Source of the DNA: Chitinophagales bacterium
GTDB lineage: Bacteria; Bacteroidota; Bacteroidia; Chitinophagales; Chitinophagaceae
DNA length: 38,295 nt
Direction of reading: 5' to 3'
Assembly: GCA_021323755.1 (NCBI GenBank)
Contig: JAJPKJ010000057.1
Coordinates: 1 to 38,295 of the forward strand
The number at the start of each line of letters is the position of its first letter. The first letter of the stretch is position 1. The notes under the pieces are model-generated. The model was given only the letters and a program-made list of their open reading frames with translations, ran no database searches and had not been told where the DNA came from. This document shows, in pieces, positions 1-38,295 of the stretch. The translations under genes were made by a program, and so were the position numbers.

Positions 1-626
1 ATGATATCGGGATTCACTCCTTCCTGGCTTAATAATTTCACGCTATGCTGGGTGGGTTTTGTTTTTAATTCCTTTGCCGCTTTTAAATAAGGAATTAAAG
101 TAAGATGTACCACCACACAATCTTCTTCTGCCATTTCCCACTGCAGTTGACGAACAGCCTCAACAAAAGGCAGGGATTCAATATCACCAACGGTACCACC
201 AATCTCTGTTATGATAATATCGTATTCCTGGGTTTGTCCGAGCAATAACATTCTTCGTTTTATTTCATCGGTGATATGGGGAACAACCTGAACGGTTTTT
301 CCCAGGTAAGCGCCTTCTCTTTCTTTATTAATAACAGTCTGATAAATTCTTCCTGTGGTCACGTTATTTGCCTGGGAAGTGTAGATGCTCAAAAATCTTT
401 CATAATGGCCAAGGTCAAGATCGGTCTCTGCGCCATCTTCGGTAACATAGCATTCACCATGCTCATAAGGATTCAGCGTTCCAGGATCCACATTGATATA
501 CGGATCGAATTTTTGAATAGTAACGCGAAGTCCGCGGGCCTGCAGGAGTTTAGCCAGAGATGCAGCAATAATGCCTTTGCCCAATGAAGAGGTAACACCA
601 CCGGTAACAAAAATAAATTTAGCCAT
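1..626 (-). CDS. pyrG: CTP synthase, N-terminal part (cut by window edge)
   Basis: Amidoligase (synthetase) domain of CTP synthase, which aminates UTP to CTP with ATP and glutamine-derived ammonia in the cytoplasm. The reverse strand reads [18 protein letters not shown] from the ATG at 626-624, followed by [21 protein letters not shown] and [11 protein letters not shown]. These are hallmark motifs: the P-loop-like GGVxSxLGKG and the Mg/UTP-binding regions. About 208 codons are present; the C-terminal glutamine amidotransferase domain lies beyond position 1. The start is fixed by the conserved N-terminus. A 319-bp gap separates it from the divergent hydrolase gene at 946. Identification is essentially certain. 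Confidence 0.97.
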
Positions 627-945
627 AAAAAGATATTTTCAATTTTAATTCGGCAAATAAAAAAGACATCAACATCGCCGTCTTCGATCCTTCCTTTGGA
701 AGAATTGCGCACTTCGACGCCAATTTCTTGCTCAACAATTTCTTATGAAATATTTGCCTTAAATTCTGCTAATTATGACCTGAGGAAAATTAAAGTAAAA
801 CAAATTCCGAGAGGTCATACAAACCTACGCCAATATTTTCTGATAGCAAAAAATTCATCTTTTGCATGTGGATAAAATATGTTTAAAAAAATATTCTTCG
901 GAACTTTATATTGCGTATTAATCTTTTACATTAAAAAACATCTAT

Positions 946-1788
946 ATGAAAAATTGGTTCCTTTGTTTATTAGCAATTGCTTTTTACCCTTCAATACAAG
1001 CACAGCAAAAAATGAGCTGTTGCGCACCGTCAGCCACTGAATCCTTTGCTCAGCTTGCATCCGATAAAGATTTCATCACCAGCCACCCATTGCCTTTACC
1101 TTTTATTTTTAAGAGTGATAATGGCAAACCCATTACATTCAAAGGCCAAGACGGATCAGTGTGTTCGGGATGGGAAATAAAATCAAAATCTCCTACCAAT
1201 AATTACATTTTTGTTTTCCAGGAATGGTGGGGTTTGAATGACTATGTGAAAAAGGAAAGTGAAGCATTATGGAATGATGTTGGAAATGTCAATGTGATCG
1301 CTGTTGATTTATATGATGGAAAAGTTGCTACCACACGCGAAGATGCTGGAAAATATATGCAGGCTGCAAAAACGGAAAGAATTCAGACCATTATTAAAGC
1401 CGCTATCAATTATGTTGGGCCTGATGCAAAAATTTATACTATCGGATGGTGTTTCGGGGGTGGATGGAGCTTGCAGGCTTCCTTACTTGCCGGCAAACAG
1501 GCTGCTGGTTGTGTAATGTATTATGGGATGCCGGAAAAAGATCTGGATAAATTGAGATCATTGCACGCAGATGTGCTTGGCATTTTTGCCAATAAGGATC
1601 AATGGATAAATCCAAAGGTTGTCGATGAGTTTGCAGAGAATATGAAAAAGGCAGAAAAAAAACTTATTTTAAAAAGATACGATGCGGATCATGCTTTTGC
1701 CAATCCAAGCAATCCTATTTTTGATAAGGCTGCAAAAGAAGATGCATACAAGAACACGATTGCGTTTTTCAAGGCAAGAATAAAGTAG
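946..1788 (+). CDS. Secreted dienelactone hydrolase family protein
   Basis: Alpha/beta hydrolase of the dienelactone hydrolase family, 280 aa, with a likely signal peptide (MKNWFLCLLAIAFYPSIQAQ), so probably periplasmic. Visible motifs are FQEWWGLND (about residues 91-99, containing the family Glu), GWCFGGG with the nucleophile Cys169, NKDQW with Asp218 and DADHAF with His249, giving a complete Cys-Asp-His triad. The domain starts at about residue 55. Known family members open lactone rings of chlorocatechol breakdown, but many homologues have unknown substrates and no catechol genes are nearby, so the substrate is not assignable. It stands alone with about 320 bp of non-coding DNA on each side. 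It starts at the ATG directly before the signal peptide; no clear Shine-Dalgarno is seen. Confidence 0.88.
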   Translation: MKNWFLCLLAIAFYPSIQAQQKMSCCAPSATESFAQLASDKDFITSHPLPLPFIFKSDNGKPITFKGQDGSVCSGWEIKSKSPTNNYIFVFQEWWGLNDYVKKESEALWNDVGNVNVIAVDLYDGKVATTREDAGKYMQAAKTERIQTIIKAAINYVGPDAKIYTIGWCFGGGWSLQASLLAGKQAAGCVMYYGMPEKDLDKLRSLHADVLGIFANKDQWINPKVVDEFAENMKKAEKKLILKRYDADHAFANPSNPIFDKAAKEDAYKNTIAFFKARIK

Positions 1789-2106
1789 CGACTGAATTTT
1801 GGAAAACTACTTTAGACTCGAGACAGTATAACTTTTGCTTAAATGGACCGGGTTACTGAAGTGTGCGGAAATGTTATTATTGGCTTTTTCGGAGTGAGCC
1901 GTCAATTTGAAAACGTGTAAAACGATTATACAGGTTATCTCCAGGGTTAATACTAAAAGGCTGATTCGCTTTCTCATGTTCAGGGTTTGGATTTAAGTAT
2001 TTTCTTATAAATGGACGCTAAGTATTTACGCTTATGCCATGCTCTGTATTCAAAACGTGGAATAAAGGTAATTATTTTATGCCTTTAAAAAAAGAAATGC
2101 ACATAA
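1789..2106. other. Intergenic gap without a recognisable gene
   Basis: This is the 318-bp region between the hydrolase and proC, which converge on it. I see no credible ORF. It contains two imperfect direct copies of a TAAGTATTT..CTTAT sequence (about 1994-2008 and 2019-2035) and an 8-bp hairpin (2063-2087) without a convincing U-tract on the proC strand. No function can be assigned. Confidence 0.5.
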
Positions 2107-2904
2107 TTAATCTTTGGCAATCTTATCATAACTCGCTACTAATCCTTTGATAAGGGAAGAACTAAAGCCACGATGTTCCATTTCATTCAACCCGGCAATT
2201 GTACAACCTTTTGGGGTGGTAACCTTGTCAATTTCCTGCTCTGGATGAGCACCTTTTGTTAACAATAGTTCCGCTGCGCCTTTCACTGTTTGTGCAGCAA
2301 TGAGGTTTGCGGTAGCTGCATCAAATCCAATTTCAATCCCACCCTGTATATTGGCACGAATATATCGCATGGCAAATGCCGTTCCGCAAGCGCCCAGCAC
2401 AGTTGCTGCATCCATCAACTTCTCATCAATCTTAACCGACTTGCCGAGCTGGTTAAAAACTTCCATTACATACTGAAGCTGATCCTCGCTGACATCTTTA
2501 GCGGCAATACAGGTCATGCTTTGCTGAATAGCAATTGCCGTATTGGGCATTGCGCGCACAATAGATATTTTCTTACCGATGATGCCAGAGATATGTTCAA
2601 TACTGATTCCTGTAATAACGGAAACCAAGATGTGTTTTCCCTCTTTAAACTCCTTTTTTAAAGAAGATAGCATGTCATTAACCTGGAAGGGTTTTACTGC
2701 AAGAATAACCAGATCTGCATATCGAATGGCTTCTTCATTCTTATCACTTACCAAAACACCTTTTCGCTCCAGTTCATGCAGGGTTTGAATATTTCTTTTG
2801 GTGATAAGAATATGCTTAGGCAAAACAAATCCACTTTGTATCAGACCTTCGGCTATTGCAGTGCCCAGATTTCCGCCGCCGATAATGGCAATTTTTTTAT
2901 TCAT
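2107..2904 (-). CDS. proC: Pyrroline-5-carboxylate reductase
   Basis: Catalyses the last step of proline synthesis, NAD(P)H-dependent reduction of 1-pyrroline-5-carboxylate to proline, in the cytoplasm. It is 265 aa, the normal length. The N-terminus KIAIIGGGNLGTAIAEGL is the Rossmann dinucleotide motif. ILAVKP at about residue 70 and SIVRAMPNTA at about 115-124 are family signatures. The C-terminal dimerisation domain carries GACGTAFAMRYI and the conserved stretch TTPKGCTIAGL. It lies 93 bp downstream of hldD on the same strand but is separated from it by a hairpin terminator (2947-2976). It is therefore either independently transcribed or reached only by read-through. Confidence 0.96.
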   Translation of the reverse strand: MNKKIAIIGGGNLGTAIAEGLIQSGFVLPKHILITKRNIQTLHELERKGVLVSDKNEEAIRYADLVILAVKPFQVNDMLSSLKKEFKEGKHILVSVITGISIEHISGIIGKKISIVRAMPNTAIAIQQSMTCIAAKDVSEDQLQYVMEVFNQLGKSVKIDEKLMDAATVLGACGTAFAMRYIRANIQGGIEIGFDAATANLIAAQTVKGAAELLLTKGAHPEQEIDKVTTPKGCTIAGLNEMEHRGFSSSLIKGLVASYDKIAKD

Positions 2905-2940
2905 GATCGTTGCTCGGTATTAATTGAATTAAAATTAAAT

Positions 2941-2977
2941 AAAAAACCCCGACAAGTTATTATTACTCTTGCGGGGC
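2941..2977 (-). terminator. Rho-independent terminator of hldD
   Basis: Stem CCCCG(a)CAAG at 2947-2956 pairs with CTTGCGGGG at 2968-2976 around an 11-nt loop, with one bulged base. Read on the minus strand the stem is followed by TTTTTTATTTAATTTT. It sits 21 nt after the hldD stop and only about 40 nt before the proC start, so it can also act as an intercistronic attenuator. Confidence 0.85.
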
Positions 2978-2997
2978 TTCAATTCTATTTGTAATTA

Positions 2998-3978
2998 TCA
3001 ATAAAACTTGCCTTTCGCTAAATAATTTCTAACATAATCGTCCACCCCTTTTTCCAGGGAATAAAATTCTTCCATATAACCAACACTGCGAAGTTTGGTC
3101 ATTTTCGCTTCCGTGAAATACTGATAAGTTGAACGAATGTCATCAGGCATATCAACGAATTGTATTTTTGGAGAAATATCCATTCCGTTAAAAGTAGATT
3201 TGGCAAGATCCTCAAATGATCTGGCTTTCCCTGTTCCTAAATTATAGATCCCGGAAGTTGGTTGATGTTCCATTAACCAAAAACATACTTTTAAAATATC
3301 TTTTACATAAATGAAATCGCGCAATTGCTGGCCATCCTTGTATTGAGGATTACCTGACTTGAATAATTTTACGAGTCCGCTTTTTTTGATTTGATTAAAG
3401 GAATGAAAAATAACACTTGCCATCCTGCCTTTGTGATATTCATTCGGTCCGTAAACATTGAAAAATTTCAATCCTGCCCAGAATGTTGGATGACCTCGCT
3501 GGTGTAAAACCCATTTGTCAAATTCATTTTTTGAATTGCCATAAGGATTCAAAGGGCGCAATACATTAACAATGTCGTGATCATCGTTGTAGTCATATTC
3601 ACCATTGCCATAAGTTGCAGCCGATGAAGCGTAAACTAAGGGAATGTTATGAACCGTGCAGTAATCCCAAACCTTTTTTGAATATTCGACATTCAGCTGT
3701 TGATAAATGGCGTAATTGAATTCAGTAGTGTCAGTTCTCGCTCCGATATGAAAAAAGAAATCAATTTTCGGTTTCTCTTCAAAAAGCCATTCAAAAAATT
3801 CATCGCGTTCAATGACGTCAGAAAATCGCTTTTTTTCAAGATTGGGCAATTTGTCTTTCTTGCTAAAATCATCAACCAAAACAATATTTGAATATCCTTT
3901 GTAATTGAGATAACCAACAAGACAACTCCCAATGAACCCAGCGGCTCCAGTTACTACTATTTTTGAATCTTTTTGCAT
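2998..3978 (-). CDS. hldD: ADP-L-glycero-D-manno-heptose 6-epimerase
   Basis: Extended SDR epimerase (also called RfaD/WaaD) that converts ADP-D-glycero- to ADP-L-glycero-D-manno-heptose, the donor for lipopolysaccharide core heptose. It has 326 aa, full length. VVTGAAGFIGS (residues 8-18) is the NADP-binding TGxxGFxG motif. YASSAATYG at about 116-124 supplies the catalytic Ser, and YGNSK (146-150) is the YxxxK pair. LVDDFSKKDKLPNL and the HIGARTDTTE stretch are characteristic of HldD rather than GalE. It is 49 bp downstream of purL on the same strand. It implies heptose-containing LPS and fits the nearby glycosyltransferases. It ends in a strong terminator. Confidence 0.94.
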   Translation of the reverse strand: MQKDSKIVVTGAAGFIGSCLVGYLNYKGYSNIVLVDDFSKKDKLPNLEKKRFSDVIERDEFFEWLFEEKPKIDFFFHIGARTDTTEFNYAIYQQLNVEYSKKVWDYCTVHNIPLVYASSAATYGNGEYDYNDDHDIVNVLRPLNPYGNSKNEFDKWVLHQRGHPTFWAGLKFFNVYGPNEYHKGRMASVIFHSFNQIKKSGLVKLFKSGNPQYKDGQQLRDFIYVKDILKVCFWLMEHQPTSGIYNLGTGKARSFEDLAKSTFNGMDISPKIQFVDMPDDIRSTYQYFTEAKMTKLRSVGYMEEFYSLEKGVDDYVRNYLAKGKFY

Positions 3979-4027
3979 GATAAAAGTGTTCCGAAAAAAT
4001 AATGATTTGGTTTGATTATGCAGGATC

Positions 4028-6268
4028 TTACAACGAGCTCAATTCACTTTCTGTTTCTGAACCTGCAAGCAAATGCTCAATGGCTGAATCATATTTTTCT
4101 TTCCAATAAAAAATATTATTCCAATTCATTCCATCAACTTCAACCGAACCTTCCGTTACAACACCCAATTCTTCGTATGGATGATCGCCAAGCGTTTTTT
4201 TGAATTCACTTATTTTTTCAGGTTGAACACTTACCACTACCCTGCTCTGTGACTCACCGAACCAATAACCATCTTTGCGGATATTAAAATCGGAGGCGAC
4301 AACGTCAAAGCCAAGATTGTTCGGAAATGCAGATTCTGCCAAAGTAATGAATAAACCACCTTCGCTTACATCATGGGCAGAGGCAATCAATTTCCTTTTT
4401 ATCAGTTCAGCGATTTTTTGTTGGAGTTGAAATTCTTCTTCAATCTCAAAATGAGGAACCTGGCTGTATTCCACATTTTGAACTTTATGCAGGTATTCAG
4501 ACGAATTAATATCGCCTGTGCTTTTACCAATAAGAAAAATGATATCGCCTTCTTCTTTAAAATCCAAGGTCATTTTTTCTCTTACATTATCCAATAATCC
4601 AACCATACCAATTGTGGGCGTCGGATATACGGCACCGCCGGGGTTTTGATTGTAAAAACTAACATTACCTCCGGTAACTGGCGTATCAAATTTTCTGCAG
4701 GCGTCGCCCATTCCTTTTATTGCTTCGACAAACTGATAATAAACTTCGGGATCGTAAGGATTACCAAAATTCAAACAGTTGGTAACCCCAAGCGGAGCGC
4801 CTCCACTACAAACAATATTACGCGCAGCCTCGGCAACAGCGATCATGGCGCCTTTATAAGGGTCTGCAAAGACGTAGCGACTGTTACAATCTGTCGTTAT
4901 TGCCAATGCTTTGCTTGCTTCTTTTGCTAAAATGATAGCGGCATCACTGGGTTGGTTGGTAGAGGAATTTGCCGTTCCAACTGTACTATCATATTGCACG
5001 GCAATCCATTTTTTTGAGGCAATGTTCGGGATGGAAACGATCTGCTCCGCAATTGATTTTAAATCATCGGGAACTTCGATATCATTTTGATCAAAACTCT
5101 TTACCTGTTCAAGATATTTTGGCTTTTTGTATTCGCGCGAATATTGCGGAGCGCCTCCGCCGAGAACCAACTCTACTGCAGGAATATCTGCTTCCAATTC
5201 TCCGTGCATAAAAAATTTCAACAAACCATCATCCGTAACTTCGCCAATATTTGCGCATGGTAAATCCCATTTTTCAAAAATATTGATCACTTCATATTCT
5301 CTTCCTTTTTCTACAACCATCAACATGCGTTCCTGGCTTTCACTCAATAATAATTCCCATGCTTTCATGTTTTGCTGGCGCGCCGGAACTTTATCGAGAT
5401 CTATTCTCATTCCGACATTTCCTTTGGCGCTCATTTCAGCAGTTGAGCAGATAATACCCGCTGCTCCCATATCCTGCATGCCAACCACGGCACCGGTCTT
5501 AACCACTTCAAGACAAGCTTCCAATAATTTTTTTTCCTGGAATGGATCACCAACCTGAACGGCTGGCAATTCTTCCGTACTTTCTTCAGTAATATTAGCA
5601 GATGCAAATGAAGCTCCGCCGATTCCATCCTTACCTGTCGCACTACCCACAAACATTACCGGATTGCCGGCTCCTTTTGCTGTTGCAGAAATCGTCGAGT
5701 TGCTTTTCACAATGCCAACACTCATTGCATTTACCAATGGATTGGTATGATAGCACTCTTCAAAATAGATTTCACCGCCGACAGTAGGTACACCAAAACA
5801 ATTTCCATAATGGCCGATTCCATGCACCACTCCTGCCAGTAAGCGTTGTGTTTTTGTTTCTTTCAAATTTCCAAATCGCAAAGAATTCAATGAAGCAATT
5901 GGTCTTGCCCCCATGGTAAAAATATCGCGATGAATCCCACCGACACCCGTTGCCGCGCCCTGAAATGGTTCGATTGCAGAGGGGTGATTGTGCGATTCTA
6001 TTTTAAAAACAACGCCAAAACCATTGCCGATATCCATTAATCCTGCATTTTCTTCACCCGCAGCCACCAACATTTTTTTACCTTCGCGCGGTAATGTTTT
6101 TAGCCATTTGATCGAGTTTTTATAACTGCAATGTTCGCTCCACATTGCGCTAAAAGCGCATAACTCCGTGAAGTTTGGCGTGCGTCCAAGTTTTTGTTTT
6201 ATTAATTCGAATTCGTCGGGAGTGAGTCTGAGTTGCTCAGCGGTTTTAACTGTAATTTCCATTTTCAT
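4028..6268 (-). CDS. purL: Phosphoribosylformylglycinamidine synthase subunit PurL (small-type)
   Basis: ATP-dependent FGAM synthetase of de novo purine synthesis, converting FGAR to FGAM. At 746 aa it is the short form that needs separate PurQ (glutaminase) and PurS subunits, which are not in this window. Motifs include SEHCSYKNS near the N-terminus, KIESHNHPSAIEPFQGAATG (Mg/ATP-binding histidine), GVGGIHRDIFTMGARP, MQDMGAAGI and the second-half repeat VCSGGAPLGVTNCLNFG with TGGNVSFYNQ. The start is the ATG at 6268; a second ATG lies two codons downstream. Upstream on the same strand TACTTTTG (6287-6280) matches the Bacteroidota -7 box TAnnTTTG, giving a very short leader. It is divergent from the glycosyltransferase at 6340. 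Confidence 0.96.
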   Translation of the reverse strand: MKMEITVKTAEQLRLTPDEFELIKQKLGRTPNFTELCAFSAMWSEHCSYKNSIKWLKTLPREGKKMLVAAGEENAGLMDIGNGFGVVFKIESHNHPSAIEPFQGAATGVGGIHRDIFTMGARPIASLNSLRFGNLKETKTQRLLAGVVHGIGHYGNCFGVPTVGGEIYFEECYHTNPLVNAMSVGIVKSNSTISATAKGAGNPVMFVGSATGKDGIGGASFASANITEESTEELPAVQVGDPFQEKKLLEACLEVVKTGAVVGMQDMGAAGIICSTAEMSAKGNVGMRIDLDKVPARQQNMKAWELLLSESQERMLMVVEKGREYEVINIFEKWDLPCANIGEVTDDGLLKFFMHGELEADIPAVELVLGGGAPQYSREYKKPKYLEQVKSFDQNDIEVPDDLKSIAEQIVSIPNIASKKWIAVQYDSTVGTANSSTNQPSDAAIILAKEASKALAITTDCNSRYVFADPYKGAMIAVAEAARNIVCSGGAPLGVTNCLNFGNPYDPEVYYQFVEAIKGMGDACRKFDTPVTGGNVSFYNQNPGGAVYPTPTIGMVGLLDNVREKMTLDFKEEGDIIFLIGKSTGDINSSEYLHKVQNVEYSQVPHFEIEEEFQLQQKIAELIKRKLIASAHDVSEGGLFITLAESAFPNNLGFDVVASDFNIRKDGYWFGESQSRVVVSVQPEKISEFKKTLGDHPYEELGVVTEGSVEVDGMNWNNIFYWKEKYDSAIEHLLAGSETESELSSL

Positions 6269-6339
6269 TTACTAAAAAGCAAAAGTACGAACGCGGCGTT
6301 AATCTTATTTATAATTTTATCACCAGTTAATTCATATCA

Positions 6340-7257
6340 ATGACAATTGCGTTTATTCATCCACATAAAGCGTTTTTACCTGAAGTTGATGCCTATTGCA
6401 AATTCTTTTCGGATCATCAAATCAATACGGTCGTATTAGGTCCAAAAGAAATTGCAACCGTTGAGGCAGATGTAGAATGGCATTTTATGGGTACTGATAA
6501 AGGCGGGAAAAAAACTGCGGTAAAAATTCATGAATATGCTTCCGCATCTGCGCCGCCTTTTAATGATAAAAAAGACATGATAAAGAAGATAATCACTGCA
6601 AAGCCTGATTATCGCCTGTTTTTAAATGAATATGTCAGGAAGCAGTTCGATTTCAAAGACCTTGTTCCATTTGGTTACCGGGATATGGGAATTGATCTTT
6701 CTTTTTTCCAATCAAATAATAAAAAGGAAAAAGATTTTGATTTTATTTATACAGGGAGCATCAATAAGGAAAGAAAAATTTTAAAACTGATAAAATGTTT
6801 TGCCGAGGGAACGATGAGACAGAAGTCCCTGTTGATTTTGAGTAAGGATTACAAATGGTTGAAGAACAAATTCAAATCGTGTAAAAATATTTTTTTCGAA
6901 GGCCCCGTCAGCCAAAATGAAGTGAGCGACTATATTTTGCGGTCCAGGTTTGCAATAAATTTCATTATTGACAAAGAACCATTCAATCAACAAACATCAA
7001 CAAAATTTTTAGAATACGCAGCGTTAAAGATACCGATCATCTCTACAGAATATGAATGGATAAAAAAATTTCAAATACAATATGGCGGCGAATACTTTTA
7101 TTTAAAAAATGATCTGTCCAATTTTAATTGGAATGAAATTGCCTGTCATCCTTATTCATTCCCACAATTAACCGAATGGACCTGGGAAAAACAAATCAGA
7201 AAATCCGGGGTCTTGGAATTTTTACAGTCAACGTATCCCGAACTTTTATTTACTTAA
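6340..7257 (+). CDS. GT-B type glycosyltransferase (group 1-like)
   Basis: This 305-aa protein resembles group 1/GT4-type glycosyltransferases, with a short N-terminal domain and a C-terminal nucleotide-sugar domain. FDFIYTGSINKERKILKLIKCF (about 128-149) is the typical strand at the domain boundary. LLILSKDY, IFFEGPVSQNEVSDYILRS and the TSTKFLEYAALKIPIISTEY stretch (about 220-240) correspond to the donor-binding region with the usual E-(x)7-E-like pattern, here FLEYAA. No membrane segment or signal peptide is seen, so it is cytoplasmic. It converges with the next glycosyltransferase, with 20 bp between stops. Its acceptor and donor sugar cannot be read from sequence; surface glycan synthesis is inferred from context. 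Confidence 0.75.
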   Translation: MTIAFIHPHKAFLPEVDAYCKFFSDHQINTVVLGPKEIATVEADVEWHFMGTDKGGKKTAVKIHEYASASAPPFNDKKDMIKKIITAKPDYRLFLNEYVRKQFDFKDLVPFGYRDMGIDLSFFQSNNKKEKDFDFIYTGSINKERKILKLIKCFAEGTMRQKSLLILSKDYKWLKNKFKSCKNIFFEGPVSQNEVSDYILRSRFAINFIIDKEPFNQQTSTKFLEYAALKIPIISTEYEWIKKFQIQYGGEYFYLKNDLSNFNWNEIACHPYSFPQLTEWTWEKQIRKSGVLEFLQSTYPELLFT

Positions 7258-7277
7258 CTATTGCTCAGGATAATCCA

Positions 7278-8423
7278 TTAGATCTTCAGCTTCGCTAATG
7301 TTCTTTCATATTGATCAATCACTTGAGAAATGTTGAATTTTTCTATGACCAGGGCCCTTCCATTTTTTCCCATTTTCGAGCGCTCCTCATCAGAAAGATT
7401 GATCATCTTTTCCATTTTATCCGCAACATCAAAAGGATCGTTCAAATGGCAGGTAAATCCATTTGAATTATTCACAACAACTTCCTTACAGCCCCGATTC
7501 AGGGAAGTTATTATCGGCAATTCCATACTGGCCGCTTCCATCAGACATCGCGGAATACCCTCATTATAAAAGGAAGGGAAAACAAAACAATCAGCATTAA
7601 TCAAATATTGCCGCACATCTTTTGCAAAACCTTTATAATTGACCAAACCTTCCTCCTGCCATTTCTGAAGTTCAGCTTCTGAGATAGAATCAGGATGATT
7701 TTTTTCAAAAAAACCGATCAATTCAAAATTTATCTTGTCATTTTTTCTTTTTAGAATCCTGGCAGCGTCTGCATATACAGCAATGCCTTTACTTTTCAAA
7801 AGCCTTGTGCTCATAATAAAAGTAAACGCACTCGTTGATCTTGATTTCGCGCTGGGATCAGGAGAAAAAAAATCCGTGTTCACGCCTTCGCCGGGCAATA
7901 CCCGCATTTTTTTTATGTTTACAATATGATCAGTGATAAACACTTTTGCGTCTTCATTATTCAGAAACCAAACTTCTTCTGTTTTTTTCAAAGCGCGTTT
8001 GTATAATGCTTTGGTGAGTTGGTACAACCAATTTTTTTTTGCGAAAGAATAACCCAGTCCGGTGATCACGGCAATCGACTTAATAGATGTTCTTGCCGCA
8101 GCCAAAGAACCATAGATGTTTGGTTTGATGACATAATGAAAAATAAGATCAGGACTGTGCTTCTTGTAGATGGCTTTTAACTGGCGATATAAATTCAGAT
8201 CGTCCAAAGGATTCTCTGAACGATTGTTAAATTCAATAGAAATATAAGTGCATCCTTCCTTTATTAGAAAAACAGAAAATTCATCATCTGGTGCGATCAC
8301 CAGAATATGATAGCCTTTTTTATGAAGATGGCGAATTACATCAAGCCTGAAGTTATAAACAGACCAGGCGCTGTTGGAAACAAACGCGATCATCTTTTTT
8401 TCAACTGGTTCAATGTTATTCAT
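7278..8423 (-). CDS. Glycosyltransferase family 4 (PglA/WbnK-like)
   Basis: GT4 enzyme of 381 aa with both Rossmann domains. The N-terminal half holds FVSNSAWSVYNFRLDVIRHL (about 14-33), IFHYVIKPNIYGSLAAA and VITGLGYSF, a pattern typical of transferases adding GalNAc, GlcNAc or galactose to lipid-linked sugars. The C-terminal half has VLPGEGVNTDFF, the TRLLKSKGI donor-domain start, and FPSFYNEGIPRCLMEAASMELPIITS, which contains the E-(x)7-E catalytic signature. It is divergent from the membrane protein gene at 8490, with which it shares a palindromic promoter region. It most likely builds a surface polysaccharide repeat unit; the sugar specificity is unknown. Confidence 0.88.
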   Translation of the reverse strand: MNNIEPVEKKMIAFVSNSAWSVYNFRLDVIRHLHKKGYHILVIAPDDEFSVFLIKEGCTYISIEFNNRSENPLDDLNLYRQLKAIYKKHSPDLIFHYVIKPNIYGSLAAARTSIKSIAVITGLGYSFAKKNWLYQLTKALYKRALKKTEEVWFLNNEDAKVFITDHIVNIKKMRVLPGEGVNTDFFSPDPSAKSRSTSAFTFIMSTRLLKSKGIAVYADAARILKRKNDKINFELIGFFEKNHPDSISEAELQKWQEEGLVNYKGFAKDVRQYLINADCFVFPSFYNEGIPRCLMEAASMELPIITSLNRGCKEVVVNNSNGFTCHLNDPFDVADKMEKMINLSDEERSKMGKNGRALVIEKFNISQVIDQYERTLAKLKI

Positions 8424-8435
8424 GACACAATATTA

Positions 8436-8459
8436 AATTCAAATTTATAGATTTGAATT
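8436..8459. promoter_or_regulatory. Palindrome of back-to-back -7 boxes between divergent genes
   Basis: AATTCAAAT (8436-8444) and ATTTGAATT (8451-8459) form a perfect 9-bp inverted repeat with a 6-bp spacer. On the plus strand TAGATTTG (8448-8455) and on the minus strand TAAATTTG (8447-8440) both match the Bacteroidota -7 consensus TAnnTTTG. No good -33 TTG is visible on either side. It could be a divergent promoter or an operator; the assignment is an inference. Confidence 0.45.
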
Positions 8460-8489
8460 ATTACATTGCTTTTGAAAATTAGTTTATCA

Positions 8490-9734
8490 ATGACAATTTT
8501 CCTTTTTGCGTTTTATTTTTTTTTATTGCTGCTCATTATTAGCCGGGTTATTAAAAAAACAGAACCTGAGATCAAGTTTGGTACGATAACGGCAATGTTT
8601 TCCTTTAAAGTGTTGATGGGTTGCGCTTATGGATATATTTTTCTCCTCAATTATGGTGGCGATGATACCTGGGTCTTCTTTCGTGATTCATTACCGGAAT
8701 ATCAAAAATTAATTCATCATCCCTGGCAATTTCTCAATGATTTTTCACCGGCTGATGAATTTAATCACGCGTCCAATTTTTTCCAGTTCATTAAAGAATA
8801 TCTGTATGATTTTGAATATTGGATGATGCGGAAATTGCTCGCGCTTTTCAATGTCTTTAGCCGGGGAAATTATTATATTGACGCTTTATTTTTTGATTTT
8901 GTAATTTTCTGGGGACCGTTTCTTTTATTGAAATCCTTGCTTTCATATTTCCCCTCCAAGAGAAATATTTTGATATTGATTATTTTCTTTTTCCCATCGG
9001 TATCATTCTGGCTAAGCGGAATCCGCGCTGAGGGATTGGTGTTTCTTTTTATGGCAATATCAATTCATTATTCAGCGAAATGGTTTAACAATCACAAAAT
9101 ATCTTCTTTGATATTGACCATGATTGGCATTTTAGGAATGCTTGCTTTCAGGGGTGTCTACTTGTTGGTTTTTATTCCTGCCTTTATCAGTTGGATTCTA
9201 ACGTTCATATACAAACGAAAACCAGTTTTTGTATTCTTTTTAGTGTATATATTATCCGCATCATTATTTTTTGGGAGTTCATTATTATCTGAAAGAAATA
9301 ATTTGCCCTCAAGCATTGTCAGTCGTCAGCAGGATTTTTTCCATTTGCCCGGCAAAACGATATTTAGATTAGATACGCTTGAACCTTCCCCTAAAAGTTT
9401 TATAAAGATCTTACCCCAGGCTTTTTCAAATACCTTTTTTCGCCCATTTATCTGGGAATCAAAAGGATTCCTTCAAATCATTTCCGCTTTGGATATTTTT
9501 GTCTTTTGGATACTGATTTTATTGCTATTGATCTTTCATGAGAAGGACTGGAGAACTTATCTTTCAAACCCTTTATTGCTTTTATTTTCATTTTATGGGA
9601 TCACTTTGACGCTGTTGATTGGCTATATCGTGCCATTTCCCGGGGCGATCGTGCGATATAAATCCATCGCAGAATTACTGATCCTTTGTGCCATCACAAT
9701 AGCCATTGACTACAAGAAATTGTTCAAATTATAA
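8490..9734 (+). CDS. Polytopic membrane protein of a polysaccharide locus
   Basis: This 414-aa integral membrane protein has roughly ten hydrophobic segments. The first covers residues 1-20; others include ILILIIFFFPSVSFWLSGI, TMIGILGMLAFRGVYLLVFIP, VFFLVYILSASLFFG and FWILILLLLIFH. WLSGIRAEG and FPGAIVRYKSIAE resemble loops in polysaccharide polymerase/EpsG-like and GT-C-like proteins, but I cannot place it in a named family. An in-frame TTG at 8466 would add eight residues. I chose the ATG at 8490 because the -7 box at 8448-8455 would put the transcript start close to 8461. It is adjacent to two glycosyltransferases, so polymerisation or export of a glycan is a reasonable guess only. Confidence 0.7.
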   Translation: MTIFLFAFYFFLLLLIISRVIKKTEPEIKFGTITAMFSFKVLMGCAYGYIFLLNYGGDDTWVFFRDSLPEYQKLIHHPWQFLNDFSPADEFNHASNFFQFIKEYLYDFEYWMMRKLLALFNVFSRGNYYIDALFFDFVIFWGPFLLLKSLLSYFPSKRNILILIIFFFPSVSFWLSGIRAEGLVFLFMAISIHYSAKWFNNHKISSLILTMIGILGMLAFRGVYLLVFIPAFISWILTFIYKRKPVFVFFLVYILSASLFFGSSLLSERNNLPSSIVSRQQDFFHLPGKTIFRLDTLEPSPKSFIKILPQAFSNTFFRPFIWESKGFLQIISALDIFVFWILILLLLIFHEKDWRTYLSNPLLLLFSFYGITLTLLIGYIVPFPGAIVRYKSIAELLILCAITIAIDYKKLFKL

Positions 9735-9893
9735 CTTTTAATAATTTATACAATTTAGTCAAAAAAGCATTTTTTTTGATAATAATATTATTTAAAGCAT
9801 ATAAAATATTCACTTTTCATCGTATTTTATTCACATTTTTGAAAAATTTTTTTTATTAATTTGAATCAGTTAGTTTCGCGAAAAACAAACAGC

Positions 9894-12041
9894 ATGTCAT
9901 CCTTACGATTTCAATCAATCAATGATTTAAGTACAACACCGGAAGGGAAAGTAGCCGGATCGGCAAAAATCACCGCTATTTTTGGTGAGAATGTTTTTAC
10001 ATTAAAAACTGCCCGCGAATATTTGAGTGACGAAGCTTACAAGAGTCTGGCTTCCTCTATCAAAGGCGGAAAGAGAATTGACAGGGCAGTTGCCAATCAA
10101 ATTTCTGCTGGTTTGCGCCAATGGGCAGAAGGAAAAGGGGTAACCCATTTTACGCACTGGTTTCAACCCTTAACCGGTACTGCCGCTGAAAAACATGATT
10201 CTTTTTTTACATTAAAAAGCGATGGAACTGCGATAGAAGAATTTGACGGCGCTGCTTTAATTCAGCAGGAGCCCGATGCATCATCATTCCCGAGTGGTGG
10301 TTTACGCGCGACTTTTGAAGCACGTGGTTACACCGGCTGGGATCCTTCATCTCCGATTTTTATCATGGAAATCGGCCAAGGCAAAACACTTTGCATTCCG
10401 ACAATATTTGTTTCCTATACGGGCGAATCATTAGACTATAAGGCTCCGTTATTAAAAGCATTGGCATCCCTGGATAAAGCCGCTGTTGATGTTTGTCATT
10501 ATTTTGATAAAAACGTTACAAAAGTTACCGCAACACTGGGATGGGAACAGGAATATTTTGTGATTGACGAGGGTTTGTTTAATGCTCGTCCTGATCTGGT
10601 AATGAGTGGAAGAACGGTTTTTGGTCATGCTCCGGCAAAAGGACAGCAATTGGAAGATCATTATTTCGGTTCTATTCCTGAACGCATTTATTCCTTCATG
10701 AGAGATTTTGAAGAAGAGGGTTATAAATTGGGGATTCCATTACGCACCCGTCACAATGAAGTTGCTCCTTCACAATTTGAATGTGCCCCGATATTTGAAG
10801 AAGTTAGTGTTGGTGTTGATCACAATCTGTTAATGATGGACATCATGGACAGGGTTGCCCGCAGGCATAAATTGCGCGTTCTTCTGCATGAAAAACCTTT
10901 TGCAGGTATTAATGGAAACGGAAAGCACAACAACTGGAGTATGGCCACTGACACGGGTGTTAATCTTCTTGCGCCCGGCAAGACGCCAAAAACAAATTTG
11001 ATGTTCCTTACTTTTTTTGTGAACACCATTAAAGCCGTGCATGATTATTCAGATATATTGAGAGCGGCTATCGCTTCTGCTCCAAACGATTTCCGTTTAG
11101 GCGCTAATGAAGCTCCGCCGGCAATCATTTCTGTTTTCATCGGACAATATCTCAGTAAGGTATTGGGTGATATTAAAGAAAGAGTGGGAGCCAAATTTGA
11201 TGAACAGGATGAAGCGATCCTGAAACTGGACCTGCACAAAAGCATTCCTGAACTTTTATTGGATAATACAGACAGAAACAGAACTTCTCCCTTTGCCTTT
11301 ACGGGAAACAAGTTTGAATTCCGCGCTGTCGGTTCTTCTGCAAACTGCGCCAATGCCATGATTGCCTTGAATACGATCCTTGCTGAAACGTTGAAGACAT
11401 TTAAAAAAGAGGTTGATGCATTGGTAGATAAAGGGGAGAAAAAGGAAATTGCCTTGATGCATGTGATCAGGGAATATGTGGTAAGCAGTGAAAAGGTTCT
11501 ATTTGAAGGAGATGGCTACAGCGACGAGTGGCATCATGAAGCAGAAAGACGCGGATTGCCAAATGTACGCACCACCCCATTGGCCTTGGATGCGATGGTA
11601 ACCGAAAAGGCAAAACATCTATTTGAAGACAATAATGTTTACAATCATGCTGAGTTGGAAGCCCGTCACGAAATTGAATTGGAAAAATATATCAAGAAAG
11701 TGCAGATCGAAGCGCGCATAATGGGTGAATTGGCAACAAGCCATATTCTTCCTCCTGCCATTAAATATCAAAATACGCTGATAGAGAATATTAAAGGTCT
11801 GAAGGAAATTGGGTTGAAAGAGAGCACTTATTCCAATCAAAAACAAATACTGGAAAAAATATCAGAGCACATCGGTAAAGTAAGTGAATTGGTTGCCAAA
11901 ATGATCGAGGCAAGAAAGATTGCCAATGCCATGACTGATACAAGAACAAAAGCAATTGCTTATTGCAGCCAGGTCAAAGAAGCGTTCTTTGATGAGATCC
12001 GTTATCATGTTGATAAATTGGAATTACTGGTAGATGATTAA
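9894..12041 (+). CDS. glnN: Glutamine synthetase type III
   Basis: Forms glutamine from glutamate, ammonia and ATP; the GSIII (GlnN) class is common in Bacteroidota. The 715 aa match the roughly 700-730 aa family length. Motifs include FGENVFTLKTAREYLS near the N-terminus, THWFQPLTG, SGGLRATFEARGYT, GWEQEYFVID (metal-binding glutamates), RHNEVAPSQFE, the KPFAGINGNGKHNNWSM loop (ATP/His region) and NRTSPFAFTGNKFEFRAVGSS (active-site arginines). An upstream in-frame TTG at 9861 would add 11 residues. The ATG at 9894 is preferred because MSSLRFQ is the usual GSIII beginning. The gene has a 159-bp very AT-rich leader and ends at a strong terminator (12105-12136). Confidence 0.96.
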   Translation: MSSLRFQSINDLSTTPEGKVAGSAKITAIFGENVFTLKTAREYLSDEAYKSLASSIKGGKRIDRAVANQISAGLRQWAEGKGVTHFTHWFQPLTGTAAEKHDSFFTLKSDGTAIEEFDGAALIQQEPDASSFPSGGLRATFEARGYTGWDPSSPIFIMEIGQGKTLCIPTIFVSYTGESLDYKAPLLKALASLDKAAVDVCHYFDKNVTKVTATLGWEQEYFVIDEGLFNARPDLVMSGRTVFGHAPAKGQQLEDHYFGSIPERIYSFMRDFEEEGYKLGIPLRTRHNEVAPSQFECAPIFEEVSVGVDHNLLMMDIMDRVARRHKLRVLLHEKPFAGINGNGKHNNWSMATDTGVNLLAPGKTPKTNLMFLTFFVNTIKAVHDYSDILRAAIASAPNDFRLGANEAPPAIISVFIGQYLSKVLGDIKERVGAKFDEQDEAILKLDLHKSIPELLLDNTDRNRTSPFAFTGNKFEFRAVGSSANCANAMIALNTILAETLKTFKKEVDALVDKGEKKEIALMHVIREYVVSSEKVLFEGDGYSDEWHHEAERRGLPNVRTTPLALDAMVTEKAKHLFEDNNVYNHAELEARHEIELEKYIKKVQIEARIMGELATSHILPPAIKYQNTLIENIKGLKEIGLKESTYSNQKQILEKISEHIGKVSELVAKMIEARKIANAMTDTRTKAIAYCSQVKEAFFDEIRYHVDKLELLVDD

Positions 12042-12104
12042 GAGTGGCTTCTTCCAAAATATCGTGAAATGTTATTCTTAAGATAATCCCAATTGTTTTT
12101 AATC

Positions 12105-12145
12105 AAAGGGCATCCCTATAATAAGTGATGCCCTTTTTTATTTTT
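12105..12145 (+). terminator. Rho-independent terminator of glnN
   Basis: AAAGGGCATC (12105-12114) pairs perfectly with GATGCCCTTT (12127-12136) around a 12-nt loop. The U-tract continues to about 12145 on the plus strand. Its tail contains the stop codon of the convergent cmk gene (12138-12140). Confidence 0.92.
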
Positions 12146-12833
12146 GATTATTGATCTTATCTTTTGCCCATTTCAGGGCAATATCCAGTTGTTGCTTTAT
12201 GGAAAGATGAGAATTATCAAGGACGATGGCATCATCTGCTTTTCGCAAAGGACTTACTTCACGATGTGAATCAATATAGTCGCGCATTTCAAGATTTGCT
12301 TTCACTTCTTCCAAAGTAATGTTCGGGTTTTTTTCGAACAATTCTTTAAATCTTCTTTCGACCCTGATCGCATTATCGGCAGTCATAAAAATTTTTAATT
12401 CTGCTTTGGGAAAGACAACCGTACCGATATCTCTTCCATCCATTACGATCCCTTTCCTGCGACCGATTTTATGTTGTTGCGCAACGGCAGTTTCCCGGAC
12501 AGATTTTATTGCAGCTATGTCACTTACCTTTTCTGCGATCACCAGATCGCGGATAACGTACTCGACATTTTCTCCATTCAAATGAATTTCGCTTTGCTTG
12601 CTTTGGGGATTGTAAATAAATTCAAGCACAATTTCGCTCAGGGCTTCTTCTACTTTTTTTTGTTTTGTCCAGTCAACATGATTACGCAAAAAATATAAAG
12701 TGATCGCCCGATACATAGCACCGCTGTCAATATAAACGTAATCCAATGCCTTGGCCAATTGTTTTGCCAGCGTACTTTTACCGCAAGAAGACCATCCGTC
12801 GATAGTAATAATGATTTTTTTTGGCGATTGCAT
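12138..12833 (-). CDS. cmk: Cytidylate kinase
   Basis: Phosphorylates CMP and dCMP to the diphosphates with ATP. It is 231 aa, normal for the family. The P-loop is GWSSCGKS (residues 13-20). YIDSGAMYRAITLYFL is the CMP-binding segment, GIVMDGRDIGTVVFPKAELKIF the central signature, and RDYIDSHREVSPLRKADDAI the C-terminal NMP-binding and lid region. It lies just after the clpC terminator on the same strand. A -7-like TATTTTTG (12856-12849) overlaps the terminator tail, suggesting its own promoter with a leader of only about ten nucleotides. It is convergent with glnN. Confidence 0.96.
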   Translation of the reverse strand: MQSPKKIIITIDGWSSCGKSTLAKQLAKALDYVYIDSGAMYRAITLYFLRNHVDWTKQKKVEEALSEIVLEFIYNPQSKQSEIHLNGENVEYVIRDLVIAEKVSDIAAIKSVRETAVAQQHKIGRRKGIVMDGRDIGTVVFPKAELKIFMTADNAIRVERRFKELFEKNPNITLEEVKANLEMRDYIDSHREVSPLRKADDAIVLDNSHLSIKQQLDIALKWAKDKINNQK

Positions 12834-12845
12834 AGTGCTGTTGTT

Positions 12846-12884
12846 TCACAAAAATAAAAAATGCCAACACGAGATTGGCATTTT
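12846..12884 (-). terminator. Rho-independent terminator of clpC
   Basis: AAAATGCCAA (12858-12867) pairs with TTGGCATTTT (12875-12884) around a 7-nt loop. Read on the minus strand it is followed by TTTTTTATTTTTG. It is 24 nt beyond the clpC stop. The tail includes TATTTTTG, a match to the -7 promoter box, immediately before cmk. Confidence 0.9.
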
Positions 12885-12907
12885 ATTCATACAATATCAT
12901 TAAAAAT

Positions 12908-15433
12908 CTATGCTTCTGATTTTTGCTTTGTCTTTTCCTGTAAAGAAAATTTGATTTTCGAATTTTCCTTATCAAGATCGGCGATCAGCACATCTCCATT
13001 CTTGATGCTCATATTCAAAATTTCTTCAGCTAACGGATCTTCCAGGTATTTTTGAATTGCCCGGTGCAAAGGACGCGCGCCAAACTGCTGATCATATCCT
13101 TTATCTGCTATGAAATTTTTTGCCAATTCAGTCAGTTCCAGAGAAAATCCAAGATTGCTCAGGCGTTTCATCACCCCTTTCATTAAAATATCAATTATCT
13201 GGAAAATATGATCTTTCGTCAAAGAATTGAAAATGACTACATCATCAATACGATTCAAAAATTCGGGACTAAATGTGCGTTTTAAAGCCTTTTCTATAAC
13301 TGCCTTTGTATTTTCTTCTGCATTCAGCGTTCTTGCGGCAGTTGCAAATCCTACACCATCACCAAAATCTTTCAACTGACGAACACCGATATTGGATGTC
13401 ATGATAATCAAAGTATTTTTGAAATTAACTTTTCTACCCAATCCGTCGGTTAATTGACCATCGTCAAGCACCTGCAACAAAATATTGTAAATATCAGGAT
13501 GAGCCTTTTCGATTTCGTCGAGAAGGATAACTGAATAGGGCTTGCGACGAACTTTTTCTGTAAGCTGTTCGCCTTCTTCATAGCCAACATATCCCGGAGG
13601 CGCACCGATCAATCTGCTCACGGTGAATTTTTCCATATACTCACTCATATCTATGCGAATCAAAGAATCTTCTGAGTCGAACATATATCTTGCCAATGCG
13701 CGCGCCAATTCTGTTTTTCCAACTCCTGTGGGTCCCAAAAATATAAATGTCCCAATTGGCTTTTTCGGATCTTTCAAGCCAACCCGGTTACGTTGAATGG
13801 CTTTTACAATTTTCTGGATAGCTTCATCTTGTCCCACTACCATTTCAGTCATATCAACACCCATATTACGGAGTTTCTCGCTTTCGGCTTGAACCATGCG
13901 CTTTACAGGAATGCCCGTCATCATGCTTACCACTTCGGCAATATTTTCTTCATCGATCGGATATCGTTTGTGTTTGCTCTCTTCTTCCCATTCGTTCTTT
14001 GCTTTTTCTAATTCTTCCTGCAACCGTTTTTCTGTGTCGCGCAAAGAAGCGGCTTCTTCAAACTTCTGACTTTTTACCACTTTATTTTTTTCATTCTTCA
14101 CATCTTCGATCTTCTTCTCCAATTCAACAATGTTTTCCGGAACATTGATATTTTTTAAGTGAACACGAGCCCCAACTTCATCCAGTACATCAATCGCTTT
14201 ATCCGGTAATAAACGATCCGTCATATAACGGTCACTCAATTTTACACATGCATCGATTGCGTCATCAGAATAAATGACATTATGATAATCTTCGTATTTT
14301 GACTTGATGTTATTCAGGATCTGAATTGTTTCTTCAACAGTTGGAGGGTCAACCATCACTTTTTGAAAACGACGATCGAGTGCACCATCTTTTTCAATAT
14401 ACATTCTGTATTCGTCCAGGGTGGAAGCGCCGATGCACTGTAGTTCTCCCCTTGCTAACGCCGGTTTGAAAATATTTGAGGCATCAAGGGAACCACTTGC
14501 GCCACCTGCGCCTACAATGGTATGTATCTCATCAATAAAAAGAATTACATCGCGATTTTTTTCAAGTTCATTCATTATCGCTTTCATTCTTTCTTCAAAC
14601 TGTCCTCTATATTTTGTTCCGGCAACCAATGCGGCAAGATCAAGAGAAATAACGCGCTTATCGAATAATACGCGCGAAACCTTTCTTTGTACAATGCGCA
14701 ATGCCAATCCTTCCACAATGGCCGTTTTGCCAACACCTGGTTCGCCAATTAATATCGGGTTATTTTTTTTGCGGCGGGAAAGTATTTGCGATACTCTTTC
14801 AATTTCTTCTTCGCGACCGACTATCGGATCCAATGCCCCTGTTTCTGCAAGTCGTGTAATGTCTCTTCCAAAATTATCGAGTACCGGCGTCTTGCTTTTG
14901 GCATTTCCTGCGGCGCGTGCTTTTTGCTGAGAATATTTTTTCTCTTCATCAAAGTCATCATCATTGTCTTCGGTATATTCACCGCGAACTTCGTTGCTTT
15001 TTACCACGCCTAATTCGTTTCTGAATAAATCGTAATCCACGTCAAATTGATTTAAGATTTGTGTTGCAATGTTTTCCTTGTTTTTTAATATCGAAAGCAT
15101 CAAATGTTCTGTTTCAACAGTTGGGCTTTTTAATGCTTTTGCTTCGAGCACAGTTACCCGAATTACTTTTTCAGCCTGCTTGGTCAGCGGAAGGCTGTTG
15201 ATGTTTGCAATATTTTTTCCTGTTTTATCTTTTACTGCGATCTCTACTTCTTTGCGCAGTTCATACAGATCAACATTGAAGCTTTTAAGAATGCGTACCG
15301 CTGTGTTGTCGCCCTCGCGGATCAAACCCAGCAATAAATGTTCGGTGCCAATAAAATCATTCCCCAACCGCAAAGCTTCTTCCCTGCTGAACGATATAAT
15401 TTCCTTTACTTGTGCCGAAAAATTATGATCCAT
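12908..15433 (-). CDS. clpC: ATP-dependent Clp protease ATP-binding subunit ClpC
   Basis: Hsp100 unfoldase that feeds substrates to ClpP; cytoplasmic stress and protein quality control. It is 841 aa. The Clp N-domain (about 1-145) starts MDHNFSAQVKEIISFSREEA and shows the double repeat beginning FIGTEHLLLGLIREGD and VETEHLMLSILKNKE. The D1 AAA module has GEPGVGKTA and VILFIDEIHTIVGAGG. A UVR-like middle segment (KSQKFEEAASLRD) marks ClpC rather than ClpA or ClpB. The D2 module has GPTGVGKTELARAL and VILLDEIEKAH. The reading frame is open another 49 codons upstream to 15580, but that part is not Clp-like and overlaps the divergent STAS gene, so the ATG at 15433 is the start. An FNR-like palindrome sits 82 nt upstream. 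Confidence 0.96.
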   Translation of the reverse strand: MDHNFSAQVKEIISFSREEALRLGNDFIGTEHLLLGLIREGDNTAVRILKSFNVDLYELRKEVEIAVKDKTGKNIANINSLPLTKQAEKVIRVTVLEAKALKSPTVETEHLMLSILKNKENIATQILNQFDVDYDLFRNELGVVKSNEVRGEYTEDNDDDFDEEKKYSQQKARAAGNAKSKTPVLDNFGRDITRLAETGALDPIVGREEEIERVSQILSRRKKNNPILIGEPGVGKTAIVEGLALRIVQRKVSRVLFDKRVISLDLAALVAGTKYRGQFEERMKAIMNELEKNRDVILFIDEIHTIVGAGGASGSLDASNIFKPALARGELQCIGASTLDEYRMYIEKDGALDRRFQKVMVDPPTVEETIQILNNIKSKYEDYHNVIYSDDAIDACVKLSDRYMTDRLLPDKAIDVLDEVGARVHLKNINVPENIVELEKKIEDVKNEKNKVVKSQKFEEAASLRDTEKRLQEELEKAKNEWEEESKHKRYPIDEENIAEVVSMMTGIPVKRMVQAESEKLRNMGVDMTEMVVGQDEAIQKIVKAIQRNRVGLKDPKKPIGTFIFLGPTGVGKTELARALARYMFDSEDSLIRIDMSEYMEKFTVSRLIGAPPGYVGYEEGEQLTEKVRRKPYSVILLDEIEKAHPDIYNILLQVLDDGQLTDGLGRKVNFKNTLIIMTSNIGVRQLKDFGDGVGFATAARTLNAEENTKAVIEKALKRTFSPEFLNRIDDVVIFNSLTKDHIFQIIDILMKGVMKRLSNLGFSLELTELAKNFIADKGYDQQFGARPLHRAIQKYLEDPLAEEILNMSIKNGDVLIADLDKENSKIKFSLQEKTKQKSEA

Positions 15434-15443
15434 TTTTAAGTAA

Positions 15444-15476
15444 TTGAGCTTTATACAATAATAACGAATAATTTTG
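15444..15476 (+). promoter_or_regulatory. Bacteroidota-type promoter for the STAS gene
   Basis: TTG at 15444-15446, a 22-nt spacer, then TAATTTTG at 15469-15476 match TTG-N17-23-TAnnTTTG. The predicted transcript start is near 15483, giving a leader of about 48 nt before the ATG at 15531. The FNR-like site at 15509-15522 would then lie inside this leader. Confidence 0.5.
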
Positions 15477-15508
15477 ATTTCTATTTCCTGAATCTTATCA
15501 ACGGTGTG

Positions 15509-15522
15509 TTGATATTCATCAT
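15509..15522. promoter_or_regulatory. FNR/CRP-like site TTGATattcATCAT between clpC and STAS gene
   Basis: Perfect TGAT-N4-ATCA core (15510-15521), with nine of ten bases matching the FNR consensus TTGAT-N4-ATCAA. Its centre (15515.5) is 82 nt before the clpC start, similar to the other sites in this window. It is only 9 nt before the STAS start, where it could only repress. Regulation of clpC is inferred. Confidence 0.45.
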
Positions 15523-15530
15523 TTACAACT

Positions 15531-15905
15531 ATGCAAGTCAAAATTGATACCAGAGAGAAATTCCATGTCATTACTATCAATCAGCCATTTCTTGCTGCTA
15601 ATATGACAGCAGATCTGAGTAATTGCTTAATTCCGTTACTGCAAAATGACGTAAAAAACCTTGTATTGAATTTAAAAGACATTAAAAACATAGACATTGC
15701 TGCTGCTGAACAACTGGTAAAACTGCAACAAAATTTTTACGAACAAAATGCATCATTCGTTGTTTGCGAGCTTCAGCCCGAGGTGGAGGATTTTCTGGAA
15801 GAATCTGATCTGCTTGAAATGATGAACATAATTCCCACTGAAAGCGAAGCAAGCGACATAATCATGATGGAGGAAATTGAACGCGAATTGTTGGACGAGG
15901 AATAA
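15531..15905 (+). CDS. STAS domain protein (anti-sigma antagonist-like)
   Basis: Small STAS-fold protein, 124 aa, with an N-terminal STAS domain (about 1-105) and an acidic tail (MMEEIERELLDEE). STAS proteins usually switch partner proteins (anti-sigma kinases, stressosomes) by phosphorylation of a Ser/Thr in the DSSG-like loop. Here that loop reads KDIKNIDIAAAEQLV, with alanines at the phosphorylatable position, so it probably is not controlled by phosphorylation. LNLKDI and AAEQLVKLQQNFYEQNASFVV are the core strand and helix. It is first in a plus-strand run with fructosamine kinase and rnz. The cellular partner is unknown, and no anti-sigma kinase is encoded nearby. Confidence 0.8.
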   Translation: MQVKIDTREKFHVITINQPFLAANMTADLSNCLIPLLQNDVKNLVLNLKDIKNIDIAAAEQLVKLQQNFYEQNASFVVCELQPEVEDFLEESDLLEMMNIIPTESEASDIIMMEEIERELLDEE

Positions 15906-15979
15906 TTTTAGTCAGCCTTGTGGTTTATGGTACCAGTTTCGTGGATCAGTCATCATGCTGTTCACCAATTTAAGTGTAA

Positions 15980-16861
15980 ATGACCTCAGACATTATACAA
16001 AAATCTGTTGAAAAAATTCTTTCTCATTCCATTGATCTCACCATTATCTCTGTGGAATTTAATTCGATCGGTGGCGGTTCAATCAATGATAGCTATCAGA
16101 TCATCATTAACAAAAAAGAAAGGTTTTTTTGCAAACTGAATTCAGCCAAGAAATTCCCCTCTCTTTTTATCAAAGAAAAAAACGGCCTTGAATTTTTAGC
16201 TAAACAAGATATAATCAAAATACCTTCCGTAATTGCTTGCGAAGAATTTGATGACAAACAAATTTTAATTCTCGAATGGATCGACCATGGACCTGGAACT
16301 GAGAAATTCTGGGAAAATTTTGGTGAGCAGCTTTCAATGCTGCACAGGATCTCAGACAATCATTTTGGTTTGGATGAAGACAATTATATGGGCGCATTGA
16401 CACAATGCAATAATCCTTCAAAGACCTGGACAGATTTTTTTATTCATCAACGCCTTGAACCACAAATCAGATTGGCCTTGGACAATCGTTTACTCGATAA
16501 CAAATCACTTTCGCACTTTAATAATCTATACAAAAAATTGCCCGAGATCTTTCCCTTAGAATCTCCATCATTATTACATGGGGATCTATGGAGCGGGAAT
16601 TTTTTGTGCAACCATAATAATGAACCTGTTTTAATAGATCCTGCAGTTTATTTTGGTCATCGTAGTGTTGATCTGGCCATGACAACGCTTTTCGGTGGTT
16701 TTGACAAGAAATTTTATGAAACCTACAACCATCATTTTCCTTTCCCGCAAAATCACCGGGAACAATGGAAAATTTGCAACTTGTATCCATTATTAATTCA
16801 TCTCAATCTTTTTGGCGAAACTTATCGCTTAGATATTCTTCAAACCATTAAGGGTTTTTAA
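15980..16861 (+). CDS. Fructosamine kinase family protein
   Basis: Kinase-fold enzyme of the fructosamine/ketosamine-3-kinase family (related to aminoglycoside phosphotransferases), 293 aa. Members phosphorylate sugar adducts on lysines, which destabilises them and repairs glycated protein. Motifs: GGGSINDSYQI (nucleotide loop, about 32-42), ERFFCKLNSA with the ATP-binding Lys, ILEWIDHG (hinge), HGDLWSGNF with catalytic Asp (His200-x-Asp202), and VLIDPAVYFGHRSVDLAM (Mg-binding DP, a family signature). It is 74 bp after the STAS gene and 92 bp before rnz, on the same strand. It starts at the ATG at 15980. Substrate range cannot be read from sequence. Confidence 0.88.
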   Translation: MTSDIIQKSVEKILSHSIDLTIISVEFNSIGGGSINDSYQIIINKKERFFCKLNSAKKFPSLFIKEKNGLEFLAKQDIIKIPSVIACEEFDDKQILILEWIDHGPGTEKFWENFGEQLSMLHRISDNHFGLDEDNYMGALTQCNNPSKTWTDFFIHQRLEPQIRLALDNRLLDNKSLSHFNNLYKKLPEIFPLESPSLLHGDLWSGNFLCNHNNEPVLIDPAVYFGHRSVDLAMTTLFGGFDKKFYETYNHHFPFPQNHREQWKICNLYPLLIHLNLFGETYRLDILQTIKGF

Positions 16862-16953
16862 TATTAACGGATTAATTTCCTATTTTGTATCGTTAAGCAG
16901 CTAAATGGATTGGATGGAAGTCTTAACACGAATCGTAAACTTAAAACCGCTAA

Positions 16954-17856
16954 ATGTTCGCCGTTACCATTTTAGGAAATAATTCTGCTTTACCTGCATT
17001 TGATCGTCATCCAACGGCACAGATCATTACGGTTGATGAACATATCTTCTTGGTTGATTGTGGGGAAGGAACGCAATCGCAAATGACCAAATATAAGATC
17101 AGGAGAAGCAAGATCAATCATATATTTATCTCACATCTTCACGGAGATCATTATTTCGGATTGATAGGCCTGATCACCAGTATGGGTTTGCTCGGGCGTT
17201 TACAGGAATTGCATTTACATGCTCCGGCTGCCCTAAAGGAAATGATAGATCTGCAATTAAAAGCAGCGGATACACAATTGCCCTTCCCATTTTATTTTCA
17301 TTGTTTGGGCGATGATGGGGTTATTTTCAGAGATAATAAAGTTGAGGTAAGTTGTTTCAAAGTTTTTCATCGCATAGAATGTTGGGGATTTCTTTTCAAA
17401 CAGGTAAAACCATTTCGCAGAATAAATCCGGAAAAAGCCAAACTACATGCAGTGCCGTCTTCCTATTTTGACAAGTTAAAATGGGGAGAACATTATGTAA
17501 CCAAAGAGGGTGCGATAATAGAAAATGAATGGGTAACCGATCCTCTCCCTAAAGCAAAATCATACGCCTATTCTGCCGATACCATTTATGATGAACGCAT
17601 TGCAGAAAAGGTTTTTGGCACAGATGTTTTATATCATGAAGCAACTTATTTGAAAGACCTTGAAGAACGCGCCACCAAACGTTTTCATTGCACTGCTGCC
17701 CAGGCAGCAAGGATTGCTCAAAAAGCATCCGTTACAAGATTATTGATCGGGCATTTCAGCTCGAAGTATGAAACATTGGAAGGATTTGAGCAAGAAGCAA
17801 GGGAGATCTTTTCTAATACTGATCTTGCTCTGGAAGGGGTTACTTACAGAATTTAA
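16954..17856 (+). CDS. rnz: Ribonuclease Z
   Basis: Zn-dependent endonuclease of the metallo-beta-lactamase fold that removes tRNA 3' trailers, needed where CCA is not encoded, as in the tRNA-Asp of this window. It is 300 aa, the normal short-form RNase Z length. Motif II is HLHGDHYFGL (His61, His63, Asp65, His66). DCGEGTQSQM precedes it (PxxR/GE region), VFHRIECWGFLF supplies the next histidine, YSADT gives the metal-bridging Asp, and YHEATY and GHFSSKY complete the motifs. Its stop is separated by a single base from the stop of the convergent esterase gene, with no terminator between them. Confidence 0.95.
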   Translation: MFAVTILGNNSALPAFDRHPTAQIITVDEHIFLVDCGEGTQSQMTKYKIRRSKINHIFISHLHGDHYFGLIGLITSMGLLGRLQELHLHAPAALKEMIDLQLKAADTQLPFPFYFHCLGDDGVIFRDNKVEVSCFKVFHRIECWGFLFKQVKPFRRINPEKAKLHAVPSSYFDKLKWGEHYVTKEGAIIENEWVTDPLPKAKSYAYSADTIYDERIAEKVFGTDVLYHEATYLKDLEERATKRFHCTAAQAARIAQKASVTRLLIGHFSSKYETLEGFEQEAREIFSNTDLALEGVTYRI

Positions 17857-17857
17857 T

Positions 17858-18994
17858 CTACAAGCCCCGCACCATCCATTTATAAAATTCCGGGAACTGC
17901 CGGCGCCAATTGGCTTCGTTATGTTTGCCCTCTTTATGAATATCTACTTTAATTTTTGCTTTCGATTTATGACGAAGCAAATCAATGATATTTTGCATAT
18001 CGCTTACCATATTTTTACTTTCGGCGCCACCTGCATAAAAATAAATTTTACCTTTTATTAATGCGGCATTATGGTTCAGTTCTTCTTTCATTTGCGGAGC
18101 AGTCCATAATGCGGGAGAAAAAACGCCTGCGCCGCCAAATATATCGGGATGTGCAGCGATTGCATATAAAGAGATCAGTCCACCCATGCTACTTCCGGCA
18201 ATAAATGTATGGGGCGCATCGCTGAATGTTCTATATTTTTTATCAATAAATGGTTTTAGTGTTTTAACTAGAAAATCGATGTATTCCTTTCCTTCGCCTT
18301 TGCCTGCACGCTCATAATCATAGGGATTATATTCGTTCATGCGTTTTGATTCCCCATTATCAATGCCCACAACAATGCAGTTTAAAATTCTTTTTGATAA
18401 TGTATCCAATGCTTTGTCAACTCCCCATTCGCCAAATGGAGCCGTGTACTCATCAAATAAATTCTGTCCGTCCTGCATATACAAGACAGGATATTTTTTA
18501 TGAGAGGAGGAATATGCCGGGGGAAGATAAATCCAGATACGCCGATGGCGGTTTAATTGCGGCATATAAAAGGCAGTATCGAGAATATGCACATTCTTAC
18601 TTGCCGTGTGTTGCCTGGGTTTTTCCATAAACATGTCTTTCCATGCTGCGATTGAAAAATTTAATACCGTATCCGATTGAATATTCACTGTTCTGTTTTC
18701 AATATCCATTCCATCTTTTTTGCATTCTACTTTTTGCCAGCTACCGCGTGTGAATTTAAATTCGTAAAAACCTGGAGATGTATCCGGATAATACAAAAAG
18801 AAATTCCCATTGCTGTCTTGGCTTAATCTGTCATCATCATGATGTGGATTCCAATTGTTGAATGATCCTGCGATAAATACTGAATCCGTTTTAAAATTTT
18901 TTGGAAGCGAGATAATATTTATCCGGATCTTGTATTGACCAATGCTTTCAATGCAAAATAAAATGCAGCAAACTATAATTGCCGTTTTTTTCAT
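17858..18994 (-). CDS. Secreted esterase (Fes/EstD-like) with N-terminal CBM48-like domain
   Basis: This 378-aa exported alpha/beta hydrolase has a signal peptide of about 19 residues (MKKTAIIVCCILFCIESIG). Residues 28-110 form an E-set/CBM48-like glycogen-binding-type fold (VFIAGSFNNWNP, GFYEFKFTRGSW). The catalytic domain (about 135-375) has RIWIYLPPAY, YPVLYMQDGQNLFDE, the nucleophile elbow FIAGSSMGGLIS (GxSxG) and a final His in KHNEANW. The family includes enterochelin esterase-like and acyl-carbohydrate esterases; the true substrate is unknown. It lies 19 bp downstream of dapA on the same strand, so it is probably co-transcribed although not obviously related in function. Confidence 0.85.
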   Translation of the reverse strand: MKKTAIIVCCILFCIESIGQYKIRINIISLPKNFKTDSVFIAGSFNNWNPHHDDDRLSQDSNGNFFLYYPDTSPGFYEFKFTRGSWQKVECKKDGMDIENRTVNIQSDTVLNFSIAAWKDMFMEKPRQHTASKNVHILDTAFYMPQLNRHRRIWIYLPPAYSSSHKKYPVLYMQDGQNLFDEYTAPFGEWGVDKALDTLSKRILNCIVVGIDNGESKRMNEYNPYDYERAGKGEGKEYIDFLVKTLKPFIDKKYRTFSDAPHTFIAGSSMGGLISLYAIAAHPDIFGGAGVFSPALWTAPQMKEELNHNAALIKGKIYFYAGGAESKNMVSDMQNIIDLLRHKSKAKIKVDIHKEGKHNEANWRRQFPEFYKWMVRGL

Positions 18995-19013
18995 ACAGCT
19001 TTGTCATTAAAAA

Positions 19014-19898
19014 TCAGCGTTTAGCGATATAGGTTTTTAACCTCGAGTGCAGTTCCTTGCTCAGCGGAGTTAATGGAAGACGCAGATAGTTTTCAATTAC
19101 GCCTAATTCTGCGAGTGCAGCTTTGACGCCTGCAGGATTATTTTCGGCGAATAATAACTCATAACCCTCAATCAATTCATCATTTAACATTTTTGCAGAT
19201 CTATTTTCTGATCTCAGTGCGGAGCGGACCATTTCAGAAAATTTTTTTGCGAAGCTATTTGCAGCAACGCTGATCACACCATCCATTCCGCAGGCGATCT
19301 GGGGAAATGCCAAAGCATCATCACCGCTTACAACCAAAAAATCCGCAGGTCTGTCCCGCAGGATTTGCATGCATTGCGCCATATCACCACTCGCCTCTTT
19401 AATACCGGCAATATTATCCACTTCATTGGCTAAGCGCAGCACGGTAGATGCATTAATGTTGCGCCCGGTCCTGGATGGCACGTTATATAATATTATCGGT
19501 TTAGCAGTCGCGGCGGCCAATGCTTTGTAATGTTCAAATAATCCTTGTTGCGAAGGCTTGCTATAGTAAGGACTAGCGCTTAATATTGCGGCGGCATTGT
19601 GTAAAGGAAATTTTTCAAGGTCCTCAATCAATTCCTTTGTATTATTCCCGCCAATGCCAACAACAACAGGGACGCGACTGTCAACTTTTTCGTAAGTAAA
19701 ATTTACCAATGCAATTTTTTCATCTTTTGATAATGTTGGCGTTTCGCCAGTAGTACCAAGGGTTACCAAATATTCCACACCATCATTAATAACCAAATCA
19801 ATTACACGATTGAGCGCTTCGTAGTCAATGCTCGTATCAGCTTTAAAAGGCGTAACCAATGCAACACCAGTTCCGCGAAGTTGGGTTCTTAAATCCAT
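19014..19898 (-). CDS. dapA: 4-hydroxy-tetrahydrodipicolinate synthase
   Basis: Class I aldolase that condenses pyruvate with aspartate semialdehyde, the first dedicated step to diaminopimelate and lysine. It is 294 aa, full length. GTGVALVTPF at the N-terminus, TLGTTGETPTL (Thr49-Thr50), YYSKPSQQGL, ILYNVPSRTGRN with catalytic Tyr138, and IAGIKEASGD with the Schiff-base Lys167 are all present. A TAnnTTTG match (TACTTTTG, 19982-19975 on the minus strand) lies about 77 nt upstream, with no clear -33. DAP supply links it loosely to the peptidoglycan L,D-transpeptidase at 35.4 kb. Confidence 0.96.
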   Translation of the reverse strand: MDLRTQLRGTGVALVTPFKADTSIDYEALNRVIDLVINDGVEYLVTLGTTGETPTLSKDEKIALVNFTYEKVDSRVPVVVGIGGNNTKELIEDLEKFPLHNAAAILSASPYYSKPSQQGLFEHYKALAAATAKPIILYNVPSRTGRNINASTVLRLANEVDNIAGIKEASGDMAQCMQILRDRPADFLVVSGDDALAFPQIACGMDGVISVAANSFAKKFSEMVRSALRSENRSAKMLNDELIEGYELLFAENNPAGVKAALAELGVIENYLRLPLTPLSKELHSRLKTYIAKR

Positions 19899-20025
19899 TC
19901 TTTTTTATTTTCAGTTGTTCGTTACTGTTAGTAATTCGTTGGTTTTATGATAACAGCAGAATTGTTTGATTCGACAAAAGTACAATAGAAATCTTGAGCC
20001 TGGGTTCATCATCATTATCAAAATA

Positions 20026-21003
20026 TCAGGCGCTGACCTCATTCCAAAAACCCATTTTGCCGAATTTTTTTATTTTTTCATCAATTCTGTATTCGGGAGA
20101 AAATTGCCGAAGCTCGTGAAGTGTTTCGATGAGCTTTGGCTTTAGTAATGCAGCTGCTTCATCGTAATCCCAATGTGCGCCGCCCAGTGGTTCGGCAATT
20201 ACGCCGTCAACCAACCCAAATTCAGACATATAATCTGAAGTTAGTTTTAATTCTTCTGCAGCTTTTTCTTTTTGATCCCAACTGCGCCACAAAATGGAGC
20301 TGCAATTTTCCGGAGAGATCACCGAATACCATGAGTTCTCTAACATGAAAACCCTGTCGCCTACGCCAATGCCCAAAGCACCGCCAGAAGCACCTTCGCC
20401 GATTATTACGCAGATTATGGGAACACGCAGGCGGATCATTTCATAAATATTTCTGGCAATGGCTTCGCCTTGCCCGCGCTCTTCGGCTTCCATGCCAGGG
20501 TAAGCGCCAGGCGTGTCTATAAATGTGATGACAGGCTTATCAAATTTTTCTGCAAGCTTCATCAATCGTAAAGCTTTTCGGTAACCCTCGGGGTTTGCCA
20601 TTCCAAAATTGCGCATCTGTCGCATTTTTGTATTTGTTCCTTTTTGCTGGCCAACAATCATTACTGTTTCCCCGCCAAGTTGAGCAAAACCACCAATCAT
20701 CGCCTTATCATCACGCACATTTCTGTCACCAAAAAGCTCAACAAAGTTGGTGCACATTTTATCAATATACTTCATGGTATAGGGACGATCCGGATGACGG
20801 CTCAACTGCACTTTTTGCCAGCTTGTTAAATGGCTTGTAATATCTCTCCGTCTTTCAATAACTTGTTCTTCGAGTTTTTTTATTGAATCGCTGAGATCTA
20901 CTTTTGTTTTTTCTGAAGTTTGTTTTAATTTCTCAATTTCATCATAGAGTTCCTTAATCGGTTTTTCAAAATCGAGAAACTGCCGGTTTTTGTTAATGGG
21001 CAT
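20026..21003 (-). CDS. accA: Acetyl-CoA carboxylase carboxyltransferase subunit alpha
   Basis: Alpha half of the carboxyltransferase that transfers CO2 from carboxybiotin to acetyl-CoA, giving malonyl-CoA for fatty-acid synthesis; it works with AccD (not in window). It is 325 aa. The N-terminal helical segment [19 protein letters not shown] is typical. [45 protein letters not shown] and [16 protein letters not shown] (oxyanion-hole glycines) are family signatures. It is 127 bp upstream of dapA on the same strand and is divergent from the tRNA-Asp gene. Confidence 0.97.
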
Positions 21004-21061
21004 AATGTTGATGGATGAAATGTAAAATTAAGGGAACGATATTTTTTATTGCAAAGTTTTG

Positions 21062-21091
21062 TTGGCAAAAATTAAAATTCTGCTATCTTTG
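21062..21091 (+). promoter_or_regulatory. Consensus Bacteroidota promoter of tRNA-Asp
   Basis: TTG at 21062-21064, a 19-nt spacer and TATCTTTG at 21084-21091 match TTG-N17-23-TAnnTTTG exactly, including the C often seen after the final G. Transcription should begin near 21098, about 46 nt before the mature tRNA 5' end. Confidence 0.8.
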
Positions 21092-21143
21092 CCGTCCCAA
21101 AAATGGCGTTTGAAATGAATTATTTTTATTTCAAGCAAAATAA

Positions 21144-21217
21144 GGATCGGTAGTTCAGTTGGTTAGAATGCTGCCCTGTCACGGCAGAGGTCGCGGGTTC
21201 GAGTCCCGTCCGGTCCG
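21144..21217 (+). tRNA. tRNA-Asp (GTC)
   Basis: This 74-nt cloverleaf has acceptor GGATCGG (21144-21150) pairing with CCGGTCC (21210-21216), including one T-G wobble. The D arm is GTTC..GAAT, the anticodon stem CTGCC/GGCAG, and anticodon GTC lies at 21178-21180. The T arm contains GGTTCGAGTCC and the discriminator base is G. CCA is not encoded, so RNase Z processing plus CCA addition is needed. It stands alone between accA and the slipin gene, with its own promoter and terminator. Confidence 0.98.
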
Positions 21218-21240
21218 CTTGGTTCTTTTTTAAATCTTCG

Positions 21241-21281
21241 AAAGCCTTTAAAATCATTGATTCTAAAGGCTTTTCTTTTTT
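21241..21281 (+). terminator. Rho-independent terminator of tRNA-Asp
   Basis: AAAGCCTTTA (21241-21250) pairs with TAAAGGCTTT (21264-21273) around a 13-nt loop, followed by TTCTTTTTTT. It is 24 nt after the tRNA. Confidence 0.88.
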
Positions 21282-21610
21282 TAGCCTGAATTGATCTTCG
21301 CGTCTTTTCGTAAATTGTTTTTACCATGTTTCAACAAACCCAAAAAATGTTTCAATGAGATGGCATTCATGGTAAATCTCAAACATTATCGGTTAATCCG
21401 TGCATAAAAACACGATCAATAAATATCATCTAAGACTCTACATCTTTCACACAGATTAAATAATAAGGATATGGAATCTGGCTGAATGTGTGAATAGTAT
21501 AAATAATTTCTAAAGTTGTATAACTTACCAGCAAAGCCATCTGAATACCTTTGCAACATAATAGTAAGTCAAAATTCAAATTATTACATAAACAAGTCAG
21601 GAGGTTTACA
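21282..21610 (+). promoter_or_regulatory. Non-coding leader region of the slipin gene
   Basis: There is no ORF in this 329-bp stretch. TACCTTTG (21546-21553) is a perfect TAnnTTTG -7 box, though the nearest upstream TTG is 27 nt away. AGGAGG at 21599-21604, six bases before the ATG at 21611, is a strong Shine-Dalgarno, unusual among the genes in this window. No TGAT-N4-ATCA site was found here. Confidence 0.5.
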
Positions 21611-22534
21611 ATGAAAAGCAGAAGTTTATTTGGCGGATTTATTTTCGTAATAATTTTTGGCGCTGGGCTCGCAGGGGCATATTTTGTTTATAACGCGTCA
21701 GATTATACAGAAAGCGTAGTCATTTCGGTAGCGGCATTCGTAGCGGCCTTAATAATTTCTTCGTCCATCAAAATTGCAGATCCATGGGACAGAGCTGTGG
21801 TTTTACGACTAGGTCAATTTAAATCACTCAGAGGACCGGGATTATTTTTGATCATTCCCATTCTTGACACAATACCTTACTGCATTGATACCCGTGTAAT
21901 CACCACCTCTTTTAAAGCGGAAAAAACGCTTACAAAAGATACTGTACCGGTGGACGTAGATGCCGTGTTATTCTGGAAAGTACTGGACCCGAAAAAGGCG
22001 GCCCTGGAAGTCGCGGACTATATCAGCGCCATCAGTTGGGCTGCTCAAACCGCCTTAAGGGATGTTATAGGGAAAACAATGTTATCTGATATGCTTGAAG
22101 GAAGAGATAAAATAAGTGGGGTGCTGCAAGAAATTATTGATGAACGCACGGAACCATGGGGTATTACGGTTAATTCCGTAGAAGTTAAAGATGTTCTGAT
22201 ACCTTCATCATTAGAAGATGCAATGTCGATGCAGGCGCAGGCAGAACGAGAAAGGCAGGCAAGAGTAATTCTGGGAGATTCTGAACGACAAGTCGCCGAA
22301 AAATTTGGTGAAGCAGCCAAAACATATGCCAACAACCCGGTCGCTTTGCATTTAAGAGCAATGAATATGCTTTACGAAGGGCTGAAGCAAAACTCAACAA
22401 TCGTAATTGTACCGAGCTCTGCTGTGGATACAATGCAATTAGGCAGTATGGCAGGCTTAACGGCCTTGACGATGGGTATAGGCCAGGAAAAAGCGAATAA
22501 AGAAAACAGTACAGTCTTAAAATCAGAATCATGA
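21611..22534 (+). CDS. Slipin family protein (SPFH/stomatin)
   Basis: SPFH-domain membrane protein, 307 aa. Two N-terminal hydrophobic segments (about 6-27 and 35-50) are followed by the SPFH core: IKIADPWDRAVVLRLGQF, RGPGLFLIIPILDTI, DTRVITTSF, KDTVPVDVDAVLFWKV. A C-terminal coiled region contains AMSMQAQAERERQARVILGDSE. Slipins form large membrane rings that organise microdomains and are often stress-linked; no NfeD partner is adjacent. An in-frame TTG at 21551 is rejected in favour of the ATG at 21611, which has an AGGAGG Shine-Dalgarno six bases away. It is the first gene of the stress/envelope region, 191 bp before the PRC-barrel gene. Confidence 0.9.
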   Translation: MKSRSLFGGFIFVIIFGAGLAGAYFVYNASDYTESVVISVAAFVAALIISSSIKIADPWDRAVVLRLGQFKSLRGPGLFLIIPILDTIPYCIDTRVITTSFKAEKTLTKDTVPVDVDAVLFWKVLDPKKAALEVADYISAISWAAQTALRDVIGKTMLSDMLEGRDKISGVLQEIIDERTEPWGITVNSVEVKDVLIPSSLEDAMSMQAQAERERQARVILGDSERQVAEKFGEAAKTYANNPVALHLRAMNMLYEGLKQNSTIVIVPSSAVDTMQLGSMAGLTALTMGIGQEKANKENSTVLKSES

Positions 22535-22595
22535 AAGCAGTAAAAGGTGGACATCTTGGTAGTCCAAAAAATAAAAGGCTTAAAGATGAAAAAAA

Positions 22596-22625
22596 GCAGA
22601 TTTATTCTACCGAATAATCTTCTGC
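22596..22625. other. Imperfect hairpin after the slipin gene
   Basis: GCAGATTTATTC (22596-22607) pairs with GAATAATCTTCTGC (22612-22625) with a 2-nt bulge and a 4-nt loop. The A-run precedes it on the plus strand, so a U-tract exists only for minus-strand transcripts. It is possibly an RNA end-stabilising structure for the slipin mRNA; the role is unproven. Confidence 0.3.
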
Positions 22626-22725
22626 TTACAGATTGAATCTTATTTCTAAAACATCAATATTTCACGAAGTGGGCAAAAAATAAATCAATGGCTTACTCTA
22701 AAGAAAAATTTTAAATAAAAATGAA

Positions 22726-23121
22726 ATGGATACACTTACAAAAGACAACCTGACAGGAGTTAATCATGGAGAACTTTTCTCTAACACTCCATTAAAATAT
22801 TTGACTGCATCTTCCATGATCGGAGAAAAAATTCAAAATGACAATGATGAACATCTCGGTGAAATAAAAGACATCATGATAAATATTATTACAGGCAAAA
22901 TTGAATACTTTGTTGTTGAGTTTGGAGGTTTTCTTGGCATCGGAATAAAATATTTCGCTATTCCTTTTGATCTATTTCGTGTTGATAAAGACAAACGCAT
23001 TTTTGTATTTAATCGAAAAAAAGAGGAGCTTGAAAAAGCACCGGGTTTTGATATGGAACATTGGCCTGATACAAACATTCATTTTGATGAAGCGTATAGC
23101 TATTGGAGTTTTATGGGATAA
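22726..23121 (+). CDS. PRC-barrel domain protein
   Basis: This 131-aa protein has a PRC-barrel-like domain across about residues 25-110. YLTASSMIGEKIQNDNDEHLGEIKDIMIN is the typical opening (strand, G-x-x-V/I, then N-x-x-G-x-I-x-D-I). GKIEYFVVEFGGFLGIG and KYFAIPFDLFRVD follow. Single PRC-barrel proteins in bacteria are commonly stress-associated, but their biochemical function is largely unknown. There is no signal peptide or membrane segment. It lies between slipin and several small orphan genes. No FNR-like site was found in its 191-bp upstream region, so it may be cotranscribed with slipin. Confidence 0.85.
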   Translation: MDTLTKDNLTGVNHGELFSNTPLKYLTASSMIGEKIQNDNDEHLGEIKDIMINIITGKIEYFVVEFGGFLGIGIKYFAIPFDLFRVDKDKRIFVFNRKKEELEKAPGFDMEHWPDTNIHFDEAYSYWSFMG

Positions 23122-23237
23122 ACCACGTTGAACTTTTTAAAATAAAATGTAAATCATATTGTACTATGGATTAAAGAAGCAATGCGAAATCAGAATTTAT
23201 GATGATTGATTAATTAAAGAAACTCTTACTACTGAAT

Positions 23238-23453
23238 TCAATGTCTACCAATTTTATCTTTCAAGATTTTACAAAGCATCCATTGTTCCCAAATGAGCGA
23301 TGCAGCATCTGAAGGCGCCAGAAGCGGTGGCAAACATTGCTTGCTATAGATCTGGTCTTCTTCCTCATTTGCTGAACCTTTTTCTTTAGCCAATGGCGTT
23401 GACATTTGCTTAATAGCAGCAAATTCATTTTTGGCAATTATATTTGGTAACAT
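23238..23453 (-). CDS. Small orphan protein (71-77 aa)
   Basis: Unrecognised ORF of 71 aa from the ATG at 23453, or 77 aa from a TTG at 23471. It is hydrophilic and begins MLPNIIAKNEFAAIKQMSTP. A charged stretch (KEKGSANEEEDQ) is followed by LPPLLAPSDAASLIWEQWML. No domain, signal peptide or membrane segment is visible. Support is moderate: it fills a gap in which no other gene fits, and a one-mismatch FNR-like palindrome (aTGATaattGTCAt, 23521-23534) lies about 75 nt upstream of the ATG. That is the spacing seen for other genes in the region. It could still be a chance ORF. Confidence 0.35.
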   Translation of the reverse strand: MLPNIIAKNEFAAIKQMSTPLAKEKGSANEEEDQIYSKQCLPPLLAPSDAASLIWEQWMLCKILKDKIGRH

Positions 23454-23520
23454 CTTTTGGAATTTAGTCAAACGTATTTCCTACCTCCATTTATTTTTAT
23501 GATGAATATTATTACATCTT

Positions 23521-23534
23521 ATGATAATTGTCAT
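23521..23534. promoter_or_regulatory. Degenerate FNR-like site upstream of small orphan gene
   Basis: aTGATaattGTCAt: the TGAT-N4-ATCA core with one mismatch, in intergenic DNA. Its centre is about 75 nt before the ATG at 23453 (minus strand). It is weaker than the other sites. Confidence 0.25.
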
Positions 23535-23665
23535 CAAAGAAAATTCAGTGATTCCTGAATTTTGGCTCGCTTATTTTTCAAATAATTACTGTGGCATATT
23601 AAAAATGAAAACCACGTTCCTCCCCCGGAGAGGCTTGGCTGGATATTCCCGGAATTTTCAATAAT

Positions 23666-23848
23666 TCAATTCTTTCCAGGCTCCGGAATTTCAAACGGTG
23701 ACGGGCTTATCCCTGGTTCATCGGGGAATGTATCGGGGTCTTCATTGGGTATCGCAGGGTTATCGGGAACAATTTTAGGGTCCTCTTGCGGTCTTTTTTC
23801 AGGTGAAGGGATTTCGGGAATTTCTTTTCTTTTCTTCTTATTAGCCAT
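23666..23848 (-). CDS. Small proline- and acid-rich protein
   Basis: This 60-aa protein has a basic start (MANKKKRKEIPEIPSPEKRP) followed by a Pro/Glu/Asp repeat-like tail: DPKIVPDNPAIPNEDPDTFPDEP. About a quarter of the residues are proline in an irregular PxxP pattern, so it is probably disordered. There is no signal or membrane segment. It shares the intergenic region 23849-23999 with the divergent Hsp20 gene, and an FNR-like palindrome there is 76 nt from its start codon too. Its function is unknown. Low-complexity composition and a well-placed ATG argue that it is a real gene. Confidence 0.55.
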   Translation of the reverse strand: MANKKKRKEIPEIPSPEKRPQEDPKIVPDNPAIPNEDPDTFPDEPGISPSPFEIPEPGKN

Positions 23849-23917
23849 AAAATGATTTTTTTCCGGAGCTCACTAAATGTCGACCTGCAAAGAACATATC
23901 AGTAATGGGAAACATTA

Positions 23918-23931
23918 TTGATCATAATCAG
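23918..23931. promoter_or_regulatory. FNR/CRP-like site TTGATcataATCAG (hsp20 / Pro-rich gene)
   Basis: Perfect TGAT-N4-ATCA core with nine of ten bases of TTGAT-N4-ATCAA. The centre (23924.5) is 75.5 nt before the Hsp20 ATG and 76.5 nt from the divergent Pro-rich gene start, almost exactly midway. One dimer could serve both promoters. Confidence 0.55.
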
Positions 23932-23999
23932 TACATCAGTTGAAGATGATCATTGTGAAGAGATAATTAAGATCTTATTCTTACAGAGCAATTACTAAA

Positions 24000-24419
24000 A
24001 TGGAATTGATTTTAGTGATCATAATAAACGTGTATATGCAAGTCAAGCCGGGGTCGTCAGAAAAAATTATATTTAAAAGCAACAATCGCAATGAAGAAAT
24101 ATTCTTTGAAAATTTAAAGGAAGAATATATTTTATCAATGCTTATAACAGGCTTAAAGAAAACTAATATTGAAATAACTACTGCAAAAAAAATGTTACGC
24201 ATCTTTTCAAATGCAGATACACGACATTTAGATAAGATTGTTTGCGAAAATGGACGTACTTCCTACGACATGCATCAGCTGAATCTTTCTTTTGCTTTAC
24301 CATCCGATGCAGATCTCAAAATGGCGAAAGCAAAATGTAATGGCGAGATGTTGATTGTTCACTTCCCAAAAACAGATCACCCATATTGTCCTCCTTACTC
24401 GAAGATACCTGTCACTTAG
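24000..24419 (+). CDS. Divergent Hsp20/alpha-crystallin family small heat shock protein
   Basis: This 139-aa protein shows a complete though divergent alpha-crystallin domain. NLKEEYILSMLITGLKKTNIEITTAKKMLRIF (from about residue 39) matches the strands Y-x-L-x-x-x-L-P-G-x-x-K-x-D-I-x-I-x-x-x-x-x-L-x-I. LNLSFALPSDADLKMAKAKCNGEMLIVHFPK (from about 93) matches the F-x-L-P-x-x-(A)-x-N-G-x-L-x-I-x-x-P-K end. Such proteins are ATP-independent holdases. The canonical PG and NGVL are changed to TG and NGEM, so it may be specialised. The ATG at 24036 is an alternative start. It has an FNR-like palindrome 76 nt upstream and is divergent from the Pro-rich gene. Confidence 0.65.
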   Translation: MELILVIIINVYMQVKPGSSEKIIFKSNNRNEEIFFENLKEEYILSMLITGLKKTNIEITTAKKMLRIFSNADTRHLDKIVCENGRTSYDMHQLNLSFALPSDADLKMAKAKCNGEMLIVHFPKTDHPYCPPYSKIPVT

Positions 24420-24974
24420 TTTTTCAAATTCCGCAACCGGCGATCACTGCCAAAAAAAGCGAGCATGCCTAAATAAAAATCAAAAATATTTACCAGCCTA
24501 CAATAGACAGTTATTTTAAACCTGGATTATATATTGAAAACATATGGCTTATGTTAGCATGACCTGAAGTTGGGTTTCACGCCCCAACTGACTTTAGTAG
24601 CAAAGCAGGGGAAAAGAAATTAAGAAACCACTATCTGTTCAAGGATTATCTTAAAGTTGTTGTTTCATTCCAACGGACTGTGTTGTAAAATATTACGATT
24701 CTATAACCCCGGATTTTCAATAAAAATCTTAAGGAATAGATCTAATTTGTTTGAAAACAGCTCAATTACTAATATTGGAATCGACGGGATCAGCTGGGCC
24801 ATTTAGCATCGATCCGCTTGGAACATCATTCCCGGATTAATTTGGCAACGCTGAACCATAACATAATCTATTTGTTAAATTCATGAAATGATATCGGTCG
24901 CCCATATAGCCCGATCATCCAGTAAGTTAAAATGCAGCACTCTGTTAGGTATTTTAGTAAAATTATTCAACTAT
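24420..24974. other. Long intergenic region without a recognised gene
   Basis: In these 555 bp I find no convincing ORF and no perfect FNR-like core. A 7-bp hairpin (AGTTGGG..CCCAACT, 24568-24589) lacks a U-tract. Several 7/8 matches to TAnnTTTG occur (for example TTAATTTG near 24838), as expected in AT-rich DNA. The end may carry the promoter of the EEP-family gene. Confidence 0.4.
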
Positions 24975-25820
24975 ATGCTCTGTCGTCTAACGAAAATCTT
25001 TTCTAAAATTGTATTTTTTGCATTTTTGTTTTCATGCCGCGCCCTGTCTTTTTACGGCGATGCGGACAAACCCTTTTTTTATTCCGGCAATAAAGTGATA
25101 CCTAGCCAGGAAACATCTGACTCGCTTACCGTGGTAACATTTAACATCAAGAAAGCCAGAAAAATTGAAATGGCGATATCCGAGCTCAAAGAGTTAAAGA
25201 AAAAATCGCCGGTTGATATTTATCTGCTTCAGGAAATGGATGAAAAAGGCGTTCAGACCATTGCAGCAAATCTGAATTTAAATTACTTATACATTCCCAT
25301 TGCCTATGATAAGTCGGATGAAAAAAATATTGGTAATGCTATTTTAACAAGTGGGACAATAGTACATCCAGAAAAATTGATACTCCCTCATGCCAAATGG
25401 CAGAATCAACAGCGTCGTGCGGTTAGCATTGGGGAAGTAGATATCCACCAAAGGAAAATAATGGTGTTCAGTGTTCATACGGAAACTGTAGCGATGAGCA
25501 GGAAGATGAGAATGGACCAGGTTGATTCCATTGTTCATTTTGCTAAGCAGGAGTCGGCGCATTACGATTATGTTTTAATAGGCGGGGATTTTAATACGGT
25601 ATTTCCAAATTATGCCCAGTCCGTGGTAACAAGATTCAAAGACAACGGATTTGACTGGTCAACATCGAGTGTGGGGAGCACCGCTAAAGCAATGTTGGGA
25701 ATCGTAAAACCAACAAATGATTACTTGTTTTCCAGGGGATTCAAGGCCGTGGGCGCCTATGTAGTTCGCAGCTCAAAGTCAAGCGACCATTACCCTGTAT
25801 TTGCCACGTTAAGATTTTGA
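24975..25820 (+). CDS. Endonuclease/exonuclease/phosphatase family lipoprotein
   Basis: EEP-fold (DNase I-like) metal-dependent hydrolase, 281 aa from the ATG at 24975. The first 21 residues, MLCRLTKIFSKIVFFAFLFSC, form a signal peptide ending in a plausible lipobox (LFSC, Cys21), so it is probably a lipoprotein. Family motifs: TVVTFNIKKA (Asn metal ligand), DIYLLQEMDEKG (catalytic Glu), AVSIGEVDI, VFSVHTE, LIGGDFNT (D-x-N), and a final SSDHYPVFATL (Asp-His). Substrates of the family include DNA, RNA and phospholipids or phosphoinositides; a secreted form makes extracellular nucleic acid or lipid plausible. A longer ORF from 24888 is possible but would bury the signal peptide. Confidence 0.82.
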   Translation: MLCRLTKIFSKIVFFAFLFSCRALSFYGDADKPFFYSGNKVIPSQETSDSLTVVTFNIKKARKIEMAISELKELKKKSPVDIYLLQEMDEKGVQTIAANLNLNYLYIPIAYDKSDEKNIGNAILTSGTIVHPEKLILPHAKWQNQQRRAVSIGEVDIHQRKIMVFSVHTETVAMSRKMRMDQVDSIVHFAKQESAHYDYVLIGGDFNTVFPNYAQSVVTRFKDNGFDWSTSSVGSTAKAMLGIVKPTNDYLFSRGFKAVGAYVVRSSKSSDHYPVFATLRF

Positions 25821-26261
25821 GATGATCAAGATCCCCCAAAGAAGTTTGATTCCGTCGACAAATTGATCGATTTGTGGTTCTGATGGAATTTTAGGAAGGA
25901 TTCCTTTGAACACCCAATATATATTTATTCTCCAATTATTTTTTCAGGAATTTCTCCGAAAATCAATCAGGTCTGCTGAATGAGAGTTCTTTTCTGAAAA
26001 GTAATTATTTTCAAACGAGTGGTTGAATTGCTAAATAAAAGCGGTGGCTGTGCAAAATACCGCATCAATAGCAATCGCCAGAATTAAAAACCGAGTTCGT
26101 CTTTACCGGACAAAATTAATGTAACCCATATCAAAGATCATAATTGGCTTTGGTATATCCCAATTTGAATCTTACGAATTTTTATACTACTGATTTTATG
26201 GCATTTACTGATTTCAAAAATGTAATTAAGAAAATTTTTTTGAGCAGGATCATTTCTCAAG

Positions 26262-26275
26262 CTGATGTGAATCAT
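26262..26275. promoter_or_regulatory. FNR/CRP-like site CTGATgtgaATCAT upstream of usp
   Basis: Perfect TGAT-N4-ATCA core centred at 26268.5, 89.5 nt before the usp ATG. The TTTG of the -7 box starts 33.5 nt downstream of the centre. If the transcript starts about five bases after that box, the dimer sits near -41.5, the class II activator position. Confidence 0.55.
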
Positions 26276-26297
26276 CAGGGACAATCATCAACAGGAA

Positions 26298-26305
26298 TAA
26301 CTTTG
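26298..26305 (+). promoter_or_regulatory. -7 promoter box TAACTTTG of usp-cls operon
   Basis: Exact match to TAnnTTTG. No TTG lies at the normal -33 distance; instead the FNR-like palindrome occupies that region, as expected for an activator-dependent promoter. The predicted leader is about 45-50 nt. Confidence 0.5.
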
Positions 26306-26357
26306 AAAGAGTTAAAATCTGACTGTAACCTCAATAGATAATTTTAAAAAGAAGTTT

Positions 26358-27176
26358 ATGAAGACTATAGTTGTCCCTACGGATTTTTCCAGCACTTCAC
26401 GAAATGCCGTTGATTATGCGGCTGATTTGGCTTCTTCCATGAATGCTGATCTAACGATACTAAACGTTTGTCCGGTTCCTATAAGCTTCGAGATGCCTTT
26501 TCCGGGTTTTACTCTGGAGCAGATGCTCGATGAAGCAAAAACAGAACTGGAGAGAATGAAAATGAAAATTCTTGAAAGAACCGCAGGAAGAATAAAAATC
26601 AATTTAGTCGCAAAAATGGGAACAGTTATTTCACAAATTGACAATTATTGCGCTTCAGTAGATCCCTACGCCGTTGTAATGGGCAGTGAAAGTATCAATG
26701 GATTAGAAAGAATACTATCAGGCAATAATACGATTGCAGCGTTAAGTCGCGTTTCCTGGCCCTTAATCATTGTGCCACCAGAAGGAAAATTTATTGGAAT
26801 AAAGAAAATTGGTTTGGCATGCGATTTTAGAAATGTGATTAACACTCTCCCGATAGAAAAGATAAAGGAGCTCATGAATAGGTTTCACCCTGAATTATTT
26901 GTGCTGCATGTAAGCCTGGAAGGTTCATCAAATTCACAAATAGGACAAGAATCCGTATGGCTTCAGGAAATGCTCTATGGACTCGAACCAAAATATGAAT
27001 TTGTTCAAAGCACAAGTATTGAAGAAGGAATCAGTAGTTTTGCAATAAATAATAACCTTGATATGCTGATCATTATTCCAAAGCACCACAACCTCATCAG
27101 TAAAATATTTCAGCATAGTCATAGTAAACAAATGGCAATTCATACCCATTTGCCCCTTCTTGCCATTCATGAATAA
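26358..27176 (+). CDS. Universal stress protein, tandem-domain
   Basis: This 272-aa cytoplasmic protein has two UspA domains. Domain 1 (about 1-140) begins MKTIVVPTDFSSTSRNAVDYA, the classic start with the Asp that contacts ATP, and ends VVMGSESINGLERILSGNN...WPLIIVPP, resembling the G-2x-G-9x-G-(S/T) phosphate loop. Domain 2 (about 145-272) is more degenerate: IKKIGLACDFRNVINTLP and LDMLIIIPKHHNLISKIF lack the glycine loop, so probably only one domain binds nucleotide. Tandem Usp proteins often belong to low-oxygen or dormancy regulons. An FNR-like palindrome and a matching -7 box lie upstream. The PLD-family gene follows after 30 nt, so the two are likely one operon. Confidence 0.93.
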   Translation: MKTIVVPTDFSSTSRNAVDYAADLASSMNADLTILNVCPVPISFEMPFPGFTLEQMLDEAKTELERMKMKILERTAGRIKINLVAKMGTVISQIDNYCASVDPYAVVMGSESINGLERILSGNNTIAALSRVSWPLIIVPPEGKFIGIKKIGLACDFRNVINTLPIEKIKELMNRFHPELFVLHVSLEGSSNSQIGQESVWLQEMLYGLEPKYEFVQSTSIEEGISSFAINNNLDMLIIIPKHHNLISKIFQHSHSKQMAIHTHLPLLAIHE

Positions 27177-27206
27177 CCAAAACTAATTTTGGCAATTCCA
27201 AATATT

Positions 27207-28370
27207 ATGATCCATGGAAATTATACCGGTAATAACAAAGTAAAATTGATTCGTGGAGGGAAAGATTATTTTGATTTATTAATTCAGCTCATCAATCAGG
27301 CTACTGACAGTATTCATCTTCAAACGTATATTTTTGAAAGCGACGCGACAGGCAGGCTAATCGGAAATGCGCTAATCCAGGCAGCCACGAAAAAAATAAA
27401 TGTCTTTCTGTTGGTTGATGCTTACGCATCGCAATCTTTATCAAAGACATTCATAAAGGAATTAACAGATGCAGGTGTCCACTTTCGCTTTTTTGAAACT
27501 TTCTTTAAGACCAAGCATTTTTATTTGGGAAGACGATTGCATCATAAAGTGGTTGTAATTGACACCCGTTATACATTAGTTGGAGGTTTAAATATTTCTG
27601 ACAATTATAACGAGTGGAATGAACATTCCGCATGGCTTGACTTTGCTTTATATGCTGAAGGAGAAATAGCACAACAATTATGCGTTCTGTGCTGGAAAGC
27701 CTGGAGAGATTTCCCGTCGAAAATGGGCGTTACCCCTTGTGAGCAAAAGTCGCTTTCTTATAATTTTTCTCCGGAGGAAAAAGCTTTGGTGCGTATGCGC
27801 CGTAATGATTGGGTGCGAAGAAAAACTGAAATTTCAAAAAGTTATGTTGAAATGTTTGATAACGCAGAATCGCACATCATCATCTTATCCAGCTATTTGA
27901 TACCGGGCAAATTATTCAGGCATCATTTGAAAAAAGCAGTCCAACGAGGCGTTCTTATAACCGTTATTACTGCCGGACGTTCTGATATTGCTCTTGCAAA
28001 AAACGCAGAACGTTTTTGGTATGCCTGGCTCTTGCGGAATAATATTGAAGTGTATGAATATGGAAAAAATATTTTGCATGGGAAGATGGCTGTCTGCGAC
28101 GGAGAATGGCTTACAATCGGATCCTTCAATGTTAATAATATAAGCACCTATGCAAGCATCGAATTGAATCTGGATGTGCGTGATAAAAAATTAGGCGGAG
28201 ATACAGAAAAAATATTGCGTGATATTATAAATTCTGATTGTGTAAAAATTACGACGACAACGCTTCGCAGGTCCACGAACATTTTTAGTCAGTTTCTTCA
28301 TTGGTTATCTTACGAAATCATCAACACTGTTTTTTATTTGTTTACTTTTTATTTCAGACATCAGGATTGA
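27207..28370 (+). CDS. Phospholipase D family, cardiolipin synthase-like protein
   Basis: Two-HKD phospholipase D-superfamily protein, 387 aa from the ATG at 27207 (a TTG at 27189 would add six). Motif 1 is HHKVVVIDTRYTLVGGLN and motif 2 is HGKMAVCDGEWLTIGSFN, both with intact His-x-Lys-x4-Asp. DSIHLQTYIFESDATG near the N-terminus is typical of cardiolipin synthases. It lacks the two N-terminal membrane segments of ClsA, like ClsB-type enzymes, but has a hydrophobic C-terminal tail (INTVFYLFTFYF). Cardiolipin or another phosphatidyl transfer at the inner membrane is the likely reaction. It is co-transcribed with the universal stress protein, suggesting membrane remodelling under stress. Confidence 0.86.
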   Translation: MIHGNYTGNNKVKLIRGGKDYFDLLIQLINQATDSIHLQTYIFESDATGRLIGNALIQAATKKINVFLLVDAYASQSLSKTFIKELTDAGVHFRFFETFFKTKHFYLGRRLHHKVVVIDTRYTLVGGLNISDNYNEWNEHSAWLDFALYAEGEIAQQLCVLCWKAWRDFPSKMGVTPCEQKSLSYNFSPEEKALVRMRRNDWVRRKTEISKSYVEMFDNAESHIIILSSYLIPGKLFRHHLKKAVQRGVLITVITAGRSDIALAKNAERFWYAWLLRNNIEVYEYGKNILHGKMAVCDGEWLTIGSFNVNNISTYASIELNLDVRDKKLGGDTEKILRDIINSDCVKITTTTLRRSTNIFSQFLHWLSYEIINTVFYLFTFYFRHQD

Positions 28371-28595
28371 TATATTTTTTCTAAAATAAATTCATCTTTT
28401 CCCTGGTTCTTTTTAAAAGCGAATGGACAGCTTCCCGATTCCGGCCTGGAAAACGCCCACCCTCCCCGATAAGACATTTTCGCCAGATATAGTCCGATAT
28501 TGATGAAAAACGAATTTGGCTTGTCAAGCCGCCTGAGCAAGTAAATTTTCGTCTTGTTCTTGCCATAAAGTTACAACCGTAAAAGTTTTCAATTT

Positions 28596-28874
28596 TCAAT
28601 TCCCTTCATTAGTATCTGCAGCATCATAAGAATCGATCTTTAAATTAATTTTTTCCAAATGTTTTTCCAATCTATGTTTATGCTCTTCAAGTTTTTGTCT
28701 TATCGTAATCAGTTTTTCTTTGCTGCATTCCCCGTTCATTGATGTGGAAAGTTTCCTTAATCTTTTATCCAATTTTTTGCGGGTTTCTGACCCTTTAGCA
28801 GGAGCAAACATTACGCCGAGTGCAACGCCTGTTGATATGCTGGCAAGAGCGAGCAATTTTGATGAATTTTTCAT
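28596..28874 (-). CDS. YtxH domain-containing protein
   Basis: This 92-aa protein has one N-terminal hydrophobic segment (LLALASISTGVALGVMFAPAKGSETR), the YtxH hallmark with the small-residue helix followed by AP-x-KG-x-x-x-R-x-x-L. A charged coiled-coil tail contains KLEEHKHRLEKHLEKINLKI. YtxH-type proteins are general-stress membrane proteins of unknown mechanism (named from Bacillus). It lies 31 bp downstream of the nitroreductase on the same strand, so it is probably the second gene of that operon and shares its control region. The ATG at 28874 is well placed. Confidence 0.8.
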   Translation of the reverse strand: MKNSSKLLALASISTGVALGVMFAPAKGSETRKKLDKRLRKLSTSMNGECSKEKLITIRQKLEEHKHRLEKHLEKINLKIDSYDAADTNEGN

Positions 28875-28905
28875 TGTTCATTTTTTTTAATGATTGTAAT
28901 ATTTA

Positions 28906-29532
28906 TTAATCGATAAAAATGATATTATCATTCTTTCTCGTATGCAATTCGGGCTTCTCATCTCCATATCCAAGAATAATTGAAATTTGAACTTCTTCAG
29001 AAGGTGGAACATTTAATCTCGAAAATATTTTTGTATGCTGTACAAATTTGCCAAATCCAACCGGGCAGCTGTCTAAACCAAATGCTTTTGCTGCGAGCAT
29101 CATATTCTGAGAGCACATCCCGATATCGAGTGGAGCCCATTCGTTATCTCGCGGAGCTGTAATGAAAATGACTACGGGCGCCCCATGAAAGATCGGATCC
29201 GATAATGCTCCAAAATTAAAATCGTGCATAAAGTGTAAAAGATGATTTGTTGTTTGTGTTATCTTCTTTATACCGGATTGCGCGAAATCTTTTAATGCAA
29301 CATGAGCAATTTCTTTTGAAAAAGATTTAATTGTTGCCTTATCCATCAGCACATAAAACTTCCATGGTTGTTTATTTATAGCCGACGGCGCCATTCTTCC
29401 TGCATCTATTATTTCCTCAACAATATTTCTTGCTACAGGCTGGTCCGTATAGCTGCGAACAGCTCTTCTTCTATAAATAACATCGATAATCGCCTGAGCT
29501 GAAGATGGGCGATTTATTGTTTCTGACTTCAT
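28906..29532 (-). CDS. Nitroreductase family protein
   Basis: FMN-dependent oxidoreductase of the nitroreductase superfamily, 208 aa. RRAVRSYTDQPVARNIVEEIIDAGRMAPSAINKQPWKFYV (from about residue 22) is the FMN-binding signature with R-x-S/R-Y and APSAxNxQPW. PVVIFITAP, DIGMCSQNMMLAAKAFGLDSCPVG and VQISIILGYGDEKPE complete the fold. Enzymes of this family reduce nitroaromatics, quinones or flavins with NAD(P)H; the physiological substrate is unknown. Its upstream region (29533-29803), shared with the divergent pps gene, contains three FNR-like palindromes. The nearest is 152 nt from its start codon. Confidence 0.9.
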   Translation of the reverse strand: MKSETINRPSSAQAIIDVIYRRRAVRSYTDQPVARNIVEEIIDAGRMAPSAINKQPWKFYVLMDKATIKSFSKEIAHVALKDFAQSGIKKITQTTNHLLHFMHDFNFGALSDPIFHGAPVVIFITAPRDNEWAPLDIGMCSQNMMLAAKAFGLDSCPVGFGKFVQHTKIFSRLNVPPSEEVQISIILGYGDEKPELHTRKNDNIIFID

Positions 29533-29677
29533 AAATTTTCTTTTGAATTATAGTTAAAAATCTGATTTCAGGATTGAAGTGAGCACACTCCATCTTATCT
29601 AAACAAATCAGTGATCTTCCTTTTGTGAACTTATCGATCCGATGCATAGAAAAGAATGATGCAGGTCATGGCAGCAA

Positions 29678-29691
29678 TTGATCTTTATCAA
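29678..29691. promoter_or_regulatory. Perfect FNR box TTGATctttATCAA (nitroreductase/pps region)
   Basis: Ten of ten bases match the FNR consensus TTGAT-N4-ATCAA. The centre is 29684.5, which is 119.5 nt from the pps start and 152.5 nt from the nitroreductase start. It is the best single match in the window. Confidence 0.65.
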
Positions 29692-29723
29692 AAACGCTCT
29701 TTTTATTTCCTGCATTTTCCATC

Positions 29724-29737
29724 ATGATACCAATCAT
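29724..29737. promoter_or_regulatory. FNR/CRP-like site ATGATaccaATCAT upstream of pps
   Basis: Perfect core with fully symmetrical outer bases. The centre (29730.5) is 73.5 nt before the pps start codon, close to the spacing seen for hsp20 and usp. Confidence 0.55.
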
Positions 29738-29745
29738 AAATGCTT

Positions 29746-29759
29746 TTGATGACCGTCAT
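29746..29759. promoter_or_regulatory. FNR/CRP-like site TTGATgaccGTCAT upstream of pps
   Basis: One core mismatch (GTCA for ATCA). The TTTG of AAAATTTG (29782-29789, 7/8 match to TAnnTTTG) starts exactly 33.5 nt from its centre, the same geometry as at usp. It may be the promoter-proximal activator site. Confidence 0.4.
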
Positions 29760-29803
29760 ATAATTAAGAAGCAATAAAAAGAAAATTTGAGAAAAGATAT
29801 ATT

Positions 29804-32188
29804 ATGTCAGTATATATAAAAAAATTTAGTGAAATCGGTATAACCGATGTACCTGCTGTTGGCGGAAAAAATGCCTCGTTGGGAGAAATGTTTACTCAGC
29901 TGTCTTCAAAAGGAATTAAAGTACCGGACGGGTTTGCCACAACTGCAACTTCGTTTTGGGATTTTATAGATTATAATGAAGCGCGATATGCGTTGCGGGA
30001 TATTATAAAGCAGTTAGACAACAAAAACTTTTCCAACCTCAAAGAAATCGGTAAGCAGGCAAGAGTATTAATATTGAATGCAAAAATGCCAAAAAAATTA
30101 TCCGATGAAATAATTGGTGCATATAAAGAATTATCTGGAAAAGATTATTTAGAAGTAGCGGTCAGAAGCAGCGCTACAGCTGAGGATCTTCCTGAAGCGA
30201 GTTTTGCCGGCCAGCATGAATCCTTTCTCAATATCAAAGGAGAAAAAGCTTTGCTGGAGGCCGTCCAAAAATGCTTTGCTTCATTATTTACCGACAGGGC
30301 AATTAAATACCGCGAAGACAATGGTTTTGCTCATGAAAGAGTTGCATTATCGGTAGGTGTTCAGAAGATGATTCGCTCGGATAAGGCCTGTTCCGGTGTA
30401 GGTTTTACCCTTGAGCCGGAATCAGGTTTCAGAAATATTATTCACCTGGCGGGTGTTTGGGGCTTGGGAGAAAACATTGTGCAGGGAACAGTTACACCAG
30501 ATGAATTTCTGGTTTTCAAACCATCTCTGCTTCAGGGAAAAAAATCAGTCGTTCAAAAAAAATTAGGGGATAAATCATTAACCATGATCTATGGCGACAA
30601 TGGGAAAGACACCGTCATCAATATTGAAACTCCGAAAGAAAAAAAAGAGCAATTTGTTTTGAATGAAAATGAGATTGCAAAATTAGCAGCCTGGGCTTTG
30701 CAAATTGAACAACATTATAAAAAGCCGATGGATATTGAATGGGCCAAAGATGGAATTACAAATGAATTGTTTATTATTCAGGCAAGACCTGAAACAGTAC
30801 ACTCACGCAAAAATCCTTTGCAAATAAAAGAATACAAACTATTAGCAAAAGGAAAAGTCTTGGTAAGCGGAGAAGCGATAGGGACCAAAATAGCATCTGG
30901 ATTTGCCAGAATACTTGATTCTCCTAGAGATGCCGATAAATTAAAGCAGGGAGAAATAGTTGTAACAGATCTTACAAGCCCCGACTGGGATCCAATATTA
31001 AAGAAAGCGGCTGCTATTATTACCAATAAAGGCGGCAGAACTAGTCATGCTTCGATCATCGCAAGAGAGATAGGTGTTCCGGCAATAGTTGGCAGTAGCA
31101 ATGCAACCAGCGTTATAACAGATGGACAATTGATAACGGTTTCATGTTGCGAAGGTGAAAAAGGTTTTGTGTACGAAGGCAAATTGCCCTACAAGGAAAC
31201 ACAACTCGATTTTTCACAAATGGCAATGCCGGAAAGTACAGAAGTGATGATGATCATTGGTGATCCGGAAAAAGCTTTCAAACTTTCATTCTATCCAAAC
31301 GATGGCGTCGGATTGATGCGGCTTGAATTCATCATTAATGATTCTGTAAGAATTCATCCGATGGCTTTGGTGAAATTTAATGAACTGAAAGACCAGGAAG
31401 CAAAACAAAAAATCGAGGAACTAACGCATCATTATGCTGATAAAGAACAATATTTCATAGAAAAGTTGGCCGAAGGTGTCGCCACTATTGCTGCTGCCTT
31501 TTATCCGAAAGATGTGATCGTCCGCATGAGCGACTTTAAAACAAATGAATATGCAAGCCTGTTGGGCGGCAAAGAATTTGAACCGGTCGAAGAAAATCCA
31601 ATGCTTGGATTCCGGGGAGCATCACGCTACTATAATGATTTGTATAAAGATGGTTTTCGATTGGAGTGCAAAGCTATGAAAGTAGTGCGTGAAGAAATGG
31701 GATTGACCAATGTAAAATTGATGATCCCTTTTTGCAGAACTGTTGAAGAAGGAAAAAAAGTTATTCATATTATGCACCAGTTCGGACTTACCCAGGGTGA
31801 ATTCGATCTTGATATATTCGTGATGGCCGAGATTCCCAGTAACGTACTTCAGGCAAGTGAATTCGCGGAAATATTCGACGGGTTTTCTATTGGTTCAAAT
31901 GATCTTACTCAGTTAACATTAGGCATTGACCGAGATTCAGCGCTTGTAGCCGATTTATTCAGTGAACAAAATAAATCTGCCAAAGAAATAATTGCGATGA
32001 TGATTAAAAGAGCAAAACACGCAGGAAGAAAAACCGGTTTGTGCGGCCAGGCACCCAGTGATTTTCCGGAATTTGCCAGTTTCCTAGTTGAGCAGGGCAT
32101 CGACAGTATTTCCTTCAACCCGGATGCATTGCTAAAAGGAATCGACAACATAATCAAAGCAGAAAAAAAATTGGCTGTAACGACATAA
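29804..32188 (+). CDS. ppsA: Phosphoenolpyruvate synthase
   Basis: Pyruvate, water dikinase: makes PEP from pyruvate and ATP with release of AMP and phosphate, feeding gluconeogenesis. It is 794 aa, the full family length. The N-terminal ATP-grasp domain (about 1-345) shows VGGKNASLGEMF, VAVRSSATAEDLPEASFAGQ and VWGLGENIVQG. The central phosphohistidine domain has TNKGGRTSHASIIAREIGVPA with catalytic His415. The C-terminal PEP/pyruvate TIM barrel shows GVGLMRLEF, NPMLGFRG, EIPSNV, SIGSNDLTQL and the proton-donating Cys747 in GLCGQAPSD. It is divergent from the nitroreductase-ytxH operon, with three FNR-like palindromes between. In a fermentative or starved state it could rebalance PEP and pyruvate. 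Confidence 0.95.
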   Translation: MSVYIKKFSEIGITDVPAVGGKNASLGEMFTQLSSKGIKVPDGFATTATSFWDFIDYNEARYALRDIIKQLDNKNFSNLKEIGKQARVLILNAKMPKKLSDEIIGAYKELSGKDYLEVAVRSSATAEDLPEASFAGQHESFLNIKGEKALLEAVQKCFASLFTDRAIKYREDNGFAHERVALSVGVQKMIRSDKACSGVGFTLEPESGFRNIIHLAGVWGLGENIVQGTVTPDEFLVFKPSLLQGKKSVVQKKLGDKSLTMIYGDNGKDTVINIETPKEKKEQFVLNENEIAKLAAWALQIEQHYKKPMDIEWAKDGITNELFIIQARPETVHSRKNPLQIKEYKLLAKGKVLVSGEAIGTKIASGFARILDSPRDADKLKQGEIVVTDLTSPDWDPILKKAAAIITNKGGRTSHASIIAREIGVPAIVGSSNATSVITDGQLITVSCCEGEKGFVYEGKLPYKETQLDFSQMAMPESTEVMMIIGDPEKAFKLSFYPNDGVGLMRLEFIINDSVRIHPMALVKFNELKDQEAKQKIEELTHHYADKEQYFIEKLAEGVATIAAAFYPKDVIVRMSDFKTNEYASLLGGKEFEPVEENPMLGFRGASRYYNDLYKDGFRLECKAMKVVREEMGLTNVKLMIPFCRTVEEGKKVIHIMHQFGLTQGEFDLDIFVMAEIPSNVLQASEFAEIFDGFSIGSNDLTQLTLGIDRDSALVADLFSEQNKSAKEIIAMMIKRAKHAGRKTGLCGQAPSDFPEFASFLVEQGIDSISFNPDALLKGIDNIIKAEKKLAVTT

Positions 32189-32327
32189 AAAAATGAGTCC
32201 GATCATAACTTAAGTTTGAGGACATAAGCGAGATACTCTTGCCATTTTTTATTTTGAAGATAAATACTTGCCTGTAACCCTTATAAAACTGACCGCAACA
32301 TTATAAAGAGTCTTGGGTAATGCAACA

Positions 32328-33101
32328 CTAATTCAAATTCAAACTATACCTGCATGAGACTCTCAAATAAGGGTATGATTTATTGACATCAGGATAATTT
32401 CTGTAATTAGCATGTAAGTTAAAATAACCTGGTTCTACACATATTGAAATTCCATCTACCAACATGTACCTCAGTTCACTGGTTATTGTGTGTAAGAAAT
32501 AATCGGTAGAATTACCATTGATTGTTTTCAGCCATCCACCCCGGTAATTTATTGTATAGAAAAGGTGATTTGCAACGTTCAATGAAAAATTAGCGTGAAA
32601 ACCAAGCCCTGTGCAGAAATCATAATTTCTTCCTTCGTACAGAATGCTATCGGGCACAGCCGCTAAAATAACCGGACCTGCGCCAACAATGGTATTGATA
32701 ATAAAACCATGAGCCATTTTAAAAGATGAGAACAGATTAAGCTTTATACTTTGAGCACTGTAAAAGAAAGCCTCATTATTTATATAATCGTAATTCATGG
32801 AAATCATAAGCAGATGTTGCACATCTTCTTTTTCATTGATCCGCCATCCTCTTATTGATCCATATACACTGATGATATTAAGCTTGGAGCTATCATCTTT
32901 CCCCAGTTCTGCATTAACTGAAATATTGCTGAATGGTATTTCGTATTTTTCAAATGGCGTTCCATATATAAACCGAGCGTGTGCGTAAAAACCAAAATTC
33001 CCATCGCTACTGTTAACTTTAAATTTTCTAACGCCTACGTCAAACTCGGTATACACGTTGGATGAATCATGCTCCATAGTATTGCCCATAACCTTCCCCA
33101 C
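32328..33101 (-). CDS. DUF3943 protein, C-terminal half (as open frame)
   Basis: 257-aa open frame beginning at a GTG inside the first half, with no signal peptide of its own, so it is unlikely to be an independent gene. The content is alternating beta-strands typical of a small outer-membrane barrel: YTEFDVGVRKFKV, FGFYAHARFIYGT, ISVYGSIRGWRI, HLLMISMNYDYI, LFYTINYRGGWL, SELRYMLVDGISICVEPGYF and a final YLRVSCRYSLNLN. It fits onto the end of the first half when one G is restored. It stops 139 bp after the convergent pps stop. Confidence 0.55.
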   Translation of the reverse strand: MGKVMGNTMEHDSSNVYTEFDVGVRKFKVNSSDGNFGFYAHARFIYGTPFEKYEIPFSNISVNAELGKDDSSKLNIISVYGSIRGWRINEKEDVQHLLMISMNYDYINNEAFFYSAQSIKLNLFSSFKMAHGFIINTIVGAGPVILAAVPDSILYEGRNYDFCTGLGFHANFSLNVANHLFYTINYRGGWLKTINGNSTDYFLHTITSELRYMLVDGISICVEPGYFNLHANYRNYPDVNKSYPYLRVSCRYSLNLN

Positions 33102-33742
33102 CTCCCATCTATAATTCTTGTCAACCCATTTACCGGATTAATAAGAAGTGCAATCACTTCACTTAATTGTCTTTTCAAGCCCCGACTTCGATTGTTGACC
33201 ATTTTATTTGCCAGTCTGTACGTCATTTCGCCAAGAGTAATTCCTCCAAAACCAGTATTGATAAAATCATTAGGAGCAGGCGGCTGGTTTTCTGCAAAAG
33301 TTTCCCATAAATAACTTCCGGCAAATGAAGCCGGCACGGCTTGCCAAAAGCTATAACCATTAGATCTTAATGAATTATAGAATAAACTTCCGTGATAAGG
33401 ATGGCCAAACTGGTTGGTGGTAAAAGCATCATTGTCCCAGGTCCAACTGGCAGGACTTAAATTATATTTTACGGTCTGCCATGTTATGTGTGTGTAATCT
33501 ACTTTCCGGATATAATTGTCGACAAGCCATGGCGTAGTCTCCGAGATTAATAATTCTCCGGCGCCAAGCCAAAATTTCTTTTTGACGTGACCAGAATCCA
33601 ACAGAAATCTTGCAGAATCCTTTGCAACAATTTTCTTATCAAAAACAATGCCTTGCGCATATGCTGTCCTATTAAGAAGAACCGATGCAATAAATAATAC
33701 CAATAGAATGAATTTTCTAGCCCGAATTTGATTCATGAGCAA
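33035..33742 (-). CDS. DUF3943 protein, N-terminal half (as open frame)
   Basis: 235-aa open frame with a signal peptide (about 1-29, ending RTAYAQ), hence exported. The DUF3943 core is well conserved: WTWDNDAFTTNQFGHPYHGS, FYNSLRSNGYSFWQA, GSYLWETFAENQPPAPND, FINTGFGGITLGEMTYRLAN, ending INPVNGLTRIIDGRWG. The last 20 or so residues (RLWAILWSMIHPTCIPSLT) are read in the wrong frame after the G run and are not family-like. The ATG at 33742 is preceded by a 226-bp region that also serves the divergent NTF2-like gene. If translated alone it would lack the barrel-like C-terminus. Confidence 0.6.
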   Translation of the reverse strand: MLMNQIRARKFILLVLFIASVLLNRTAYAQGIVFDKKIVAKDSARFLLDSGHVKKKFWLGAGELLISETTPWLVDNYIRKVDYTHITWQTVKYNLSPASWTWDNDAFTTNQFGHPYHGSLFYNSLRSNGYSFWQAVPASFAGSYLWETFAENQPPAPNDFINTGFGGITLGEMTYRLANKMVNNRSRGLKRQLSEVIALLINPVNGLTRIIDGRWGRLWAILWSMIHPTCIPSLT

Positions 33743-33899
33743 GAATTATTTGAGTTGCCTGAATACAGTAACAATTTCATTTCAATACTATTTGATTGTG
33801 AGAAGCATTTTGATAACGACCGTCATATCTTATACTGAGCATTATCAATACATCGGTCTGGAAATTTGTTTTGTAGGTTGATAGGATGATCATTTTTAA

Positions 33900-33913
33900 A
33901 TGATGAAAATCAA
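33900..33913. promoter_or_regulatory. FNR/CRP-like site ATGATgaaaATCAA upstream of NTF2-like gene
   Basis: Perfect core, nine of ten consensus bases, centred at 33906.5, 62.5 nt before the start at 33969. A TTTG (33940-33943) starts 33.5 nt downstream of the centre, as at usp and pps, although the TA of the -7 box is missing. The divergent DUF3943 gene starts 164 nt away. Confidence 0.5.
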
Positions 33914-33968
33914 TTATAATAATGAATCCCATCAGCTTTTTTGAAAGCTAAGCAAGTATTTTTATTGT

Positions 33969-34472
33969 ATGATAAAATCGATCATTTTATTTTTATTTCT
34001 TGTATCCACAATCCCGGTTGTATCTCAATCGACAATTAACGTAACGGAATCAAAAAAGGAATTGAACGAAGATTCTTTGGTTTGGCGTATTGCTCTCAGT
34101 TTTAGTACCATTTTCCATGATGCGGATACTGCTGCCATGGACAGATTACTTCCAAATGATTTTATGTTGCAATGGATGCATGAAAATTTTATTGGGAAAA
34201 AAGAGTTACTAAATGCAATGGCTAACCAATCTACCCATGAAGCGATGGAGCATAGAGTGGAATATAACGAGAAAGCAATCCTGCGCTATTCGAATGATCA
34301 TACTGCTGCAAGCATCAATACTGCTTTTACTTTCATTGATGAAAAGCAAACCAAATTCATTGAGAAATCACACGGATTCGGTTTATGCATAATCTACCTA
34401 CAGAAAGAAAATGATCAATGGATCATTAGAACTATTCATCTTGATCTGCATTGCACATTATGCAATCTTTGA
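33969..34472 (+). CDS. Secreted NTF2-like (DUF4440/SnoaL-type) protein
   Basis: 167 aa with a signal peptide (MIKSIILFLFLVSTIPVVSQ). The mature part resembles the cone-shaped NTF2-like fold: ALSFSTIFHDADTAAMDRLLPNDFMLQWMHENFIGKKELLNAM is the usual first helix, the D-x-x-x-L-x-x-x-x-D pattern and a G-K-x-E/D-L-L turn. AILRYSNDHTAASINTAFTFID and WIIRTIHLDLHC are later strands. Such domains bind small ligands or act as accessory enzymes, and no specific role is assignable. It ends with two cysteines (HCTLC). It is a single gene with an FNR-like site 62 nt upstream, divergent from the frameshifted DUF3943 gene. Confidence 0.72.
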   Translation: MIKSIILFLFLVSTIPVVSQSTINVTESKKELNEDSLVWRIALSFSTIFHDADTAAMDRLLPNDFMLQWMHENFIGKKELLNAMANQSTHEAMEHRVEYNEKAILRYSNDHTAASINTAFTFIDEKQTKFIEKSHGFGLCIIYLQKENDQWIIRTIHLDLHCTLCNL

Positions 34473-34594
34473 ATTTTTTCATATAAGCATTACATTTCGC
34501 ACGCTCTGCTAAGCTGAGTTCACCAGCTCCAATTATTTGAGTCCATCCGCTCCCCCACTTTCTTCAAGCTTATCACTGATGTCGATGGAATAAA

Positions 34595-34608
34595 ATGATA
34601 ACAATCAG
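34595..34608. promoter_or_regulatory. FNR/CRP-like site ATGATaacaATCAG upstream of envelope operon
   Basis: Perfect core centred at 34601.5, 87.5 nt before the YqjE-like gene start. Spacing to the ATG nearly equals that at usp. The nearest -7-like sequence (TACCTTGC, 34653-34660) is imperfect and farther away than at usp. Confidence 0.5.
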
Positions 34609-34688
34609 TAAGCTTATTGAGTGGAGTCATCAATTTCACTTGAACTGAAAACTACCTTGCACCACATAATTTATTCACTTATATTTTT

Positions 34689-35051
34689 ATGGAAAATACA
34701 TTTCTTAAGCTAGAAGAACTGGCTGGCCACTTAAAGGAATATGTAAATAACAATATCGATACTGCAAAACTCAAGACAGCAGAAAAAAGCTCCGCTCTTT
34801 TTGCAGGAATAATGGCGAGGATTATAGTAATGCTGGTTTTTGTATTTGCCTTTTTGTTTGCAAGTGTCGCACTTGCTTGTGTGCTTGCGAAAATAACCGG
34901 TGCTCTTTATTGGGGGTTCCTAATTGTGGCAGGTATCTATTTATTTCTTGCATTTATGGTGTGGAGCCTGCAGGAAAAAATTTTAAGGTTGCCTCTCATG
35001 AATTTTATGTTAGAGCAACTATTTAAAACCAATGACCATGAAAAAAATTAA
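34689..35051 (+). CDS. YqjE/phage holin III-like membrane protein
   Basis: 120-aa inner-membrane protein of the putative actinobacterial holin-X/YqjE type. An amphipathic N-terminal helix (LEELAGHLKEYVNNNIDTAKLKTAEK) precedes two adjacent membrane segments, about residues 42-68 (ARIIVMLVFVFAFLFASVAL) and 72-97 (ALYWGFLIVAGIYLFLAF), then a short cytoplasmic tail. Family members are not lytic holins; they sit with YtxH/ElaB-type stress proteins. It is the first gene of an operon: it overlaps the next gene by 20 nt (translational coupling), and the L,D-transpeptidase follows. It is under a putative FNR-like site. Confidence 0.82.
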   Translation: MENTFLKLEELAGHLKEYVNNNIDTAKLKTAEKSSALFAGIMARIIVMLVFVFAFLFASVALACVLAKITGALYWGFLIVAGIYLFLAFMVWSLQEKILRLPLMNFMLEQLFKTNDHEKN

Positions 35052-35298
35052 AAGTATTAATCAATTAGAGGCAGAAAAAGACCAGTTGCATAAAAGACGT
35101 AACGAACTGGCAAAAGCCATTAAATATGACTGGCGGGATTTAACTGACAGTCTCAAGCCATCTCATGTAGCGATGCAGGTTTTGTCGAAAGTATTTGAAA
35201 AAAATGAAACCAGAAGCGAGAGCCCATATGGTTATAAGAGATTTCTTGGCAGCATCTCCGGAAACATAAAAAAATGGCTGGAGAAAACGAGAAGATAA
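35032..35298 (+). CDS. Hypothetical protein (88 aa) coupled to YqjE-like gene
   Basis: Hydrophilic, basic 88-aa protein with a predicted coiled coil at the N-terminus (INQLEAEKDQLHKRRNELAKAI) followed by YDWRDLTDSLKPSHVA and a basic tail. It has no membrane segment or signal. The start may be the ATG at 35032 or two codons later at 35038 (MKKIKS). Either overlaps the end of the YqjE-like gene, so translation is probably coupled. The pairing of a small two-helix membrane protein with a small basic cytosolic protein is typical of yqjD/yqjE/yqjK-like clusters. It is likely a partner of the membrane protein, but no function is known. Confidence 0.75.
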   Translation: MTMKKIKSINQLEAEKDQLHKRRNELAKAIKYDWRDLTDSLKPSHVAMQVLSKVFEKNETRSESPYGYKRFLGSISGNIKKWLEKTRR

Positions 35299-35354
35299 AC
35301 GTCACTACTTCAACTTATGAGAATTGATAGGAGACTACGGATAAATCTTACTTC

Positions 35355-36950
35355 ATGTTAGAAAAATGTTGCAAAATCAATGTGATCCTTAATGCCTTAA
35401 TTGCTACTTTATTCTGTTCATTCTTTTCTGCCGGACAAGCCATCGCACAATCACCGTCACAAAAAATTCACGGGTACTTTACGGGCGTTTCTGCCATAGA
35501 GCAAAAATTATTTTATGCAACCGAAACCAAAAGATTTTATGTCCGAAATGGGTTTGCATATGCGTGGCTCTCAAAACAAAATATCGCCGATTTTCAAATA
35601 CTCTTAGTTTATTTTAAACAAAGCGCAAACTTAGGTTTAGAGCAAGATGATCACGTCAATTCATATTGTAGCCAATTGAAATATAAAATACTTACTGCTT
35701 CGAGTGAAGATGATTCCATAAACGCAGATATTGCTATAACAGATGCAGCAATTCATTTTTTCCATGATGTTGCTGAAGGAAATCAGACTGAGGATTTATT
35801 ATATAATGGATTGAATTATTTTCCGGGCTGCATTAATATTGATTCCATTCTCTTTGTTTATTTAAATACGGGCAAGTTTTCTTTTTTATTATCCGATTTG
35901 GAGCCACACGAAAAAATATATGAATCAATGAAAGAAAAATTGCAATTCTTTCAGCAAATTATTTCAATTGAAAATTTTAAAGATGCACAGGTGAAATCGG
36001 AAAGCACGGACGCCAACCGGCGACTACTGATCACGCGTTTATACCAGTTAGGTTTACTCGCGTCGGATACAGAGAAATTGGATCTCACTCAAATAAAAGA
36101 CAAAATAAAGGAAGTTCAAAACACTTTGAACCAGGCAGAAGATGGTGAACTTCATTATTCAACCATTCAAATGCTTAATGTTCCGATATCAACTAGGATT
36201 ATAGAATTGAAAAGTGCTTTAAACGCACTTCGATGGATTGGTTGCATAAAAAAGACTGAAAGGCATATTATTGTAGTGAATATACCATCAACTACATTAC
36301 AATTATACGAACAGGACAAAATAGTCTTAGAATCAAAAATTGTTGCAGGCAAAAAAAGTACTCCGACACCAACCTTATGCAGTGTAATAAATGAAGTGAT
36401 TCTATATCCTTACTGGAACGTACCAAATAAAATTGCCGTATCGGAATTGTTGCCTGCCATTAAAAAAAATCCAGAATTTCTTGCAGACAATAATTACGAG
36501 GTTTTAGATAAACAGGCTAAAATAATAGATCCGGCAAAAGTAAACTGGCAGAAGCTGAATAAGAATAATTTCCCGTATACGATCCGGCAATCGACCGGTT
36601 GCGATAATTCTTTGGGGTTGATTAAATTAAATTTCTACAATCCTTATACTGTCTATCTGCATGATACTCCTTTCAAAGGCTTTTTTAAAGCCAAGTATCG
36701 TTTTTACTCTCACGGATGCATGCGTGTGGAAAGAGCATTTGAGGTTGCCCGATATGTCTTGAAAAACCATAGCGTTGCAATTGACACGTTGGTTCAAAAA
36801 GGCTGTCTCAAAAATCAAAGCCCTGTCGTCATCCGGGCCTCTGAAATAATCCCTGTATTTGTTTTATATCATACTGCATGGGCAGATTCAGCAGCCACTG
36901 TAAGATTTTATCCTGATGTTTACAAAAAGGTCTCTCTCGCAGAAAATTAG
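35355..36950 (+). CDS. L,D-transpeptidase, YcbB/LdtD type
   Basis: Periplasmic peptidoglycan enzyme, 531 aa, which in this family makes 3-3 (DAP-DAP) cross-links or attaches proteins to the wall. It has a signal peptide (about 1-32, ending AIAQ). An N-terminal scaffold region (about 40-290) contains RRLLITRLYQLGLL in the place of the peptidoglycan-binding domain. The YkuD catalytic domain (about 300-480) has HIIVVNIPSTTLQLYEQDK, VVAGKKSTPTP-like IVAGKKSTPTPTL, YWNVPNKIA, and VYLHDTPFKGFF with YSHGCMRVE carrying nucleophile Cys455. It lies 56 bp after the 88-aa gene and is the last gene of that operon. Its stop overlaps the convergent regulator stop by 4 nt. Confidence 0.92.
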   Translation: MLEKCCKINVILNALIATLFCSFFSAGQAIAQSPSQKIHGYFTGVSAIEQKLFYATETKRFYVRNGFAYAWLSKQNIADFQILLVYFKQSANLGLEQDDHVNSYCSQLKYKILTASSEDDSINADIAITDAAIHFFHDVAEGNQTEDLLYNGLNYFPGCINIDSILFVYLNTGKFSFLLSDLEPHEKIYESMKEKLQFFQQIISIENFKDAQVKSESTDANRRLLITRLYQLGLLASDTEKLDLTQIKDKIKEVQNTLNQAEDGELHYSTIQMLNVPISTRIIELKSALNALRWIGCIKKTERHIIVVNIPSTTLQLYEQDKIVLESKIVAGKKSTPTPTLCSVINEVILYPYWNVPNKIAVSELLPAIKKNPEFLADNNYEVLDKQAKIIDPAKVNWQKLNKNNFPYTIRQSTGCDNSLGLIKLNFYNPYTVYLHDTPFKGFFKAKYRFYSHGCMRVERAFEVARYVLKNHSVAIDTLVQKGCLKNQSPVVIRASEIIPVFVLYHTAWADSAATVRFYPDVYKKVSLAEN

Positions 36951-38017
36951 ATATCAACTTTCGACAATCTTTTTAATTGCCTTTCTTCTAAAATAATTAT
37001 TTTTCCGTTTTTAATATTGATCATTTTTTCTTTTTGCAAATCATTTAAAATATTAAAAACATTTTCTGAGGAATAATTCAGTTTATGATAATTTTTTCTC
37101 TTCATTAAGTCAACCCCGCTATTTTCGTCGTCTGAAACTTCTGTTTCAATTTGTTCTTCAAGCAGACTTTCAATAAGCATCCTTTTCAATGAAAAATAGA
37201 CAAGAGAAGTTATCTTTTCTTCTTTATTATGGTTATTTCCCGAGAGAAGTTTAATGAATTGCCTGGATATCTCCTGCGCCGAGTGAATCAACTGTAAAAA
37301 TATTTCCTGTGGGATCACCAATAATTCTGTTTCTTCTTCCGCAACGGCATTGTCTTTATGTTTTGTGTTTTCAAGAATTGCATTATATCCTAAAAACTCA
37401 TCTGTTTCGTGTCTATTGGTGATAAATTCATTCCCTGAATTATTAATAAGATAAGATTTTATTTTCCCTTTGATAATAAAATATGCTGCTTGCGGTATAT
37501 CCATTTCCGAAAACAATATTTCTCCCCGCTGTAATTTTTTTTTAGCGATGTTTTCCAGTGTTAAAGAGGCACTGAAATTTGAATTGACATATCCAATCAA
37601 CTCAATGATCTGTTCGTAAATATTTTTTTTCGAGAATGTAGAAGTAATATTCCTTTTTGCCAATGCTTTATCTACCGCAGCCAAGACTTCGTTCCCGCTA
37701 AATGGCTTGATAATATATCCTGTTGCACCAAGTCCGAATCCTTTTTGAATATCATCTTTTTCCGACCTGGAACTAAGGTAAATAAAAGGAATGTTCATGG
37801 TTTCCTTGTTTTTTGCCAGTAGATATAAAACACCGTAGCCATCCAGTTCGGGCATCATGATGTCGCAAAAAATAAGATCGGGTTTTTCAGCGAAAGCTTT
37901 TTCGGCTCCGAGCCGGCCGTTGGAAGCCGTAAATACTGTGTAACCTTCCAACTCGAGAATTTCTGCAAAATTTTCTCTTATCTCCAGATTATCTTCGATT
38001 ATTAGGATTTTTTCCAT
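36947..38017 (-). CDS. Response regulator fused to CRP-like cNMP-binding domain
   Basis: 356 aa. The receiver domain (1-120) is complete: acidic Glu8-Asp9, phospho-acceptor Asp52 in CDIMMPELDG, Ser82 and Lys104 in IIKPF. A cyclic-nucleotide-binding-like domain (about 150-260) has the beta-roll pattern RGEILFSEMDIPQAAYFIIKGKIKSYLINNSGNEF. The C-terminal CRP-type winged helix is divergent: YSSENVFNILNDLQKEKMINIKNGKIIIL keeps the Glu of the recognition helix but lacks the Ser-Arg of the E-x-x-S-R motif, and has extra residues before it. No sensor kinase is adjacent. This hybrid could regulate the stress island, but its altered helix makes it doubtful as the reader of FNR boxes. Confidence 0.88.
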   Translation of the reverse strand: MEKILIIEDNLEIRENFAEILELEGYTVFTASNGRLGAEKAFAEKPDLIFCDIMMPELDGYGVLYLLAKNKETMNIPFIYLSSRSEKDDIQKGFGLGATGYIIKPFSGNEVLAAVDKALAKRNITSTFSKKNIYEQIIELIGYVNSNFSASLTLENIAKKKLQRGEILFSEMDIPQAAYFIIKGKIKSYLINNSGNEFITNRHETDEFLGYNAILENTKHKDNAVAEEETELLVIPQEIFLQLIHSAQEISRQFIKLLSGNNHNKEEKITSLVYFSLKRMLIESLLEEQIETEVSDDENSGVDLMKRKNYHKLNYSSENVFNILNDLQKEKMINIKNGKIIILEERQLKRLSKVDI

Positions 38018-38295
38018 AAATCGGCTTTAAAAAGATCATTGTTCAAGGATGTTGTGCCCGAGGATTTACGTCCAATTTGAATTATAGAACCTGGGTCATG
38101 GTATTTGTTATCTCAGTAAGAACTACTTAAAAATTCTTATGATCCTAAATACAGGGGCAGTTTCCAAGGTCAATCAGTAGTAAAATAAGCAATACTAAGT
38201 TATAAAAATAATTTACTTCAGCTTTCACATTGATTTTTGACCGTAGTTGAGACGAAACCATTATCATCTTATTTGATGACGCCTATCAGCAAATA
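38018..38295 (-). promoter_or_regulatory. Upstream region of the receiver-CRP regulator gene (to window end)
   Basis: These 278 bp contain no gene. TGATGACGCCTATCA near 38274-38288 has both half-sites but a 7-nt spacer, so it is not counted as an FNR-like site. No strong TAnnTTTG box was found on the minus strand close to the start. Nothing else is recognised. Confidence 0.35.

Follow-up and report, generated by a model that had tools for sequence, protein, structure and literature searches.

A probable low-oxygen regulon in a Chitinophagales bacterium, with a FixK2-like operator and a candidate receiver-CRP/FNR fusion activator

FNR and Anr of the Proteobacteria target hemN and cbb3 oxidase genes, with the activator positioned near -41.5. 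The mycobacterial DosR regulon includes Usp, Hsp20 and nitroreductase genes and has haem-sensor kinases; DosR itself is a NarL/LuxR-type regulator with a different operator. The FixLJ-FixK2 system of Bradyrhizobium diazoefficiens is nearer still to the locus described here. In PMC9104804, the FixK2 box is TTGA/C-N6-T/GCAA, several listed boxes read TTGAT-N4-RTCAA, and the genes with such boxes include hspC2 (Hsp20), the Usp gene bll4644, nitroreductase blr4652 and ppsA blr4655, as well as an operon with holin-family blr6067, the PNPOx-family gene blr4240 and hemN2.

The window, a 38,295-nt stretch of a Chitinophagales genome, had been read in an earlier note as an FNR-marked stress island resembling the DosR regulon. 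DosR is not the nearest parallel, as the FixK2 list has more targets in common with the present system (Hsp20, Usp, nitroreductase, ppsA, a holin-family gene and hemN; PMC9104804), and the linked regulator has a Crp-type helix-turn-helix (HTH) rather than a NarL/LuxR DNA-binding domain. A palindromic box is also shared with FixLJ-FixK2, and the PAS kinase resembles FixL. In that cascade the kinase works with a separate LuxR-type FixJ, which induces fixK. At the present loci the kinase neighbours a single ORF joining receiver and CRP/FNR parts; the promoter is of the Bacteroidota -7 type, the operators form 22-bp tandems and the phylum is different. With FNR/Anr the system shares the TGAT-N4-ATCA core and the CRP/FNR fold, but the regulator encoded on a sister contig (C9) carries a receiver domain in place of an Fe-S cysteine cluster.

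The palindromes are real, and their clustering had if anything been understated. The window holds ten copies of TGAT-N4-ATCA rather than the eight first reported (two coding copies had been missed, while the seven non-coding positions were exact), compared with a mean of 1.97 and a maximum of 5 in dinucleotide shuffles, none of 100 of which reached ten. Genome-wide, 252 copies in 4.08 Mb amount to 2.4 per 38 kb, so that about two chance copies are expected and not one. The full TTGAT-N4-ATCAA proved too strict as an operator motif: it occurs once in the window, roughly the chance level, and in the operator profile the outer TT/AA is not favoured, the base preceding TGA being A in about half of the sites. 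TGAY-N4-RTCA is the better consensus and is itself enriched as a FixK-type core, with 16 copies in the window against a shuffle mean of 3.5 (0/100 shuffles reach 16). It adds non-ORF sites at 29657, 29747, 23522 and 38277, the first two lying exactly 22 bp from sites listed earlier (Table 1). Operators lie 75, 89, 119, 73, 62 and 87 nt before start codons, close to the 62-90 nt once proposed except for the value of 119.

After masking of ORFs of 90 aa or more, non-coding TGAY-N4-RTCA occurs ten times in 3,706 b between 23000 and 38295, never in 2,263 b between 1 and 23000, and three times in 36,048 b of same-genome background (20 stretches). Site 15510 counts as coding here because the mechanical clpC ORF begins at an upstream TTG. 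Because the window was chosen for its sites, its P value of 2e-12 is no clean test of enrichment; that role falls to contig C9 and to relatives. A total of 220 non-coding sites gave a density of 16.9 per 10 kb, compared with 1.07 in coding DNA and 1.23 for an everted control motif in non-coding DNA. A reversed-pattern control, which is not composition-matched, gave 0 in 98 relatives and one match in one of 395 phylum genomes.

Table 1. Operators, -7 boxes and genes in the window
Feature	Position	Strand	Remark
Small ORF	23238..23471	-	77 aa when started at TTG, true start probably an inner ATG; without Pfam match
-7 box TACGTTTG	23469-23476	-	Gap 45 from operator 23522
Operator TGAY-N4-RTCA, TGACAATTATCA on minus strand	23522..23533	-	Assigned to small minus-strand ORF
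Operator	23919..23930	+	75 nt before hsp20
Hsp20-family protein	24000..24419	+	PF00011, 28.5 bits
Operator	26263..26274	+	89 nt before usp
-7 box TAACTTTG	26298..26305	+	+29 from centre of operator 26263
Universal stress protein (usp)	26358..27176	+	PF00582
PLD-family, cardiolipin-synthase-like protein	27189..28370	+	12 nt after usp
YtxH-like protein	28596..28874	-	
Nitroreductase	28906..29532	-	PF00881
Operator	29657..29668	.	22-bp tandem partner of 29679
Operator	29679..29690	.	Tandem with 29657
Operator	29725..29736	+	+51 to pps -7 box
Operator	29747..29758	+	Forms 22-bp tandem with 29725; pps -7 box at +29
pps -7 box AAAATTTG	29782..29789	+	
Phosphoenolpyruvate synthase (pps)	29804..32188	+	
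Operator	33901..33912	+	62 nt before NTF2-like gene
Weak -7 box CTTTTTTG	33936..33943	+	+29 from centre of operator 33901; TTTG at +33
Small protein, NTF2-like per earlier note	33969..34472	+	No Pfam match at 0.001
Operator	34596..34607	+	87 nt before YqjE/holin-like gene
Phage_holin_3_6/YqjE-like membrane protein	34689..35051	+	
L,D-transpeptidase, YkuD and scaffold domain	35355..36950	+	
Receiver-cNMP-binding-Crp-HTH fusion regulator, divergent paralogue	36947..38017	-	
Operator TGACGCCTATCA	38277..38288	.	265 nt upstream of window regulator, 7 nt from contig end

The spacing of the operators is strongly constrained: 37 pairs lie 22 bp apart and four 23 bp apart, and every other offset up to 120 is represented at most twice. 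Among 253 operator regions, a -7 box (at least 5/6 letters) occurs at +29 from the operator centre in 77 and at +51 in 67, compared with a median of 2 and a maximum of 9 at other offsets; in 100 of the 253, no box falls at the expected places or one base to either side. Removal of near-duplicates left the preference in place (76/251 at +29, 67/251 at +51), and in a scan of the bacterium's own genome 9 of 14 operator-plus-box matches showed exactly the two expected gaps. Promoters activated by CRP/FNR proteins in class I or class II fashion have their operator at a fixed distance from the core promoter, and on these sequence offsets, with start positions predicted, the +29 and +51 preferences are class II and class I geometry, respectively. 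The palindromes behave as activator operators common to one island, as had been suggested. Individual promoters vary. At hsp20, no -7 box stands at the expected distance from operator 23919; the nitroreductase gene has TTTG alone (29604-29607, minus strand), +55 from operator 29657, and no full box; and the YqjE/holin-like gene has a weak box, TCAATTTC, at +28 from operator 34596. The 12-nt gap between usp and the PLD-family gene makes a single operon likely.

Conservation in relatives, a check that the earlier note had proposed, is evident at usp. Operators are retained in 27 of 38 regions upstream of Usp homologues, compared with about one in shuffles (second domains L008 and L010 and the duplicate L019 were left out; for L002 and L011 the starts are domain starts only). 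For pps, all 26 rows were taken in: among homologues sharing 60% identity or more, 9 of 17 upstream regions carry a site and 8 carry none, against 1/9 for paralogues at 52-55% identity, where the site lies 302 nt upstream. Site 15510, 82 nt before the clpC ATG, had also been assigned to the regulon. We rejected this clpC/STAS candidate, since 26 of 27 clpC upstream regions have no site and 15510 looks like a chance occurrence (29 of 30 rows were used, one partial row being left out; two lacked a start and four regions were shorter than 320 nt). A chance cluster of AT-rich palindromes would accommodate this unconserved site and the coding copies, which are at background density, and individual operator sites could have arisen in that way. 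For the set as a whole we give chance practically no credence, as the shuffles, the everted control and the background stretches exclude it, and so do conservation in relatives, the 22-bp spacing and the offset of the -7 box.

Contig C9 suggests both a signal and a regulator. Operators there lie upstream of cbb3-oxidase, hemN, usp and ADH genes (ccoP, ccoG, ccoH and SulP being assigned by eye, with no NCBIfam match for ccoH), and their presence before cbb3 oxidase and hemN in the same genome suggests low oxygen, which supports the low-oxygen reading of the regulon made earlier. A receiver-CRP/FNR fusion gene (1174-2232) adjoins a gene for a FixL/DosP-like PAS kinase, and the pairing is kept in relatives: 63 of 73 fusion genes (76 named loci, that is, 80 minus four duplicates) have the kinase gene as an immediate neighbour. 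Chitinophaga filiformis and Dyadobacter flavalbus, both culturable, are among the bacteria that carry the pair. No overlap was found between the end of contig C10 and the start of C9, and among the NCBIfam matches listed none for a regulator or kinase exceeded the cut-off.

The C9 fusion protein has PF00027 and PF13545 matches over cut-off, placing it in the CRP/FNR family; its single cysteine lies within the receiver domain, and the N-terminal 4Fe-4S cysteine cluster of FNR is absent. In the receiver, the response-regulator residues D9, D52 and K104 are present in 37/37 distinct rows, and T82 is T in 33 and S in four; the recognition helix has Glu in 37/37 and Arg in 36/37. A mediocre structure model of the protein (pLDDT 72.8) was kept out of the evidence. 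FixL combines a kinase core with a haem PAS domain that has a proximal His and a distal Arg. The kinase of this genome has HisKA and HATPase_c domains. The kinase PAS domain of one relative found its best matches among solved PDB structures in the haem PAS domains of FixL and DosP, and in the alignment, judged from sequence, the haem-His column is H in 18/18 rows, with Arg in 16/18. PAS motifs of this sort are also present in kinases not known to bind haem. The likeness of the kinase to FixL and DosP, both haem oxygen sensors, makes low oxygen the proposed inducing signal.

The earlier note had favoured a plain FNR/CRP protein; the linked regulator is instead the fusion protein beside its kinase. 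A plain protein, either FNR-like or a CRP paralogue on contig C8, could still read the operators, with the fusion regulator merely nearby. In other Bacteroidota, plain FNR-like proteins without a receiver domain carry the same recognition helix (TATE-x-x-I-R in G076, G052 and G038) or a similar one (TVKETAIR in G086) and adjoin cbb3 genes (G076, G038), usp genes or tandem sites; such operators lie close by in all four genomes. G076 and G086 have no fusion protein, whereas G038 and G052 also possess one. Of the six plain proteins listed, four carry an N-terminal CxxC, unlike the fusion regulator. Among genomes at least 90% complete, tandem operators occur in 42/54 with the fusion protein and in 8/23 without it (raw counts, kinship ignored). 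None of the seven cNMP-binding proteins found in the present genome, however, has the FNR-type N-terminal cysteine cluster, and among their readable helices TATESLIR occurs only in the C9 fusion protein. The C8 paralogue keeps the E..SR motif (helix KPETFSRL), but the sole site in the surrounding 3.3 kb sits inside another ORF; a further paralogue (C64:113899) has no readable recognition helix. Tandem operators also lie about 50-115 nt upstream of the fusion genes themselves in G045, G016, G009, G014 and G032, and operators stand within 250 nt upstream of 29/68 kinase genes at the named loci. We therefore regard a plain CRP/FNR regulator as unlikely.

The fusion paralogue encoded within the window is a still poorer candidate, and we consider its control of the island very improbable. 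Its gene lies at the island end with an operator upstream, and it keeps D9, D52, K104 and a predicted winged helix. Its recognition helix is remodelled (SSENVFNIL), with Asn at the position that is Arg in the remaining 36 of 37 distinct rows, and on this sequence we rejected it as the main operator reader. Its HTH_Crp_2 match falls below the Pfam cut-off, and a search of 57 other genomes gave no full-length match to it exceeding 43% identity, yet the operators are conserved. With its model as query, the first PDB match in Foldseek was FNR of A. fischeri, with the domains arranged differently (TMq 0.28).

Our data are thus best accounted for by a low-oxygen regulon like that of FixL-FixJ-FixK, in which FixJ and FixK are fused and the C9 fusion protein is very probably the activator at these operators. 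The operator, its spacing, the promoter geometry, conservation, domain make-up and gene linkage are established at the level of sequence; the C9 regulator most likely binds the operators and would be activated by phosphorylation, with oxygen as the probable signal. One CRP/FNR-fold activator would bind TGAY-N4-RTCA, in many cases as a pair of dimers spaced 22 bp (two helical turns), and would sit near -40 and/or -62 relative to the transcription start, working with the Bacteroidota RNA polymerase at a -7 box, TAnnTTTG. The adjacent PAS histidine kinase would phosphorylate the receiver of the C9 fusion protein to give the active regulator, and low oxygen would thereby switch on the cbb3 oxidase, hemN, Usp, Hsp20, PEP synthase and nitroreductase genes, together with Nim/PNPOx, ADH and envelope genes. 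More broadly, we think it likely that in Chitinophagales and Cytophagales a FixL-like kinase and a receiver-CRP/FNR fusion replace the FixL-FixJ-FixK cascade (or Fe-S FNR), the fusion itself acting on Bacteroidota promoters, directly through tandem -40/-62 operators, and phosphorylation gating the CRP/FNR fold, with the window paralogue and its rewired helix as a possible modulator.

Among the matches listed in a search of titles and abstract starts in the open-licence literature, we found no paper on a receiver-CRP/FNR regulon in Bacteroidota, and low-oxygen sensing is little described in soil and freshwater members of the phylum that have no evident Fe-S FNR. Our analysis offers an operator, a regulator, a sensor and a promoter rule for many such genomes, all of them testable, and points to a candidate phosphorylation-gated CRP/FNR protein. 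It also places a FixK2-like target set far from the rhizobia, and suggests a candidate reason why genes for Usp, Hsp20, PEP synthase and nitroreductase travel together.

The palindrome was read earlier as TGAT-N4-ATCA at eight places in the window; all seven non-coding positions were right, and an exact scan returns ten copies, a four- to five-fold enrichment over both dinucleotide shuffles (mean 1.97) and the rate in the organism's own genome (252 copies in 4.08 Mb). The longer form TTGAT-N4-ATCAA, also proposed, is at chance level in the window, and the motif is wider than first read: TGAY-N4-RTCA, with 16 window sites. The nitroreductase/pps intergenic region, credited with two sites, contains both and two more that were overlooked, the four forming two tandems with centres 22 bp apart. 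Only six tandems occur in the genome: two in the window, three on contig C9 and one on contig C20.

With ORFs of 90 aa or more masked by mechanical ORF calls, non-coding DNA held 10 sites in 3,706 b of window 23000-38295, none in 2,263 b of window 1-23000, 7 in 4,052 b of C9, and 3 in 36,048 b across 20 background stretches (20 kb each) of this genome; 20 stretches from relatives (19 around the fusion regulator described below, one around the best Usp orthologue) gave 72 in 44,741 b. At 76 further named loci, density was 16.9 per 10 kb in non-coding versus 1.07 in coding DNA, and an everted control motif built from identical letters stayed at 1.23 and 1.02. Upstream regions of Usp homologues from this genome and relatives (up to 320 nt each, a few starts being domain starts only) carried 36 sites in 27 of 38 regions, many of them paired at 22 bp; 300 shuffles averaged 1.05 sites in 1.02 regions (maximum 4). 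Sites lay within 320 nt upstream of 9/17 pps homologues of at least 60% identity and of one in nine more distant paralogues, there at 302 nt. The clpC site, previously counted as a member, drops out: in this negative control only one of 27 clpC regions had a site, that of the own genome. Across the phylum, tandem operators were found in 51 of 395 genomes, by table count 13/14 in the same family, 5/5 in the rest of the order, 26/79 in the rest of the class and 7/297 in other classes; Chitinophaga, Flavihumibacter, Sediminibacterium, Dyadobacter, Larkinella, Emticicia and Pontibacter are among the carriers named in the best 80 of 581 confirmed stretches.

The strongest evidence is promoter geometry. 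The class II and class I activator places of CRP and FNR lie close to -40 and -62, respectively. We oriented 253 promoter-proximal windows, from 85 of 99 loci, on the operator centre. TTTG fell exactly at +33 in 52 and at +55 in 53, against about two at most other downstream offsets, and TAnnTTTG (one mismatch allowed) started at +29 in 77 and at +51 in 67 (elsewhere median 2, maximum 9); removal of near-duplicates left 76/251 and 67/251. Within one base of either position the box was present in 153 windows and absent from 100, with 17-19 in shifted sets. Half or more of a second operator lay at +22 in 62 of the 67 windows with a box at +51 (control offset, 4/67), and at -22 in 62 of the 77 with a box at +29 (control offset, 3/77). 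According to the available text of PMC7366714, the primary sigma factor of Bacteroidota has TAnnTTTG as its -7 consensus. The operator is therefore positioned near -40 or -62, and the 22-bp tandem fills both places.

A scan of the own genome for an operator, any gap of 20-48 and TAnnTTTG gave 14 matches (reversed pattern, 4), nine of them at the exact expected gaps (23 or 45); uniform gaps would give about one. Matches outside the two islands, window 23000-38295 and C9, include those upstream of ATP-dependent PEP carboxykinase, 2-oxoacid:ferredoxin oxidoreductase and a cupin-like protein; the first two make carbon metabolism near PEP a possible target. Two gap-45 matches (C40, C66:108707) fall within ORFs with no downstream gene, and an intergenic match on C62 has no gene called downstream. 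When classed by best match to window and C9 proteins, the 153 genes downstream of placed boxes included 18 Usp, 15 kinases, 10 Hsp20, 8 ccoI, 6 ccoNO, 6 fusion regulators, 4 Nim and 3 hemN, while 79 matched no reference protein in that set. Family scans of ten of the 79 named a ScdA-like hemerythrin, glutamyl-tRNA reductase, a c-type cytochrome, a COX2-like protein, DoxX, another Usp and an ATP-cone protein; the remaining three had no family.

Features of the two islands and related loci, with their operators and -7 boxes
Feature	Location	Operator or -7 box	Remarks
usp	window	TAACTTTG at +29	fits
pps	window	AAAATTTG at +29 and +51	fits
nitroreductase/pps intergenic region	window	pairs 29657/29679, 29725/29747	
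nitroreductase	window	TTTG only, at +55	
NTF2-like and YqjE genes	window	weak boxes	
hsp20	window	no -7 box at expected offsets	
tRNA-Asp (anticodon gtc)	window 21144-21218		sole tRNA found in window
receiver-CRP/FNR paralogue	window 36947-38017 (-)		end of island
P0001	C9 1174-2232		receiver-cNMP-Crp-HTH
hemN	C9, after P0001	site 15 nt before called start	family support
ccoI	C9, after hemN		heavy-metal ATPase; family support
ccoNO-P-G-H-SafE cluster	C9, after ccoI	tandem 255 and 277 nt before ccoNO	ccoNO family support; ccoP, ccoG, ccoH, SafE named by eye
Hsp20	C9, after cco cluster		family support
Usp	C9, after Hsp20	three sites	two C9 Usp genes match PF00582
Nim/PNPOx-like gene	C9, after Usp		Nim and PNPOx family support
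SulP	C9, after Nim/PNPOx-like gene		named by eye
alcohol dehydrogenase (ADH)	C9, after SulP	site 76 nt upstream	family support
CoA-transferase	C9, after ADH		family support
two more Usp genes	C9, after CoA-transferase	tandem pair	last named by eye
2,914-aa ORF	C9, L056:3799-12543		GH94-like by eye only
ATP-dependent PEP carboxykinase	own genome, L308:589-2279	gap 45	
2-oxoacid:ferredoxin oxidoreductase	own genome, L309:289-2203	gap 22	
ScdA-like hemerythrin protein	relative, L236:300-1055	operator and -7 box upstream	
glutamyl-tRNA reductase	relative, L272:13374-14636	operator and -7 box upstream	
recurrent small protein family, 11 members	L300:7846-8241	operator and -7 box upstream	one member scanned, no Pfam match
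recurrent small protein family, 6 members	L253:11052-11450	operator and -7 box upstream	one member scanned, no Pfam match

Contig C9 begins within a histidine kinase gene, followed by that of P0001, a fusion of receiver, cNMP-binding and Crp-HTH domains. In other phyla, low-oxygen regulation usually takes in the genes for cbb3 oxidase and oxygen-independent coproporphyrinogen oxidase; both are present on C9 (cco cluster, hemN), and this gene content supports the low-oxygen regulon proposed in the earlier note.

P0001 is our main candidate for the regulator. Seven cNMP-binding proteins were found in the own genome, none with the FNR cysteine cluster; lacking these cysteines, the regulator does not qualify as FNR sensu stricto. 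Among their readable recognition helices (that of the C64 paralogue could not be read), VATESLIRTL is found in P0001 only; the C8 paralogue, whose helix keeps E..SR, remains a rival reader of the operator. Across distinct receiver-CRP sequences the helix Glu is kept in 37/37 and the Arg in 36/37. Full-length receiver-CRP proteins are listed for 62 of 98 genomes, the own genome counted, and among genomes at least 90% complete, tandems occur in 42/54 with the fusion protein and 8/23 without, counts that ignore phylogeny. Bacteroidota-like receiver-CRP genes also occur in L241 and L290, whose records bear the titles Azovibrio restrictus MAG and Alphaproteobacteria MAG; these are probably mis-binned contigs. 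At the named loci a kinase directly adjoins 63 of 73 fusion genes, and operators within 250 nt upstream of 29/68 kinase genes and 7/74 fusion genes suggest that the operon is autoregulated.

The window paralogue keeps the receiver residues and its predicted fold (mean pLDDT 82.8), with Asn in its helix SSENVFNIL at the position of Arg in others; no full-length match above 43% was found in 57 other genomes searched. This protein may have another DNA target, may serve as a heterodimer partner or may be drifting.

Four relatives have plain FNR-like proteins, with a helix that is identical or similar, next to the same operators: two with a full-length fusion protein listed (G038, G052) and two with none (G076, G086). 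This suggests that the fusion may have arisen by addition of a receiver to an FNR-like protein already reading this operator. Four of six plain proteins inspected have an N-terminal CxxC. In L301, L302, L304 and L307 (Bacteroidota genomes G076, G086, G038 and G061), those from G076, G086 and G038 lying beside these operators, the CxxC is accompanied by a Cys that precedes an IP/VP motif and by eye is reminiscent of FNR Cys122; these four are possibly Fe-S sensors.

The own-genome kinase is truncated by the contig start; its orthologue in a relative (G026) was compared with known structures. The best PDB matches of the orthologue's PAS region are the haem PAS domains of FixL (E 5.9e-15) and DosP (E 3.5e-13), whose haem-ligand His and distal Arg both align; His is kept in 18/18 kinase rows and Arg in 16/18. 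We infer that the PAS domain would bind haem.

The available text of PMC8510549, PMC4999443, PMC9083452 and PMC9723704 describes no Bacteroidota regulator of the receiver-CRP/FNR kind; the first places CRP/FNR proteins of a Saprospiraceae MAG and a Flavobacteriales MAG near MalR, and according to the last, oxygen limitation strongly induces cbb3 oxidase in Flavobacterium psychrophilum. For Bradyrhizobium diazoefficiens, the accessible part of PMC9104804 gives FixK2 boxes for hspC2 (Hsp20), ppsA, hemN2 and genes for a Usp, a nitroreductase and a PNPOx-family protein, as well as for an operon that contains a holin-family gene; each has a counterpart by family name in the window and C9 islands. 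On the strength of these family-level counterparts the system would work like FixL-FixJ-FixK2, yet it falls outside that cascade, since these loci have no separate FixJ and FixK.
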